A stretch of DNA of 64,000 nt, from positions 29,574,001 to 29,638,000 of the forward strand of contig OX485809.1 of assembly GCA_950295325.1 (NCBI GenBank), in the 5' to 3' direction. The notes below the pieces were generated by a model. That model was given only the letters and a program-made list of their open reading frames with translations, did no database searches and was not told where the DNA came from. Source of the stretch: Polytrichum commune. Taxonomy: Eukaryota; Streptophyta; Polytrichopsida; Polytrichales; Polytrichaceae. Below, piece after piece: positions 1 to 64,000 of this stretch (position 1 is the stretch's first letter; the number at the start of each line of letters is the position of its first letter). Made by a program: the position numbers and the translations under genes.

Positions 1-490
1 TCCCACTCTTGGGATAGCCATTTCTTTGACAAGTCGGACAAGGTCGGCCAACCATCGAGCTTCATGCTCCCATATGCAATGGCCATTTTTTTTTTACATC
101 AACATCCGCCAATGGTAAAGTCACTCGCCCCCGTATGCACCTCAAAAGGTTTGGCAAACTCCGCAAGCTTGAGCACGGGCGGCAAAGACAACTTGCTCTT
201 AAGCTCCCCAATGGCTTGGTGGCACGGCTCATCCCACTCTTGGGATAGCCATTTCTTGCACAAGCCGGATAAGGTTCGACAACCATGGAGCTTAATGCTC
301 TCATAAGCAATGGTCATTTATCTTGGATCAACATCCGCCAATGGTAAAGTCCTTCGCCTCCATGTGCACCTCAAAATACTTATGAAAACCCGGAAACTTA
401 ACCACATCTTGTGAAGGGAACTTGCTCTTGAACTTCCCAAAGGCTTGGTGACCAGGCTCATCCCACTTTTGGGATAGCTATTTCCTCAAT
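1..490 (-). repeat. About 230-bp tandem RNase H-coding repeats (X0)
   Basis: At least two copies of a unit of about 230 bp; the marker GCAATGG(C/T)CAT recurs at about 76 and 306. On the minus strand each unit reads the end of a gypsy RT/RNase H segment: KKWLSQEWDEPCHQ, then PPVLK, then KPFEVHTGASDFTIGG. The same unit is amplified in the three other family A internal regions. Confidence 0.7.
99..317 (-). pseudogene. RNase H-like fragment of family A pol
   Basis: A 72-residue fragment showing the RT connection/RNase H junction typical of Ty3/gypsy: a WDEPCHQA helix, PPVLKLAEF, then KPFEVHTGASDFTIGGC, where active elements have a TDAS motif. The catalytic D of that motif has become G (HTGAS). 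It is one unit of a tandem repeat, not a complete domain. Confidence 0.65.
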
Positions 491-624
491 AAGTTGAGTA
501 AGGTCTTAGCAACCTTAAAACAAATCTAGAATGAAGTGGTGGTAGTAGTTGGCTAGGACAACCAATGACCTAAGCCTTTTTTGAGTCAAGGGCCAATTCT
601 CCTCTTGGATTGCCTTGACATTCT

Positions 625-858
625 TCATGTTTGTCCACCAACTTCCTTAGTCACCAGATGCCTCAAGAACTCAATTTCTTGTTGAGCAAAGTTATTTTTC
701 ACTCCTTGGCGGTAACTTTTGGGCAACACATTGGCGAATACATCATTGTATCTCACCAACATCCCACCAAAGTGGTTTAGGGGAGGCCCATCTTTCCTAG
801 CCTCCCCATAAGTTCTATCGAGTTGCTCCAATTGAACGACGACCATTATGTTGGCCAT
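625..858 (-). pseudogene. RT-deleted pol fragment of family A
   Basis: A 77-residue fragment. It contains YNDVFANVLPKSYRQG, corresponding to the N-terminal start of gypsy RT (Y-x-DVF-x-x-LP), and continues after only a few residues into NFAQQEIEFLRHLVTKE, corresponding to the C-terminal end of the RT palm/thumb (F-x-FLGH-x-V). The fingers and palm, with the YxDD catalytic motif, are missing. The same junction is seen around 30780-30900 and 36780-36900, so the deletion predates amplification of the family. Confidence 0.6.
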
Positions 859-1039
859 TTTTCATTTGGTCCATTAAGACCAAATTCAACTTGGGTCCTC
901 CTACCATAGGAGTCCTTATCAATTTGAACTTCATCTCTTTGCCATTATGACACATCATAATGCACCGCAAGCACACCGGCTTGCACCTCACATCTCTCAT
1001 GTGAGTTTCAAAGAAGGTGACCTTTTCAATGACATGCAC
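815..1039 (-). pseudogene. Gag/protease-to-RT linker fragment of family A
   Basis: A 74-residue open stretch lying just upstream of the RT remnant on the minus strand. A close relative recurs at 23155-23418, 30949-31257 and 36898-37287, always in the same place relative to the RT remnant. It is Cys- and Met-rich (PVCLRCIMMCHNGKE). I do not recognise a catalytic protease motif in it. It is probably the region between gag/protease and RT. Confidence 0.4.
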
Positions 1040-1309
1040 GTCACTTATTTCACATAGAGTGAAATCTTGACAAAAATCTAATGTCCCACATCAAAAGGTT
1101 ACATGCATCGCCGCCTCCTTTGCTTCATGCGGTTCGCCCTTTGCAAACCGTACTTTGGTGGGCTTGCCGGCTCTACCCGTCCGCGAGCCCCAACCCCCTT
1201 GTGAGCTTTCGGCTCATGAAAGAGTCCGTTGCCTCTTTGACAACTCATGAGACATATCTCCCATTCATTTGAGCCTCAAGGTATACATGACTTGGCCTTG
1301 GCTTAAGGC

Positions 1310-1640
1310 TACTAGCCTTGGCCACAAAGCCACCATCTAATTCTCCGTCCACCGCAACAATATGTTTTGGCTCGGTCCGCAAAGCCAACTTTTAACATTT
1401 CGTCCATGGGACGAATTGGTTTAGTGCCACAAAAGCAATTTCCAATAATTTGTCCACAAAACAAACATGTTTTCCCTTGATAGCACAAAGCCACCTTCCC
1501 ACACTCCGTATGCGGCACGAACATGAATTGCCTTGGTAGGACAAACCCACCTTCCAACATTCCGTCCGCGGCATGAGTATGATTTGCCTTGGAAGCATAA
1601 AGCCACCTTTCAACATTCCGTTAGCGGCACCAACATATTT
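1310..1640 (-). repeat. Degenerate tandem repeats of about 66 bp in gag-like sequence
   Basis: A unit of about 60-70 bp recurs about five times; its plus-strand version contains AAAGCCACC, then CATTCCGTCCGCGGCA, then GATTTGCCTTGG. On the minus strand the units give repeated short Cys/Trp/Gly-rich peptides such as ECWKVGL and CRGRNVGRW. A partial version occurs at about 37440-37600. This may be an expanded, decayed zinc-knuckle segment of gag, which is inference. Confidence 0.45.
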
Positions 1641-2086
1641 TGCCTAAGTAAAATGAACCAAACAATTTGCACTCATTTCTTTGGGACCAACTTTGGCTAA
1701 AGCCACTTGTGGTGATGCGCCGCCAAACTTTTCTTCGGGACCATCGGATTCAATGATCTTGCAAACTTGATGATCCCCACCATGTCCTCAAGAAGCCTTG
1801 GGGACTTAAACAAGGCATCCACCACCCGCTTTTAAAACCCCACCTAAAACGATGCATTTCTTAGAAAGCTCGTCCGTTTTAGGTGTATCCTTCATTTGTG
1901 CGTTTGAATAGCGCACATAGGCCTTAAGAGGCCCCGGGTGCCTCATTAGCACCAAGTTCATTTCAACATCCGAACCTTCGAAGCATCTCGAATTGAAATT
2001 TCAATCCAACATTAATACCCTCCAAGGTTTTGGGTGCATTCGGTATTCTAGGCCCCAAATACTATTTGAGGTTTGCGGGAGCCCTT

Positions 2087-2365
2087 TCAAAGGACACCTC
2101 CATTTTCCTCACCGAATCCACCCTCATGCCCACCATTACCATTAAAATCAATGGTATGGTCAAACTCCATTTGCACATGATCCTTGTTCCAATTTGAGCC
2201 TCGCAACCTTTTGGAAACCCCGGGCTCACCATCATAACCCGCATTTTTTATACCCATGTTTCCCTCAAAGTGCGAGCTCAAAACTTGGAACCCTGCTCTG
2301 ATACCAAGTGTCGCAACCCTTGCTAGCCCCCCCTTGACCATCTTGCCAATTTTCAATTCTAGCAA
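2087..2365 (-). pseudogene. Gag-like N-terminal fragment of family A
   Basis: A 92-residue minus-strand stretch just downstream of the PBS, where gag is expected. The first part lies inside the LTR, so the true start is unclear. It contains NAGYDGEPGVSKRLRG and an acidic-Gly C-terminus. Near-identical sequence recurs at 31763-32068 and 37945-38187. I see no zinc knuckle in this part. The assignment to gag rests on position only. Confidence 0.4.
2295..2306 (-). other. Primer-binding site, initiator Met-tRNA type
   Basis: The minus strand reads TGGTATCAGAGC, the classical plant LTR-retrotransposon PBS complementary to the 3' end of initiator tRNA-Met. It sits 2 nt from the LTR end at 2309. It fixes the transcriptional orientation of family A as minus and makes 2309-3284 a 5' LTR. 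Confidence 0.85.
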
Positions 2366-3284
2366 AGGTTACGAGTCGCTAACCCTTCGCATACCGCCAT
2401 GCTAATGGTTAGCTCCTCTAACCCCGGACCATTAGTTCATAGGAGGGGAACCAACCCTCCTACTTTGATTTCGGGACTCACCCCTTTAATCGGTAACCAC
2501 TCCTTAGATGTGGACTTCCATCCATGGAAGTCCAATCTTATGTTGATCATCGCGTTGCCGGAGCAACACTACAACAACCCGAACCATACTAGGCAACTAT
2601 GGCCTCACAATGGGCCAAAGCCCATGGAGGCCGTGCCGTTCGGCCTCGGGTGGGTGAGGCCACACCACCTCACCCATATAAGCCTCTAGGACTCTACGCG
2701 GGGCCCCTACCCCACCGTCAACCAACCTCTTGTCTCTCTACCAAGAGTTGGGGCCAAGTGGACATTTTCCCTTAGCCGCTGGGCCTAGAAGCCCCCAGCG
2801 GCTTCAGACCATCATAACTTCCTTGTATGATGTCTGATTCCAGAAACCAACCACTCCATCTTCATCTACGCTTCACGTAGATGCCGATGGACTCCTCACT
2901 TGCCCCATTCGGGCAAGTGGTGAGGAAGTTATGCCTGTTTGAACCTTGGCAGTCCCGGGAATCACTCCCAGGCACTGCTGTAGCAGGGCGCTGTCCCGGG
3001 ACAGCGCCCCACTCAAATGGCCATAACTCCTAGCTCACACCTCCGATTGAGGTGTTCTTGAGCATTCTAGAATCACTACGCCATGAGCTACGCATAGCTC
3101 ATGGCCTTACCCTTGTGCCTCCTAGTCTTCGTGGATGGGAGGCGTTCCCAACGCCCGGGGACCTCATCCACACTAGGATCACTTGGGCCCTCTCACCAAC
3201 GGCGCCACAAGTCCCGGGTGTCACTCCGGGGTCCCCCTTGTGCCCATGGTGTTTCGGGCACTCCTCATGGAGAGGTGCGCGACA
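2309..3284 (-). mobile_element. Family A LTR (5' LTR of X0)
   Basis: A 976-bp LTR. On the plus strand it begins TGTCGCAACCC and ends GTGCGCGACA, so the ends form a TG...CA pair with the inverted repeat TGTCGC/GCGACA. The PBS on its left shows it is the 5' LTR of the minus-strand element. It carries no gene; open frames inside it recur in every LTR copy and are incidental. The right side runs directly into a partial second LTR. Confidence 0.85.
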
Positions 3285-3934
3285 CAATGGGCCAATGCCC
3301 ATGGAGGCCTTGCCGTTTGGCCTCGGGTGGGTGAGGCCACACCACCTCACCCATATAAGCCTCTAGGACTCTACGCGGGGCCCCTACCCCACCGTCAACC
3401 AACCTCTTGTCTCTCTACCAAGAGTTGGGGCCAAGTGGACATTCTCCTTTAGCTGCTGGGCCTAGAACCCCCCAGCAGCTTCAGACCATCATAACTTCCT
3501 TGTATGATGTCTGATCATAACAACCAACCACTCTATCTTCATATACGCTTCACGTAGATGCCGATGGACTGCTCACTTGCCCCATTCGGGCAAGTCTTCA
3601 GGAAGTTATGCCTGTTTGAACCTTGGCAGTCCCGGAAATCACTCCCAGGCACTGCTGTACCAGGGCGCTGTCCCGGGACAGCGCCCCACTCAAATGGCCA
3701 TAACTCCTAGCTCACACCTCCGATTGAGGTGTTCTTGAGCATTCTAGAATCACCACGCCATGAGCTACGCAGAGCTCATGGCCTTACCCTTGTGCCTCCT
3801 AGTCTCCGTGGGTGGGAGGCGTTCCCAACGCCCGGGGCCCTCTCACCAATGGCGCCACAAGTCCCGGGTGTCACTCCGGGGTCCCCCTTGTGCCCATGGT
3901 GTTTCGGGCACTCCTCATGGAGAGGTGCGCGACA
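3285..3934 (-). mobile_element. Truncated family A LTR fused to the preceding LTR
   Basis: The sequence resumes at an internal LTR position (CAATGGGCCAATGCC) and runs to the normal end GCGACA at 3934. About 300 bp of the LTR is missing at the junction, which shares CACAATGGG with the internal site. This fits illegitimate or unequal recombination between two LTRs. Confidence 0.75.
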
Positions 3935-4946
3935 GTGTCGGGCTTGCGGTTCTGCGAGGAGAACCTTCTGTAGGACAGCAGGGTCACTAGTACGTTGATC
4001 ACGACGTTGAGCGCATCGAAGCTTGAGTTCTTCTTTGCTAGGGCCATCGCCCCCAACGCCACCTTTTAGAAACTGATGGTACGCCACAACTTGGAGGAAC
4101 GCTCGAATATAGTCATCCATAGTGGTCACGTATAAATCGCCACCCTTGTTGCCGGACGCTTGAAGCCATTTGTTGTGAATGAATTCGGCAAGGTTGCAAT
4201 TGGGCATTTGTGCAAATTCCTCGGCGGTCATGATTTTCTCCTGCCAATGAAATGGCAATGTGAGAAATAAGCAAAGTTTGGGAAAATTAAATTTAAAACA
4301 AAAAACAAGAAATAATGACAGTAAAAACGCACCAATTCCATGAAGCCACCCCATTGTCGATATCGGAAGTGCCAGAAGGCAAGCCAAAGTTGGAGTTGTT
4401 TCAGTCCATCCTCGGAGGTGCAGTTTGACGAAACCCACCAGGCCTTGATGGCGAGGTACCTCGTCTCAGCCTCCTGCATAGAGGATGCGTCGCGATACTG
4501 GAGGCAGAGACGCTTGTGTTGGTCTTGCAAGCCGTGCTTGATATAGAGATTGGTGTGTTTCTCCAAAGACTGTGTCCAATGGAAGTAGCAGGTTCTCTCA
4601 CGCCCATCGATGGGAACCTTGGGATCACCGGACCCGTAGACAATCCTCACGGCATTCCAATTGGCTTGCGCACTGTCCGCCATGAAGCCTTTGAAGTGAG
4701 GCTTGGGGATTCCATGGCGAGCCATGACGTGGTTGAGGTTATGCCAGAAAAGGACTTGGGCATCATTGTCCTCGGATTGGAAGTCGCAGCAAGCGATGGT
4801 CATGACGCGCTGGTAGGTTCCGTCGTATACGTGGCAGACCATGGTGGTCCACTTGGCGACGCGTTTGACATGGTCGGACATGATCCAAGCATGCTCGAGA
4901 TCCCCGCCATGTTGCATGCGCTTAACCAAGTCGACCCCACTACCAG
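3935..4946 (-). pseudogene. Truncated MULE-like transposase gene, copy T1
   Basis: A minus-strand fragment of the transposase-like gene found again at 50.7-57.5 kb. Exon 4946-4333 reads from GSGVDLVKRMQHGGDL through a probable RNase H-fold core, with FMADSAQANWNAVR as a candidate second acidic motif and RTCYFHW after it, to FWHFRYRQWGG. A 92-bp intron (4332-4241; GTGCGT donor, GCAG acceptor) follows. The next exon begins EKIMTAEEFAQMPNCNLAEF and stays open to the LTR boundary at 3935. The phases match across the intron. Both ends are cut by family A LTRs. At the position of the internal stop in the larger copy this copy has an intact Gln codon (LQDQHKRLC). Confidence 0.7.
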
Positions 4947-5474
4947 TGTTGCAACCCTTGCTAGGCCCTTTAACTAGCTTGGCCAATTTTTGTTTCTAGC
5001 AAAGGTTACGAGCGCTAACCCTCGCATTCCACCATGCTAATGGTTAGCTCCTCCTACCCCGGACCTTATAGTTCATAGAAGGGGAACCAACCCTCCTACT
5101 TTGCTTTCGGGACTCACGCCCTTAATCGGTAACCAATCCTTACATGTGGACTTCCATCCATGGAAGTCCCTTCTTATGTTGATCATCGCATTGCCGGAGC
5201 AACACTACAACAACCCGAAGCATACTAGGCAACTATGGCCTCACAATGGGCCAAAGCCCATGGAGGCCGTGCCGTTCGGCCTCGTGTGGGTGAGGCCACA
5301 CCACCTCACCCATATAAGCCTCTAGGACTCTACGCGGGACCCCTACCCCACCGTCAAGAAACCTCTTGTCTCTCTACCAAGAGTTGGGGCCAAGTAGACA
5401 TTTTCCTTTAGCCGCTGGGCCTAAAAGCCCCCAGCAGCTTCAGACCATCATAACTTCCTTGTATGATGTCTGAT
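4947..5474 (-). mobile_element. Family A LTR, left half, split by the family B element
   Basis: Begins TGTTGCAACCC, one mismatch from the usual start, and is interrupted at 5474 in the motif ATGATGTCTGAT by a complete family B retrotransposon. It resumes at 15951 and ends at 16396. The sequence right of 16396 is purine-rich on the minus strand, so the rejoined unit is the 3' LTR of X1. Confidence 0.8.
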
Positions 5475-6497
5475 TGTGAGGCCAAACCACCCACCCTTAT
5501 GCGTCATAGTTCGGGTGAGGGCATGGGGATCACATTCATGTTCACATAACTCCCTCTTCCCAACGTCATTAAAATCCATTACATTTCCTATCAACTCTTG
5601 CACACCAATTTATTCCATAATACGAGTACAAGCATTGAAAAATGCTCTTCTCTATTTATCCCCTTCTTCCTACACTAATTTACAAACCAACCCTCAAATC
5701 CCTACCAAAAGCTCATTCCATTATGCCACCCTCTTGCACTTTAGGCCCCCCCCCCTAATTCACTAATGAGTTAAATTCCTAGTTTAATCTTTCCCCCCTT
5801 TCCTAATGAGCTAGCCCACCATATAAGGTAACCTTAGTACCCCTGGCCCCTTCCCATAACCGGTCCAGCCTTTCGAAGCTCAAGCCTCAAAACCAGCAGC
5901 TCATACCGAGCTCAAGCCTCAAACCAGTAGCTCATTCTGAACTCAAACCTCAAAACAACAGCTCCTCCGAGCTCAAGCCTCAAACCAGCAGCTCATCCCG
6001 AGCTCAAGCCTCAAAACAGCAGCTCCTCCGAGCTCAAACCTAAAACCAGCAGCTCCTTCCGAGCTCAAACCTCAAAACAACAGCTCATTCCGAGCTCAAG
6101 CCTCAAACCAGCAACTCCCTCCCCGCTCAACTAAAAGAGAGAGCCACACACAAAAACCCGAGAGAGCTTAACCCCTTACCCCTCTCCTACATAATAGGAC
6201 CTCATCCTATCCACTAAACCCTCACCCCCTAAACCAACACGATAGGTCCCAATTCAAACACTTAAACCCCGAGGCCCCTTCCCTTACTTTAATCCACAAA
6301 CACTATGTTCTAAATTTCAACCCTTAATTACACTAATCCTTTAATTAACCACACTAAATAAGCCTAAGGCCTAAAACATAAATCCACACCAAGCCTCATT
6401 CTTTTTAATCTTTTTTGAGGTTTCAATAATGACTTCAAATGCAATTCTAAGTAAATTCTAAACATAAAACAAATATGAGCAACCATTTTAGCTCATA
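5475..6497 (-). mobile_element. Family B 3' LTR
   Basis: A 1023-bp LTR with plus-strand ends TGTGAGGCC and GCTCATA, so both family B LTRs carry TATGAG in place of TGTGAG at their start. It holds about eight GA/CT-type tandem units of about 30 bp at 5875-6120. It differs from the 5' LTR by repeat number and by lacking the SINE. Confidence 0.85.
5875..6125. repeat. About 30-bp tandem repeat in family B LTR
   Basis: Repeats built from GAGCTCAAGCCTCAAA and CAGCAGCTCATTCC, about eight copies here and about four in the 5' LTR (15055-15175). The copy-number difference accounts for most of the length difference between the two LTRs once the SINE is removed. Confidence 0.75.
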
Positions 6498-6531
6498 TAA
6501 TTGGCGACCATCGGGGGATGGATCCCGAATC

Positions 6532-7503
6532 TGTCGCGCACCTCTCCATGAGGAGTGCCCAAAACACCATGGGCACAAGGGGGACCCCGGAGTGACACCC
6601 GGGACTTGTGGCGCCATTGGTGAGAGGGCCCAAGTGATCCTAGTGTGGGTGAGGGCCCCGGGCGTTGGGAACGCCTCCCACCCACTGAGACTAGGAAGCA
6701 TGAGGGTAAAGCCATGAGCTATGCGTAGCTCATGGCGTGGTGATTCTAGAATGCTCAAGAACACCTCAATCGGAGGTGTGAGCTAGGAGTTATGGCCATT
6801 TGAGTGGGGCGCTGTCCCGGGACAGCGCCCTGGTGCAGCAGTGCCTGGGAGTGACTCCCGGGACTGCCAAGGTTCAAAGAGGCATAACTTCCTCATAACT
6901 TGCCCAAATGGGGCAAGAGAGGAGTCCATCGGCATCTACGTGAAACGTAGATGAAGATGGAGTGGTTGGTTGCTAGCCTCGGACATCATACAAGGAAGTT
7001 ATGATGGTCTGAAGCTGCTAGAGGCTTCTTAGCCCAGCGGCTAAGGGAGAATGTCCACTTGGCCCCAACTCTTGGTAGAGAGACAAGAGGTTGGTTGGCG
7101 GTGGGGTAGGGGCCCCGTGTAAAGTCCTAGAGGCTTATATGGGTGAGGTGGTGTGGCCTCACCCACCCGAGGCCAAACGGCAAGGCCTCCATGGGCTTTG
7201 GCCTATTGTGAGGCCATAGTTGCCTAGTATGGTTCGGGTTGTTGTAGTGTTGCTCCGGCAACGCGATGATCAACATAGGATTGGACTTCCATGGATGGAA
7301 GTCCACATTGGGGAGATGGGTTACCGATTAAGGGGTGAGTCCCGAAAGCAAAGTAGGAGGGTTGGTTCCCTCCTATGAACTATTGGTCCGGGGTAAGAGG
7401 AGCTATCCATTAGCATGGCGGAATGCGAAGGGTTAGCGCTCGTAACCTTTGCTAGAAACGAAAATTGGCAAAATTGTTAAGGAACCTAGCAAGGGTTGCA
7501 ACA
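6532..7503 (+). mobile_element. Solo LTR of family A inside the family B element
   Basis: A 972-bp LTR in the opposite orientation to most copies, from TGTCGCGCACC to TTGCAACA. It is flanked by GAATC (6527-6531) and TAATC (7504-7508), a TSD with one mismatch. It splits the short 3' untranslated part of the family B element just beyond the integrase stop. Confidence 0.8.
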
Positions 7504-8136
7504 TAATCTCTTGCTTCGAAGGCAAGTTGTCGTTCAAACTCGATACTCCTTGCATCTACTGCCCGCGGTTCGAGTTGGGAAGGTCTCCCCGTTCAAGGTT
7601 TCCAATTGCATGAAATTGTTGGGAAATACTTCGTGGACGAGATAAGGGCCTTACCAAACCGCATCAAACTTACCCGGGAAATCAAGTTTCCTAGCATCTT
7701 AAATCATCACCATCATTTCCGGTCGTAGTGTTCTCTTTTTGTGAATTTTGTCGAAGGTGATCTTCCTTCGGCGTTGGACGGCTTCAATATGTTGAGCCGT
7801 CATTCTTCTCCGCTCATCAAGCTCCTCCAAGTCGGTCAACCTATTTTTCAATGATTGACTCTCGGTAAGATGTGGGCCTATTGCCACTCGAAGAGATTCT
7901 ACCTCTTACTCAATTGGTAGGGTAGCCTCCAAACCATACACCACAGAGAAAAGAGTAGCTTGTGTGGTCACCTTGTAGGTAGTCCGATAAGCCTATAATG
8001 CCGCCGGCAACTTCTTATCCCAATCGCTTTTAGAATCCAAAACCGTTTTGCGTAATATGCTTACCAAGATCCCATTTACCCGCTCCGTTTGACCATTCGT
8101 TTGAGGATGATAAGGCGTAGTCTTCCTATGGTCAAT
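7504..8136 (-). pseudogene. Family B integrase C-terminal region
   Basis: Minus-strand continuation of the integrase frame after a stop near 8137. It retains YHPQ shortly after the break, a helical region at 7887-7699 (RLTDLEELDERRRMTAQHIE) and then a PGKFDAVW block, which matches the C-terminal GPY-type end of gypsy integrases. At least three in-frame stops interrupt it. It ends with CKEYRV and a stop just before the solo LTR insertion. Confidence 0.65.
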
Positions 8137-8946
8137 TTAGAACTTGTCGGTCATTTCTTGAATTAAGGAGTTCAAGAAATGAGTCCCTCTATCACTCACC
8201 AAGATCTTAGGCACTCCAAACCTCGAGATGATGTTCTCATACATGAACGCCGCTGCATATGCCGCCGTGTCGGTTTTGACCGCCTTAGCTTCTGCCCACT
8301 TGGTGAGGTACTCGGTGGCAACTATAATGTAAGCCATCCCTTTGGAGAAACGGGGATGGACTTCGCCCACATAGTCGATTCCCCATTTTTCAAAAGGCAC
8401 AAGAGGCAATGAAATATGGAGTGGCATCTTCATTCGTAAATCATTCCTAGCATACCTTTGACAAGTGTCACAACGCTTCACATAATCATGTGAGTCCTTA
8501 AACAAGGTAGGCCAAAAATATCCCGCTCTAAGAATCTTTTGGCCGGTAAGCTGGCTGGAAAAATATCCTCCACACGCACTATCATGACAAGCCTCTAGAA
8601 TGGTAGGGACCTCTATCTCTGACACACACCTCCTAAGCAATCCATCGGTTCCCCTCCTAAACAATCTATGTCCTACCACCGCAAAATGCCTACTATTAAC
8701 TCTAACCTTTCTTCTCTCCTCTTTGGTCCAATCCTCGAGCAACTTTTGTGTGGTCAAGAACTCCACGATCCCTGCATACCATTCCGGTTTGGCCGTAACC
8801 ACAAAAATATTGTCATCCACTAACCTATCATCTATTGGATTCTCTCCCATCCTCTCTGACAATCTAGACAAATGGTCGGCTTGCAAGTGCATGCGACCTG
8901 ACTTATATTCCACCGTGTAATCAAACTCCTCTAGTACAAGACTCAC
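8137..8946 (-). pseudogene. Family B RNase H end and integrase
   Basis: A 269-residue open segment. It starts in the RNase H tail (EEFDYTVEYKSGRMHLQADH, which carries the conserved ADxLSR). It continues through an HHCC-type zinc-binding region (HDSACGGYFSS, then CDTCQRYARND) into the integrase core (WGIDYVGE with the first catalytic Asp, and LVSDRGTHFLN with the second). The frame ends at MTDKF just before the third catalytic residue. The upstream join at 8943-8946 is a small indel frameshift. The open frame starts on GTG, so it is not a natural start. Confidence 0.85.
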
Positions 8947-9755
8947 CTAGCTAATCTCCCGCTTAGCTCCGCCTTGTTGACCAAATACTTTATAGCCATG
9001 TGATCCACAAAAAAAACAACCGGATTACACACGAGGTAATGACGAAACTTCTTGACCGAAAATACTATAGCTAAGCACTCTTTTTCTGTGGTAGAATAAT
9101 TCCTTTCGGTCGGTATCAATTGCTTACTAGCATAGGCAATTGGTTGGTCTTCACCCTTCTCACCCGTGGACTGACACAAAGCACTACCAACGGCTACATT
9201 GCTCGCATCACAATACACATGAAAAGGTTTATCCCAATCGGGTGGCCTCAACACTGGATAAGTGCTCAATTTATCCCTCAACTCCTCAAACGCCCTTTGG
9301 CAAGCCTCAGTCCACTCAAATTTAACATCTTTCTTGAGCAAGTGGATAATAGGAACCGCTATCTTAGAGAAATTAGGAATCAACTCCCTATACCACCCCA
9401 CATATCCTAACAACTTGGCTATATCCTTGGCATTGGTAGAAGTAGGCAACTCATCAATAACCGTGATCTTGTCGGGATCCGGTTCTCTTCCCTTCTTGCT
9501 TACCACATAACCCAAAAAAACTCCCTTGTGAACATCCAGGAATGTTTTATCCGGGTTCAAAGCCAATTGCATCTTCCTACACCTAACCAAAGCCTTTCGC
9601 ACACACCCTATATGTTGACTAGAATTTGATTGAGTGCTAAAATCGTCGATGAAGACTGTCATGAATTTGTATGACAAGTCGGTGAAAATGTACATGATGA
9701 GCCTCTGAAATGTGGCCGGAGCGTTATACAAACCAAATGGCATGACCACCCACAC
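8943..9755 (-). pseudogene. Family B reverse transcriptase palm and RNase H
   Basis: A 270-residue segment with VMPFGLYNAPATFQR and VFIDDFSTQ, where FIDD is the YxDD-type catalytic site of RT. It continues through FLGYVVSKKGREPDP and the connection domain (FEWTEACQRAFEELR) to RNase H (PFHVYCDASNVAVGSAL and YSTTEKECLA). These are canonical Ty3/gypsy pol motifs in the normal order. It is joined to the RT N-terminal frame by a frameshift near 9757-9780 and to the integrase frame by another at 8943. Confidence 0.88.
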
Positions 9756-10702
9756 AAACGTGCCCCATGGAGTAGTAAAAACGTCTTGTGAATATCTTGT
9801 AATGCTATGGCGATTTTGTTATAGCCCTCAAAACTATCTATGAACGTATAGCGAGCATGCCCTCCTACCTCTTCTAAAAGGAGAGTGATGAATGGTAACG
9901 GAAAATGATCATTTTGTGTGCAAGCATTTAGTTTTCTATAATCCACACACACCTTCAACTTCCCATTCTTTTTCTTCACCAATACCATCGGGGAGACCCA
10001 ATCCGTAATTTCAACCGGCTTAATAAACTCGGCATTCAACAATCTCTCTAACTCCGCTTTAACCAACAATTGTAATCGTGGGTTCATCCTTCTCTCCTTT
10101 TGCCTAATTGGACTAGCATCCGGAATCAAAGGAATGCAATTCTCCACCATCTCTCTAAGAATCCCCTTAAGCTCATCGTATGACCAATCAAAAGTGTCAC
10201 TAAACTCATCCACCAAATCGCTATATCCCTTGATCTCTTTTTCCCCCAATTGAGAACCCATCTTCATTTGTCTCACTTTGCGATTTTTTGTCGTCTCCTC
10301 CACATACTTCCAATCTGCCTCCGTCACATGAATTTGCTCATCTTTATTCTTATACAAATCCGCCGGTACTTTGGGATAATCCTTGACATCTTGTCCAACC
10401 ACAATTCCCGTCGACAAAGTCTTGAAGTGCAAAGGCTCCTCCAACCTAGTAGCTTCTACAATAACTTCCTCATCTTGAGTCCCATCCACGTGTACTAAAC
10501 TTACGTCACTCTCCTCCATACTATCTTCCCAAGGTGTCAATCCCCCTAAAATCCATTCTTCCTCAGTGAGTACCTCACATAGTTTTAACAAGGAATATTC
10601 TTCACTCCATGAACTAAAAATATCATCTCTCAAACATGCATGGTGGGACGTCATCATGACACATTGACATCGAATTCGGACTCCGGATAATCCCTCAACC
10701 AT
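9659..10702 (-). pseudogene. Family B reverse transcriptase N-terminal half
   Basis: A 347-residue segment. After an acidic linker (residues about 40-130) it has the RT fingers: NPRLQLLVKAELERLL, EITDWVSPMVLVKKKNGK, CVDYRKLNACTQND and GYNKIAIALQD. After HKT the frame shifts and the conserved TPWG block is lost; the palm continues in the 9755 frame. The start codon is not natural, because the 5' part overlaps the preceding protease-linker frame by a second frameshift (10654-10702). Confidence 0.82.
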
Positions 10703-12069
10703 TGGGCATACTCCCCATCATCCCCATGATTATAGAAACTAGGACCTAGACCACCCGATCCTGTGTCTATGATCTTTCCATGACCACCCGAATGAACTAC
10801 TCCTACCAATGCCTCATCATTCTTACACTCCTCCTTGGCATCACCTTCATCTTCCAAAGATGAAGCAATCTCTTGCCTAATCCAACCACCTAACGATCCT
10901 ATGAAAACCTTGACCCTATTATCCTCCGGACCATAAGTAATAGATGGCTTGACTCCCCCCCAATCCACTATGGCATCCGACATTCTCAACTAAGATCTAC
11001 CCAACAAGATGGGAAATGTATCCTTGTTAGAATGCATTTTGATGACATGAAAGGTGACCACATACTCTTCCCCTCCGGTGCTAATCCTACAATCCTTAAT
11101 CATTCCCAAAGGCACGGGCGGACTTTGATTCGCCATATTGATAATGAAAAGTGACAGACCCGTAAGACTAAGACCCAACCTCTTCATGGTATCCTCCGGT
11201 AAGATGTTTAGTCCGCTACCTCCATCCACTAACACATTAGGAACCACCTTGTTCACCACCATAACCTCAATATCAACTGGTTTGACATCCTGTCTTCCTC
11301 CTTGTATTTGAACTATAGCCGCCATTCTAAGCTTAACCCTTCTAGTCCTCCTAGTCACCGGCATTCCTTCTTTGAGAGTCTTCCTAGCCACGGGTGAAAT
11401 CTCCAACAATTGTCTAAAGGTAATATCGGCCTTAAGTGAGCTAAGATCGGCCCATAAATCATAGCCACTCGACTTCTCCACTTTGGCATTGCCAACACCA
11501 TCAAACTCATCCAAAGGAATTCCCGGTCCTTCCCATTCTCCCATCTCACTATCCTCCAAATCATGGATGACATTAGGCCTCTCTCTATCATGAAGAATCA
11601 CATTCTCCTTCTTTAACTCCCTAGTGGCCCTCCTAGCTACTCTAGCTACCCTATTCAAGTCGGAAAGGTTAGGAGCCTCATCCGAAGAATACTCCTCTTG
11701 ACCCTCTACTCCTACCTTTAATGGGGTTTTCCCTCTCCTAGCTTTAGTGGTAACCGCTAATGCCGGTGCCTCATGAGTAACCTCATCTCCTAGACTCTTC
11801 AACTCATAGGTGATGGCATTGGTATGTGGAGGCCATTGACCTTGTTCCTCTCCAATCTCCATTTGGAGAGGAAGAGTGTCATCATATGGTGACTCCACTA
11901 CACCATCCATAAACCTTACATCTTGCGAATTAGACGGACCGGGATAAGTAGGGGGAGCTTGCCGCCTATTGTCGAAATTATGTGGACCCCCTTGCCTACC
12001 TTGAATCGGTATGTAACCATTCGCCATTTGCAATGAAAAATGGATGAAAAGTTTGTCTCGCGTTACCAT
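10654..12069 (-). pseudogene. Family B protease region
   Basis: The frame 12069-10990 contains NVLVDGGSGLNILPEDT, a retroviral-type aspartic protease active site (usually DSG/DTG, here DGGSG), and ends FPILLGRS followed by a TAG stop. The next frame (10989-10654) continues LRMSDAIVDWGGVKPSITYG in the same register. A single nonsense codon therefore separates them, at the place where relatives have GRSWLR. The upstream part (about 12000-11300) is low-complexity and charged and probably links gag to protease. Confidence 0.75.
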
Positions 12070-13740
12070 GGTCGTAATACAAATTAGGTAGCCTTAGCTC
12101 ATTCGGTGGTCCACCTTGAGGTCTAGCTTCCCTCATGTTGTCCCTCGTTTGTTGTTGTGGATTGGCTACCGGGTAAGGCACACTAATGATCTTATCCGGT
12201 TGACGACATTCGTCCGAATGATGGTTTCCCCACAATTACTACAACCATGACCTTGTCCCTCGGACCAACATTGACCTTGTGCATGTTATCTTCCACAATA
12301 TGGATGGAACTTCCTCTTCTCCACATTTTGACCACAATGACCTTTAGGAGGAGGTCCCCTATTGTTGTCTTGTCCATATTGAGGTTGACATTGTCCTCGT
12401 TGGTTTTGTAGAGATGGACTACCGTTTTTTCTTTGATCACGGTTATGTCCACTTCTACAAAATTGACGAGTGTGGCCCGGTTGGCCACATTGAACGCACC
12501 ACAACTCCAATGTATATCTATCCGACTCAAGCGGAGGAGGGGGATCCGGTTGTTGACTCTTGATCATCAAAGACATTTAATCCGTAAGACTTTGCATTTG
12601 CTTAATCATGGCCCCTTGAAATCCCAATTGACTAGCACCCAATCTCTTCTCCACTTCCTCTAGGTGAGGATCCCTTCTAGGAGCCGGTAATGCCAAAAGT
12701 GGTGTCGGTTACCTAACCGCCAAAGGACGTGGACCCGTGTTAACAATGGCATATGGGACTTGACTCTCGTACTTGGCCGGCTCTCCCACCATCACCCTAG
12801 GTCGAATGGGAATGAATTGTGGTATCAATTCATCTTTCCTTCTCCACAATCTCTAATGATCTCTATCCAAGTTCTCTATCTCTCTACCCGCCCGCTTGGC
12901 ATCCGCCAATATTTGAGGACTCATTTCAAGAACACCTCTAATTATTCCCAACTTAAATAATCCTTGAATGAATAATTGTTTTAATGTGTCATCATTGAGC
13001 ATGGTGCCCACAAACCGTGTACACACTAAATCAAACCTCCTAGTGTAGGCCGAAATCTCCTTTTCCCTATTTTACTTCAATAAAGCCAATGCCCTCAAAG
13101 CCGTATTTTGACCAACCTCCGGCCGAAACTCATTCAAAAACTCCCTTTGCAATTGCTCCCATCCTCTAAAGTGTCTCTCGGCATGGTCTCTATACCACTC
13201 ATAAGCCTCCCCCTCTAAAGTGGTAGGAAACTATACCAACCAATATCCCAGGTTGGTCACAAAAGAACTAGCCAACCTCTCGATGTACCTCTCCATGTGC
13301 CTAGAAGGATCTTCATCCTTAGTTCTATAAAACTTAGGGAAGTGGGATGGCATATCCACCGCCTGTAAATTTTGTGAACCCACAATTGGTAGACCTCTCG
13401 ACCTAACTAATGGATCAATGGGTGGCATAGGAGGTATGGGTGGCGGATCCACCCCATGGTCTGGCTCCATGGTGACCGGTGTATTCCCTTCTATTTCCCT
13501 ATCAATGTGTATCGGAATATCTTCCCTAAATGTATAAGTCTCCGATGATGTCTCACCATTCAATTTAGAGGGAGTTGCCTCTTTCTCAAGTCGAGCCTCT
13601 ACTTCTAATGTTTCTAGCAATGGCCTAAAACTAGGCTCAACATTCAAACAACTTTTTAATCTAACATCAACTTCTTCTACTACTTCACTAATCCTAGATA
13701 ATTTCTTTCTACGTGTAGATTTGTCTAATCCTAATGTCAA
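12070..13740 (-). pseudogene. Family B gag with zinc knuckle
   Basis: The minus-strand gag region is broken into several frames. The N-terminal frame 13740-13231 ends YIERLASSFVTNLGYWLV, a gag capsid-like stretch (SHFPKFYRTKDEDPSRHMERY). Frame 12576-12286 holds a CCHC knuckle, CVQCGQPGHTRQFC (C-x2-C-x4-H-x4-C). The 13230-12580 part has lost its frame. The order and the motif fit gypsy Gag. Confidence 0.75.
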
Positions 13741-14633
13741 GCTTGGTTTTTAATATTGAGTCTTATCTTGCATTCCCCAAATAATCGATCAACCCTCACT
13801 TGACCAAACATACTCCTCACTACCTTCACTCATTAATGTTATCACTTCTCTTGGTGTGACTTAAAAATTGAGGAGGTGAGGAAGAGAACCTGCAAGCCCA
13901 CTTAAATGAACAATCCCAAACATAGGATAGGCATGTTCATGTTAATTTTTGGTCGGGCTAGAGCATCACCTCTAAAACCTTTCCTCCAACTGACATTCAC
14001 CACAATACCAATTGTGAGGGGCTGACCTTCGCCATGCACTATGCGGAGGACCGAGGCATCACCCTCTTGTCCTCGCACAATAACACAACTAGGGAATTAC
14101 CCTCTCCAATGGATAACGACAATAACAGTTACAAAAATCATTCTTTAATTAATTTAATGAATTCAGTTAGAAGAATGTCATACCTTAAGCAATTCGTCCT
14201 CCTCTACAAGTTAGCACTCCTCTCGACCGTGATTCAATGTGATAATAACAACAAAATTTCTAAACTAACAATTCTATTCTAGAGCATCAAATGTCAAATC
14301 CCCAAGACTTGGAGACTCACCCCGAGGTGAGTGTCAAAGTTTAATCTTCTTAAATTTAGTTATCCCTCTAAGGTTTTAGTGAACTAACGATCATAGGTTT
14401 TTTTATGTTTTTAGAAAATCCCAAAAAGATTCAGGACGTACCTTAGCCACGCTCCCTCCTTAAAACGAAATGCATAAATGAAATATGCAATTCATTCCAA
14501 GGAAATAAAGACAATGAACTAAGTAATTAATGACAAAAATCAAAAATTCTAAATAAGACACTTACCATGAGCTAAGCGCTCCTTCCTTCCTCCCACGATG
14601 TCGCCTCCACGTCTTGACCCCTAATCCCGCTTC
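13741..14633 (-). other. Family B 5' untranslated leader
   Basis: About 890 bp between the PBS and the start of gag on the minus strand. It is AT-rich. I see no conserved coding stretch; the short plus-strand frame at 14034-14282 looks incidental. This is the expected position of the leader and packaging region. Confidence 0.5.
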
Positions 14634-14652
14634 ATTCCCGGCGGACGCACCA
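14634..14652 (-). other. Primer-binding site matching tRNA-Gly
   Basis: The minus strand reads TGGTGCGTCCGCCGGGAAT, and the plus strand therefore shows the 3' end of a tRNA including CCA (CCCGGCGGACGCACCA). It closely resembles the 3' end of plant tRNA-Gly(UCC). It lies 4 nt from the LTR end at 14657. The tRNA identity is from memory of that tRNA and should be checked. Confidence 0.7.
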
Positions 14653-14656
14653 TTTA

Positions 14657-15945
14657 TGTGAGGCCAAATCACCCACCCTTATGCGTCGTAGTCCGAGTGA
14701 GGGCATGGGGATCACATTCATGTTCACATAACTCCCTCTTCCCAACGTCATTAAAATCCATTACATTTCCCATCAACTCTTGTACACCAGTTTATTCCAT
14801 AATACGAGTACAAGCATTGAAAAATGCTCTTCTTTATTTATCCCCTTTTCCCTACACTAATTTACAAACCAACCCTCAAATCCCTACCAAAAGCTCATTC
14901 CTTTATGCCACCCTCCTGCACTTTAGGGCCCCCCCCCCTAATTCACTAATGAGTTAAATTCCTAGTTTAATCTTTCCCCCCTTTCCTAATTAGCTAGCCC
15001 ACCATATAAGGTGACCTTAGTACCCTTGGCCCCTTCCCATAACCGGTCCGGCCTTTCGAAGCTCAAGCCTCAAAACCAGCAGCTCATTCCGAGCTCAAAC
15101 CTCAAAACAACAGCTCATTCCGAGCTCAAGCCTCAAAACAGCAGCTCATTCCGAGCTCAAGCCTCAAACCAAGAACTCCCTCCCCGCTCAACTAAAAGAG
15201 AGACCCATACAAAAAAACCCGAGAGAGCTTAACCCCTTACCCCTCTCCTAGATAGATAGAAACTCCGGTCCCTTTTTAGCAAGGGGCCGGCGTGAATAAA
15301 GTCTCCGTTCGTAATGCCAATGACCCGATGCCCACTGGACAAGGGGACATTGGGACAATACTACTCTCCCCTTTCGAGGGTGGACACTATAGTGACACAC
15401 TATACTACTAGTTTCTAGCTAGCCACTAGTGCCTTGAAGATACCGGACATGATATCCCCCCAAAGGGCTTTGAGGTACCCATACAACAAGGTCCAAGGAC
15501 CCCCCACCATAGTTGGGTGGACTAAGGTGGTGAGCACCACGCCGGCATTGGGAATAGAACCCATAACCTCCTCATTGGGGGCCAAGAGCCCTAACCACCA
15601 AGCCAAGGCCCGTGGTGCCTACCCCTCTCCTACATAATAGGACCTCATCCTATCTACTAAACCCTCATCCCCTAAACCAACACGATAGGTCCCAATTCAA
15701 ACACTTAAACCCCGAGGCCCCTTCCCTTACTTTAACCCACAAACACTATGTTCTAAATTTCAACCCCTAATTACACTAATCCTTTAATTAACCACACTAA
15801 ATAAGCCTAAGGCCTAAAACATAAATCCACACCAAGCCTCACTCTTTGTAATCTTTTTTGAGGTTCTAATAATGACTTCAAATGCATGCAATTCTAACTA
15901 AATTCTAAACATAAAACAAATATGAGCAACCATTTTGGGCTCATA
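14657..15945 (-). mobile_element. Family B 5' LTR with SINE insertion
   Basis: Plus-strand ends TGTGAGGCC and GGCTCATA. It is 1289 bp long, about 907 bp without the SINE and its TSD copy. It is flanked on the right by TSD CTGAT. The PBS on its left defines it as the 5' LTR of the minus-strand element. Confidence 0.88.
15251..15619 (-). mobile_element. tRNA-derived SINE with 13-bp TSD
   Basis: A 369-bp insertion in the family B 5' LTR flanked by perfect 13-bp repeats TACCCCTCTCCTA (15238-15250 and 15620-15632); the other LTR has the single uninterrupted site. On the minus strand the head carries a pol III A box-like TGGCTTGGTGGTTAG (15605-15591) and a B box-like GGTTCTATTCC (15561-15551), with spacing as in a tRNA. 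The 3' end is a short TATC-type tail. A frame at 15415-15606 is incidental. SINE mobility depends on a LINE partner, and none is seen here. Confidence 0.82.
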
Positions 15946-15950
15946 CTGAT

Positions 15951-16396
15951 GCTAACAAGCCACCACTCCATCTTCATCTACGCTTCACGTAGATGCCGAT
16001 GGACTCCTCACTTGCCACATTCATGCACGTATTAAGGAAGTTATGCCTGTTTGAACCTTGGGAGTCCCGGGAATCACACCCAAGCACTGCTATACCAGGG
16101 CGCTGTCCCGGGACAACGCCCCACTCAAAGTGCCATAACTCCTTGCTCACACCTCCGATTGAGGTGTTCTTGAGCATTCTAGAATGTACACGCCATAAGT
16201 TACGCATAGCTTATGGCCCTACCCTCGTGCCTCCTAGTCTCCGTAGGTGGGAGGCGTTCCCAACGCCCAGGGCCCTCGCCCACACTAGGATAACTCGGCC
16301 CCTCTCACCAATGGCGCCACAAGTCATGGGTGTCACTCCAGGGTCCCCCTTGTGCCCATGATGTTTCGGGCACTCCTCATAGAGAGGTGCGCGACA
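15951..16396 (-). mobile_element. Family A LTR, right half
   Basis: Continuation of the LTR interrupted at 5474. It ends GGTGCGCGACA at 16396. Beyond it the minus strand has TTTGGTGGGGGTGAA, a polypurine tract-like sequence, so this LTR is the 3' LTR of X1. Confidence 0.8.
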
Positions 16397-16684
16397 TTCA
16401 CCCCCACCAAACGGAGTCGATGCCCTCATCGACCATACTCGTAGTCGGCACACCAATTTTTAAGTTGGCATCCTCTGTGGTGCGGCATTGTATTACCTTA
16501 GGGCGCGACCCCCACAAGGCATCTTCAAATTTGGCATAGTCCCAAAGATGTCATTTCTAGGTGGTCCGTTAGCGACCTTGGATCTCTCCTCCAAGGACCT
16601 AACTTACACTAGACCCACCTACTTTGGGACTCACTTGGGTTGCCCCTCCTTTGGGGCCTCCCCCGTTAGGCTCCACTAGCCTAA

Positions 16685-18789
16685 TGTGAACCCTTAGAGT
16701 GGTCCACCACTCCGCGGGATCACTTTTAGTTAGAGAGATTTTTCCTCTTAGAGAGATTTCCTATAGCTATCCATAGCCATTTCCCATTTATGATTTGGTT
16801 AAGATAACAATTAGTTATGGATTTTCAAAGATGGAGTAGAAAAACTGGGTGGTCTTGTGGGTAGCGGCTGCTGGATCTGACCTGCGAGCCCAATAGGAAT
16901 TTTATTTTAAGAAGTTATATTTTTTCCAAGTAGAACTTTTGTCTAGCTTTCCAAAATTTCTTAGAGCATTTGATTTGAGCATGATTTGAATTAGATATGA
17001 ATTGTGGAAGATGGGACACATAGTTTGAGAACTTTTGGTTGACTGTTGCATTACAGAGGATCTTCTGGGTTCACTTCGGCTTATCTTTCTAATCACATAT
17101 TTTTATCAAATACATATTTTTAATATATTTCCAAGGTCATACAGAACGTTTGATTTGAATACATAGTTTGATATATAGTTTAAGTCTTCTTGATTGACTG
17201 CTGTATTACAAGGAATCTGCTGAATTTTTATTAGCTTAACTTGCTGATGTCATAATTTTTCTACTTAGAACTTGTTCATAGCTTTCCAATGGTATAAGGA
17301 AACCCTAGATCCAAGTAGTAAGGAATGTGCTATGAATTTTAGAAGTTAGATAGGTGGGTTGGAAGGGTCGGTTGAATCGACCTCACACTTCCAACCCTCA
17401 TAACTTTTGCATTTCTTATCCGATTAAAGTGATTTTTAGATCATTGGAAAGATAATTAGGTGCACTAAGTATAAATATTATGCTTAGGATTAAATTACAG
17501 TGCAGAATAAATACTTTATATTTTAATTGTTAACTAAGATACACTTACTACCAAACTAGTTACAAAGAAGGAGGCAAGGTTGACGCTCGGGAAGTGGAGC
17601 AAGGAAGGAGATAGTGGCTCGGCCTATATCAAGCCCAAATCAACCGAAGAGAATTGAGGTAAATTAACTAACCTTAAGCCTTCCATTTAGGGTTGGAGGG
17701 AGCACGGCTAAGGTACGCATCTCTAAACCCACTCACCTATCTCGTAAGGTCAAGTGGCTTAACCACTTGACCGCCAAGGGAATACCCAACTCCATTGTTT
17801 TTGGGCCCCTTGGTATGTTTTATAGTAGTAGCTTCATATATTAACAAGTTTCGTATGTGGTAAGTCGGATTAATTACCGACATAACCACTCTTAATGTTG
17901 TTGGTGGAAATGTAGAATTAATGACCCGCGAATCCACTATATGTTGTTGGCCCCATAGATTGGGAATAATGGCCCCAATTTATGAAGATTGCACAACATG
18001 GTGAACCTACAGGTCGCCCGTCACCCTGGTCCCATTGAGTTGCATTTCGTGGTCTATCCAGTGTAAACACATTTAACAATAAAAACATACAAAATAAATC
18101 ATAAACCTTTGTTGGCAAGAGACCCGAATCGGAAACTTAATTCGGTAGAGTGATACCACTCTTCGAACCATTGATGTTCGAATAGGTTTGAAATGTCATT
18201 CAACCTTCAAAGGACCTGCACGAGCCCTTAGAAGGTTCTGAGGTAAGGGGTGATGCCTAATATGTGAATGTAGTGAGGTAGGACGTGCAAACGAAAATAA
18301 GTAATAAGAAGGAATTTGTGTGAAGGGTGGGACTTAGGCCAAGTTCCTCCACTTAGAAAATATAATAGAACTAAGTAAAAAAATATGAAGAATTAAATGG
18401 TCCATCAAATTGTCATTATTCCGTTCATTGAGCTAGGGTGGTATGAGTCACACCCGGTTGGTGTGTATCATAATCATCTTAATTCACAAATTAGGATTGC
18501 CTTGGTTTCAAGGCTCGTGCGTCTGCGCGTAGAATAGGTTGTAAGTTAAGGTTAGAACTAGATATGAAATTGGTTAGTGGAGTTTAGAGCCACACTAGTA
18601 AAAACCTAAGGCCCAACCTCCGGAGGTACTACGACGCACATTTAATCTCCCTTAAAAATCTAACTACTCACGTTATACACCTATCATCCGGGTTTGCCTT
18701 GGGCACCTGCAAGTGCAGGCCACCTTCACCGAAGGGCTTGTGTGATACTTTTAGGCTCCCTCGAAAGGGGGTGGCCCAAAAGTACCACA
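16685..18789. mobile_element. Family D solo LTR, copy 1
   Basis: A 2105-bp element beginning TGTGAACCC and ending TACCACA, flanked by TSD CCTAA (16680-16684 and 18790-18794). The uninterrupted site is visible in X2 near 27356 (CTAGCCTAACGTGAC). No internal region or PBS is attached, so it is a solo LTR. Short open frames inside are not conserved in the second copy. Compared with copy 2 it lacks about 830 bp near its left end. Confidence 0.85.
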
Positions 18790-18794
18790 CCTAA

Positions 18795-19395
18795 CATAAC
18801 ACATCTAGGCGAGACCTCAACGCTTCTACTAAGTTGTCTCGGTTGCAACTCCGAGATGGCTTTCCATTGTTAAGCCACGCCTCGATCGCACGGGGGTGAT
18901 GCCAAGTCCCGCCCGACTCGGTTCCCACTTTGCTCTTTCGAGACATGGGTTCATGACTCCCATGCGCCAACTCTCGTTAAGTCGCGGGTAGCACTTTTAT
19001 GAGCACACGCCATCACCTTGTCCCCGCCCGGACAAGCCCACAACTAAGAAGTTTCTTGGTTTTATTCAAGGCCCGTCCAAGCCATGGCCCCCAATTACTC
19101 GGCTTACCAACCTAGTTTGGCATATCTATTCCCCTTCTTCCATTAACCAAGCACAAGTACAAGACTAGGACGTCATCTCATACTTTTCTCTTTGCACCGC
19201 TAAAGTTTGGACTTTATTCCCTCAAGCCAAAGAACAAGTTCATGTTGTGGAGTAATTAGCCTCGAAGCTAAGTGTACTAATATCATCTCTCCCCCACTAA
19301 AGGAGATTGATGTCCTCATCAATGCCTACGCTTCATTTTATTGGAATCCTTAGCCTTAGTTTCTTCAAAGTGCTTTACCAATTCCTTGGCGTTCA
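18795..19395. other. Non-coding 3' part of X1
   Basis: Sequence between the family D insertion and the chromodomain remnant. It is conserved with 27365-27930 and 33358-33930 in the other family A internal copies. I find no coding potential. Confidence 0.5.
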
Positions 19396-19505
19396 TCATG
19401 TCTCTTGCCGCTACCCAAACGGCTTCTTTCTATCCTCACCATTTCACCGAGTATTCCTTTGTACATTTTCTTTCCTTTTTACTTGGGCTTCGTACACTTG
19501 AGGAT
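19395..19505 (-). pseudogene. Chromodomain remnant of family A (X1)
   Basis: The minus strand reads a broken chromodomain ending, with LVKW-like residues followed by a GY-type loop, a W and AARDM. Stops replace one or two positions. See the clearer copy at 27940-28045. Confidence 0.45.
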
Positions 19506-19646
19506 GCCCTCCTACCTCATGTTCCAAATAACACCACAAGGTCGGGAGGTGGCCTAATCACTTGCTTGTGATCGGGCCACGAAGTGTTGTCCTTAAATGG
19601 CTTTAGGATTGAGACATGAAATGTCGGATGCACTTTGATCTCGGGC

Positions 19647-20634
19647 TGTCGCAACCCTTGCTAGCCCCCCCTTGACAATCTTGCCAATTTTCAATTCTAG
19701 CAAAGGTTACGAGTCGCTAACCCTTCACATTCCGCCATGCTAATGGTTAGCTCCTCTTACCCCGGACCATATAGTTCATAGGAGGGGAACCAACCCTCCT
19801 ACTTTGCTTTCGGGACTCACCCCTTAATCGGTAACCCATTCCTAGATGTGGACTTCCATCCATGGAAGTCCCATCTTATGTTGATCATCGCGTTGCCGGA
19901 GCAACACTACAACAACCCGAGTCATACTAGGCAACTATGGCCTCACAATAGGCCAAAGCCCATGGAGGCCTTGCCGTTTGGCCTCGGGTGGGTGAGGCCA
20001 CACCACCTCACCCATATAAGCCTCTAGGACTCTACGCGGGGCCCCTACCCCACCGTCAACCAACCTCTTGTCTCTCTACCAAGAGTTGGGGCCAAGTGGA
20101 CATTTTCCTTTAGCTGCTGGGCCTAGAACCCCCCCCCCCCCCCCCCCGCAGCTTCAGACCATCATAACTTCCTTGTTTGATGTCCGATCATAACAACCAA
20201 CCACTCCATCTTCATCTACGCTTCACGTACATGAAGATGGACTCCTCACTTGCCCCATTCGGGCAAGTCTTGAGGAAGTTATGCCTGTTTGAACCTTGGC
20301 AGTCCCGGGAATCACTCCCAGGCACTGCTGTACCAGGGCGCTGTCCCGGGACAGCGCCCCACTCAAATGGCCATAACTCCTAGCTCACACCTCCGATTGA
20401 GGTGTTCTTGAGCATTCTAAAATCACCACGCCATGAGCTACGCATAGCTCATGGCCTTACCCTTGTGCCTCCTAGTCTCCGTGGGTGGGAGGCGTTCCCA
20501 ACGCCCGGGGCCCTCACCCACACTAGGATCACTTGGGCGCTCTCACCAATGGCGCCACAAGTCCCGGGTGTCACTCCGGGGTCCCCCTTGTGCCCATGGT
20601 GTTTCGGGCACTCCTCATGGAGAGGTGCGCGACA
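19647..20634 (-). mobile_element. Family A solo LTR with TSD CGGGC
   Basis: A 988-bp LTR, TGTCGCAACCC to GTGCGCGACA, flanked by perfect TSD CGGGC (19642-19646 and 20635-20639). It interrupts the integrase/chromodomain part of X1 and so is younger than X1. It carries a run of about 18 C at 20131-20150, unlike the other copies. Confidence 0.9.
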
Positions 20635-20907
20635 CGGGCGGTAATTCCAAATTATATATGTCCTTGAACACTTGTTCCACAATGGAAAACGAAGCTCCAA
20701 TTTGGATATGAACTTTGGAGTGAGGCCTTCCGGCTAAGTGAAGTTGTTCACATTCAACAACACCTTTTGGCCCACCTCATTCTCCACTTCGCATCTTCTG
20801 GCATTGACTTGCACTCCGTAGCACCTTCGGGCTTTCTCCACCAACAACTTGGTCATCTCCAAAACTTGTTTACCATCCTTGGCCAAGTCCTCACCATATT
20901 GGTTGAA

Positions 20908-21721
20908 CTATAGTGTTGAATGTGCCCGCTCGAGAGCTAGGTTAATAGGTTGGAACGCATCCACTCCATAAGCCACCACGAAAGACCACCCCTTGGTAGC
21001 CAAGTGCGTGGCTACATTGCAATTACACTCCGCTCGACCCACATAGTCCGCCCAATCTCCTTGGTCCGCCCCCACCAAGTTCCTCAAGTATTGCTTCAAA
21101 ACTCCATTCACACGCTCCGTTTTCCCATCCATTTGGAAATGCAAGGTCGTGCTAAACCTTAGTTTCATTCCGACCTCCTTAGAGAAATGCATTGAAAATG
21201 CACTTGTGAACTTTGGATCTTGATCCCACACAATCACTCTTGGCAACCCGTGGTGCCTCAACCATCCTTTGAGAAAAGGCTATGCGGTCTCCAACGCGGT
21301 GGCAGTTCCCACAATGGGCACCATGTGTGCCAACTTGGCAAACCGCTCTACCATCAACAAGATGGCATCATATCCATGTGACTCCGGCAAACTTGTGATC
21401 AAGTCCATGCACATACTATGCCATGGCCCCGACGGGATAGGCAACGGTTGCAAGAAGCCGCCTTGCTTTTGGTAAGAGGCTCGGCTCTCTTGGCACTTTG
21501 ATTGAAGCCTTCACAAAGTGGGTTATATCTTCCTTTATGCACCGCCAATGGTACCTCCATGACATCATTCTATGGCGGTTTTTTCTTTCTCCTCTATGGC
21601 CGACAATAGGACTATCACATTCTTCCTTCCAAACCAATAGCCTCAACTTGCCTTGTGGCACATACACCCAACTTTGCTTACACTTGAACAATCCGCCCAC
21701 CAACTTAACATTTTTGAGCAC
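20908..21721 (-). pseudogene. Family A integrase fragment (X1)
   Basis: The frame 21721-21416 holds the zinc-binding start of a gypsy integrase (ECDSPIVGHRGERKNRH, then VKASIKVP, with the second Cys pair lost). The frame 21261-20908 holds the core with LPRVIVWDQDPKFTSAF (second catalytic Asp) and MDGKTERVNGVLKQYL (third catalytic Glu). The first Asp region lies in the gap between frames. The C-terminus is cut by the solo LTR at 20634. Confidence 0.75.
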
Positions 21722-22129
21722 CTTGCTCTTGTGAAGCTCACCTAAAAGCTTTTGTGCTTTGGGGTAGTTAATTTACCCCTCCCGTATCTTGCATCACAAG
21801 TTTCCTTCGCCGGCACACATTAGCCATAAGGTTTGGATGGTTCTCATTGCTTGGAACTCTTCCGGTCTACTTAGCGCATCCGGCACCACATTTCCACGGT
21901 CCGGTTTGTGGATCAAATCCACCTTCATAAGCATCAAACTATCATGCCACCGCAATGACTTGGAGCTCATTTGCGTTTGTATGTCAAAATACTTTTAGGA
22001 CACATTGTCCGTGTAGACCTTTGTTTTGTGCGACCCCAACTAGTGTCACCACATCTTCAAGCAATGCACTACAACAAAGAAGTTTTTTGTCATGAGTTGG
22101 TTGTCTTCTTTGACAACCATGGAGCTTCA

Positions 22130-22800
22130 TGCCCCCATATGCGATGGCCATCCATCTTACATCAACAATCCGCCATTGGCAAAATCATTCACCCCCGTAT
22201 GCCCTTCAAAAGGTTTGTCAAACTCCGCGAACTTGAGCACGGGCGGCGAAGAGAACTTGGTCTTAAGCTCCCCAAAGACTTGGTGACAAGCATCATCCCA
22301 CTTTTGGGATAGCCATTTCTTTCACAAGTTGCACAAGGTTGGACAACCATCGAGCTTTATGCTCCCATATGCAATGACCATCCATCTTGCATCAACATCC
22401 GCCAATGATAAAGTCACTCGCCCCCGTATGCACCTCAAAGGTTTGTCAAACTCCGCGAACTTGAGCACGGGCGGCGAAGACAACTTCGCGTTAAGCCCCT
22501 TAAAGACTTGGTGACAAGGCTCATCCCACTCTTGGGATAGCCATTTCTTTCACAAGTCGGACAAGGTCGGACAACCATGGAGCTTAATACTCTTATATGC
22601 AATGGTCATGCATCTTGCATCAACAATTCGCCAATGGTAAAGTCATTTGCCCCTGTATGCACCTCAGAAGGTTTGTCAAAGTCCGCAAACTTGAGCACGG
22701 GCAGCGAAGAGAACTTGCTCTTAAGCTTCTCCAAGACTTGGTGGCAAGGCTCATCTCACTCTTGAGATAGCCATTTTTTCAACAAGGTGACTAAGATCCT
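22130..22800 (-). repeat. RNase H-coding tandem repeats (X1)
   Basis: Three units of about 230 bp; the markers AT(G)GCCATCCATCTT recur at about 22140, 22370 and 22600. Each encodes the WDEP...PPVLK...FEVH segment on the minus strand. Frames decay independently in each unit. Confidence 0.7.
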
Positions 22801-23418
22801 AGCAACCTTAGAAAAATCTCGAATGAAGTGGTGGTAGTAGTTGGCTAGGCCATCCAATGACCTAAGCCTTTTTTTTGAATCAAGGGCCAATTCTCCTCTT
22901 GGATTGCCTTGACATTTTTCACGTTCGTCGACCAACTTCATTTGTCACCACATACCTCAAGAACTCAATCTTTCATTGAGCAAAGTTGATTTCCATCCTT
23001 TGGCGGTAATATTTTGAGCAACACATTGGTGAATACATCCTTGTATCTCACCAACATCCCACAAATGTGGTTTGGGGGAGGCCCTTTCCTAGCCTCCCCA
23101 TGAATTCCTTGGAGTTGCTCCAATTGAACCACGACCATTATTTTTTATTATTTTTTATTTTTCTCGTTTATTCATTTGGTCCTTTAAGACCAAATTCGAC
23201 TTGGTTCCTCCTACCATAGGAGTCCTTGTCAATTTGTAGTTCAATTCTTTGCCACGTGACGCATCACAAACGCACCGCAAGCTCACCAGCTTGCGCCTCA
23301 CATCTATCATGTGAGTTTCAAAGAAGGTGACCTTTACAATGATATGCATTTCATCTATTTCACATGGCGTGAAATTTTGACAAAAATCCAATGTCCCACA
23401 TTGAAAGCTTACATGCAT
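22756..23418 (-). pseudogene. RT-deleted pol region of X1
   Basis: The frame 22941-22756 has LRSLDGLANYYHHFIRDFSK, matching the post-RT connection segment of gypsy pol (FLGLxNYYRRFIxxFS). The RT fingers and palm, including YxDD, are absent, as in X0. The frame 23418-23155 is the linker fragment described for X0. Confidence 0.6.
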
Positions 23419-24184
23419 CGCGGCCTCCTTTGCCTCATGCGGTCGCCCTTTGCAAACCGCACTTTGGTGGGCTTGCCCGCTTTACCGGTCCGCAAGCCCC
23501 AACTCCCTTATGAGTTTTGGGCTCATGAAGGAATGCCTTGCCTCTTTGTGAACACATGAGATCTTTTTCTCATTGATTCGGGCCATAATATACAAAAGAC
23601 TTGGCCTTGGCTTAAGGCTACTAGCCTTGGCTACAAAGCCATCGTCTAATATTCGGTCCGTGGCAACAACAAGATCTAGCTTGGTCCGCGAAGCCAAACT
23701 TTTTTTTCTTCTTCGGGACCATCGGCTTCAATGCTCTCGCAATGATCCCCGCCACGACCTCAATAAATTTTGGAAATTTGAACATAGTATTCACCACGTG
23801 CTTTTCAAACCCCACCTAAAATGATGCATTTCTTACAAACCTCGTCCATTTTAGATGTATCCTTCATTTGTGCGTTCGCACATAGGCCTTAAGAGGCCTC
23901 GGGTGCCTCATTAGCACAAAGTTCATTCCAACATCATCACATACTAAGCATTTTGGATTGGAATTTCAATCCAACATTAATGCCCTCCAAGGTTTTGGGT
24001 GCATTCGGTATTCTAGGCCCCAAATATTTTTTGAGGTTTGCGGGAGCACTTTCAAAGCACTCCACCATTTTTCCTCACCGAATCCACCATCATGCCCACC
24101 ATTGTCATTAGAATCAATGGTATGGTCAAAATTCCCTTATACATGATCCTTGTTCCAATTTGAGCCTCACAACCTTTTGGATAT

Positions 24185-24949
24185 TGTCGCAACCCTTGCT
24201 AGCCCCCCTTGACAATCTTGCCAATTTTCCATTCTAGCAAAGGTTACGAGCGCTAACCCTTCGCATACCGCCATGCTAATGGTTAGCTCCTCTTACCCCG
24301 GACCATATAATTCAAAGGAGGGGAACCAACCCTCCTACTTTGCTTTCGGGACTCACCCCTTAATCGGTAACCCATTTCTTCGATGTGGACTTCCATCCAT
24401 GGAAGTCCCATCTTATGTTGATCATGGCATTGCCGGAGCAACACTACAACAACCCGAACCATACTAGGCAACTATGGCCTCACAATGGCCAAAGCCCATG
24501 GAGGCCTTGCCATTCGGCCTCGGGTGGGTGAGGCCACACCACCTCACCCATATAAGCCTCTAGGACTTCACGCGGGGCCCCTACCCCACCGTCAACCAAC
24601 CTCTTGTCTCTCTACCAAGAGTTGGGGCCAAGTGGACATTTTCCTTTAGCTGCTGGGCCTAGAACCCCCCAGCAGCTTCAGACCATCATAACTTCCTTGT
24701 ATGATGTCTGATCATAACAACCAACCACTCCATCCTCATCTACGCTTCACGTAGATGCCGATGGGCTCCTCGCTTGCCCCATTCGGGCAAGTCTTGAGGA
24801 AGTTATGCCTGTTTCAACCTTGGCAGTCCCGGGAATCACTCCCAGGCACTGCTGTCCCAGGACAGCACCCCACTCAAATGGCCATAACTCCTAGCTCACA
24901 CCTCCGATTGAGGTGTTCTTGAGCTTTCTAGAATCACCACGCCATGAGC
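24185..24949 (-). mobile_element. Family A LTR, left part, split by family C LTR
   Basis: Begins TGTCGCAACCC and is interrupted after CCATGAGC by the family C solo LTR. It resumes at 26875 and ends at 27070. The minus-strand sequence beyond 27070 is PPT-like (GGTGGGGGTGAG), so this is the 3' LTR of X2. Confidence 0.82.
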
Positions 24950-26869
24950 TGTGGGGACACGCGAACACCAAAAGTTCCGGATTGGCGGGTTTTTGTGCCA
25001 AATCCGGATATTTCCGGGTGACCTTAGTATCGTCCAGGGATTCTGTGAAGTGTAGGAGGTAGAGACTTTCCGGAACTGTTTGTTTCCCCTCTTCTTTTAT
25101 ATTTTCCGGAAATCCTAGTTTCCGGCCTTTTTGAAGTCCTCCTGTATCCGGAACTTCCTCTTCCGGATTTGACTCCTAAGTCCCAGACGGATTGTTTCCT
25201 CCCTAAAATATCTTTGTACTACGTTCTATCCTCCCTTAATGATGGGTATTTTCCGGTGAAGACGTCCTTCTCTAGAGGGGGGTCCGGATCTTCCCTCACA
25301 ACCAAGCCGGATTGATCAGGTCCGGATTGGCAGGTCACACAGGGAGTCCGGATTACCTCCTAGGACTACAACGACAAGAGGGTGCCGGATTCCACGAAGG
25401 GGGGTAAGCTCAACAGAGTGAAAGAGTGATCCGTACCACGTTCCGGAATATCTTGTCTCTACGCTACTCGGATATCCGGATCGATGGTGTCTCCTTCCCC
25501 CTTCCTCCGGATCTGTATCCCCTCATCCGGAATCCTAACTTACTCCTGTACTTCTCCGGATCTCATCCGGCTAGTACTACCTTTGGCTCTACTGAATCCG
25601 GGCTAACTAGGCGATCCGTACCATTTTCCGGATTGGTCCGTCTAAAGGCGGTGGGACCTCTTCAGAAGCTCGGATGGCATGAATCCGGATCCCTCCCGGA
25701 CTTCACCCAATCCTCCCAGCGGCTATCCCACCTAGACGTTTCCCGACCAGCCGGGAAAATGAGGTTTCCCTCCCACTACACCCGGAAAGGTTCCGGAAGG
25801 TAATGACTAGTGATCTGATCCGGGTCTCCCCTTCCGGCGGACGGATCCGGTATACAACTGCCTGGGGCTCTACTAAATCTGAGATAACTGGGCGATCCGT
25901 ACCACTTTCCGGATTGTTCCGTCCGAGGGCGGTGAGACCTCTCAAAAGATCGGATGGCGTAAATCCGGATCCCTTCCGGATTTTACCCAGTCCTACCAGC
26001 GGCTATCCCACCCGGACGTTACCCAAACATCCGGAATAGTGAGGTTTCCTTCCCACTACACTCAAAAAGGATCCCTAGGCTTGCAACCGGATCTAATCCG
26101 GGTTTCCTCTCCTTTGTTCTATTCGGACTTCCTACTCCTTCCTTACTTCTAGCGTACAACAACCTCCCAATCCGTCCGTGCACAAAACAAATGAGAATAG
26201 GTGAAGATCTAGAGTTTTATTGAGTAGGGAGCAACACAATACAACAATGGAGAAGGAACACTTCTCCAGCTCCTTATTCAGCCTTAAGTAGAGGCTGTGA
26301 TCCCTAACTAAGGGTGGCGGCCCAGGCGGCCGCCCTGGAAAACCCTAACTGCGAGAAATCCGGAACTTCGGACTTTCCGGATTTATCGGAAGATCCGGAA
26401 TTCCCGGATCTTGATCTGCTGACACAAAATTTGAATTGCATGCTCGCCTAAGTCTGATCTACCTATTCCTGCTGTCCTAATTCTGATCTACCTACAGCTG
26501 CATGCCTAAGTCTAATTCAAGTGGTGTGGTGCTTTTTCGCCGCCTTTCCATTTTTGGTTTGACTTGGTAATCCGTTGATGGCGGAAGCTCCTCCTCCGGG
26601 GGCAAAAGAGTCTCCTTGGTTGCTGAAGGCCCTAGCCGCTGAAGGCCCGGTTTGCTCCCGGGATCCGGAATTTGACTTAAATTCCGGTCCGGCCAAAGTA
26701 TCAGTTTTAACCATTTTATCGTGTAAGGCGGAGTTCAAAAACCCATTATTCCTAATACGGCTAAAACACTCAAATAAACCTGATTACCCCTAGGTTAGCA
26801 TGGTAAAATACGGAATTTGGATCCGTATTTCCGTATTTCCGTATTCCGGCGAAAAAGTGGGCTCCCACA
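24950..26869. mobile_element. Family C solo LTR, copy 1
   Basis: A 1920-bp element, TGTGGGGACACG to GGGCTCCCACA, with perfect TSD TGAGC (24945-24949 and 26870-26874). It is strikingly rich in CCGGA/TCCGG words. It carries no recognisable gene; frames at 25426-25803, 25703-25945 and 26575-26793 are preserved only because the two copies are almost identical. No PBS or internal sequence is present, so it is called a solo LTR. Confidence 0.88.
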
Positions 26870-26874
26870 TGAGC

Positions 26875-27070
26875 TACGCATAACTCATGGCCTTACCCTT
26901 GTGCCTCCTAGTCTTTGTGGGTGGGAGGCGTTCCCAACGCCCGGGGCCCTCACCCACACTAGGATCACTTGGGCCCTCTCACCAACGGCGCCACAAGTCC
27001 CGGGTGTCACTCCGGTGTCCCCCTTGTGCCCATGGTGTTTCGGGCACTCCTCATGGAGAGGTGCGCGACA
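26875..27070 (-). mobile_element. Family A LTR, right part
   Basis: The remaining 196 bp of the LTR split by the family C insertion, ending GTGCGCGACA. Confidence 0.8.
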
Positions 27071-27085
27071 CTCACCCCCACCAAA
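27071..27085 (-). other. Polypurine tract of X2
   Basis: The minus strand reads TTTGGTGGGGGTGAG immediately upstream of the LTR start TGTCGCGCACC. The position and purine content fit the plus-strand primer of a gypsy element and confirm the minus orientation. Confidence 0.65.
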
Positions 27086-27935
27086 CGGAGTCGATGCCCT
27101 CATCGACTATACTCGTAGTCGGCACACCAATTCTCAAGTTGCCATCCTCTATGGTGCGGCATTGTGTTTACCTTAGGGCGTGACCCCCACAATGCATCTT
27201 CAAATTTGGCATAGTCCCAAAGGTGTCGTTCCTAGGTGGTCCGTTAGCGACCTTGGATCTCTCATCCAAGGACCTAACCTATACTAGACCCACCTACTTT
27301 GGGACTCACTTGGGTTGCCCCTCCTTTGGGGCCTCCCCCGTTAGGCTCCACTAGCCTAACGTGACACATCTAGGCGAGACCTCAACGCTTCCACTAAGTT
27401 GTCTCGGTTGCAACTCCGAGATGGCTTTCCATTGTTAAGCCACGCCTCGATCGCACGGGGGTGATGCCAAGTCCCGCCCGACTCGGTTCCCACTTTGCTC
27501 TTTCGAGACATGGGTTCATGACTCCCATGCGCCAACTCTCGTTAGCTCGCGGGTAGCACTTTTATGAGCACGCGCCATCACCTTGTCCCCGCCCGGACAA
27601 GCCCACAACTAAGAAGTTTCTTGGTTTTATCCAAGGCCCCTCCAAGCCATGGCCCCAATTATTCGGCTTACCCAACCTAGTTTGGCATGTCTATTCCCCC
27701 TCTTCCATTAACCAAGCACAAGTACAAGACTAGGACCTCATCTCATACTTTTCTCTTTGCACCACTAAAGTTTGGACTTTATTCCCTCAAGCCAAAGAAC
27801 AAGTTCATGTTGTGGAGTAATTAACCTCGAAGCTAAGTGTGCTACTAGCGTCTCTCCCCCACTAAAGGAGATTGATGTCCTCATCAATGCCTTTGCTTCA
27901 TTTTATTGGAATCCTTAGCCTTAGTTTCTTCAAAG
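27086..27935. other. Non-coding 3' region of X2
   Basis: About 850 bp between the PPT and the chromodomain, conserved in X1 and X3. I see no reading frame that keeps a motif on either strand. Confidence 0.5.
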
Positions 27936-27939
27936 TGCT

Positions 27940-28045
27940 TCACCAATTCATTGGTGTTCACCATGTCTCTTGCCGCCACCCAAGCGGTTTCTTTCTCATG
28001 GTATCCTTACCATTTCACCAAGTACTCCTTTGTACATTTTCTTTC
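27940..28045 (-). pseudogene. Chromodomain remnant of family A (X2)
   Basis: The minus strand reads TKEYLVKW, a stop, then GYHEKETAWVAARDM. This matches the second half of a chromodomain (YLVKWxGYxxxxxTWxP). It marks family A as a chromovirus, in which the chromodomain lies at the integrase C-terminus. The stop is TAA here; X3 has TGA at the same position. Confidence 0.65.
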
Positions 28046-28243
28046 ATTTTCACTTGGGATTCCTACACTTGAGGATGCCTTCCTACCTCATGTTCCAAGT
28101 GACCTCCACAAGGTCGGGACGTGGCCTAATCACTTGCTTGGGATCGGGCCACAAGGTGTCGTCCTAAAATGACTTTCGTAATGAGACATGAAATGTGGGA
28201 TGCACTTTGATCTCCGGCAGTAATTCCAACGTATACATGTTCT

Positions 28244-28843
28244 TCAACACTTGTTCCACAATGGAAAACGAAGCTCCAATTTTGGACATGAACTTTTGGA
28301 GTAAGGTCTTTGGGCAAGGTGAAGTTGTCCACATTCAACAACACCTTTTCGGCCCGCCTCATACTCCACTTCGCGTCTTCCGGCATTGATTTGCACTTCG
28401 TAGCACCTTCGGGCTTTCTCCACCAACAACTTGGTCATCTCCAAGACTTGTTTACCATCCTTGGCCAAGTCCTCACCATCTAGGTTGAACTCTAGTGTTA
28501 AATGTGCCCCCTCGAGAGCTAGGTTAATAGGTTGGAGCGCATCCACTCCATAAGCCACCACGAAAGACCACCCCTTGTTAGCCAAGTGCGTGGCTACATT
28601 GCAATTACACTCCGCTCGACCCACATAGTCCGCCCAATCTCCTTGGTCCGCCCCCACCAAGTTCCTCAAGTATTGCTTCAAGACTCCATTCACACGCTCC
28701 GCTTTCCCATCCATTTGGGAATGCAAGGCCGTGCTAAACCTTAGTTTCATTCCGACCTCCTTAGAGAAATGCATTGAAAATGCACTTGTCAACTTTAGAT
28801 CTTGATCCCACACAATCACTCTTGGCAACCCGTGGTGCCTCAA
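28244..28843 (-). pseudogene. Family A integrase core (X2)
   Basis: A 199-residue open frame, the longest family A coding remnant. It has LPRVIVWDQDLKLTSAF (second catalytic Asp; usual VSDRDPRFTS) and MDGKAERVNGVLKQYL (third catalytic Glu; usual TERVNRxLEQYL). It continues into a Tekay-like tail (NGWxxxLxxAE-type region). The frame begins at a position following the first Asp region and ends in a shifted frame near the chromodomain linker. The parallel copy is at 34309-34836. Confidence 0.8.
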
Positions 28844-29083
28844 CCATCCTTTGAGAAAAGGCTATGCGGTCTCCAACGCGGTGGCGGTTCCCACAATCGG
28901 CACCATGTGTGCCAACTTGGCAAACCGCTCTACCATCAACAAGATGGCATCATACCCATGTGACTCCGGCAAACTTATGATCAAGTCCATGCACATACTA
29001 TGTCATGGCCCCGGCGGGATAGGCAACGGTTGCAAGAAACCGCCTTGCTTTTGGTAAGAGGCTCGGTTCACTTGGCACTTTAT

Positions 29084-29332
29084 TCACGCCTTCACAAAGT
29101 GGGCTATATCCTCCTTTATGCACCGCCAACGGTATCTCTTTGACACCATTCTATGGCGGTTGTTTCTTTCTCCTTTATGGCCGGGAATAGGACTATCGTA
29201 TTCCTCCTTCAAAACCGATAGCCTCAACTTGCCTTGTGGCACATACACCCAACTTTGCTTGCACTTGAACAATCCGTCCACCAACTTAACCTCTTTGAGC
29301 ACCTTGCTCTTGCAAAGCTCACCTAAAAGCAT
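29084..29332 (-). pseudogene. Integrase zinc-binding fragment (X2)
   Basis: An 82-residue fragment with YDSPIPGHKGERNNRH and IAHFVKA, corresponding to the H-H half of the HHCC zinc module of gypsy integrases. It is preceded by VPQGKLRLSVLKE, as expected. The Cys pair is lost beyond the end of the frame. Confidence 0.6.
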
Positions 29333-29699
29333 TTGTGCTTTGGGGTAGTTAATTTACCCCTCCCGTATCTTGCATCACAAGTTTCCTTCGCCGGCACACA
29401 TTAGCCACAAGGTTTGGATGGTTCTCATTGCTTGGAACTCTTCCGGCCTACTTAGCGCATCCGGCACCACATTTCCACGGTCCGGTTTGTGGAGCAAATC
29501 CACCTTCATAAGCGCCAAACTATCATGCCACCGCAATGACTTGGCGCTTACTTGCGCTTGAATGTCAAAATTCTTTTAGGACACATTGTCCATATAGACC
29601 TTTGCTTTGTGCGACCCCAAATAGTGTCGCCATATTTTCAAGTAATGCACTACGGCAAAGAAGTTCTTTGTCATGAGTTGGTTGTCTTCTTTGACAACC

Positions 29700-30590
29700 A
29701 TCGAGCTTCATGCTCCCATATGCAATGGCCATCCAATTACACATAATCCACCATTGGCAAAGTCCTTCACCCCCGTATGCACCTCAAAAGGTTTGTCAAG
29801 CTCCGCGAACTTGAGCACGGGCGTCTAAGAACACTTGCTCTCAAGCTCCCCAAAGACTTGGTGGTAAGGCTCATCCCACTCTTGGGATAGCCAATTCTTC
29901 CACAAGTCGGATAAGGTCGGATAACCATCAAGCTTAACGCTCTCATATGCAATGGCCATCCATCTTACGTTAACCATCCGCCAATGGCAAAGTCACTCGT
30001 CCCCCCCATATGCACCTCAAAAGGTTTGTCAAGCTCCGCGAGCTTGAACACGGGTGGCAAAGACAACTTTGTATTAAGCTCCCCAAAGACTTTGGGGCAA
30101 GGCTCATCCCACTTTTGAGATAGCCATTTCTTTCACAAGTCGCACAAGATTTGACAACCTTTAAGCTTAATGCTCCCATATGCAATGGGCATCCATCTTG
30201 GATCAACATCCACCAATGGTAAAGTTACTCGCCCCCGTATGCACCTCAAAAGGTTTGTCAAATTTCGCAAACTTAAGCACGGGCGGCGAAGAGAACTTGG
30301 TCTTAAGCTCCTTAAAGACTTGGTGGCAAGGCTCATCCCACTTTTGGGATAGCCATTTCTTGCATAAGTTGGACAAGGTTGGACAACCATCGAGCTTCAT
30401 GCTCTTATATGCAATGCCATCCATTTTGCCTCAACATCCGCCAATGCTAAAGTCACTCGCCCCCGTATGCACCTCAAAAGGTTTGTCAAAGTCCGCGAAC
30501 TTAAGCACGGGCGGCGAAGAGAACTTGTTTTTGAGCCCCCAAAGGCTTGGTGACAAAGCTCATCCCACTCTTGGGATAGCCATTTTCCTC
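29700..30590 (-). repeat. RNase H-coding tandem repeats (X2)
   Basis: Four units with marker TGCAATGG(C)CATCCA at about 29721, 29951, 30181 and 30409, giving a period of about 229 bp, close to 76 codons. Each unit encodes KKWLSQ, then WDEPCHQ, then PPVLK, then KPFEVHTGAS. The unit length is nearly a multiple of three, but each unit has its own indels and stops. Confidence 0.75.
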
Positions 30591-30779
30591 AATAAGTTGA
30601 ATAAGGTCCTAGCAACCTTAGAAAACTCTCGAATGAAGTTGTGGTACTAATTGGCTAGGCCAACAAATGACCTAAGCCCTTTTGAATCAAGGGCCAATTC
30701 TCCTTTTGCATTGCCTTGACATTCTTCATGTTCGTCCACCAACTTCCTTTGTCACCACATACCTCAGGAACTCAATCTC

Positions 30780-31257
30780 TCGTTGAGCAAAGTTATTTTT
30801 CACTCCTTGGCGGTAATTTTTTTGGGCAACACATTGGTGAATACATCCTTGTATTTCACCAACATCACACCAATGTTGTTTGGGGGAGGCCCATCTTTCC
30901 TAGCCTCCCCATACGTTCCTTGGAGTTGCTCCAATTGAACCACGACCATTATGTTTTCTTTTTTTTCATTCGGTCCATTAAGACCAAATTCAACTTAGGT
31001 CCTCCTACTATAGGAGTCATTGTTAATTTGAACTTCAATTCTTTGCCATTATGACACATCATAATGCACCGCAAGCACACCGGCTTGCACCTCACATCTA
31101 TCATGTGAGTTTCAAAGAAGGCGGCCTTCACAATGACATGCATTTTATCTATTTCACTTGGTGTGAAATTTTGACAAAAATCCAATGTCCCACGTTGAAA
31201 GGTTACATGCATCGCGGCCTCCTTTGTCTCATGCGGATCGCCCTTTCCAAACCGCAC
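30780..31257 (-). pseudogene. RT-deleted pol and linker fragments (X2)
   Basis: The minus-strand frame reads DVFTNVLP and soon afterwards EIEFLR, the same loss of the RT core as in X0. The frame 31257-30949 (102 residues) is the conserved Cys/Met-containing linker. Confidence 0.55.
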
Positions 31258-31465
31258 CTTGGTGGGCTTGCCCGCTCTACCAATAGGTAAGCCCCAACTC
31301 CCTTATGAATTTTGGGCTCAAGAAGAAGTGGTAGCCTCTTTGTCAACCCATGAGACAAGTCTCCCATTCATTTGAGCCTCAAGGTACAAAAGACTTGGCC
31401 TTGGCTTAAGGCTACTAGCCTTGGCCACAATGCCATCGTCTTACATTCGGTTCGCGGCACAAGTA

Positions 31466-32068
31466 TTATTTGGCGGGGTACCTATCTCCCCTCAACGTCC
31501 ATTGTTGTAACGCACCGCCAAATTGCTTAATGGGGTCATCGGCCTTGATGCTCATGGCAATTTTGATGATCCCCGCCACAACCTCAATAAACTTTGGAAA
31601 TTTGAACTTGGTCTTCACCACCCGCTTTTGAAACCCACCTAAAACGATGCATTTCTTAGAAAGCTCGTTCATCTAAGATGTACAATTCATTTGGGTGTGA
31701 AATGCGCGCATATACGCCTTAAGAGGCCCGGACGCCTCATTTCCACCAAATTCATTCCAACATCAATACCTTCCAAGCATTTCGAATTGGAATTTCAATC
31801 GAACATTAATGCCCTCCAAGGTTTTGGGTGCATTCGGTATTCTAGGCCCCAAATGTTTTTTTTTTTTGAGGTGTGCAGGAGCCCTTTCAAAGGACTCCAC
31901 CATTTTCCTTATTGAATCCACCACCATGCCCACCATTGTCATTAGAACTAATGGTATAGTCAAATTCCATTTACACATGATCTTTGTTCCAATTTGAGCC
32001 TCACAACCTTTTGGAAACCCCGGGCTCACCATCATAACCTGCATTTTTGATAGCCATGTTTCCCTCAA
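31466..32068 (-). pseudogene. Gag-like fragments (X2)
   Basis: Two short frames (31672-31466 and 32068-31763) in the position of gag, near-identical to 37945-38187 and similar to 2087-2365. They contain RKMVESFERAPAHLK and GPRIPNAPKTLEG. No zinc knuckle is preserved. The assignment is by position. Confidence 0.4.
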
Positions 32069-32091
32069 AGTGCGAGCTCAAAACTTGGAAC

Positions 32092-33064
32092 TGTCGCAAC
32101 CCTTGCTAAGCCCCTTTGACAATCTTGCCAATTTTCAATTTTAGCAAAGGTTACGAGCGCTAACCATTTGCATTCCGCCATGCTAATGGTTAGCTCCTCT
32201 TACCCCGGACCTTATAGTTCATAGGAGGGAACCAACCCTCCTACTTTGCTTTTGGGACTCACCCTTTAATCGGTAACCATTCCTTAGATGTGGACTTCCA
32301 TCCATGGAAGTCCAATCCTATGTTGATCATCGCATTGCCGGAGCAACACTACAACAACCCGAACCATACTAGGCAACTATGGCCTCACATTAGGCCAATG
32401 CCAATGGAGGCCGTGCCGTTCGGCCTCGGGTGGGTGAGGCCACACCACCTCACCCATATAAGCCTCTAGGACTCTACGCGGGGCCCCTACCCCACCGTCA
32501 ACCAACCTCTTGTCTCTCTACCAAGAGTTGGGGCCAAGTGGACATTTTCCTTTAGCTGCTGGGCCTAGAACCGCCCAGCAGCTTCAGACCATCATAACTT
32601 CCTTGTATGATGTCTGATCATAACAACCAACCACTCCATCTTCATCTACGTTTCACGTAGATGCCGATGGACTCCTCACTTGCCCCATTCGGGCAAGTAT
32701 TGAGGAAGTTATGCCTGTTTGAACCTTGGCAGTCCCGGGAATCACTCCCAGGCACTGCTGTAACAGGGCGCTGTCCCGGGACAGCGCCCCACTCAAATGG
32801 CCATAACTCCTAGCTCACACCTCCGATTGAGGTGTTCTTGAGCTTTCTAGAATCACCACGCCATGAGCTACGCATAACTCATGGCCTCACCCTCATGCCT
32901 CCTAGTCTTTGTGGGTGGGAGGCGTTCCCAACGCCCGGGGCCCTCACCCACACTAGGATCACTTGGGCCCTCTCACCAATGGCGCCACAAGTCCCGGGTG
33001 TCACTCCGGGGTCCCCCTTGTGCCCATGGTGTTTCGGGCACTCCTTATGGAGAGGTGCGCGACA
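32092..33064 (-). mobile_element. Family A LTR between X2 and X3, flanked by GGAAC
   Basis: A 973-bp LTR, TGTCGCAACCC to GCGACA. It has GGAAC on both sides (32087-32091 and 33065-33069), as expected of a TSD. The left side is X2 leader sequence without the PBS and the right side is the PPT end of X3. It is almost identical to the LTR at 38252-39224. Confidence 0.82.
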
Positions 33065-33934
33065 GGAACCCCCACCAAACGGAGTCGATGCCCTCATCGA
33101 CTATACTCTTAGTCGGCACACCAATTCTCAAGTTGCCATCCTCTATGGTGCGGCATTGTGTTTACCTTAGGGCGCGACCCCCACAATGCATCTTCAAATT
33201 TGGCATAGTCCCAAAGGTGTCGTTCCTAGGTGGTCCGTTAGCGACCTTGGATCTCTCATCCAAGGACCTAACCTATACTAGACCCACCTACTTTGGGACT
33301 CACTTGGGTTGCCCCTCCTTTGGGGCCTCCCCCGTTAGGCTCCATTAGCCTAACGTGACACATCTAGGCGAGACCTCAACGCTTCCACTAAGTTGTCTCG
33401 GTTGCAACTCCGAGATGGCTTTCCATTGTTAAGCCACGCCTCGATCGCACGGGGGTGATGCCAAGTCCCGCCCGACTCGGTTCCCACTTTGCTCTTTCGA
33501 GACATGGGTTCATGACTCCCATGCGCCAACTCTCGTTAGCTCGCGGGTAGCACTTTTATGAGCACGCGCCATCACCTTGTCCCCGCCCGGACAAGCCCAC
33601 AACTAAGAAGTTTCTTGGTTTTATCCAAGGCCCCTCCTAGCCATGGCCCCCAATTACTCGGCTTACCCAACCTAGTTTGGCATGTCTATTCCCCCTCTTC
33701 CATTAACCAAGCACAAGTACAAGACTAGGACCTCATCTCATACTTTTCTCTTTGCACCACTAAAGTTTGGACTTTATTCCCTCAAGCCAAAGAACAAGTT
33801 CATGTTGTGGAGTAATTAACCTCGAAGCTAAGTGTGCTACTAGCGTCTCTCCCCCACTAAAGGAGATTGATGTCCTCATCAATGCCTAGGCTTCATTTCA
33901 TTGGAGTGTCTAGCCTTAGTTTCTTCAAAGTGCT

Positions 33935-34040
33935 TTACCAATTCCTTGCCGTTCATCATGTCTCTTGCCGCTACCCAAACGGCTTCTTTCTCATGGTATC
34001 CTCACCATTTCACCAACTACTCCTTTGTACATTTTCTTTC
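33935..34040 (-). pseudogene. Chromodomain remnant of family A (X3)
   Basis: The minus strand reads LVKW, a TGA stop, then GYHEKEAVWVAARDM and an NGKELVKHFEE tail. It is the same chromodomain second half as in X2, with a stop at the same residue but a different stop codon. Confidence 0.6.
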
Positions 34041-34308
34041 CTTTTCACTTGGGCTTCCTACACTTGAGGATGCCCTCCTACCTCATGTTCCAAATGACGT
34101 CCACAAGGTCGGGACGTGGCCTAATCACTTGCTTGTGTTCGGGACACAAGGTGTCGTCCTAAAATGACTTTCGTAATGAGACATGAAATGTCGGATGCAC
34201 TTTGATCTCCGGCAGTAATTCCAATCTATACATGTCCTTGAACACTTGTTCCATAATGGAAAACAAAGCTCCAATTTTGGACATGAACTTTGGAGTGAGG
34301 CCTTCCGG

Positions 34309-34836
34309 CTAAGTGAAGTTGTTCACATTCAACAACACCTTTTGGTCCACCTCATTCTCCACTTCGCGTCTTCCGGCATTGACTTGCACTCCGTAGCACC
34401 TTCGGGCTTTCTCCACCAACAACTTGGTCATCTCCAAGTCTTGTTCACCATCCTTGGCCAAATCCTCACCATCTTGGTTGAACTCTAGTGTTGAATGTGC
34501 TCCCTCGAGAGCTAGGTTAATAGGTTGGAGCGCATCCACTCCATAAGCCACCACCAAAGACCACCCCTTGGTAGCCAAGTGCGTGGCTACATTGCAATTA
34601 CACTCCGCTCGACCCACATAGTCCGCCAAATCTCCTTGGTCCGCCCCCACCAAGTTCCTCAAGTATTGCTTCAAGACTCCATTCACATCCTCCGCTTTCT
34701 CATCCACTTGGGAATGCAAGGTCGTGCTAAACCTTAGTTTCATTCCGACCTCCTTAGAGAAATGCATTGAAAATGCACTTGTGAACTTTGGATCTTGATC
34801 CCACACAATCACTCTTGGCAACCCGTGGTGCCTCAA
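34309..34836 (-). pseudogene. Family A integrase core (X3)
   Basis: A 175-residue frame with LPRVIVWDQDPKFTSAF and, after a decayed Glu region (DEKAEDVNGVLKQYL), the same tail as X2, ending KVLLNVNNFT. In this copy the residues around the third catalytic Glu are changed from ERVN to EDVN. Confidence 0.75.
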
Positions 34837-35076
34837 CCATCCTTTGAGAAAAGGCTATGCGGTCTCCAACGCGGTGGCGGCTCCCACAATCGGCACCATG
34901 TGTGCCAACTTGGCAAACCGCTCTACCATCAACAAGATGGCATCATACCCATGTGACTCCGGCAAACTTGTGATCAAGTCCATGCACATACTATGCCATG
35001 GCGCTGACGGGATAGGCAACGGTTGCAAGAAACCGCCTTGCTTTTGGTAAGAGGCTCGGTTCATTTGAACCTTGAT

Positions 35077-35298
35077 TCAAGCCTTCACAAAGTGGGCTAT
35101 ATCTTCCTTTACGCACCGCCAATGGTACCTCCATGACACCATTCTATGGCGGTTTTTTTTTTTTTCTCCTCTATGGCCGGCAATAGGGCTATCACATTTT
35201 TCCTTCAAAACCGATAGCTTCAACTTGCCTTGTGGCACAAATACCCGACTTTGTTTGCACTTGAACAATCCGTCCACCAACTTAACCTCTTTGAGCAC
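35077..35298 (-). pseudogene. Integrase zinc-binding fragment (X3)
   Basis: A 73-residue frame with CDSPIAGHRGEKKKNRH and IAHFVKA, the H-H half of the HHCC module, collinear with 29084-29332. Confidence 0.55.
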
Positions 35299-35694
35299 CT
35301 TGCTCTTGCGAAGCTCACCTAAAAGCTTTTGTGCTTTGGGGTAATTAATTTACCCCTCCCGTATCTTGCATCACAAGTTTCCTTCGCCAGCACACATTAG
35401 CCACAAGGTTTGGATGGTTCTCATTGCTTGGAACTCTTCTGGCCTACTTAGCGCATCCGGCACCACATTTCCACGGTCCGGTTTGTGGATTAAATCCACC
35501 TTCATAAGCGCCAAACTATCATGTCACCGCAATGACTTGGCGCTCACTTACGCTTGAATGTCAAAATACTTTTAGGACATATTGTCCATGTAGACCTTTG
35601 CTATGTGCAACCCCAAATAGTGTCGCCACATCTTCAAGCAATGCACTACGGCAAAGAAATTCTTTGTCATGAGTTGGTTGTCTTCTTTGACAAC

Positions 35695-36590
35695 CATCGA
35701 GCTTCATGCTCCCATATGCAATGGCCATCCAATTACACATAATCCACCATTGGCAAAGTCGCTCACCCCCGTATGCACCTCAAAAGGTTTGTCAAGCTCC
35801 GCGAACTTGAGCACGGGCGTCTAAAAACACTTGCTCTCAAGCTCCCCAAAGACTTGGTGGCAAGGCTCATCCCACTCTTGGGATAGTCATTTCTTCCACA
35901 AGTCGGATAAGGTCGGATAACCATCAAGCTTAACGCTCTCATATGCAATGGCCATCCATCCTACGTTAACCATCCGCCAATGGCAAAGTCACTCGCCTCC
36001 CCCGTATGCACCTCAAAAGGTTTGTCAAGCTCCGCGAACTTGAACACGGGTGGCAAAGACAATTTTGTATTAAGCTCCCCAAAGACTTTGGGGCAAGGCT
36101 CATCCCACTCTTGAGATAGCTATTTCTTTCATAGGTCGCACAAGGTTTGACAACCTTTAAGCTTAATACTCCCATATGCAATGGGCATCCATCTTGGATC
36201 AACATCCGCCAATGGTAAAGTCACTCGCCCCCGTATGCACCTCAAAAGGTTTGACAAATTTCGCAAACTTGAGTACGGGCGGCGAAGAGAACTTGGTCTT
36301 AAGCTCTCCAAAGACTTGGAGACACGGCTCAACCCACTCTTGGGATAGCCATTTCTTTCACAAGTCGCATAAGGTTCGGCAACCATGGAGCTTAATGCTC
36401 CCATAAGCAATGGTCATTCATCGTGGATCAACATCCGCCAATGGTAAAGTCACTCGCCCCCGTATGCACCTCAAAAGGTTTGTCAAAGTTCGCGAACTTA
36501 AGCACGGGTGGCGAAAAGAACTTGTTTTTGAGCTCCCCAAAGGCTTGGTGACAAGGCTCATCCCACTCTTGGGATAGCCATTTTCCTCAA
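35695..36590 (-). repeat. RNase H-coding tandem repeats (X3)
   Basis: Four units of about 230 bp collinear with those of X2, with markers at about 35717, 35947, 36177 and 36409. The amplification therefore predates the duplication that made X2 and X3. Confidence 0.75.
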
Positions 36591-36779
36591 TAAGTTGAAT
36601 AAGGTCCTAACAATCTTAGAAAACTCTCGAATGAAGTGGTGGTAGTAGTTGGCTAGGCCAACAAATGACCTAAGCCATTTTTGAATGAAGGGCCAATTAT
36701 CCTTTTGGATTGCCTTGACATTCTTCATGTTCGTCCACCAACTTCCTTTGTCACCACATACCTTAAGAACTCAATCTCT

Positions 36780-37287
36780 CGTTGAGCAAAGTTATTTTCC
36801 ACTCCTTGGCGGTAACTTTTTAGGCAACACATTGGTGAATACATCCTTGTATCTCACCAACATCACACCAATGTTGTTTGGAGGAGGCCCATCTTTCCTA
36901 GCCTCCCCATACGTTCCTTGGAGTTGCTCCAATTGAACCACGACCATTATGCTTTCTATTTTTCATTTGGTCCATTAAGACCAAATTCAACTTAGATCCT
37001 CCTACCATAGGAGTCCTTGTCAATTTGAACTTCAATTCTTTGCCATTATGACACATCATAATGCACCGCAAGCACACCGGCTTGCACCTCACATCTATCA
37101 TGTGAGTTTCAAAGAAGGCGGCCTTCACAATGACATGCATTTCATCTATTTCACTTGGTGTGAAATTTTGACAAAAATCCAATGTCCCACATTGAAAGGT
37201 TACATGCATCGCGGCCTCCTTTGTCTCATGCGGTTTGCCCTTTCCAAACCGCACCTTGGTGGGCTTGCCCGCTCTACCAATCGGCAA
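36780..37287 (-). pseudogene. RT-deleted pol and linker fragments (X3)
   Basis: Around 36780-36900 the minus strand joins RT-start and RT-end sequence as in X0 and X2. The frame 37287-36898 (129 residues) is the longest linker copy, ending in a basic GRAGKPTKVRFGKGKPHE stretch at its N-terminal side. Confidence 0.5.
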
Positions 37288-38237
37288 GCCCCAACTCCCT
37301 TATGAGTTTTGGGCTCAAGAAGGCATGGCTTGCCTCTTTGTCAACCCATTAGACGTTTGTCCCATTCATTTGAGCCTCAAGATATAAAATAGTTGGCCTT
37401 GGCTTAAGGCTACTAGCCTTGGCCACAAAGCCATCGTCTAACATTTGGTCCTCGGCAACACCATGAGTTTGGCTTGGTCCGCAAGGCCAACTTTTAACAC
37501 TCCGTCCGTGGCACAAATATGATCTAGCTTGGTACCACCAAACCACCTTCTCACATTTCGTCCACGGCACGAGCTAGCATGATTTGCCTTGGTATAATGG
37601 GCCAAACTACTTGCGCTCATTTCCTTGGGGCCTCTTTCGGCTAAACCCACTTTGTGGTGATGTGCCGTCCAACTTCTTCTTAGGAACATCGGCTTCAATG
37701 CTCTTCAAATCTTTATGATTCGCACTACGTCCTCAAGATGCTTTGGGGTCTTGAACATGGTTTTCACCACCCGCTTTTGAAACCCACCTAGAACGATGCA
37801 TTTCTTAGAAAGCTCGTCCATCCTAGATGTACCATTCATTTGGGTGTGAAATTCGCACATATACGCCTTAAGAGACCCCGCGTGCCTCATGTGCCCCAAG
37901 TTCATTTCAACATCACCACCTTCTAAGCATTTCGAATTGGAATTTCAATCCAACATTAATGCCCTCCAAGGTTTTGGGTGCTTCGGTATTCTAGCCCCTG
38001 AATACTTTTCGAGGTTTGCGAGAGCCTTTTCAAAGCACTCCTCCATTTTCCTCACCGAATCCACCCTCATGCCCACCATTGTCATTAGAACCAATGGTAT
38101 GGTCAAATTCCATTTACACATGATCTTTGTTCCAATTTGAGCCTCACAACCTTTTGGAAACCCCGGGCTCACCATCATAACCCGCATTTTTGATAGCCAT
38201 GTCTACCTCAAAGTGCTAGCTCAAATATTGGAACCCT

Positions 38238-38249
38238 GCTCTGATACCA
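38238..38249 (-). other. Primer-binding site of X3
   Basis: The minus strand reads TGGTATCAGAGC, 2 nt from the LTR at 38252. It is the same Met-tRNA-type PBS as at 2295. Confidence 0.85.
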
Positions 38250-38251
38250 AG

Positions 38252-39224
38252 TGTCGCAACCCTTGCTAAGCCCCTTTGACAATCTTGCCAATTTTCAATT
38301 TTAGCAAAGGTTACGAGCGCTAACCATTTGCATACCGCCATGCTAATGGTTAGCTCCTCCTACCCCGGACCTTATAGTTCATAGGAGGGAACCAACCCTC
38401 CTACTTTGCTTTTGGGACTCACCCTTTAATCGGTAACCATTCCTTAGATGTGGACTTCCATCCATGGAAGTCCAATCCTATGTTGATCATCGCATTGCCG
38501 GAGCAACACTACAACAACCCGAACCATACTAGGCAACTATGGCCTCACATTAGGCCAATGCCAATGGAGGCCGTGCCGTTCGGCCTCGGGTGGGTGAGGC
38601 CACACCACCTCACCCATATAAGCCTCTAGGACTCTACGCGGGGCCCCTACCCCACCGTCAACCAACCTCTTGTCTCTCTACCAAGAGTTGGGGCCAAGTG
38701 GACATTTTCCTTTAGCTGCTGGGCCTAGAACCGCCCAGCAGCTTCAGACCATCATAACTTCCTTGTATGATGTCTGATCATAACAACCAACCACTCCATC
38801 TTCATCTACGTTTCACGTAGATGCCGATGGACTCCTCACTTGCCCCATTCGGGCAAGTATTGAGGAAGTTATGCCTGTTTGAACCTTGGCAGTCCCGGGA
38901 ATCACTCCCAGGCACTGCTGTAACAGGGCGCTGTCCCGGGACAGCGCCCCACTCAAATGGCCATAACTCCTAGCTCACACCTCCGATTGAGGTGTTCTTG
39001 AGCTTTCTAGAATCACCACGCCATGAGCTACGCATAACTCATGGCCTCACCCTCATGCCTCCTAGTCTTTGTGGGTGGGAGGCGTTCCCAACGCCCGGGG
39101 CCCTCACCCACACTAGGATCACTTGGGCCCTCTCACCAATGGCGCCACAAGTCCCGGGTGTCACTCCGGGGTCCCCCTTGTGCCCATGGTGTTTCGGGCA
39201 CTCCTTATGGAGAGGTGCGCGACA
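38252..39224 (-). mobile_element. Family A LTR (5' LTR of X3)
   Basis: A 973-bp LTR with canonical ends, almost identical to 32092-33064. It is followed on the right by a second copy of the PBS segment (39225-39246) and another LTR, so two LTRs are in tandem with only 22 bp between them. Confidence 0.85.
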
Positions 39225-39246
39225 GGAACCCTGCTCTGATACCAAG
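39225..39246 (-). other. Duplicated PBS segment between two LTRs
   Basis: The 22 bp left of the LTR at 38252 (GGAACCCTGC...CCAAG) occur again here. They include a full TGGTATCAGAGC on the minus strand (39233-39244). This looks like a recombination or insertion scar. Confidence 0.8.
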
Positions 39247-40221
39247 TGTCGCAACCCTTGCTAGCCCCCCCTTGACCATCTTGCCAATTTTCAATTATAG
39301 CAAAGGTTACGAGTGGCTAACCCTTCGCATACCGCCATGCTAATGGTTAGCTCCTCTAACCCCGGACCAATAGTTCATAGGAGGGAACCAACCCTCCTAC
39401 TTTGCTTTCGGGACTTACCCCTTAATCGGTAACCCATTTCCCCAATGTGGACTTCCATCCATGGAAGTCCAATCCTATGTTGATCATCGTGTTGCCGGAG
39501 CAACACTACAACAACCCGAACCATACTAGGCAACTATGGCCTCACAATAGGCCAAAGCCCATGGAGGCCTTGCCGTTCGGCCTCGGGTGGGTGAGGCCAC
39601 ACCACCTCACCCATATAAGCCTCTAGGACTCTACGCGGGGCCCCTACCCCACCGCCAACCAACCTCTTGTCTCTCTACCAAGAGTTGGGGCCAAGTGGAC
39701 ATTTTCCCTTAGCTGCTGGGCCTAGAACCCCCCAGCAGCTTCAGACCATCATAACTTCCTTGTATGATGTCTCATCATAACAACCAACCACTCCATCTTC
39801 ATCTACGCTTCACGTAGATGCCGATGGACTCCTCACTTGCCCCATTCGGGCAAGTATTGAGGAAGTTATGCCTGTTTGAACCTTTGCAGTCCCGGGAATC
39901 ACTCCCAGGCACTGCTGTAACAGGGCGCTGTCCCGGGACAGCGCCCCACTCAAATGGCCATAACTCCTAGCTCACACCTCCGATTGAGGTGTTCTTGAGC
40001 TTTCTAGAATCACCACGCCATGAGCTACGCATAACTCATGGCCTTACCCTTGTGCCTCCTAGTCTTTGTGGGTGGGAGGCGTTCCCAACGCCCGGGGTCC
40101 TCACCCACACTAGGATCACTTGGGCCCTCTCACCAACGGCGCCACAAGTCCCGGGTGTCACTCCGGTGTCCCCCTTGTGCCCATGGTGTTTCGGGCACTC
40201 CTCATGGAGAGGTGCGCGACA
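39247..40221 (-). mobile_element. Second tandem family A LTR
   Basis: A 975-bp LTR with canonical ends. It has a PBS on its left and non-element sequence (TCCGAGGCC) on its right, so it is the outermost 5' LTR of the array. Confidence 0.83.
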
Positions 40222-40838
40222 TCCGAGGCCATTGGCACGGAGCTCAACCATTTCTGATACACATGGCACGGTGGACGAGGAAGCCATGGATAAAGAGAGG
40301 GAGGAATATGAAAATAGTCCAAAAAGGGTAAACAAGTCACAATTACCAGAAAATTGTAAACACTAAACCTTGAACACTGGTACTATATAGATCAGAGAGG
40401 GTTGGGGAAGGGTCCTTTTGGGAGTGAAGGATAGGGATGCTGAGAGAATAGAGAGCACAAAAAGGGAATCAGAAGGGAACTGGGATGCACACATGAAGGA
40501 ACCAGAGCACAATACAAATTCCACAATAGATCCAGGAAAGAAGCGAAAGAAGCGAAAGGGAGGCACGAGTTTCAGCAATTCGAAACAGAGAAGAAGGAGG
40601 AATCGTACATAGAAGGAAAAGACACCCCATAAGACTTGCAAAATACATGTGGAGAGAGCAAGAGAGGATCTTTGAATCGGCATTTGAATCTGCAGCTGAT
40701 AGAGGAAGAGCGGGAGACAGTGATTCATCGGCACCATCTATGGCAGAGAGCGAGCATCACAACAGTTCTAATCAAAGCGGGTCTCGTGAGGAGACAAGAG
40801 ATAATTCGATTCTTAGAGTAAGTTTGCTGTTGAGGTTA
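40222..40838 (+). other. Exon-like island of unknown origin
   Basis: 617 bp between two family A LTRs, unlike anything else in the window. Plus-strand frames: about 40222-40366 (SDTHGTVDEEAMDKEREEYE), 40418-40612 (charged, with a KKRKKRKGG nuclear-localisation-like run and RRRRNRT end) and 40647-about 40818 (MWREQERIFESAFESAADRG, then Ser/Glu-rich), the last ending at AGAGTAAGT, a good splice donor. The composition resembles a low-complexity nuclear protein. I do not recognise it; it could be part of a host gene or of another transposon. Confidence 0.4.
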
Positions 40839-41812
40839 TGTCGCGCACCTCTCCATGAGGAGTGCCCGAAACACCATGGGCACAGGGGGGACCCCGGAGT
40901 GACACCCGGGACTTGTGGCGCCATTGGTGAGAGGGCCCAAGTGATCCTAGTGTGGGTGAGGGCCCCGGGCGTTGGGAACACCTCCCACCCACAAAGACTA
41001 GGAGGCACAAGGGTAAGGCCATGAGTTATGCGTAGCTCATGGCCTGGTGATTCTAGGAAGCTCAAGAACACCTCAATCGGAGGTGTGAGCTAGGAGTTAT
41101 GGCCATTTGAGTGGGGCGCTGTCCCGGGACAGCGCCCTGGTACAGCAGTGCCTGGGAGTGATTCCCGGGACTGCCAAGGTTGAAACAGGCATAACTCCCT
41201 CAAGACTTGCTCAAATGGGGCAGGTGAGGAGTCCATCAGCATCTACGTGAAGCGTAGATGAGGATGGAGTGGTTGTTTGTTATGATCAGACATCATAAAA
41301 GGAAGTTATGATGGTCTGAAGCTACTGGGGGGGTTCTAGGCCCAGCAACTAAAGGAAAATGTCCACTTGGCCCCAACTCTTGGTAGAGAGACAAGAGGTC
41401 GGTTGACGGTGGGGTAGGGGCCCCGCGTAGAGTCCTAGAGGCTTACATGGGTGAGGTGGTGTGGCCTCACCCACCCGAGGCCGAACGGCACGGCCTCCAT
41501 GGGCATTGGCCCAATGAAAGGCCATAGTTGCCTAGTATGGTTCGGGTTGTTGTAGTGTTGCTCCGGCAACGCGATGATCAACATGGGATTGGACTTCCAT
41601 GGATGGAAGTCCACATCTAGGAATGGGTTACCAATTAAGGGGTGAGTCCCGAAAGTAAAGTAGGAGGGTTGGTTCCCTCCTATGAACTAAAAGGTCCGGG
41701 GTAGGAGGAGCTAACCATTAGCATGGCGGAATGCGAATGGTTAGCGCTCGTAACCTTTGCTAGAAATGAAAATTGGCAAGATTGTCAAGGGGGGCTAGCA
41801 AGGGTTGCGACG
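40839..41812 (+). mobile_element. Family A solo LTR with TSD GGTTA
   Basis: A 974-bp LTR in plus orientation, TGTCGCGCACC to TTGCGACG, with the last base changed from A to G. Perfect TSD GGTTA at 40834-40838 and 41813-41817. Confidence 0.85.
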
Positions 41813-42396
41813 GGTTATATGAACAACGGGTATTTGTAAGATATAGTTTAATGGAAACACGACAACATAATGCTTGAATGTTTGTGTTAATATTTAGCTC
41901 TCGGCCACATTTCAGAAAGGTTGAATATTTGAGTTAAGGTGTAGCTCTCGGTTCTGAGAGGGTAGTTCTCGGCCACATTTCAGAAAGGTTGAATGTTTGT
42001 GTTAAGGTTTAGGTTCCGAGAGGCTAGAGGATTTGGCCCATCACGCCAAATTTTGAAGTTGTTTTTTGGTTGAAAAGGTGTAAAGGGTTAGGGTCTCGGT
42101 TCCGAGAGGCTAGAGGATTCAGCCCTTTACACCAGATTTTAAAGGTTGTTTTTTGGTTGATCATGTGTGTAGGCTAAGGGTCTTGGTTCTGAGAGGCTAG
42201 AGGATTCGGCCCTTTACACCAGATTTTAAAGGTTGTTTTTTGGTTGATCATGTGTGTAGGCTAAGGGTCTCAGTTCTGAAAGGCTAAAGGATTCGGCCTC
42301 TTTGACCAGATTTTGAAGTTGTTTTTTGGTTGAGAATGTGTATAGGCTAAGCCTTTTGGTTCCGAGAGGCTAGAGGATTCGGCCCCTTACACCAGA
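41813..42396. repeat. Hairpin-containing satellite of about 88 bp, block 1
   Basis: Tandem monomers of about 86-89 bp. Each contains TGTGTAGGCTAAGGGTCT, the palindrome CTCGGTTCCGAGAG, AGAGGATTCGGCCCC and ACCAGATTTTGAAG. The first block is interrupted at 42397 by a solo LTR and continues afterwards. Confidence 0.85.
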
Positions 42397-43369
42397 TGTC
42401 ACAACCCTTGCTAACCCCCCTTGACAATCTTGCCAATTTTCAATTCTAGCAAAGGTTACGAGCGCTAACCATTCGCATTCCGCCATGCTAATGGTTAGCT
42501 CCTCCTACCCTGGACCATATAGCTCATAGGAGGGAACCAACCCTCCTACTTTGCTTTCGGGACTCACCCCTTAATCGGTAACCCATTCCTAGATGTGGAC
42601 TTCCATTCATGGAAGTCCAATCCCATGTTGATCATCGCGTTGCCGAAGCAACACTACAACAACCCGAACCATACTAGGCAACTATGGCCTCACATTGGGC
42701 CAATGCCCATGAAGGCCGTGCCGTTCGGCCTCGGGTGGGTGAGGCCACACCACCTCACCTATATAAGCCTCTAGGACTTCACGCGGGGCCCCTACCCCAC
42801 CGTCAACCAACCTCTTGTCTCTCTACCAAGAGTTGGGGCCAAGTGGACATTTTCCTTTAGCTGCTGGGCCTAGAACCCCCCAGCAGCTTCAGACCATCAT
42901 AACTTCCTTGTATGATGTCTGATCATAACAACCAACCACTCCATCCTCATCTACGCTTCACGTAGATGCCGATGGACTCCTCACTTGCCCCATTCGGGCA
43001 AGTCTTGAGGAAGTTATGCCTGTTTGAACCTTGGCAGTCCCGGGAATCACTCCCAGGCACTGCTGTACCAGGGCGCTGTCCCGGGACAGCGCCCCACTCA
43101 AATGGCCATAACTCCTAGCTCACACCTCCGATTGAGGTGTTCTTGAGCTTTCTAGAATCACCACGCCATGAGCTACGCATAACTCATGGCCTTACCCTTG
43201 TGCTTCCTAGTCTTCGTGGGTGGGAGGCGTTCCCAATGCCCGGGGCCCTCACCCACACTAGGATCACTTGGGCCCTCTCACCAACGGCGCCACAAGTCCC
43301 GGGTGTCACTCCGGGGTCCCCCTTGTGCCCATGGTGTTTCGGGCACTCCTCATGGAGAGGTGCGCGACA
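42397..43369 (-). mobile_element. Family A solo LTR in the satellite, TSD CCAGA
   Basis: A 973-bp LTR, TGTCACAACCC to GCGACA. TSD CCAGA at 42392-42396 and 43370-43374 falls inside a satellite monomer. Confidence 0.88.
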
Positions 43370-43563
43370 CCAGATTTTGAAGTTGTTTTGTGGTTGATAA
43401 TGTGTGTAGGCTAAGCCTTTTGGTTCCGAGAGGCTAGAGGATTTGGCCCCTTACACCAGATTTTGAAGTTGTTTTGTGGTTGATAATGTGTGTAGGCTAA
43501 AGGTCTCGGTTCCAAGAGGCTAGAGGATTCGGCCCCTTACACCAGATTTTGAAGTTGTTTTGT
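43370..43563. repeat. Hairpin satellite, block 2
   Basis: About two further monomers of the same satellite between the solo LTR and the family B-related LTR region. Confidence 0.8.
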
Positions 43564-44592
43564 TGTGAGGCCAAACCCACCACCCTTAAGCGTCCTAGTC
43601 CGGATGATGGGGTTGTGAATCACATCTGTAGCATCAAATTTCAATGATATAAGAAGTATCCTTCATCTCAGTGAACTTTTTAGTTCTAAAGTTCATGATG
43701 TTTTATTAATACTTGTTTCTTGAACAAATGAGGCCTTAGCCTTCTCCAAGGTCCATCCCGCGGCTTTGGCCACGCATCCCCGTAAAGACATCCCCCTAGC
43801 ACCCTTAATCTTTACTTCCTTTGCCTTGCCATTGCTAGGATGTCACCAAAAGTACTCCACCCTTCGATTTCGTCCTAGCCCGAGTGAAATAGTATTGATG
43901 ACACTTAGCAAACTCCTTCCTTAGTAACTCAATGTATCATTCCAATATGCCTTTGGAATATACACAACGTTAATGACTTATGATTTAACCCCCAAGGCTA
44001 CATCCAGAACAAATTTCAGAATAGTGTAACTTTCCTATTACTTCTCGGAATGTCTTGAAATTTTATCTGTAACTAGGGAGACAAAGCAAAAAACATCTCA
44101 CCAATTTGTGAGCCTATCCCATTTTCTGTCCGACAGTTATGACCATTTTAGTGTGTCAGTCTACCCAGATTTTAGAATGTCATAACTTCCTTCCACGGGC
44201 TTTAAAGAACTTCAAATTTTGGGAGCAATTACAAAAACTAATTGTTTATGACCCCCTGAAATTTCAAACTATTTTCATTTTATGCCAAAACGTTATGGCC
44301 TTTTTAGTCTGCAATTCTTGAAAAAACCCTTCAGAATGATATATCTCCTTCTCATCTACTCAGAATGACTTCAAATTTGTACCACAACTAGAAAATCTAA
44401 GAATAAAGCATCCCTCAAAATTTTACACGTTTCCAAGCCTTCGTCCAGGAGTTATGCCCATTTCAGCTTGAAAATGTAGGCAAAGTTCAGAATATCATAA
44501 CTGCTGCTCCAGTACTCCAAACATCCTCAGATTTTGACCATGTTTATATAAACAAGTTGTTTACTAACCTTCTAAATTTCAACGAAGTGTCT

Positions 44593-46504
44593 TGTGGGAA
44601 CCCACAAACACCAAAAGTTCCGGATTGGCGGGTTTTTGTGCCAAATCCGGATATTTCCGGGTGACCTTAGTATCGTCCAGGGATTCTGTGAAGTGTAGGA
44701 GGTAGAGACTTTCCGGAACTGTTTGTTTCCCCTCTTCTTTTATATTTTCCGGAAATCCTAGTTTCCGGCCTTTTTGAAGTCCTCCTGTATCCGGAACTTC
44801 CTCTTCCGGATTTGACTCCTAAGTCCCAGACGGATTGTTTCCTCCCTAAAATATCTTTGTACTACGTTCTATCCTCCCTTAATGATGGGTATTTTCCGGT
44901 GAAGACGTCCTTCTCTAGAGGGGGGTCCGGATCTTCCCTCACAACCAAGCCGGATTGATCAGGTCCGGATTGGCAGGTCACACAGGGAGTCCGGATTACC
45001 TCCTAGGACTACAACGACAAGAGGGTGCCGGATTCCACGAAGGGGGGTAAGCTCAACAGAGTGAAAGAGTGATCCGTACCACGTTCCGGAATATCTTGTC
45101 TCTACGCTACTCGGATATCCGGATCGATGGTGTCTCCTTCCCCCTTCCTCCGGATCTGTATCCCCTCATCCGGAATCCTAACTTACTCCTGTACTTCTCC
45201 GGATCTCATCCGGCTAGTACTACCTTTGGCTCTACTGAATCCGGGCTAACTAGGCGATCCGTACCATTTTCCGGATTGGTCCGTCTAAAGGCGGTGGGAC
45301 CTCTTCAGAAGCTCGGATGGCATGAATCCGGATCCCTCCCGGACTTCACCCAATCCTCCCAGCGGCTATCCCACCTAGACGTTTCCCGACCAGCCGGGAA
45401 AATGAGGTTTCCCTCCCACTACACCCGGAAAGGTTCCGGAAGGTAATGACTAGTGATCTGATCCGGGTCTCCCCTTCCGGCGGACGGATCCGGTATACAA
45501 CTGCCTGGGGCTCTACTAAATCTGAGATAACTGGGCGATCCGTACCACTTTCCGGATTGTTCCGTCCGAGGGCGGTGAGACCTCTCAAAAGATCGGATGG
45601 CGTAAATCCGGATCCCTTCCGGATTTTACCCAGTCCTACCAGCGGCTATCCCACCCGGACGTTACCCAAACATCCGGAATAGTGAGGTTTCCTTCCCACT
45701 ACACTCAAAAAGGATCCCTAGGCTTGCAACCGGATCTAATCCGGGTTTCCTCTCCTTTGTTCTATTCGGACTTCCTACTCCTTCCTTACTTCTAGCGTAC
45801 AACAACCTCCCAATCCGTCCGTGCACAAAACAAATGAGAATAGGTGAAGATCTAGAGTTTTATTGAGTAGGGAGCAACACAATACAACAATGGAGAAGGA
45901 ACACTTCTCCAGCTCCTTATTCAGCCTTAAGTAGAGGCTGTGATCCCTAACTAAGGGTGGCGGCCCAGGCGGCCGCCCTGGAAAACCCTAACTGCGAGAA
46001 ATCCGGAACTTCGGACTTTCCGGATTTATCGGAAGATCCGGAATTCCCGGATCTTGATCTGCTGACACAAAATTTGAATTGCATGCTCGCCTAAGTCTGA
46101 TCTACCTATTCCTGCTGTCCTAATTCTGATCTACCTACAGCTGCATGCCTAAGTCTAATTCAAGTGGTGTGGTGCTTTTTCGCCGCCTTTCCATTTTTGG
46201 TTTGACTTGGTAATCCGTTGATGGCGGAAGCTCCTCCTCCGGGGGCAAAAGAGTCTCCTTGGTTGCTGAAGGCCCTAGCCGCTGAAGGCCCGGTTTGCTC
46301 CCGGGATCCGGAATTTGACTTAAATTCCGGTCCGGCCAAAGTATCAGTTTTAACCATTTTATCGTGTAAGGCGGAGTTCAAAAACCCATTATTCTTAATA
46401 CGGCTAAAACACTCAAATAAACCTGATTACCCCTAGGTTAGCATGGTAAAATATGGAATTTGGATCCGTATTTCCGTATTCCGGCGAAAAAGTGGGCTCC
46501 CACA
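44593..46504. mobile_element. Family C solo LTR, copy 2
   Basis: A 1912-bp element, TGTGGGAACCC to GGGCTCCCACA, with perfect TSD TGTCT (44588-44592 and 46505-46509). It matches 24950-26869 almost base for base. The visible differences are a few bases near the left end, isolated C/T changes near the right end, and one 8-bp TCCGTATT unit fewer. Confidence 0.9.
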
Positions 46505-47489
46505 TGTCTTCTTCTGCTCGGAAGTTATGCCCCTTACAACCTAGACTACTCAAAGGACCCTCTCATTTACCAACTCGTATTCCGGCAACGTGTCACCAAA
46601 AGTACTCCACCCTTCGATTTCCTCCTAGCCCGAGTGGAATAGTTATGATGATACTTAGCAAACACATATACCCAAGAAATATGAACTCAAGTACTACAAC
46701 TTGAAGCCATAAATTATCTTAAAATCATTCACACCCAAACTAATTTTAACAAGAGGTCAAACCCTCTTCAAGGCCAACTAGCCTTGGCTCCTAACTTCAA
46801 AACCATGCACACATGTGCTCTTATCTTGCTTCCACACACCCACACTTATAACACGTGAGGTGCCAAGGAGCACGAAGGAAAAAGATGATGACTGAGGGAA
46901 GAATGAGGGATTATATAGTGATTTTGAAGGGGTGAGCACCCTCAAGGCTCACGATAAGCCCTCGAAATCTCCTCCTACTTTGTAGGCTCTCATCTTATCT
47001 CCTAAGCCTTCCTCCCTCAAATGATCAACAAAGATCCTAATTCAAACATTTAACTAATCTTGGCTTTCTACCTACCACACTTACCAAGGTATGTCCTCAT
47101 ACTACTTAAATCCACTCCACACAAGCCTAATGCTTCAAACTTAGCTTTCTTCAAACTTCACTATTTTTATATTTTTGTGAATAATCATAAATCAACAAAA
47201 CACCACTTGTAATGTTTTACAAGTGTTAACAACACATGTGGGCATCAATTTGGGCTCACATAGGATCAACCACATTCCCCATTCTTGAACAAGTAACTTA
47301 TTCTGACCAAGAAGATGCAAGTGTTTAAAAACATTGTTCTTGATGATCCACCCCAATCACATTTACTAGCAAACCACGCCTCACGCTAACTAGCCTAATA
47401 AACCTAACACTTACATACGTGCTAGAATAATCTAAAATGCATAACTTGACCTATGCTTAGTTTTAAGCCCTTAAGCTGCCCCAATAGCA

Positions 47490-48015
47490 TTAAATCAGTT
47501 CGGCCCTCAGCTGCTCCAGTAGCCACTAAATCAGTTCGGTCTCAGCTGCTCCAGTAGCAACCAAATCAACTCCGTCTCAGCTGCTCCAGTAGCCACTAAA
47601 TCAGTTCGGTCTCAGCTGCTCCCGTAGCAATTAAATCAGTTCGGTCTCAGTTGCTCCAGTAGCAACCAAATCAGCTCCGTCTCAGTTGCTCCAGTAGCCA
47701 CTAAATCAGTTCGGTCTCAGCTGCTCCCGTAGCAATTAAATCAGTTCGGTCTCAACTGCTCCAGTAGCAACCAAATCAGCTCCGTCTCAGCTGCTCCAGT
47801 AGCAACCAAATCAGCTCCGTCTCAGCTGCTCCAGTAGCAACCAAATCAGCTCCGTCTCAGCTGCTCCAGTAGCCACTAAATCAATTCGGTCTCAGCTGCT
47901 CCGTCTCAGCTGCTCCAGTAGCCACTAAATCAGTTCGGTCTCAGCTGCTCCAGTAGCAACCAAATCAGTTCGGACCTCAGCTGCTCCAGTAGCCACTAAA
48001 TCAGTTCGGCCCCCA
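47490..48015. repeat. 35-bp tandem repeat, about 15 copies
   Basis: A repeat unit made of CTCAGCTGCTCCAGTAGC followed by (C/A)AC(C/T)AAATCAG and TTCGGT or CTCCGT. Variants alternate in blocks of two or three, suggesting higher-order expansion. It sits in the LTR-like region at the position where family B LTRs carry their 30-bp GA/CT repeats. Confidence 0.85.
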
Positions 48016-48721
48016 GCTATGTTTGAACAGAAATCTAATAAGTTCTACAAACCATTCTCAACTCCTAGTAGTTAATCTAACATTCCTCTAATCTCTTAAC
48101 TAATAATTAACCTATCCTACTAATTTCCTCAAGTTAACCCCTAATCACACGTGTTTATCTAGTAATTCTAAAGGCTCCCTCCACGTGAGAGAGATTGAGA
48201 GAGAAAGCTTAACTAACTACCTTCACTAAAAACTAATAACCCACCCACGTGGCTCAAGCTCTTAAGAGCTTGCTCTCTTGAGAGCGCTTGATGGAGAGAG
48301 AGGTAAATGAGAGAGAAAACACCTTAAGTAGCAAAGAGGGAGAGAGGGAGAGAGAGGTGAGGATAGGGTGAGAGGATTAGCACCTCCAATCACAATCCCT
48401 TAACCTTCACCTCCAAAGTAGGGACTAATCCCCATCCACCAAGCTTCCTTCTTCCTAAACTAACAAGGTGGATCCAAAAGTGGGCATTTAACCCGCGGAG
48501 CTCACCTTGCCTCACCTTACCCCTTACTCACATAATCAATGCATTCTCCTATTGAAATCAAACCTTGAAATAATCACACAACACCACCTAATGCCTAAAG
48601 TTAAATCCACACCACACTTCACTCTTTTTATGTTTTGTGAATAATCATAACACCTCAAAGTCAAACTAAAATTGGTTTCGAAGAGTTAATCACCACATGT
48701 GGGCACCATTTTGGGCTCACA

Positions 48722-49690
48722 TAAGTGGTTGATAATGTGTGTAAGCTAGGCCTCTCGGTTTCGAGAGGCTAGAGGATTCAGCCTCTTTGACCAGATTTTG
48801 ATGGTTATTTTTTGGTTGAGGATGTGTGTAGGCTAAGGGTCTCGGTTCCGAGAGGCTAGAGGATTCGGCCCCTTACACCAGATTTTGAAGTTGTTTTTTG
48901 GTTGAGATTGTGTGTAGGCTAAGGGTCCCGGTTCCGAGAGGCTAGAGAATTCAGCCTCTTTGACCAGATTTTGAAGTTGTTTTTTGGTTGAGAATGTGTG
49001 TAGGCTAAGCCTTTTGGTTCCGAGAGGCTAAAAGATTCGGCCCCTTACACTAGATTTTGAAGTTGTTTTGTGGTTGATAATGTGTGTAGGCTAGGCCTCT
49101 CGGTTCCAAGAGGCTAGAGGATTCGGCCTCTTTGACCAGATTTTGATGGTTGTTTTTTGGTTGAGAATGCGTGTAGGCTAAGGGTCTCGGTTCCGAGAGG
49201 CTAGAGGATTCGGCCTCTTTGACTAGATTTTGAAGTTGTTTGTGGTTGATCATATGTGTAGGCTAAAGGTCTCGGTTCCGAGAGGCTAGTGAATTCGGCC
49301 CCTTACACTAGATTTTGAAGTGGTTTTGTGGTTGATAATGTGTGTAGGCTAGGCCTCTCGGTTCCGAGAGGCTAGAGGATTCGGCCTCTTTGACCAAATT
49401 TTGATGGTTGTTTTTTGGTTGAGAATGTGTGTAGGCTAAGGGTCTCGGTTCCGAGAGGCTAGAGGATTCGGCCCCTTACACCAGATTTTGAAATTTTTTG
49501 TGCTTGAGATTGTGTGTAGGCTAAGGGTCTCGGTTCCGAGAGGCTAGTGGATTCGGCCCCTTACACCAAATTTTGAAGTTGTTTTTTGGTTGATCATGTG
49601 TGTAGCCTAAGGGTCTCGGTTCCGAGAGGCTAGAGGATTCGGCCCCTTACACCAGATTTTGAAGTTTTTTTTTGGTTGATCATGTGTGTA
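48722..49690. repeat. Hairpin satellite, block 3
   Basis: About eleven more monomers of the satellite with core CTCGGTTCCGAGAG, ending at ATCATGTGTGTA near 49690. Short minus-strand frames here simply repeat LVKEAESSSLSEPR and are not genes. Confidence 0.85.
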
Positions 49691-50140
49691 CCACACCACA
49701 ACAACCTATCAACCCACGCCCACGTAATGTCTCCCTAATTCTACCCGCATGCACGAGACATGTAAAGCCCTTGTCTACAGCTGTTGGTGCAACACATGAG
49801 AGGGAAGCTATCTTATGAGCGATGAGCAGTGAGCGGTGAGCGGTGAGCAGTATCACATGAGCAATGAGCAGTAACATATGAGCAATGATTCCAAATTTAG
49901 TAAAGACACACAGGTTTAGGGTACACAACCAAAATTTTGACAAATTAATTGCATATTTTCAATTGTAAATTGTCAATATTTTAAATGAAGCACAAGTGAA
50001 AGGGCCCTATTTCCATGGATCATTTAAAACACTTTCAATTCATTGCTGATTTTTATTATAATAATCCAAACCAATACATGTCATTTATTGACATCCTTAT
50101 ACATGTAGTTACAACCAACACTTGCACAACTACTCACATT
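49691..50140. other. Unassigned sequence with GAGC microsatellite
   Basis: AT-rich sequence with a small GAGC(A/G)GT-type repeat at about 49815-49890. I see no supported gene. Confidence 0.35.
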
Positions 50141-50149
50141 CCACAACAC

Positions 50150-50235
50150 CAGCAAGTTCAAGTAGGTGCATAATCTCATTATACGTACATGTAGGTGCCA
50201 TAATTGTGAGCCACTCAAACTGTTCACGGGTTGAG
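50150..50235 (-). pseudogene. Duplicated end of the transposase-like last exon
   Basis: The minus strand repeats the coding end seen at 50685-50765 (a YNE block followed by LLELAG(V/I)VECE) with several changes. It is a partial local duplication of the 3' end of the neighbouring gene, about 540 bp downstream. Confidence 0.6.
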
Positions 50236-50299
50236 TTAAGGCCCAAAATCTACAAATGAAAGGAAATTAGATATTAGAAATAATCAATATGTAGGTAAC

Positions 50300-50510
50300 T
50301 ACTAGGTTTTGAGACATCCACCTGTGGATGCGAGTTGTGTAAGAGACTGGTATTAGGTCTGTATCAACCCGGGTTCGAATCCGGTTGGTTACATTGACTG
50401 GTGCTATCCCAAATTGAGCTAGTGATAAAGTAGGAATAATCTATAGGCGGATACCAAGAAAACGTTACTACGCGGATGTGCGTAGAATCTTATCAATTAT
50501 TTTTTATTTT
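50300..50510 (+). mobile_element. Possible SINE fragment with B box
   Basis: Contains a perfect pol III B box GGTTCGAATCC near 50370 in a tRNA-like arm (CCCGGGTTCGAATCCGG). A weak A box-like GATGCGAGTTGTGTAAG lies about 50 nt upstream, and the 3' side is T-rich. No TSD was identified. It lies between the last exon of the transposase-like gene and its duplicated end. Confidence 0.35.
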
Positions 50511-51836
50511 TAGAAACTTGTTATTATTTATCCATGTCAATCAATCAAACCGCTCACGGTTGGGTCGTACTGAATCATTTGAAATACTTCCAGCCCATTG
50601 CTAATTTTTATTATAAAAATCCAAACCAAAACATGTCATATTTTGACATTCAAATATATGGTACTTAATAGACCATTTGCAATACTACTCACACTCTACA
50701 ATACCAGCAAGTTCAAGTAGTCGCATGACCTCGTTATAGGTATATATAGGTACATGAATGAACTTGTCACTCTCGTAATCCACCTTGCACAAAAATCTAA
50801 ACACATAATAAAGATGTTTACAATACACCCATTTTCCTTTCTTTCCCAATGCATGAGAGGACATTTTCGTGAAATCCGGGCATGTGTAATGCGGGATGTC
50901 GCCAATTGTGACATGATATGTGATATCATGCTTGGAGACAATGTTGATTATCACTACAAAGCCCGGATATGGAATGGCAGTGACCCCAACCACATAGTAA
51001 CCCTCCATGAGTCCGGCGCCATTTGTTTTTGTGATCCACTAGCGGTGCTGTTGGATTACGACGAACTGTCTTCCCAAACCTGAATGTAGGGTGGGCGTCC
51101 GGGTTTGGTGGCATAGAAAAATGTGAGCGAGGGATGGGGAGAGTTGCGATTGTTGAAAGCCTACAACGAGGGGACAATGCCTCCCTCTGCTGTAGTTGAA
51201 ATCTAGCATCTTCAAGTGCCAAAACCTCCTCTCGCGATAGATTGGTACCTATCTTCACCGGCCACGTGTTGGGTACTATAGGCCAGTCCAACACATATTT
51301 CTTCTTACTGCCACTCACACAACGTTTGATATCGTCAGGGCAAAACCAAAATTCATACTCCACATTGTTGGGAGAGTGAAATTCCTTCCTGAGCCCTTTG
51401 TATGTTGGAGCAGGTGTGCCATGTTTCCCAGTTCCGACTTTGGCATTGCACATAGTCCCTGTGATGGCCTGCAGTGCCCAACATCGTTTGGCTGAGTTAG
51501 GTGGTAATCTTGCAATGTGCCACTTGGAAGCAAGACAATCTGTCTCTAACACGGATGTAGTATGAGCCACACCATGAATTGCAGAACTCAACGATTCCTC
51601 TATGCGTTGACGAGTTGCTCGGGTGTTGGGACGAGGAATGGAATAATTCACTTTGTCGGGTCGATGAGAGTCACAATCAGCACCCGGTGGTAGGTTGAGT
51701 TTGCGTTTGGTGGAACCAAAGAGCTTTGACCCTTCCAATGCACAATCTCTAGTGTTGACGTCTTCTGCCCCTGGATAAGACTTCATGGCATCGGCCAACA
51801 TTTTTGGATCTCCACACCTGGCAGCCGCTTTGAGTT

Positions 51837-52045
51837 TCAAGGATGCCGAATCAGGACCTTTACCATCAAACCCCCTTTCAACCATGTCCGGTAATTTGCA
51901 ATTTGCATGAAGGCACGGATCATGTCGTCCATTGTAGCTTCATATAAACAAGTCATCTTGTTGCCGGACTGTTGGAGCCATTTGTTGTGTACAGTCTCTG
52001 CAAGGTTGCATGTTAGCATTTCCGCACGCTCTTCTATTGTCATAT
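51837..52045 (-). pseudogene. T2 exon 2, first segment
   Basis: Reads TIEERAEMLTCNLAETVHNKWLQ and MDDMIRAFMQIANYRTWLKGG, clearly homologous to T1 at 4240-3935 (MTAEEFAQMPNCNLAEF...FLKGG). The frame is lost in a C/G homopolymer just after LKGG, and the homologous reading resumes in the 51885 frame (GKGPDS). Confidence 0.7.
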
Positions 52046-55017
52046 TGTGAACCCTTTGAGTGGTCCACCACTCTGCGGGATCACTTTTAGTTAGAATGTT
52101 AGCATTAAAAGTTAGAATTGATAGGGAATTTAGGGAAAATTAGTTCATTTAGCATTTAACCTAGAAAAAGGAAGGTCAAAATGAAACTAAGTAGTGCTAG
52201 AAGATAGCAAAGTAGAAAAAATATGCTAGCTAGTAAAAGCAACTAGCTAAGCAAATATTAGTAGATGCTAGCTATTAAGCAAATGTTAGTAGATGCTAGC
52301 TAAGCAAGTGTTAGTTTATTAGTTAGTGTGAGGCACACAAGACTATTGGAGGTGTTTTGCGTAAGAAGACAAAACCGGCTTGAAGACTTTTGAAAAAAAT
52401 TAGAAAGAGAGCAAGGGGGCTACTTGCCCACTTGCCCCCTTGCCAACTCGATGGCGGAAAAATTAGAAAGATTTCTAAAGGTTCTTTGTCGGAGCCACCT
52501 CGGCGAGAGGGTGGCAACCTCAACTGGGAAAAACCCCCGAGCCAAAATTTCGGGAAAGGGTTTGAAAAATGGATCCGGTGGAGGAGGGGTCCAACCCTTT
52601 TGTGAGAGGGTTTAAAAACCCCTCCTTCCACCTTGTAGGAACTCTTTCTTTTTCTAGTTTTTGGGCGAAGCCCTGCTTCAATGTAGTTAGGAAAAAATCC
52701 TTTAGCATGTATTCTCAATGGCTTAAGACAAGGGCTTGAGAAACTCCTCTACTCTCTCTCCTAGTTAGAATGTGTGTTTATTAACACACCAACAAAATTA
52801 TTCCTTCTTTTGTAGAGGTAGGTTGGATGTTAGAGTTTTGAGTGGAGGCATTGTAGACCTCATCTGCCAATGCCCTGAAGGCTTAGTTCAGAAGCTGGAA
52901 CAAGATACTTATCATTTTTCTCTTAGAGAGATTTCATATAGCTATCCATAGCCATTTCCCATTTGTGATTTGGTTAAGATGACAATTAGTTATGGATTTC
53001 CAAAGATGGAGTAGAAAAACTGGGTGATCTTGTGGGTAGCGGCTGCTGGATCAGACCTGCAAGCCCAATAGAAATTTTAATTCTAAGAAGTTATATTTTT
53101 CCCAAGTAGAACTTTTGTGTAGCTTTCCAAAATGGCTTAGAACATTTTATTTGAGCATGATTTGAATTAGATATGAATTGTGGAAGCTGGGACACATAGT
53201 TTGAGAACTTTTGGTTGACTGCTGCATTACAGAGGATCTGCTGGGTTCACTTCGGCTTACCTTTCTAATCACATATTTTTATCAAATACATCTTTTTAAT
53301 ATCTCTCCAGGGTCATATAGAAAGTTTGATTTGAGTTTGATTTGAATTAGATATGAATTGTTGAAGGCGAGATACATAGTTTAAGCCTTCTTGATTGACT
53401 GTTGTGTTACAAGGAGTCTGCTGAATTTTTATTAGCTTAACCTGCTGATGTCATAATTTTCCTAGTTAGAACTTGTTCATAGCTTTCCAATGGCATAAGG
53501 AAAGCCTAGATCCAACTAGTAAGGAATGTGCTATGAATTTTTGAAGTTAGAAGGTAGATAGGTGGGTTGGAAGGGTCGGTTGAATCGACCTCACACTTCC
53601 AACCCTCATAACTTTTGCATTTCTTATCCGATTAAAGTGATTTTTAGATCATTGGAAAGATAATTAGGTGCACTAAGTATAAATATTATGCTTAGGATTA
53701 AATTACAGTGCAGAATAAATACTTTATATTTTAATTGTTAACTAAGATACACTTACTACCAAACTAGTTACAAAGAAGGAGGCAAGGTTGACGCTCGGGA
53801 AGTGGAGCAAGGAAGGAGATAGTGGCTCGGCCTATATCAAGCCCATATCAACCGAAGAGAATTGAGGTAAATTAACTAACGCTAGCCTTCCATTTAGGGT
53901 TGGAGGGAGCGCGGCTAAGGTACGCATCTCTAAACCCACTCACCTATCTCGTAAGGTCAAGTGGCTTAACCACTTGACCGCCAAGGGAATACCCAACTCC
54001 ATTGTTTTCGGGGCCCTTGGTATGTTTTGTGGTAGTAGCTTCATTTATTAGCAAGTTTCGTGTGTGGTAAGTCAGATTAATCACCGACACGACCACTTTG
54101 AATATTGTTGGTGGAAAGGTAGGGTTAATGACCCGCGAATCCACTATTATGTTGTTGGCCCCATAAATTGGGAGTAATGGCCCCAATTTATGAACATTGC
54201 GCAACATGTTGAACCTACAGGTCGCCCATCACCCTGGTCCCATTGAGTTGCATTTCGTGGTCTATCCAATGTTAACACACCTAACAATCAAAACATACAA
54301 AATAAATCGTGAACCCTTGTTGGCAAGAGACCCGAATCGGAAACTTAACTCGGTAGAGTGATACCACCCTTCGAACCATTGATGTTCGAATGGGTTTGAG
54401 ATGTCATTCAACCTTCAAAGGACCTGCACGAGGCCTTAAAAGGTTCCGAGGTAAGAGGTGCACCAACCAGGTAAGGGGTGATGCCTAATATGTGAATATA
54501 GTGAAGTAGGAGGTGTAAACGAAAATAAATAATTAAGAAGGAATTTATGTGAAGGATGGGACTTAGGCCAAGTTCCCCCGCTTAGAAAACTAAATAGAAC
54601 TAAATAAAGAAATAGAAAGAATTGAATGGTCCATCAAATTGTCGTTATTCCGTTCGTTGAATTAGGGTGGTATGAGTCACACCCGGTTGGGTGTATCAGA
54701 ACCATCTCAATTCACAAATTAGGATTGCATTGGTTTCAAGGCTGGTGCGTCTGCGCGTAGAATAGGTTGTACGTTAAGGTTAGAACTAGATATGAAATTG
54801 GTTAGTGGAGTTTAAAGCCACACTAGTAAAAAACTAAGGCCCAACCTCCGGAGGTACTACGACGCATATTTAATCTCCCTTAAAAATCTAACTACTGACG
54901 TTATACACCTATCATCCGGGTTCGGCTTGGGCGCCTGCAAATGCAAACCACCTTCACCGAAGGGCTTGTGTGATACTTTTAGGCTCCCTCGAAAGGGGGT
55001 GGCCCAAAAATACCACA
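52046..55017. mobile_element. Family D solo LTR, copy 2
   Basis: A 2972-bp element, TGTGAACCC to TACCACA, with perfect TSD CATAT (52041-52045 and 55018-55022). It lies at the splice acceptor/exon 2 boundary of T2. The segment 52095-52920 is absent from copy 1. Nothing in it looks like a retrotransposon gene. Confidence 0.88.
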
Positions 55018-55079
55018 CATATCCTATGAACAACACACAAATACAAGGATAAGACAAATATAAGATAGATTATATATCT

Positions 55080-55262
55080 AGGTTTGGGTCGTTTGACCCA
55101 AAATGGCTGCCATGTTTGGGTCGAACGACCCAAACTGTTTGCGTAGTTTAGGTCGTTCGACCCAAACTGCCTACAAGGTTTGGGTCGAACGACCCAAACT
55201 GCCTGCCACATTTGGGTCGTTCAACCTAAACTGCATACAAGGTTTGGGTCGAACGACCCAAA
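55080..55262. repeat. Inverted-repeat array P1 in a T2 intron
   Basis: Six units of about 30 bp, each an inverted repeat GTTTGGGTCG-NN-CGACCCAAAC. The 2-nt centre alternates TT and AA from unit to unit. It lies in non-coding sequence between two copies of the exon 2 start of T2. Confidence 0.85.
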
Positions 55263-55400
55263 CTATTTGTTGTTTGTTGTGTACAGTCTCTGCAAGGTTG
55301 CATGTTGGCATTCTCGCACGTTCTTCTATTGTCATATCCTATGAACAACACAGAAAGACAAAGATAAGAAAAACATAAGATATATTACATTGAGTAATAA
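55263..55400 (-). pseudogene. Duplicated T2 intron end and exon 2 start
   Basis: Repeats, with a few changes, the sequence that once spanned 51984-52045 plus 55018-55080: TTGCAGAGACTGTACACAAC coding sequence and the intron end TTGTTCATAG on the minus strand. This copy keeps an intact acceptor (AG before GATATGACAATAG) but its exon is cut by array P1. Confidence 0.7.
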
Positions 55401-55418
55401 AATTTGATATGTACTTAC

Positions 55419-57533
55419 AAGTAGCATATGACCACCCCATTGTTTATAACGAAAGTGCCAAAATCCCAACCACTCTGAAAGGCCAAAAATGCCTTCTTCG
55501 GAGGCAGCTCCAGATGACAACCACCAAGAACGAATCACATGGTACTTGGTCTCAGCGTCGTCCATTGTTTTCGCGTCTTTGTAATCCTTGCATATTTGTT
55601 TATGTTAAAATTGCAAGAATGGTTTGATATACTTTTGGGTCACCTTATCCAAGCTTGCGGACCAATGGAAAAGACATGTACGCTCACGTGCAACCATGGG
55701 TACTCTTGGATCACCATCCCCGTAAATCGCCCTCACCGCATTCCAATTAGCTTGAGCACTATCAGCCATAAACCCTTTGAAGTTTATGTTTGGTACACCA
55801 TTTTCTGCCATGACAGCATTCAAATTTTCCCAAAAGAGAATTTGTCCTGCACCATCTTCAGATTGCATGTCACAACACGCAATAGTTAACACTTTACAGT
55901 ATCGACTGTCGTACACATGGCAAGCCATGGTCGTCCAGTCCTTCAAACGTTTAACATGGTCAAACATAATCCATGAATTTTCCATATCCCCACCGACTTG
56001 CATCTTCTTCATAAGCTCCACACCACTACCTGGAAGGTCTACAGATATCTTCAAAACAAAAACTTTGTCCTTTGACTGCCCTGGAAATCGACTACCATGG
56101 ACGAATTTGAAAGCAGAGTGGTCTTTGAGCGCCATAATACTATCCATAGTTCCCATTCCACTACGCAAAAAACGCTTTGATCCAAATACAAAGTTACGAC
56201 AATTTGGAGACGCAAGAGTGCTGAATTTGTCCATGACGACCTCTAGGGATGAACCAACCAAGTGATGGCCTTCGACATTTGCGGGAGATTTGAAAAGGTA
56301 ATCCGCCAAGAATTGTTTGCTCGCCGCCATAACTATGGCTGAATTTTTTGTTGTGGGTGTTTTCAATACTTCATTTGCAACGCATTGGTATGCCATGTCC
56401 AATGATTCACGGCATGCGCCATTGGCTACAGGCTGATCATGTACACCAAGATGAATGCAAGCCTTGGACATTCCAACGGATGTGGAGTGGATGTATATGA
56501 TTCGAGCATTACACAAAGCAATGCACACAGGTGTGGAACGACATACCTTACACACGACAGTGGACTTAGTAGGGGAAACAACACCCACAGCAAATGGGAT
56601 AGGAGTTGAACCGGCCCATTCAGTGTTGTTCCGGAGGCCTCCATTGCGATTCATGTAATCACAGTAGTTATTATGATATTGGAGATGACCAGTACAAGTA
56701 GAGCGCCGAAAGGACAGTCCAAAGTCATTTTGGATATTCGTGGTTTTGGTGGTGCACCAAGGGTGACCGTCGCATATTTTGTCCATGCCGTCCATTGAGC
56801 GACCATACGTATTTGGAGCTTTGAGTGGCACAGGAGGCAAGAGAAACAAAACATCACCATTAAAAGAAGATGGTAAGTACTTGACCTCATGAACATCTAT
56901 ACTGTCAAAATCAATGGATGCAAGATCGGACTTTGATATTTTTCTTGACTTTGTCAACTTCAAGGCATCAACCATAGTCAACCCTGTAGATGAAGGTGAA
57001 GGGTGTAGTGGAGGACGTTGAGAAGGTGAGATTTGGGGAATCACCTTCTTGTACATAAGACCGCAAGGGGATTTGGCTACATGTATAGGAAGTTGGGAAG
57101 GAATAGAATGAACACTTCTAAATGGAAATGGCGATGTGTTTGAAAGATCAATATATGCACAAATGTTATCTTCTGAATCTGATAGCACAAACACACTATC
57201 ATCAAGGGGTTCCACCTTAACAAGTGCGATAGAGGGAATTTGAATTGTAGATGTACCGGATTCGTTTGTCAAAATGACAGTTGAAGCTTGCATCTGAGAC
57301 TCACAAAGTCCTATCATCCTAAATGAACCAGGTCCTAAGATCCACATAAAACCAACATCAGTTCTATTTTTTGGAACCAAAATCGTTTCATACACCTCTC
57401 CATCTGCAGAATACATCTCATGCTCTAAATACATGCTCAAACTAAATAAATCCTCTGAAACACTCACATGACCATCATCTTGGAATGGCAAGATGAAGGG
57501 AACAAAAGATCCATGAGCTCTAATGGTAGCCAT
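55419..57533 (-). pseudogene. T2 exon 1, transposase-like core
   Basis: About 704 codons in one frame with a single TAA. Residues 1-330: Ser/Pro-rich with no recognised domain. About 300-350: Cys/His cluster. About 400-530: unknown. About 535-690: the core conserved with T1 (HVYDSRYCKVLTIACCDMQS, then FKGFMADSAQANWNAV, then ERTCLFHW). The D/N/A block and the C-x-F-H-W block recall MULE transposases (second Asp, then CxxH). Long single-frame length and conservation with T1 argue for a real gene that decayed recently. Confidence 0.7.
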
Positions 57534-58057
57534 AGAAAATAAAAATAAAACATATGAACAACACATCATAAAAATATGGGGTGAATGTTGCTTTTGTATA
57601 GAGTTGTGTGAGGAAATGAATGGAAATGAAAACGTGTAATACAATAATGGATGGAGATGAAAGCGTGTGATACATAGCATCTAATAATACATATATGGAC
57701 ATAACACAATAATAGTTAGAAAATATTTACGAGCAAGATATACACAAAATGGCGTCAAATACTAAAAGTATTGGTAAAAATTTAAAATATATATGTGTGG
57801 ACTGACGTAGATGTAGAAAGAATTAAAATTGGTTGGAAAAATAAATTATTGATCATTATGAATAGAACAAAGTAGGTGTCAGAAAATTTTGGCGGATATA
57901 ACAAAAATAAACACATAATGACAAACGCGTAAAAATATCTCGTTCATTGAACGCCAATTACAACATGTGATCGTAATATATGCCGGATTTTGTGAGATAG
58001 ATACATTGGAAGAATAAATGATAATACCTGACAGAAAACATATCATAGACACCAACG
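57534..58057. promoter_or_regulatory. Divergent intergenic region between T2 and ParB-methyltransferase gene
   Basis: 524 bp separates the two divergent start codons (57533 minus, 58058 plus). It is AT-rich. It is the expected place of a bidirectional promoter. No specific element can be assigned by eye, and neither of the intronic palindrome motifs occurs here. Confidence 0.4.
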
Positions 58058-58339
58058 ATGGTGGACGATGTAGAGAGGACACCCGTGAGGCCGAAGAGAA
58101 GACGTAGGAAAGCTTTGTATTTTACTTCCGAGAAAAAGAGGTTCAGCCTGAGTATGGGAAAGAAGAATGCAAATAAGGAAGGGAAAAGAAACTTGTTGAA
58201 TACGGTAGAAGAAACTGTGAAGACACTGGATTTTGATGCGATGGAGGATGATGAAGGTGCAAAGAGCAAAGAAGATGTAGACGATCGTATATCAAAGTCC
58301 GAATTGAAGACGGGTTCAAAGAAGACGGCAAACAAAAAG
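58058..58339 (+). pseudogene. Exon 1 of the ParB-methyltransferase gene
   Basis: 94 codons ending in phase 0 at AAAAAG before GTAAGT. Lys/Arg-rich with an N-terminal PKRRRRK nuclear-localisation-like run and an acidic middle. Joining to GAC at 60188 keeps the frame across the long intron, which supports the gene model. Confidence 0.65.
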
Positions 58340-58429
58340 GTAAGTCAGTTCAACATTCACATAATTTGATAGTGCATAAGTTATAAGTTAGGACGGAGAA
58401 CCTTGTACGTTCACTCACATGTCATGTAG

Positions 58430-58765
58430 TATCAATTTATAGAGGTTATAAATTGGAGAGAAGAAACCCTATACATTAATGCACATGGTATATAACAGGA
58501 ATTTAGGAAGGCTAGAAGTCAGGAGGAGAACGCACAGGGTTTATAAGAACAACTTAGGAGGTGAGAAGTTGGAAGGTAAAACCCTGTACGTTAACGCACA
58601 GGGTTTATAAGAGCAACTTAGGGAGGCCAAAAGTTGGGAGCTAAAACCATGTGCGTTAACGCACATGCTTTGTGATAGCAACTTAGGAAGGCCAAAAGGT
58701 GGGAGGAGAAACCCTGTGCGTTAACGCACAGGGTTTGTAAGAGCAACTTAGGAGGCAAAAAGTTG
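58430..58765. repeat. About 65-bp tandem repeat with GTTAAC palindromes, P3a
   Basis: About five units with AGCAACTTAGGAAGGCCAAA and a palindrome around GCGTTAACGC (perfect at 58711-58734, imperfect at 58581-58604 and 58648-58667). It lies in the first intron of the ParB-methyltransferase gene. Confidence 0.8.
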
Positions 58766-59200
58766 GGAGGTCAAACGACTAGAAGAGCCCAAAAGTAAAA
58801 CAAATATCTATTGTATAAATTTAAATCAATGTTCAGAGCGTAGGAGCAAAAAAACTATTCAAAACGGGGTTAGAATGCAAGAAATGAGAAATATGTCTAC
58901 TCAAGTATTCATGCAATATGTTATAGGAGCTAGAAAATAACACAAAATAACATAATTTTTTTCTTGCCCCGAAACCCAAAATCTACGAGGTGGCCCAAAA
59001 CAAGGAAATAGATAGAAGAATGAGAAAAGAAAATGATTTCAAACCAAAACAACATATCAGAAGAATTTGTAGCTACGGAAATTTAAATAATATAGCATAT
59101 TTTTGTGTTTTTTTTGGACCCCATTAGCATTTTTTCCAGATTTAAAAGTTTTGGCAAATCTACCAATTCCAGACTCGGCCCTGGAATTTTAAATTCATGT
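58766..59200. other. Intron sequence without visible features
   Basis: AT-rich part of the first intron. No coding or repeat structure is recognised. Confidence 0.4.
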
Positions 59201-59297
59201 CTAGGCCCTGTGCGTTAACGCACAGGGTCTATGCGCTAATGCACAGTGGCCTCAAAGTCGCCAGCGCAGACCCTATGCGTTAACGCACAGGGTCTAC
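59200..59297. repeat. GTTAAC palindrome cluster P3b
   Basis: Two strong palindromes centred on GCGTTAACGC (59206-59229 and 59268-59294) with an imperfect one between them (GCGCTAATGC). Confidence 0.8.
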
Positions 59298-59526
59298 GCT
59301 AGCAACTTTCTAACGGCTATGCGGGGCCACGAAGAGCCACGCTAAATATGGCTGCAGGGACGAGTAGTATAAATTGCCACACCTCCAAAGCATTCAGTCT
59401 TTTTTCTTTCATCTGTCGGACCTGAGCTCGTCGCTGCAAGCTCTCTCATCTACAGGTGCAGTACAAGGTTTGTTTGCACTTTCGTGATGACTCGGTAATT
59501 GCGCATAATCAGGCGTAAATTGCGGT

Positions 59527-59915
59527 CAGTTTGGGTCGTTCGACCCAAACTGTGAGTATGGTTTGGGTAGAACGACCCAAACTGTCTACCTAGTTTGGGT
59601 CGAACGACCCAAACTGTCTACCTAGTTTGGATCGAACGACCCAAACTGTGAGCATGGTTTGGGTCGCTTGACCCAAACTGTGAGCGTGGTTTGGGTCGTT
59701 CAATCCAAACTGTTTGCCTAGTTTGGGTCGAACGACCCAAACTGTCTGCCTAGTTTGGGTCGAATGACCCAAACCACGCTCATAGTTTGGATCGAGCGAC
59801 CCAAACCACGCGCAGAAAGTTTGGGTCGTTCGACCCAAACTGGCTATAGGCGATTTGGGTCGCTCGACCCAAACTTTCTGCATGGGCAGTTTGGGTCGCT
59901 CGATCCAAACCTCGC
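59527..59915. repeat. Inverted-repeat array P2 in the ParB-methyltransferase intron
   Basis: About twelve units of the same inverted repeat as array P1 (GTTTGGGTCG-NN-CGACCCAAAC) with 2-nt centres AA, TT, CT, AG or AT. The period is about 31-33 bp. Translated frames here are mere repeats (VWVERPK, FGSLDPN) and are not genes. Confidence 0.87.
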
Positions 59916-59946
59916 GCCTAACTTTGGTAGACCTGTAGTTGGACAC

Positions 59947-59978
59947 ACAGACCCTGTGCGTTAACGCACAGGGTCTGT
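59947..59978. repeat. Perfect 32-bp palindrome P3c
   Basis: A perfect 32-bp palindrome centred on GCGTTAACGC, with outer arms ACAGACCCTGT and its complement. It is about 210 bp upstream of exon 2. Confidence 0.88.
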
Positions 59979-60187
59979 CCTTGCAGTTTTGGGGTGAGCG
60001 GCCACCATAATCGTACAATATTTGAAGGTGCAATTGGCAGTGTCTAGAATAATTTTTGTCATTCTTCCATGTGTTCGTGGTATTATGTTGTTATTGTTGT
60101 TGCTATTGCTGATGTTTTTGTAATGTTATTGCTAATGTATTGGTACTGGTTTTGAAATATTTATGAAATTTATTTCATTTGTTTTAG

Positions 60188-60914
60188 GACCAATCAATGG
60201 ATTTGGAGATAACGACTCCTATTTCTACTGATGATGATTCCACCTTGCATTCAACTCAAGATCGTCCATCTCAACAAGTTCATCATCATCAGGACATATC
60301 GTCAAATCTTCATAATAAGAAAAATAAGAAAATAAATGAATCCCTCGATGATTTTGATTCGGATGAAGATAATGATGGTGATAATAAAATTTATCAAGAG
60401 AAAGTGTAGGAGCTTACGAACAAACGAAAGCTCAATTCCACTTCCACAATTTCCTCAATCCGTGCTGGACCTAATGCTCGCTTGCGTGTACCTTTATGTC
60501 GCATGGTTCCTATGCCGATTGTGCGTCCTGCTTTGAAGGGTGACATTACTAAATTGGAGGCTGATTTTTTCAATGGTTATCGTGATGGTGACCGTGTGTT
60601 TTATATATCTGCCACCGATTCTAAGGGAAACTTTCAATTCGTGGATGATGAGGTTCGCGCATCTTGGAGCCCAAATTGGGCTCAAGCCAATTCCCTGTTT
60701 GAATCTCAATTGGATACAGATTTGTCATTGACGTCATACAAGAACAAGATGTTTTTTATATGGGATGGAAATCACAGATTTTTTGCTTGGAAAAATTATA
60801 TTGACCGTATATATACCGAAGATTATGAACGTCATGTCTTTGTGGATTCTATCATTTTGGCGCCCGAGCCTGACAACATTCCAAGTTTGTTGACTCCTAT
60901 ACATGACATCAACA
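60188..60914 (+). pseudogene. ParB-like exon
   Basis: Starts DQSMDLEITTP after a TTTTAG acceptor. There is an acidic Asp/Asn/Gln-rich region (residues about 1-70 of the exon) with an in-frame TAG at 60407-60409, then a folded-looking domain from about 60500: VPLCRMVPMPIVRPALKGDI, DRVFYISATDSKG, and WDGNHRFFAWKNY at about 60762-60800. The last matches the ParB/sulfiredoxin-like G-N/H-H-R-x-x-A signature. It ends near HDINK at a weak GTATTG donor. Confidence 0.65.
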
Positions 60915-61305
60915 AGTATTGTTCTAACCTATTATTTTACACTTATTTCTAGTTTATATTTTTTTCCAAATTATTTCATCATGAATCTAATCAATTTAAT
61001 GTTTTTTTCAAATCAACCGAAAATTCTCACGTATCCACCAATTTGGTGCATACTTTATATCAGATGCAAAGTATTGGCACCATGCCTTTGATTTCTTCAG
61101 AAAGCAACTGGATCCAAAGAGTTATAAACGATGTGAGGAGAAGTCCGTCGAAACTTGGTATTCTTTTACACGACCAATTTTTTTGGATTACATGTACAGT
61201 GTAAGTTCTTCTACCATTGCTAATATGTGCCTTATGTTTATTCATCTTCATTTTACATTACATCTATATGTACTTATAAATATTGATTTTTATTTTATTT
61301 TTCAG

Positions 61306-61920
61306 CAAGAACTTGCTGAGGCTAGCGATATTGCTCTCAACCAGTACAATGAAACTCATCCTCTTAAACGGACATGAGACGGAATTTCAAAAGCAATGTC
61401 CGCAGCTGTCAACAAAAAACGTGCAATGTTATCTTCTAGTTTTATGAAACAACTAGCAATTGCCGACATCAACCTTACCTCTGCTTTCCTTGAAGAAGTT
61501 AAGCACCATTGGGGTTCATTTTCGGTGCCTGAAATGCTACAAGAAAAACTTCATCGTGTTGCTGTCAGTAATGTGGATGCAGAAGTCAAAGTTGGATGGC
61601 TCAAGCTTTGGAATGGCAATAGATTTGACAAAGATGCATTGCATTTTCCAAAATCGCCCCTCTCTGATTCTGCACTTGATGGTTGGTTATCAAAGTCTAC
61701 ATATTGGGCACAGTTGGAAAAAAAAGCTATCGAAGAGCTTCAAAGTATTCTTTCATCTCCTCTTCAGTTGCCTGCAGATGTGCCTACTCTCTCCGAGTAT
61801 ATCCAAACCTGGAAGTTTGCGGCTTTCAATTCAATATTCTATCGTGAATTCCAAAGCGGAAAAGTTAAAAAACACAACGGTTGGGATGAGCAACCTAATG
61901 TTGATCTTGCTATGAAACGT
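61306..61920 (+). pseudogene. Middle exon of the ParB-methyltransferase gene
   Basis: Starts QELAEASDIALNQYNE after a TTTTTCAG acceptor; TGA at 61375 interrupts; it continues ISKAMSAAVNKKRAMLSSSF and a helical region with ADVPTLSEYIQTWKF. No catalytic motif is recognised. The preceding exon (about 61009-61200) reads FGAYFISDAKYWHHAFDFF to LDYMYS before GTAAGT. Confidence 0.6.
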
Positions 61921-62021
61921 GTATTATACATGTACAACCTAATCTTATTATTTCTTTTATTTCTTTTATTCCATTTGTCAAATTGTCATAGAATATTTGA
62001 CTAACAATATTTTGTGTGTAG

Positions 62022-62661
62022 GTATTTTCGATATGTTTTGATTCCACATAAATGCGTTATAAAGGAACCTCATTTTTTCCCAAATTGGCGTAACACTGGT
62101 GCAAGAGATTCATGCATGTTCACTACTGAGATTTGTTTGGATTGGTCGCTCCCATACTATGAGGATTGTGGTTGGTATCTTGATTGTCCTAAGGATGCAT
62201 GTCCGTCAAGTGAGAAGACAATCCGTCAGATAAATTATGCTAAAAATGTGGATCCTCGTGATACTGCAATTTTGTAAGCACAAATTGTGCAACTTAAACT
62301 TAAAGAGCCAGAACCAAAAGAGACAAAACGTCGTAAGAAGAAACATGTTCCTGAAACCAAAATACAAGGTCAATCGGAAATTTCACAACATGAAGAATTG
62401 CTTGTTCTTTCCAATGATTTGGATAAGAATCCACTTGGAGGCGAAAGTTCAAAGTCTGGGTGCGATGTATTGGAATTTCATTACTCCAGCACCTATGACG
62501 CTATTCATCGTGCGCCAACGGATATTTTGAGAAAAGAGTTATTCATACTAAAGAACTTTCTCACGCTCTCGTTTGCTCGATCTACTGCTGTCAAGAACAA
62601 GTCTGAAGGGGTGGATGTAGGCCCTCCTGAGTAGATCCAATTACGGGAATTTATTAAAAAC
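62022..62661 (+). pseudogene. Cys-containing exon of the ParB-methyltransferase gene
   Basis: Reads YFRYVLIPHKCVIKEPHFFP, then CGWYLDCPKDACPSSEK, a possible small metal site. After the stop at 62275 comes a basic stretch (KETKRRKKKHVPE) and an acidic-to-aromatic region (YSSTYDAIHRAPTDILRKEL). A second stop (62632) precedes a GTAAGT donor. Confidence 0.6.
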
Positions 62662-62755
62662 GTAAGTATTATTGTTTTGGTATTTTCTCTAATGTTCTTA
62701 CTTTCATTTGGGTTTTATTTTGTGTCTTATATTGTGATATGTTGTGGTATTTCAG

Positions 62756-63651
62756 TTCAATGACAATCGCGAATTTCATGTCATGGGAAGTCCGACTCCC
62801 TTTGCCGTTGACTTGGTTTTTCTCCAATTTCCCGACGGTCTTGACTTCAACCTCTCCAATAGACCTGCTGAAATTCCTCTTTAGAATAAATATAACAAGA
62901 ACTGGATGGTTGCAACAATGTCCTTGTGCAAGTCCATCTTGTCTGATGATGGCGTCCTCATAGTATTTTCTGCTATCGATATGCAAACCAAGAAGGTTTT
63001 GAATTCAACCTTACACAACGGCAACATGAAAGTTCTTAGGACTTTTATTTGCCTCAATTCGTACATGGTGTTCAAGGATCCGGAGTCTCCAACCTACACC
63101 GTAAGTATAACACATCACAATTGTTTCTATTTAATTATTTTGGTGTTATTTGCATTGTATATAGTTTTAACACAATTTACATTTTTTTGTAGACTCCGGC
63201 ATTTATGGCTCATGTCTTGGTAAGGGATTTTACTACCACAAAATCCACGAGACAACCAAATTCCACTTTTTTTGGCACTGGATTGAAAAGCAAAAACTTG
63301 CTTTTCAATTTTGTGGATGAAAAAAACATGCTTCTTCAAAAATCGAGAAGACCTTGGAGGGGGCCATATCAAAAATCGCCGCGTTTTTTTTCAAGATCTT
63401 ATTGAATTGTTTACACCATCGAATGGACGCGTTGTTGATTTGACATGTTCCACTGGAGCTTCTATCCTAGCAACACGCGCATGTGGCAGGCATCTTCTTG
63501 CATTTGAGGGTGATAATGACATGTTTTAGCACATATTGAAACCGCTTTTGGAAAACATTTTGAAAGAGGGGTCATCTAAGAAGAATATACAAGATCTCAC
63601 AAAAGAAGATGATGACCTCTCGGATGAGGAGATGCTTGAATTTGAGTGTGA
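62756..63651 (+). pseudogene. Methyltransferase catalytic exons
   Basis: Exon 62756-63100 has VDLVFLQFPDGLD followed about 30 residues later by WMVATMSLCKSILSDDGVLIVF, the strand-helix-strand expected after motif IV in N4-cytosine/N6-adenine methyltransferases. Exon 63193-63651 has RFFQDLIELFTPSNGRVVDL and TCSTGASILATRACGRHLLA, the motif X/I region. The usual (D/N/S)PP(Y/F/W) is replaced by LQFP. Stops at 62883 and 63526 and the T-run slip disable this copy. Confidence 0.65.
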
Positions 63652-63759
63652 GTAAGTCTTAATACAATAAATTTTTATTCAATTCATTCGTTTCATTCAA
63701 TTCATTGGTTCATTTTTATTTCTTCACATTATTTACATGTTTCATTGATTTGATTTCAG

Positions 63760-64000
63760 GAATACGATTGGAAAGAGGACATGTCTCCCGTTTTGGGCAC
63801 ATAGACAATTCCTACGAAGTCCAAGCCGTAGTCCGCGTCTCCCATCATATGCCGAGAATGTTGCAATTGCAATGTTGAATCTCGAAGATTCGGATCCAAA
63901 TGAAGAATCTTGCTATAGTTCCAAAATCAATTCGCAATGCAAAGGTGCTCGAATATATATAGATGATGAGGCAAAAGATAGTTTCATGTCTAGTGCTACT
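63760..64000 (+). pseudogene. Last visible exon, cut by the window edge
   Basis: An open frame from a TTTCAG acceptor to the window end: NTIGKRTCLPFWAHRQFLR, a Ser/Pro/Arg run, then acidic DSDPNEES. Phase 2/1 joining with 63651 is consistent. No domain is recognised; it is probably a C-terminal tail of the methyltransferase protein. Confidence 0.55.

Follow-up and report, generated by a model that had tools for sequence, protein, structure and literature searches.

A decayed Mutator-type DNA transposon of Polytrichum commune with a second gene of ParB-like and methyltransferase-like character

In Arabidopsis, VANDAL transposons combine a Mutator-type transposase with a second protein, VANC (PMC5735166, PMC10398659). 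Elements of the MULE superfamily are described as having a DDE core, a SWIM finger, and target duplications of 8 to 11 bp (PMC6446971). Some retrotransposons contain cytosine methyltransferases, which as reported methylate CG de novo, and DIRS elements contain Dam-like adenine methyltransferases (PMC5890265). The Ectocarpus element Sola1-1_Ec32 carries a ParB-methyltransferase gene; its report (PMC12477816) was alone among the matches listed in our literature search in describing such a transposon gene, and most subscription journals lay outside the scope of that search.

Here, we analyzed a 64,000-nt stretch of Polytrichum commune DNA (hereafter, the window) that contains one decayed member of a Mutator-type DNA transposon family present in many copies in this genome. 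An earlier note on this DNA had the unit begin at 50685; the left end was instead found at 49800, and the right end lies past the end of the window, at 64195 (L009:195). The transposon is 14,396 bp long including a 2,972-bp insert, and the element without this nested insert is about 11.4 kb (14.4 kb in the window copy). Among the first seven copies compared, homology started on the left at 49800 in six and at 49799 in one, and 10-bp target duplications flank all seven copies, of 10 examined, for which the two ends could be located. The terminal inverted repeats are imperfect, about 45–52 bp in length, and the left and right ends align with a score of 50, whereas 500 shuffled versions of the left end scored 27 at most. 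The LTR-like insert sits inside gene 1 of the window copy and is absent from that position in the other copies covering it. Two intron-containing genes lie on opposite strands, as the earlier note had described, with start codons 525 bp apart (ATG 57533, minus; ATG 58058, plus), and CpG observed/expected is 1.25 in the region between them versus 0.62 for the window. Coordinates are as follows.

49790–49799: left target-site duplication CAACACATGA; the identical 10 bp adjoin the right end outside the window
49800–64000 within the window: transposon, from homology to other copies and the right end at 64195
49800–49851: left terminal inverted repeat, imperfect, with a TGAGCGG-type minisatellite, from alignment to the right end
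50016–50196, minus strand: duplicate of the gene 1 3′ end, about 80% identical, present in other copies too
50685–52045, minus strand: gene 1 exon 2, with the third catalytic acid (NLAE) and SWIM finger
52046–55017, minus strand: LTR-like insert of the window copy, TG...CA ends, 5-bp duplication ATATG
55083–55262: gene 1 intron, six-unit P1 array with a 32-bp period
55419–57533, minus strand: gene 1 exon 1, with N-terminal domain, zinc-finger region, and RNase H core; in-frame TAA at 55605
57534–58057: intergenic region between both start codons, marked by its CpG composition
58058–58339, plus strand: gene 2 exon 1, charged and with no recognizable domain; predicted to be spliced to exon 2
58583–58732: three P2 palindromes spaced at a 65-bp period; the set is larger in another copy
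59207–59291: two more P2 palindromes, with a single further one at 59953–59972
59530–59909: gene 2 intron 1, twelve-unit P1 array
60189–60915, plus strand: gene 2 exon 2, ParB/sulfiredoxin-like domain with WDGNHR motif
61012–61200, 61306–61918, and 62022–62661 (ends approximate), plus strand: gene 2 exons 3, 4, and 5
62756–63100, plus strand: gene 2 exon 6, methyltransferase-like, non-canonical motif IV VDLVFLQFPDG; TAG at 62882
63193–63650, plus strand: gene 2 exon 7, motif I region (VVDLTCSTGASILATRACGRHLLAFEGD)
63760–64000, plus strand: gene 2 exon 8, whose stop in other copies lies just past the window's end position

Gene 1 encodes a Mutator-like transposase with a zinc-finger region, an RNase H core, and a SWIM finger, the last two of which the earlier note had already recognized. 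The core has a strand-strand-strand-helix-strand-helix topology with conserved D, D, and C-x2-H, and the best fold matches of the transposase are to the ISCth4 transposase; the zinc-finger region gave weaker fold matches to GCM and WRKY domains. The acidic residues of an open gene 1 copy are D532, D598, and E728, and the SWIM finger of the open copy L026 reads C-x-C-x19-C-x-H. Gene 1 is open in 2 of the 10 copies examined. In the window copy, it is broken by the stop at 55605 and by frameshifts, two of them in exon 2, where the first SWIM cysteine is also replaced by tyrosine; this cysteine is kept in eight of nine other copies and is serine in L006. The gene 1 proteins P0001 and P0002 had no Pfam match, the curated MULE model Transposase_mut reached 0.034 at best, in 2 of 44 relatives, and no gene 1 relatives were found in viral contigs. 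The RNase H-fold DDE core with its C-x2-H insertion, SWIM finger, terminal inverted repeats, and 10-bp duplication are all MULE features, and assignment of the element to the Mutator type is very probably correct.

None of the 10 copies examined has an unbroken, complete gene 2. The window copy has six in-frame stops as well as frameshifts: a TAG at 60407 in exon 2, where the alignment consensus is Trp; stops at 61375, 62275, and 62632 in the region of exons 3–5 (61012–62661); the TAG in exon 6; and a frameshift and a TAG (63527) in exon 7. An apparent shared frameshift in exon 3 proved to be a 1-nt deletion of the window copy. Used as a protein query, the joined gene 2 reading retrieved no relatives, probably because these are predicted exon by exon; exon 2 retrieved 44. 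We also considered 60197 as the start of gene 2, in which case a TATA-like box near 59370 would precede it and an intron would lie in the 5′ untranslated region; this reading may hold, as the sign of selection in exon 1 is weaker (dN/dS 0.41–0.76, three pairs). Purifying selection acted on exons 2–5 during the divergence of two subfamilies, with dN/dS of 0.04–0.32 in three pairs between these subfamilies, a result that rests on this one split. Across the whole gene, dN/dS was 0.15–0.24 in 12 of the 14 pairs joining copy c8 or c9 to another copy and 0.43 in the remaining two (with c3); the close pair c8–c9 gave 1.29 and other close pairs gave 0.36–0.81. Exons 6–8 are too little diverged for a selection test.

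The ParB-like motif and the permuted amino-methyltransferase-like core described in the earlier note are both visible in gene 2, with weak domain matches. The former reads WDGNHRFFAW; WDGNHR is present in P0046, P0065, and P0079, and several relatives, P0048, P0054, P0060, and P0084 among them, carry a changed version. No ParB-type Pfam match rose above noise in exon 2 or its 45 aligned members, the PDB fold matches of exon 2 were weak (E 2.2–8.0), with 13 of 14 being ParB, Noc, or sulfiredoxin entries, and no relatives of this exon were found in prokaryote contigs. Exons 6 and 7 have the permuted order of motif IV followed by motif I. Motif I is close to canonical (DLTCSTG; DLTAGTG at one locus of a distant family). 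The canonical motif IV of amino-methyltransferases is [D/N/S]PP[Y/F/W]; its counterpart here is QFPDG in five of six copies, QFPDD in the sixth, and EYPDG at the distant locus. The N6_N4_Mtase Pfam score of gene 2 was 17.2 bits, below the cut-off of 26.7, and a PHROG DNA methyltransferase matched at 1.6e-6. A search of phages for the methyltransferase region returned none, a search of solved structures by sequence returned nothing meaningful, and the gene 2 regions scanned had no Pfam match to the VANC-type DUF1985 or DUF287. The putative ParB-like and permuted amino-methyltransferase domains are thus weakly supported, and methylation by gene 2, which the earlier note had suggested, is unsupported, given a catalytic motif that departs from the canonical form in all six copies and at the distant locus.

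The P1 unit is TTTGGGTCG-NN-CGACCCAAA, repeated in steps of mostly 32 bp. Both genes have P1 in their introns (34 strand-matches at 18 sites; 0.00 expected), and P2 occurs at six sites (0.00 expected) on the gene-2 side only. The arrays are a part of the element, with unit numbers that differ among copies. Units of P1 and P2 were found in all 10 copies in varying numbers, with gene-2-side P1 in seven (not in c3, c4, and c6), and neither was found in nine adjoining loci or in the window to the left of the element; P1 was likewise not found in viral contigs. Mean P1 conservation, calculated from the 13 of 18 units with the next unit at 32 bp, was 0.957 in the arms, 0.718 in the spacer, and 0.54 in the core; 1 of 20,000 random column sets was as extreme. 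In protein record P0073, P1 is fused to gene 2. The spacings of 32 and 64–65 bp correspond to about three and six helical turns. At the distant locus, the same place holds a different array, with a period of about 75 bp and no short palindromes.

Could two unrelated elements lie side by side by chance? A damaged gene 1 relative at 3860–4944, where the earlier note had seen a second copy (3.9–4.9 kb), has no gene 2 beside it, and 7 of 40 gene-1 places have no gene 2 exon 6 within 12 kb. However, the pair shares boundaries flanked by 10-bp duplications, and neither outcome that the earlier note had named as refuting was seen: copy boundaries did not fall between the two genes, and other gene 1 copies do have gene 2 next to them; the terminal inverted repeats and target duplications that the earlier note proposed to seek around the pair were both found. 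The gene 1–gene 2 junction was matched at 40 of 40 scored places (285 candidates), and exon 6 lay in the expected direction and no more than 12 kb away at 38 of 40 junction places and 33 of 40 gene-1 places (chance about 0.002 for each). The distant locus keeps the divergent order, with a transposase 43% identical in its first part, although its ParB exon was not found. Boundaries, duplications, co-occurrence, and distant-locus order refute a chance neighborhood, which has next to no probability, and uphold the single mobile unit of the earlier note: genes 1 and 2 are, almost certainly, one two-gene DNA transposon. Gene 1 as a separate element was also rejected, the repeat score of the left side versus the intergenic region being 27 against a shuffle maximum of 30.

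As to function, we somewhat favor a decayed Mutator-type transposon in which gene 2 encodes an accessory protein that binds the arrays. The ParB-like and methyltransferase-like regions suggest a protein that probably binds DNA; its methyltransferase-like domain may bind cofactor without the standard catalytic motif. We put at even odds that this protein would bind the element's own P1 and P2 arrays, cooperatively and at spacings of 32 and 64–65 bp. The bound protein might protect the element from host silencing, as VANC does for VANDAL, a role that by analogy is conceivable but somewhat doubtful; alternatively, it could mark the element for expression or movement. P1 and P2 could instead be simple intronic satellites that expand and are bound by no protein; the ease with which tandem arrays expand would fit this (the P2 count reaches 64 in one copy against 3 to 12 in the others), but conservation of P1 arms over spacer, fixed spacing, two separate arrays, and absence from the nine adjoining loci make it improbable. 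An enzymatically active gene 2 product, binding the arrays and placing N6-methyladenine or N4-methylcytosine on the element as a DNA amino-methyltransferase, is unlikely: the permuted motif order, near-canonical motif I, and PHROG match agree with an enzyme, as does the precedent of the Ectocarpus Sola1 accessory protein, for which such a methylating role has been proposed (PMC12477816), yet motif IV departs from the canonical form in all six copies and at the distant locus. Similarly unlikely is a protein that, in the manner of a partition or targeting protein, attaches to internal arrays or to the ends and builds the complex for transposition itself, with no epigenetic role; the weak ParB-like fold signal and ordered, near-helically phased palindromes would suit it, but the arrays are intronic rather than terminal, and the subterminal repeats (TGAGCGG) are of another sequence.

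If the accessory protein reads the arrays, this would be a second, independent case in which short repeats let a transposon recognize and shield copies of its own kind, its reader being a prokaryote-type partition protein, and the ParB-methyltransferase genes described from algal transposons would gain a function. Array variation between copies and families makes reader–target co-evolution directly testable. More tentative is the idea that a non-VANDAL Mutator-type element independently evolved self-recognition, with a ParB-like methyltransferase protein of altered catalytic motif binding the element's fast-changing intronic arrays as a family-specific counter to silencing.

As described, VANDAL elements likewise have motif arrays as tandem repeats in introns or upstream regions, which differ in copy number and sequence between related families (PMC5735166, PMC10398659). 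In contrast, the motifs here are palindromic, VANC has DUF1985/DUF287 where gene 2 has ParB-like and methyltransferase-like regions, and anti-silencing by gene 2 is a proposal. MULEs sometimes have an antisense second ORF, as here; the words methyltransferase and ParB do not occur in the MULE survey (PMC6446971), and our transposase differs in having no Pfam MULE match. A methyltransferase-type gene on a transposable element is shared with the elements of PMC5890265, but those are retrotransposons. Sola1-1_Ec32, by its published description (PMC12477816), has a second gene on the opposite strand with ParB-like and amino-methyltransferase domains and a similar protein size (1104 aa versus roughly 1,070–1,170 aa estimated for gene 2); it has a Sola1 transposase, whereas the element here is of Mutator type. 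The present element has 10-bp target duplications, a non-canonical motif IV, and palindrome arrays. In lying opposite the transposase gene, gene 2 is arranged as in algal ParB-methyltransferase elements; its own two domains are weakly matched. Similar ParB-methyltransferase proteins are reportedly found in green and red algal transposons. Because such genes had already been reported in algal transposons, the earlier term "new two-gene transposon class" was too strong, and the element described here is a variant.

As the earlier note had described, the window holds two facing genes with close starts on opposite strands: the Mutator-like transposase gene (gene 1) has its ATG at 57533 on the minus strand, and the ParB-like/methyltransferase-like gene (gene 2) has its ATG at 58058 on the plus strand, 525 bp away. 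Both genes are disrupted in this copy, gene 1 by two frameshifts besides an in-frame stop, and gene 2 by frameshifts in exons 3 and 7 together with several stops; four more stops first listed for gene 2 were left out as intronic or in another frame.

49800-64195: window element, with its right end beyond the window
52046-55017: nested LTR-like element of 2,972 bp in gene 1, with TG...CA ends and a 5-bp duplication, ATATG
55605, minus strand: in-frame stop (TAA) of gene 1, window copy
60407, 61375, 62275, 62632, 62882 and 63527, plus strand: six in-frame stops of gene 2, window copy

The LTR-like repeat has a second, 91.5% identical copy in the window at 16682-18793, and a further copy adjoins the end of the gene 2 match in a stretch around another element (L017). 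The stretch 3860-4944 is an incomplete remnant of the same transposase from a different, more GC-rich family (~60% identity to gene 1 relatives) and has no gene 2. Open frames at 25408-25803 and 45051-45446 have identical 131-codon translations and belong to a within-window repeat.

The window lies in a 407.8-Mb genome, and copy counts from the genome searches are lower bounds. At least 40 long matches at 96-100% identity, self included, were found for the 3′ piece of gene 1 (40 of 920 candidates scored). The junction between the genes (57000-58400) was matched at 92-100% identity in all 40 scored places, self included, from 285 candidates; 37 matches are full length and three nearly so. The proposed check for divergent co-occurrence was run genome-wide, using 139 of 150 exon 6 matches, themselves drawn from 762 candidates. 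Exon 6 of gene 2 lies within 12 kb in the expected direction at 38 of the 40 scored junction places and 33 of the 40 scored gene 1 places, against a chance expectation of ~0.002 per place. Some copies have partial losses (59246-62297 is missing from L014, and most of gene 2 from L016/17).

Ten copies, the window copy among them, were examined closely. Left ends were identified in all ten, starting at the equivalent of window 49800 (of 49799 for L006) and opening with GAGGGAAGCTATC or a one-letter variant of it, each after a different flank. Aligned with each other, the two ends form an imperfect inverted repeat (alignment score 50 versus a maximum of 27 in 500 shuffles). Both ends were identified in seven of the ten copies, and all seven have 10-bp duplications: CAACACATGA, CCGCGAAAGT, GCTAAAATCT, ATTGGATGCC, ATGGTAGCAT, CTTGCCCCTT and GACCCCCCCT. 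For the other three (L002/10/11, L006/18/19 and L026/27), no right end was found within the fetched stretch. Gene 1 is found beside gene 2 and copy boundaries do not fall between them, both in favor of the earlier reading of the pair as one mobile unit. An 86-bp tandem array of 11 copies (48726-49690) stops ~110 bp short of the insertion site, on its left side, and a SINE-like interspersed repeat that contains a tRNA-like B box (GGTTCGAATCC) occupies 50204-50551 in the element's 3′ part and recurs at L013:2-350.

In copies c8 (L024/25) and c9 (L026), exons 2-5 of gene 2 come from a diverged subfamily (dS 0.13-0.58) and gene 1 does not (dS ~0.05), so these elements are mosaic. Exon 6 is present twice in L024/L025. 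Across this divergence, dN/dS for exons 2-5 is 0.04-0.32 (three pairs). Over gene 2, 12 of 14 pairs fall at 0.15-0.24 and the two that involve c3 at 0.43. Ratios are 0.36-0.81 for close pairs and 1.29 for c8 versus c9, as expected if the copies are decaying; exons 6-8 differ too little for a selection test. The low ratio across the c8/c9 divergence, essentially one split, indicates that selection acted on gene 2 in the spreading lineages.

The palindrome units P1 and P2 occur in the window at 18 sites (34 strand-matches) and 6 sites, respectively, where shuffles predict 0.00, and every site falls within 55083-59972. Over the 13 of 18 P1 units with the next unit at 32 bp, conservation is 0.957 in the arms, 0.718 in the spacer and 0.54 in the 2-bp core; one of 20,000 random column sets was as extreme in arm/spacer contrast, which drops on frame shift. 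P1 is present in the gene 1 intron of all ten copies (1-6 units) and on the gene 2 side of seven (not in c3, c4 and c6). P2 is present in all ten: nine copies have 3 to 12 units each and L020 has 64. The L020 array (L020:2005-6158) advances in 63-65-bp steps, apart from a single step of 128 bp in the part listed. The nine adjoining loci scanned yielded no P1 or P2 unit: four are flank (L009 past base 195, L013, L015 and L023), two combine the right part of an element with flank (L021 and L025) and three lie beyond the last recognized part of an element whose right end was not found there (L011, L019 and L027). In protein record P0073, a P1 unit is joined to exon 2 of gene 2.

In the protein collection, 44 relatives of gene 2 exon 2 were found. 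Its WDGNHR motif is retained in P0065 and P0079 (41-46% identity) and changed in several others. A structure predicted for the exon reached moderate quality (mean pLDDT 66). Of its 14 PDB matches, 13 belong to ParB, Noc or sulfiredoxin entries, and no E value is better than 2.2. The model is consistent with a ParB-like domain, short of proof. Exons 6 and 7 match a PHROG DNA methyltransferase at 1.6e-6 and positions 30-217 of 221 of Pfam N6_N4_Mtase at E 0.0052, under the curated cut-off. The region has methyltransferase motif I. Its motif IV is VDLVFLQFPDG in five of six copies (QFPDD in L014), which is not of the DPPY type. None of the ten copies has an unbroken gene 2; each is broken or incomplete.

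A diverged relative at C3:41958500-41971499 (L032/L033), the one examined among 11 matches at 38-39% exon 6 identity, has the same divergent gene order. Its minus strand encodes a gene 1 relative (residues 208-490 at 43% identity, residues 1-123 at 34%) that contains in-frame stops and whose remainder falls outside the fetched stretch, and its plus strand relatives of gene 2 exons 4, 5, 6 and 7 (35-46%). Motif IV here is MDLIIAEYPDG, again not DPPY. In the place of P1/P2 stands a different array of ~75-bp period spanning some 6.4 kb, in which no short palindromes were found. A fragment of a distant gene 2 methyltransferase relative (51% identity) lies near another copy, at L027:4873-4971.

In the literature searched, we found no description of a Mutator-type element carrying a ParB-methyltransferase-like gene, of the conserved palindrome arrays, of an altered motif IV common to a distant relative or of divergent pairing retained in one. 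The proposal of a new two-gene transposon class is too strong, as the combination of ParB and methyltransferase opposite a transposase is not new: PMC12477816 reports it for an Ectocarpus Sola1 element and refers to further examples from algae. Most likely, the gene 2 product is a reader of its element's own arrays; we infer that it would bind them and, so bound, would counteract silencing of the element. The VANDAL/VANC accounts (PMC5735166, PMC10398659) describe shared features: a Mutator-type element with a second protein, arrays within introns and upstream regions that are gained and lost among copies, and a distant relative bearing a different array.
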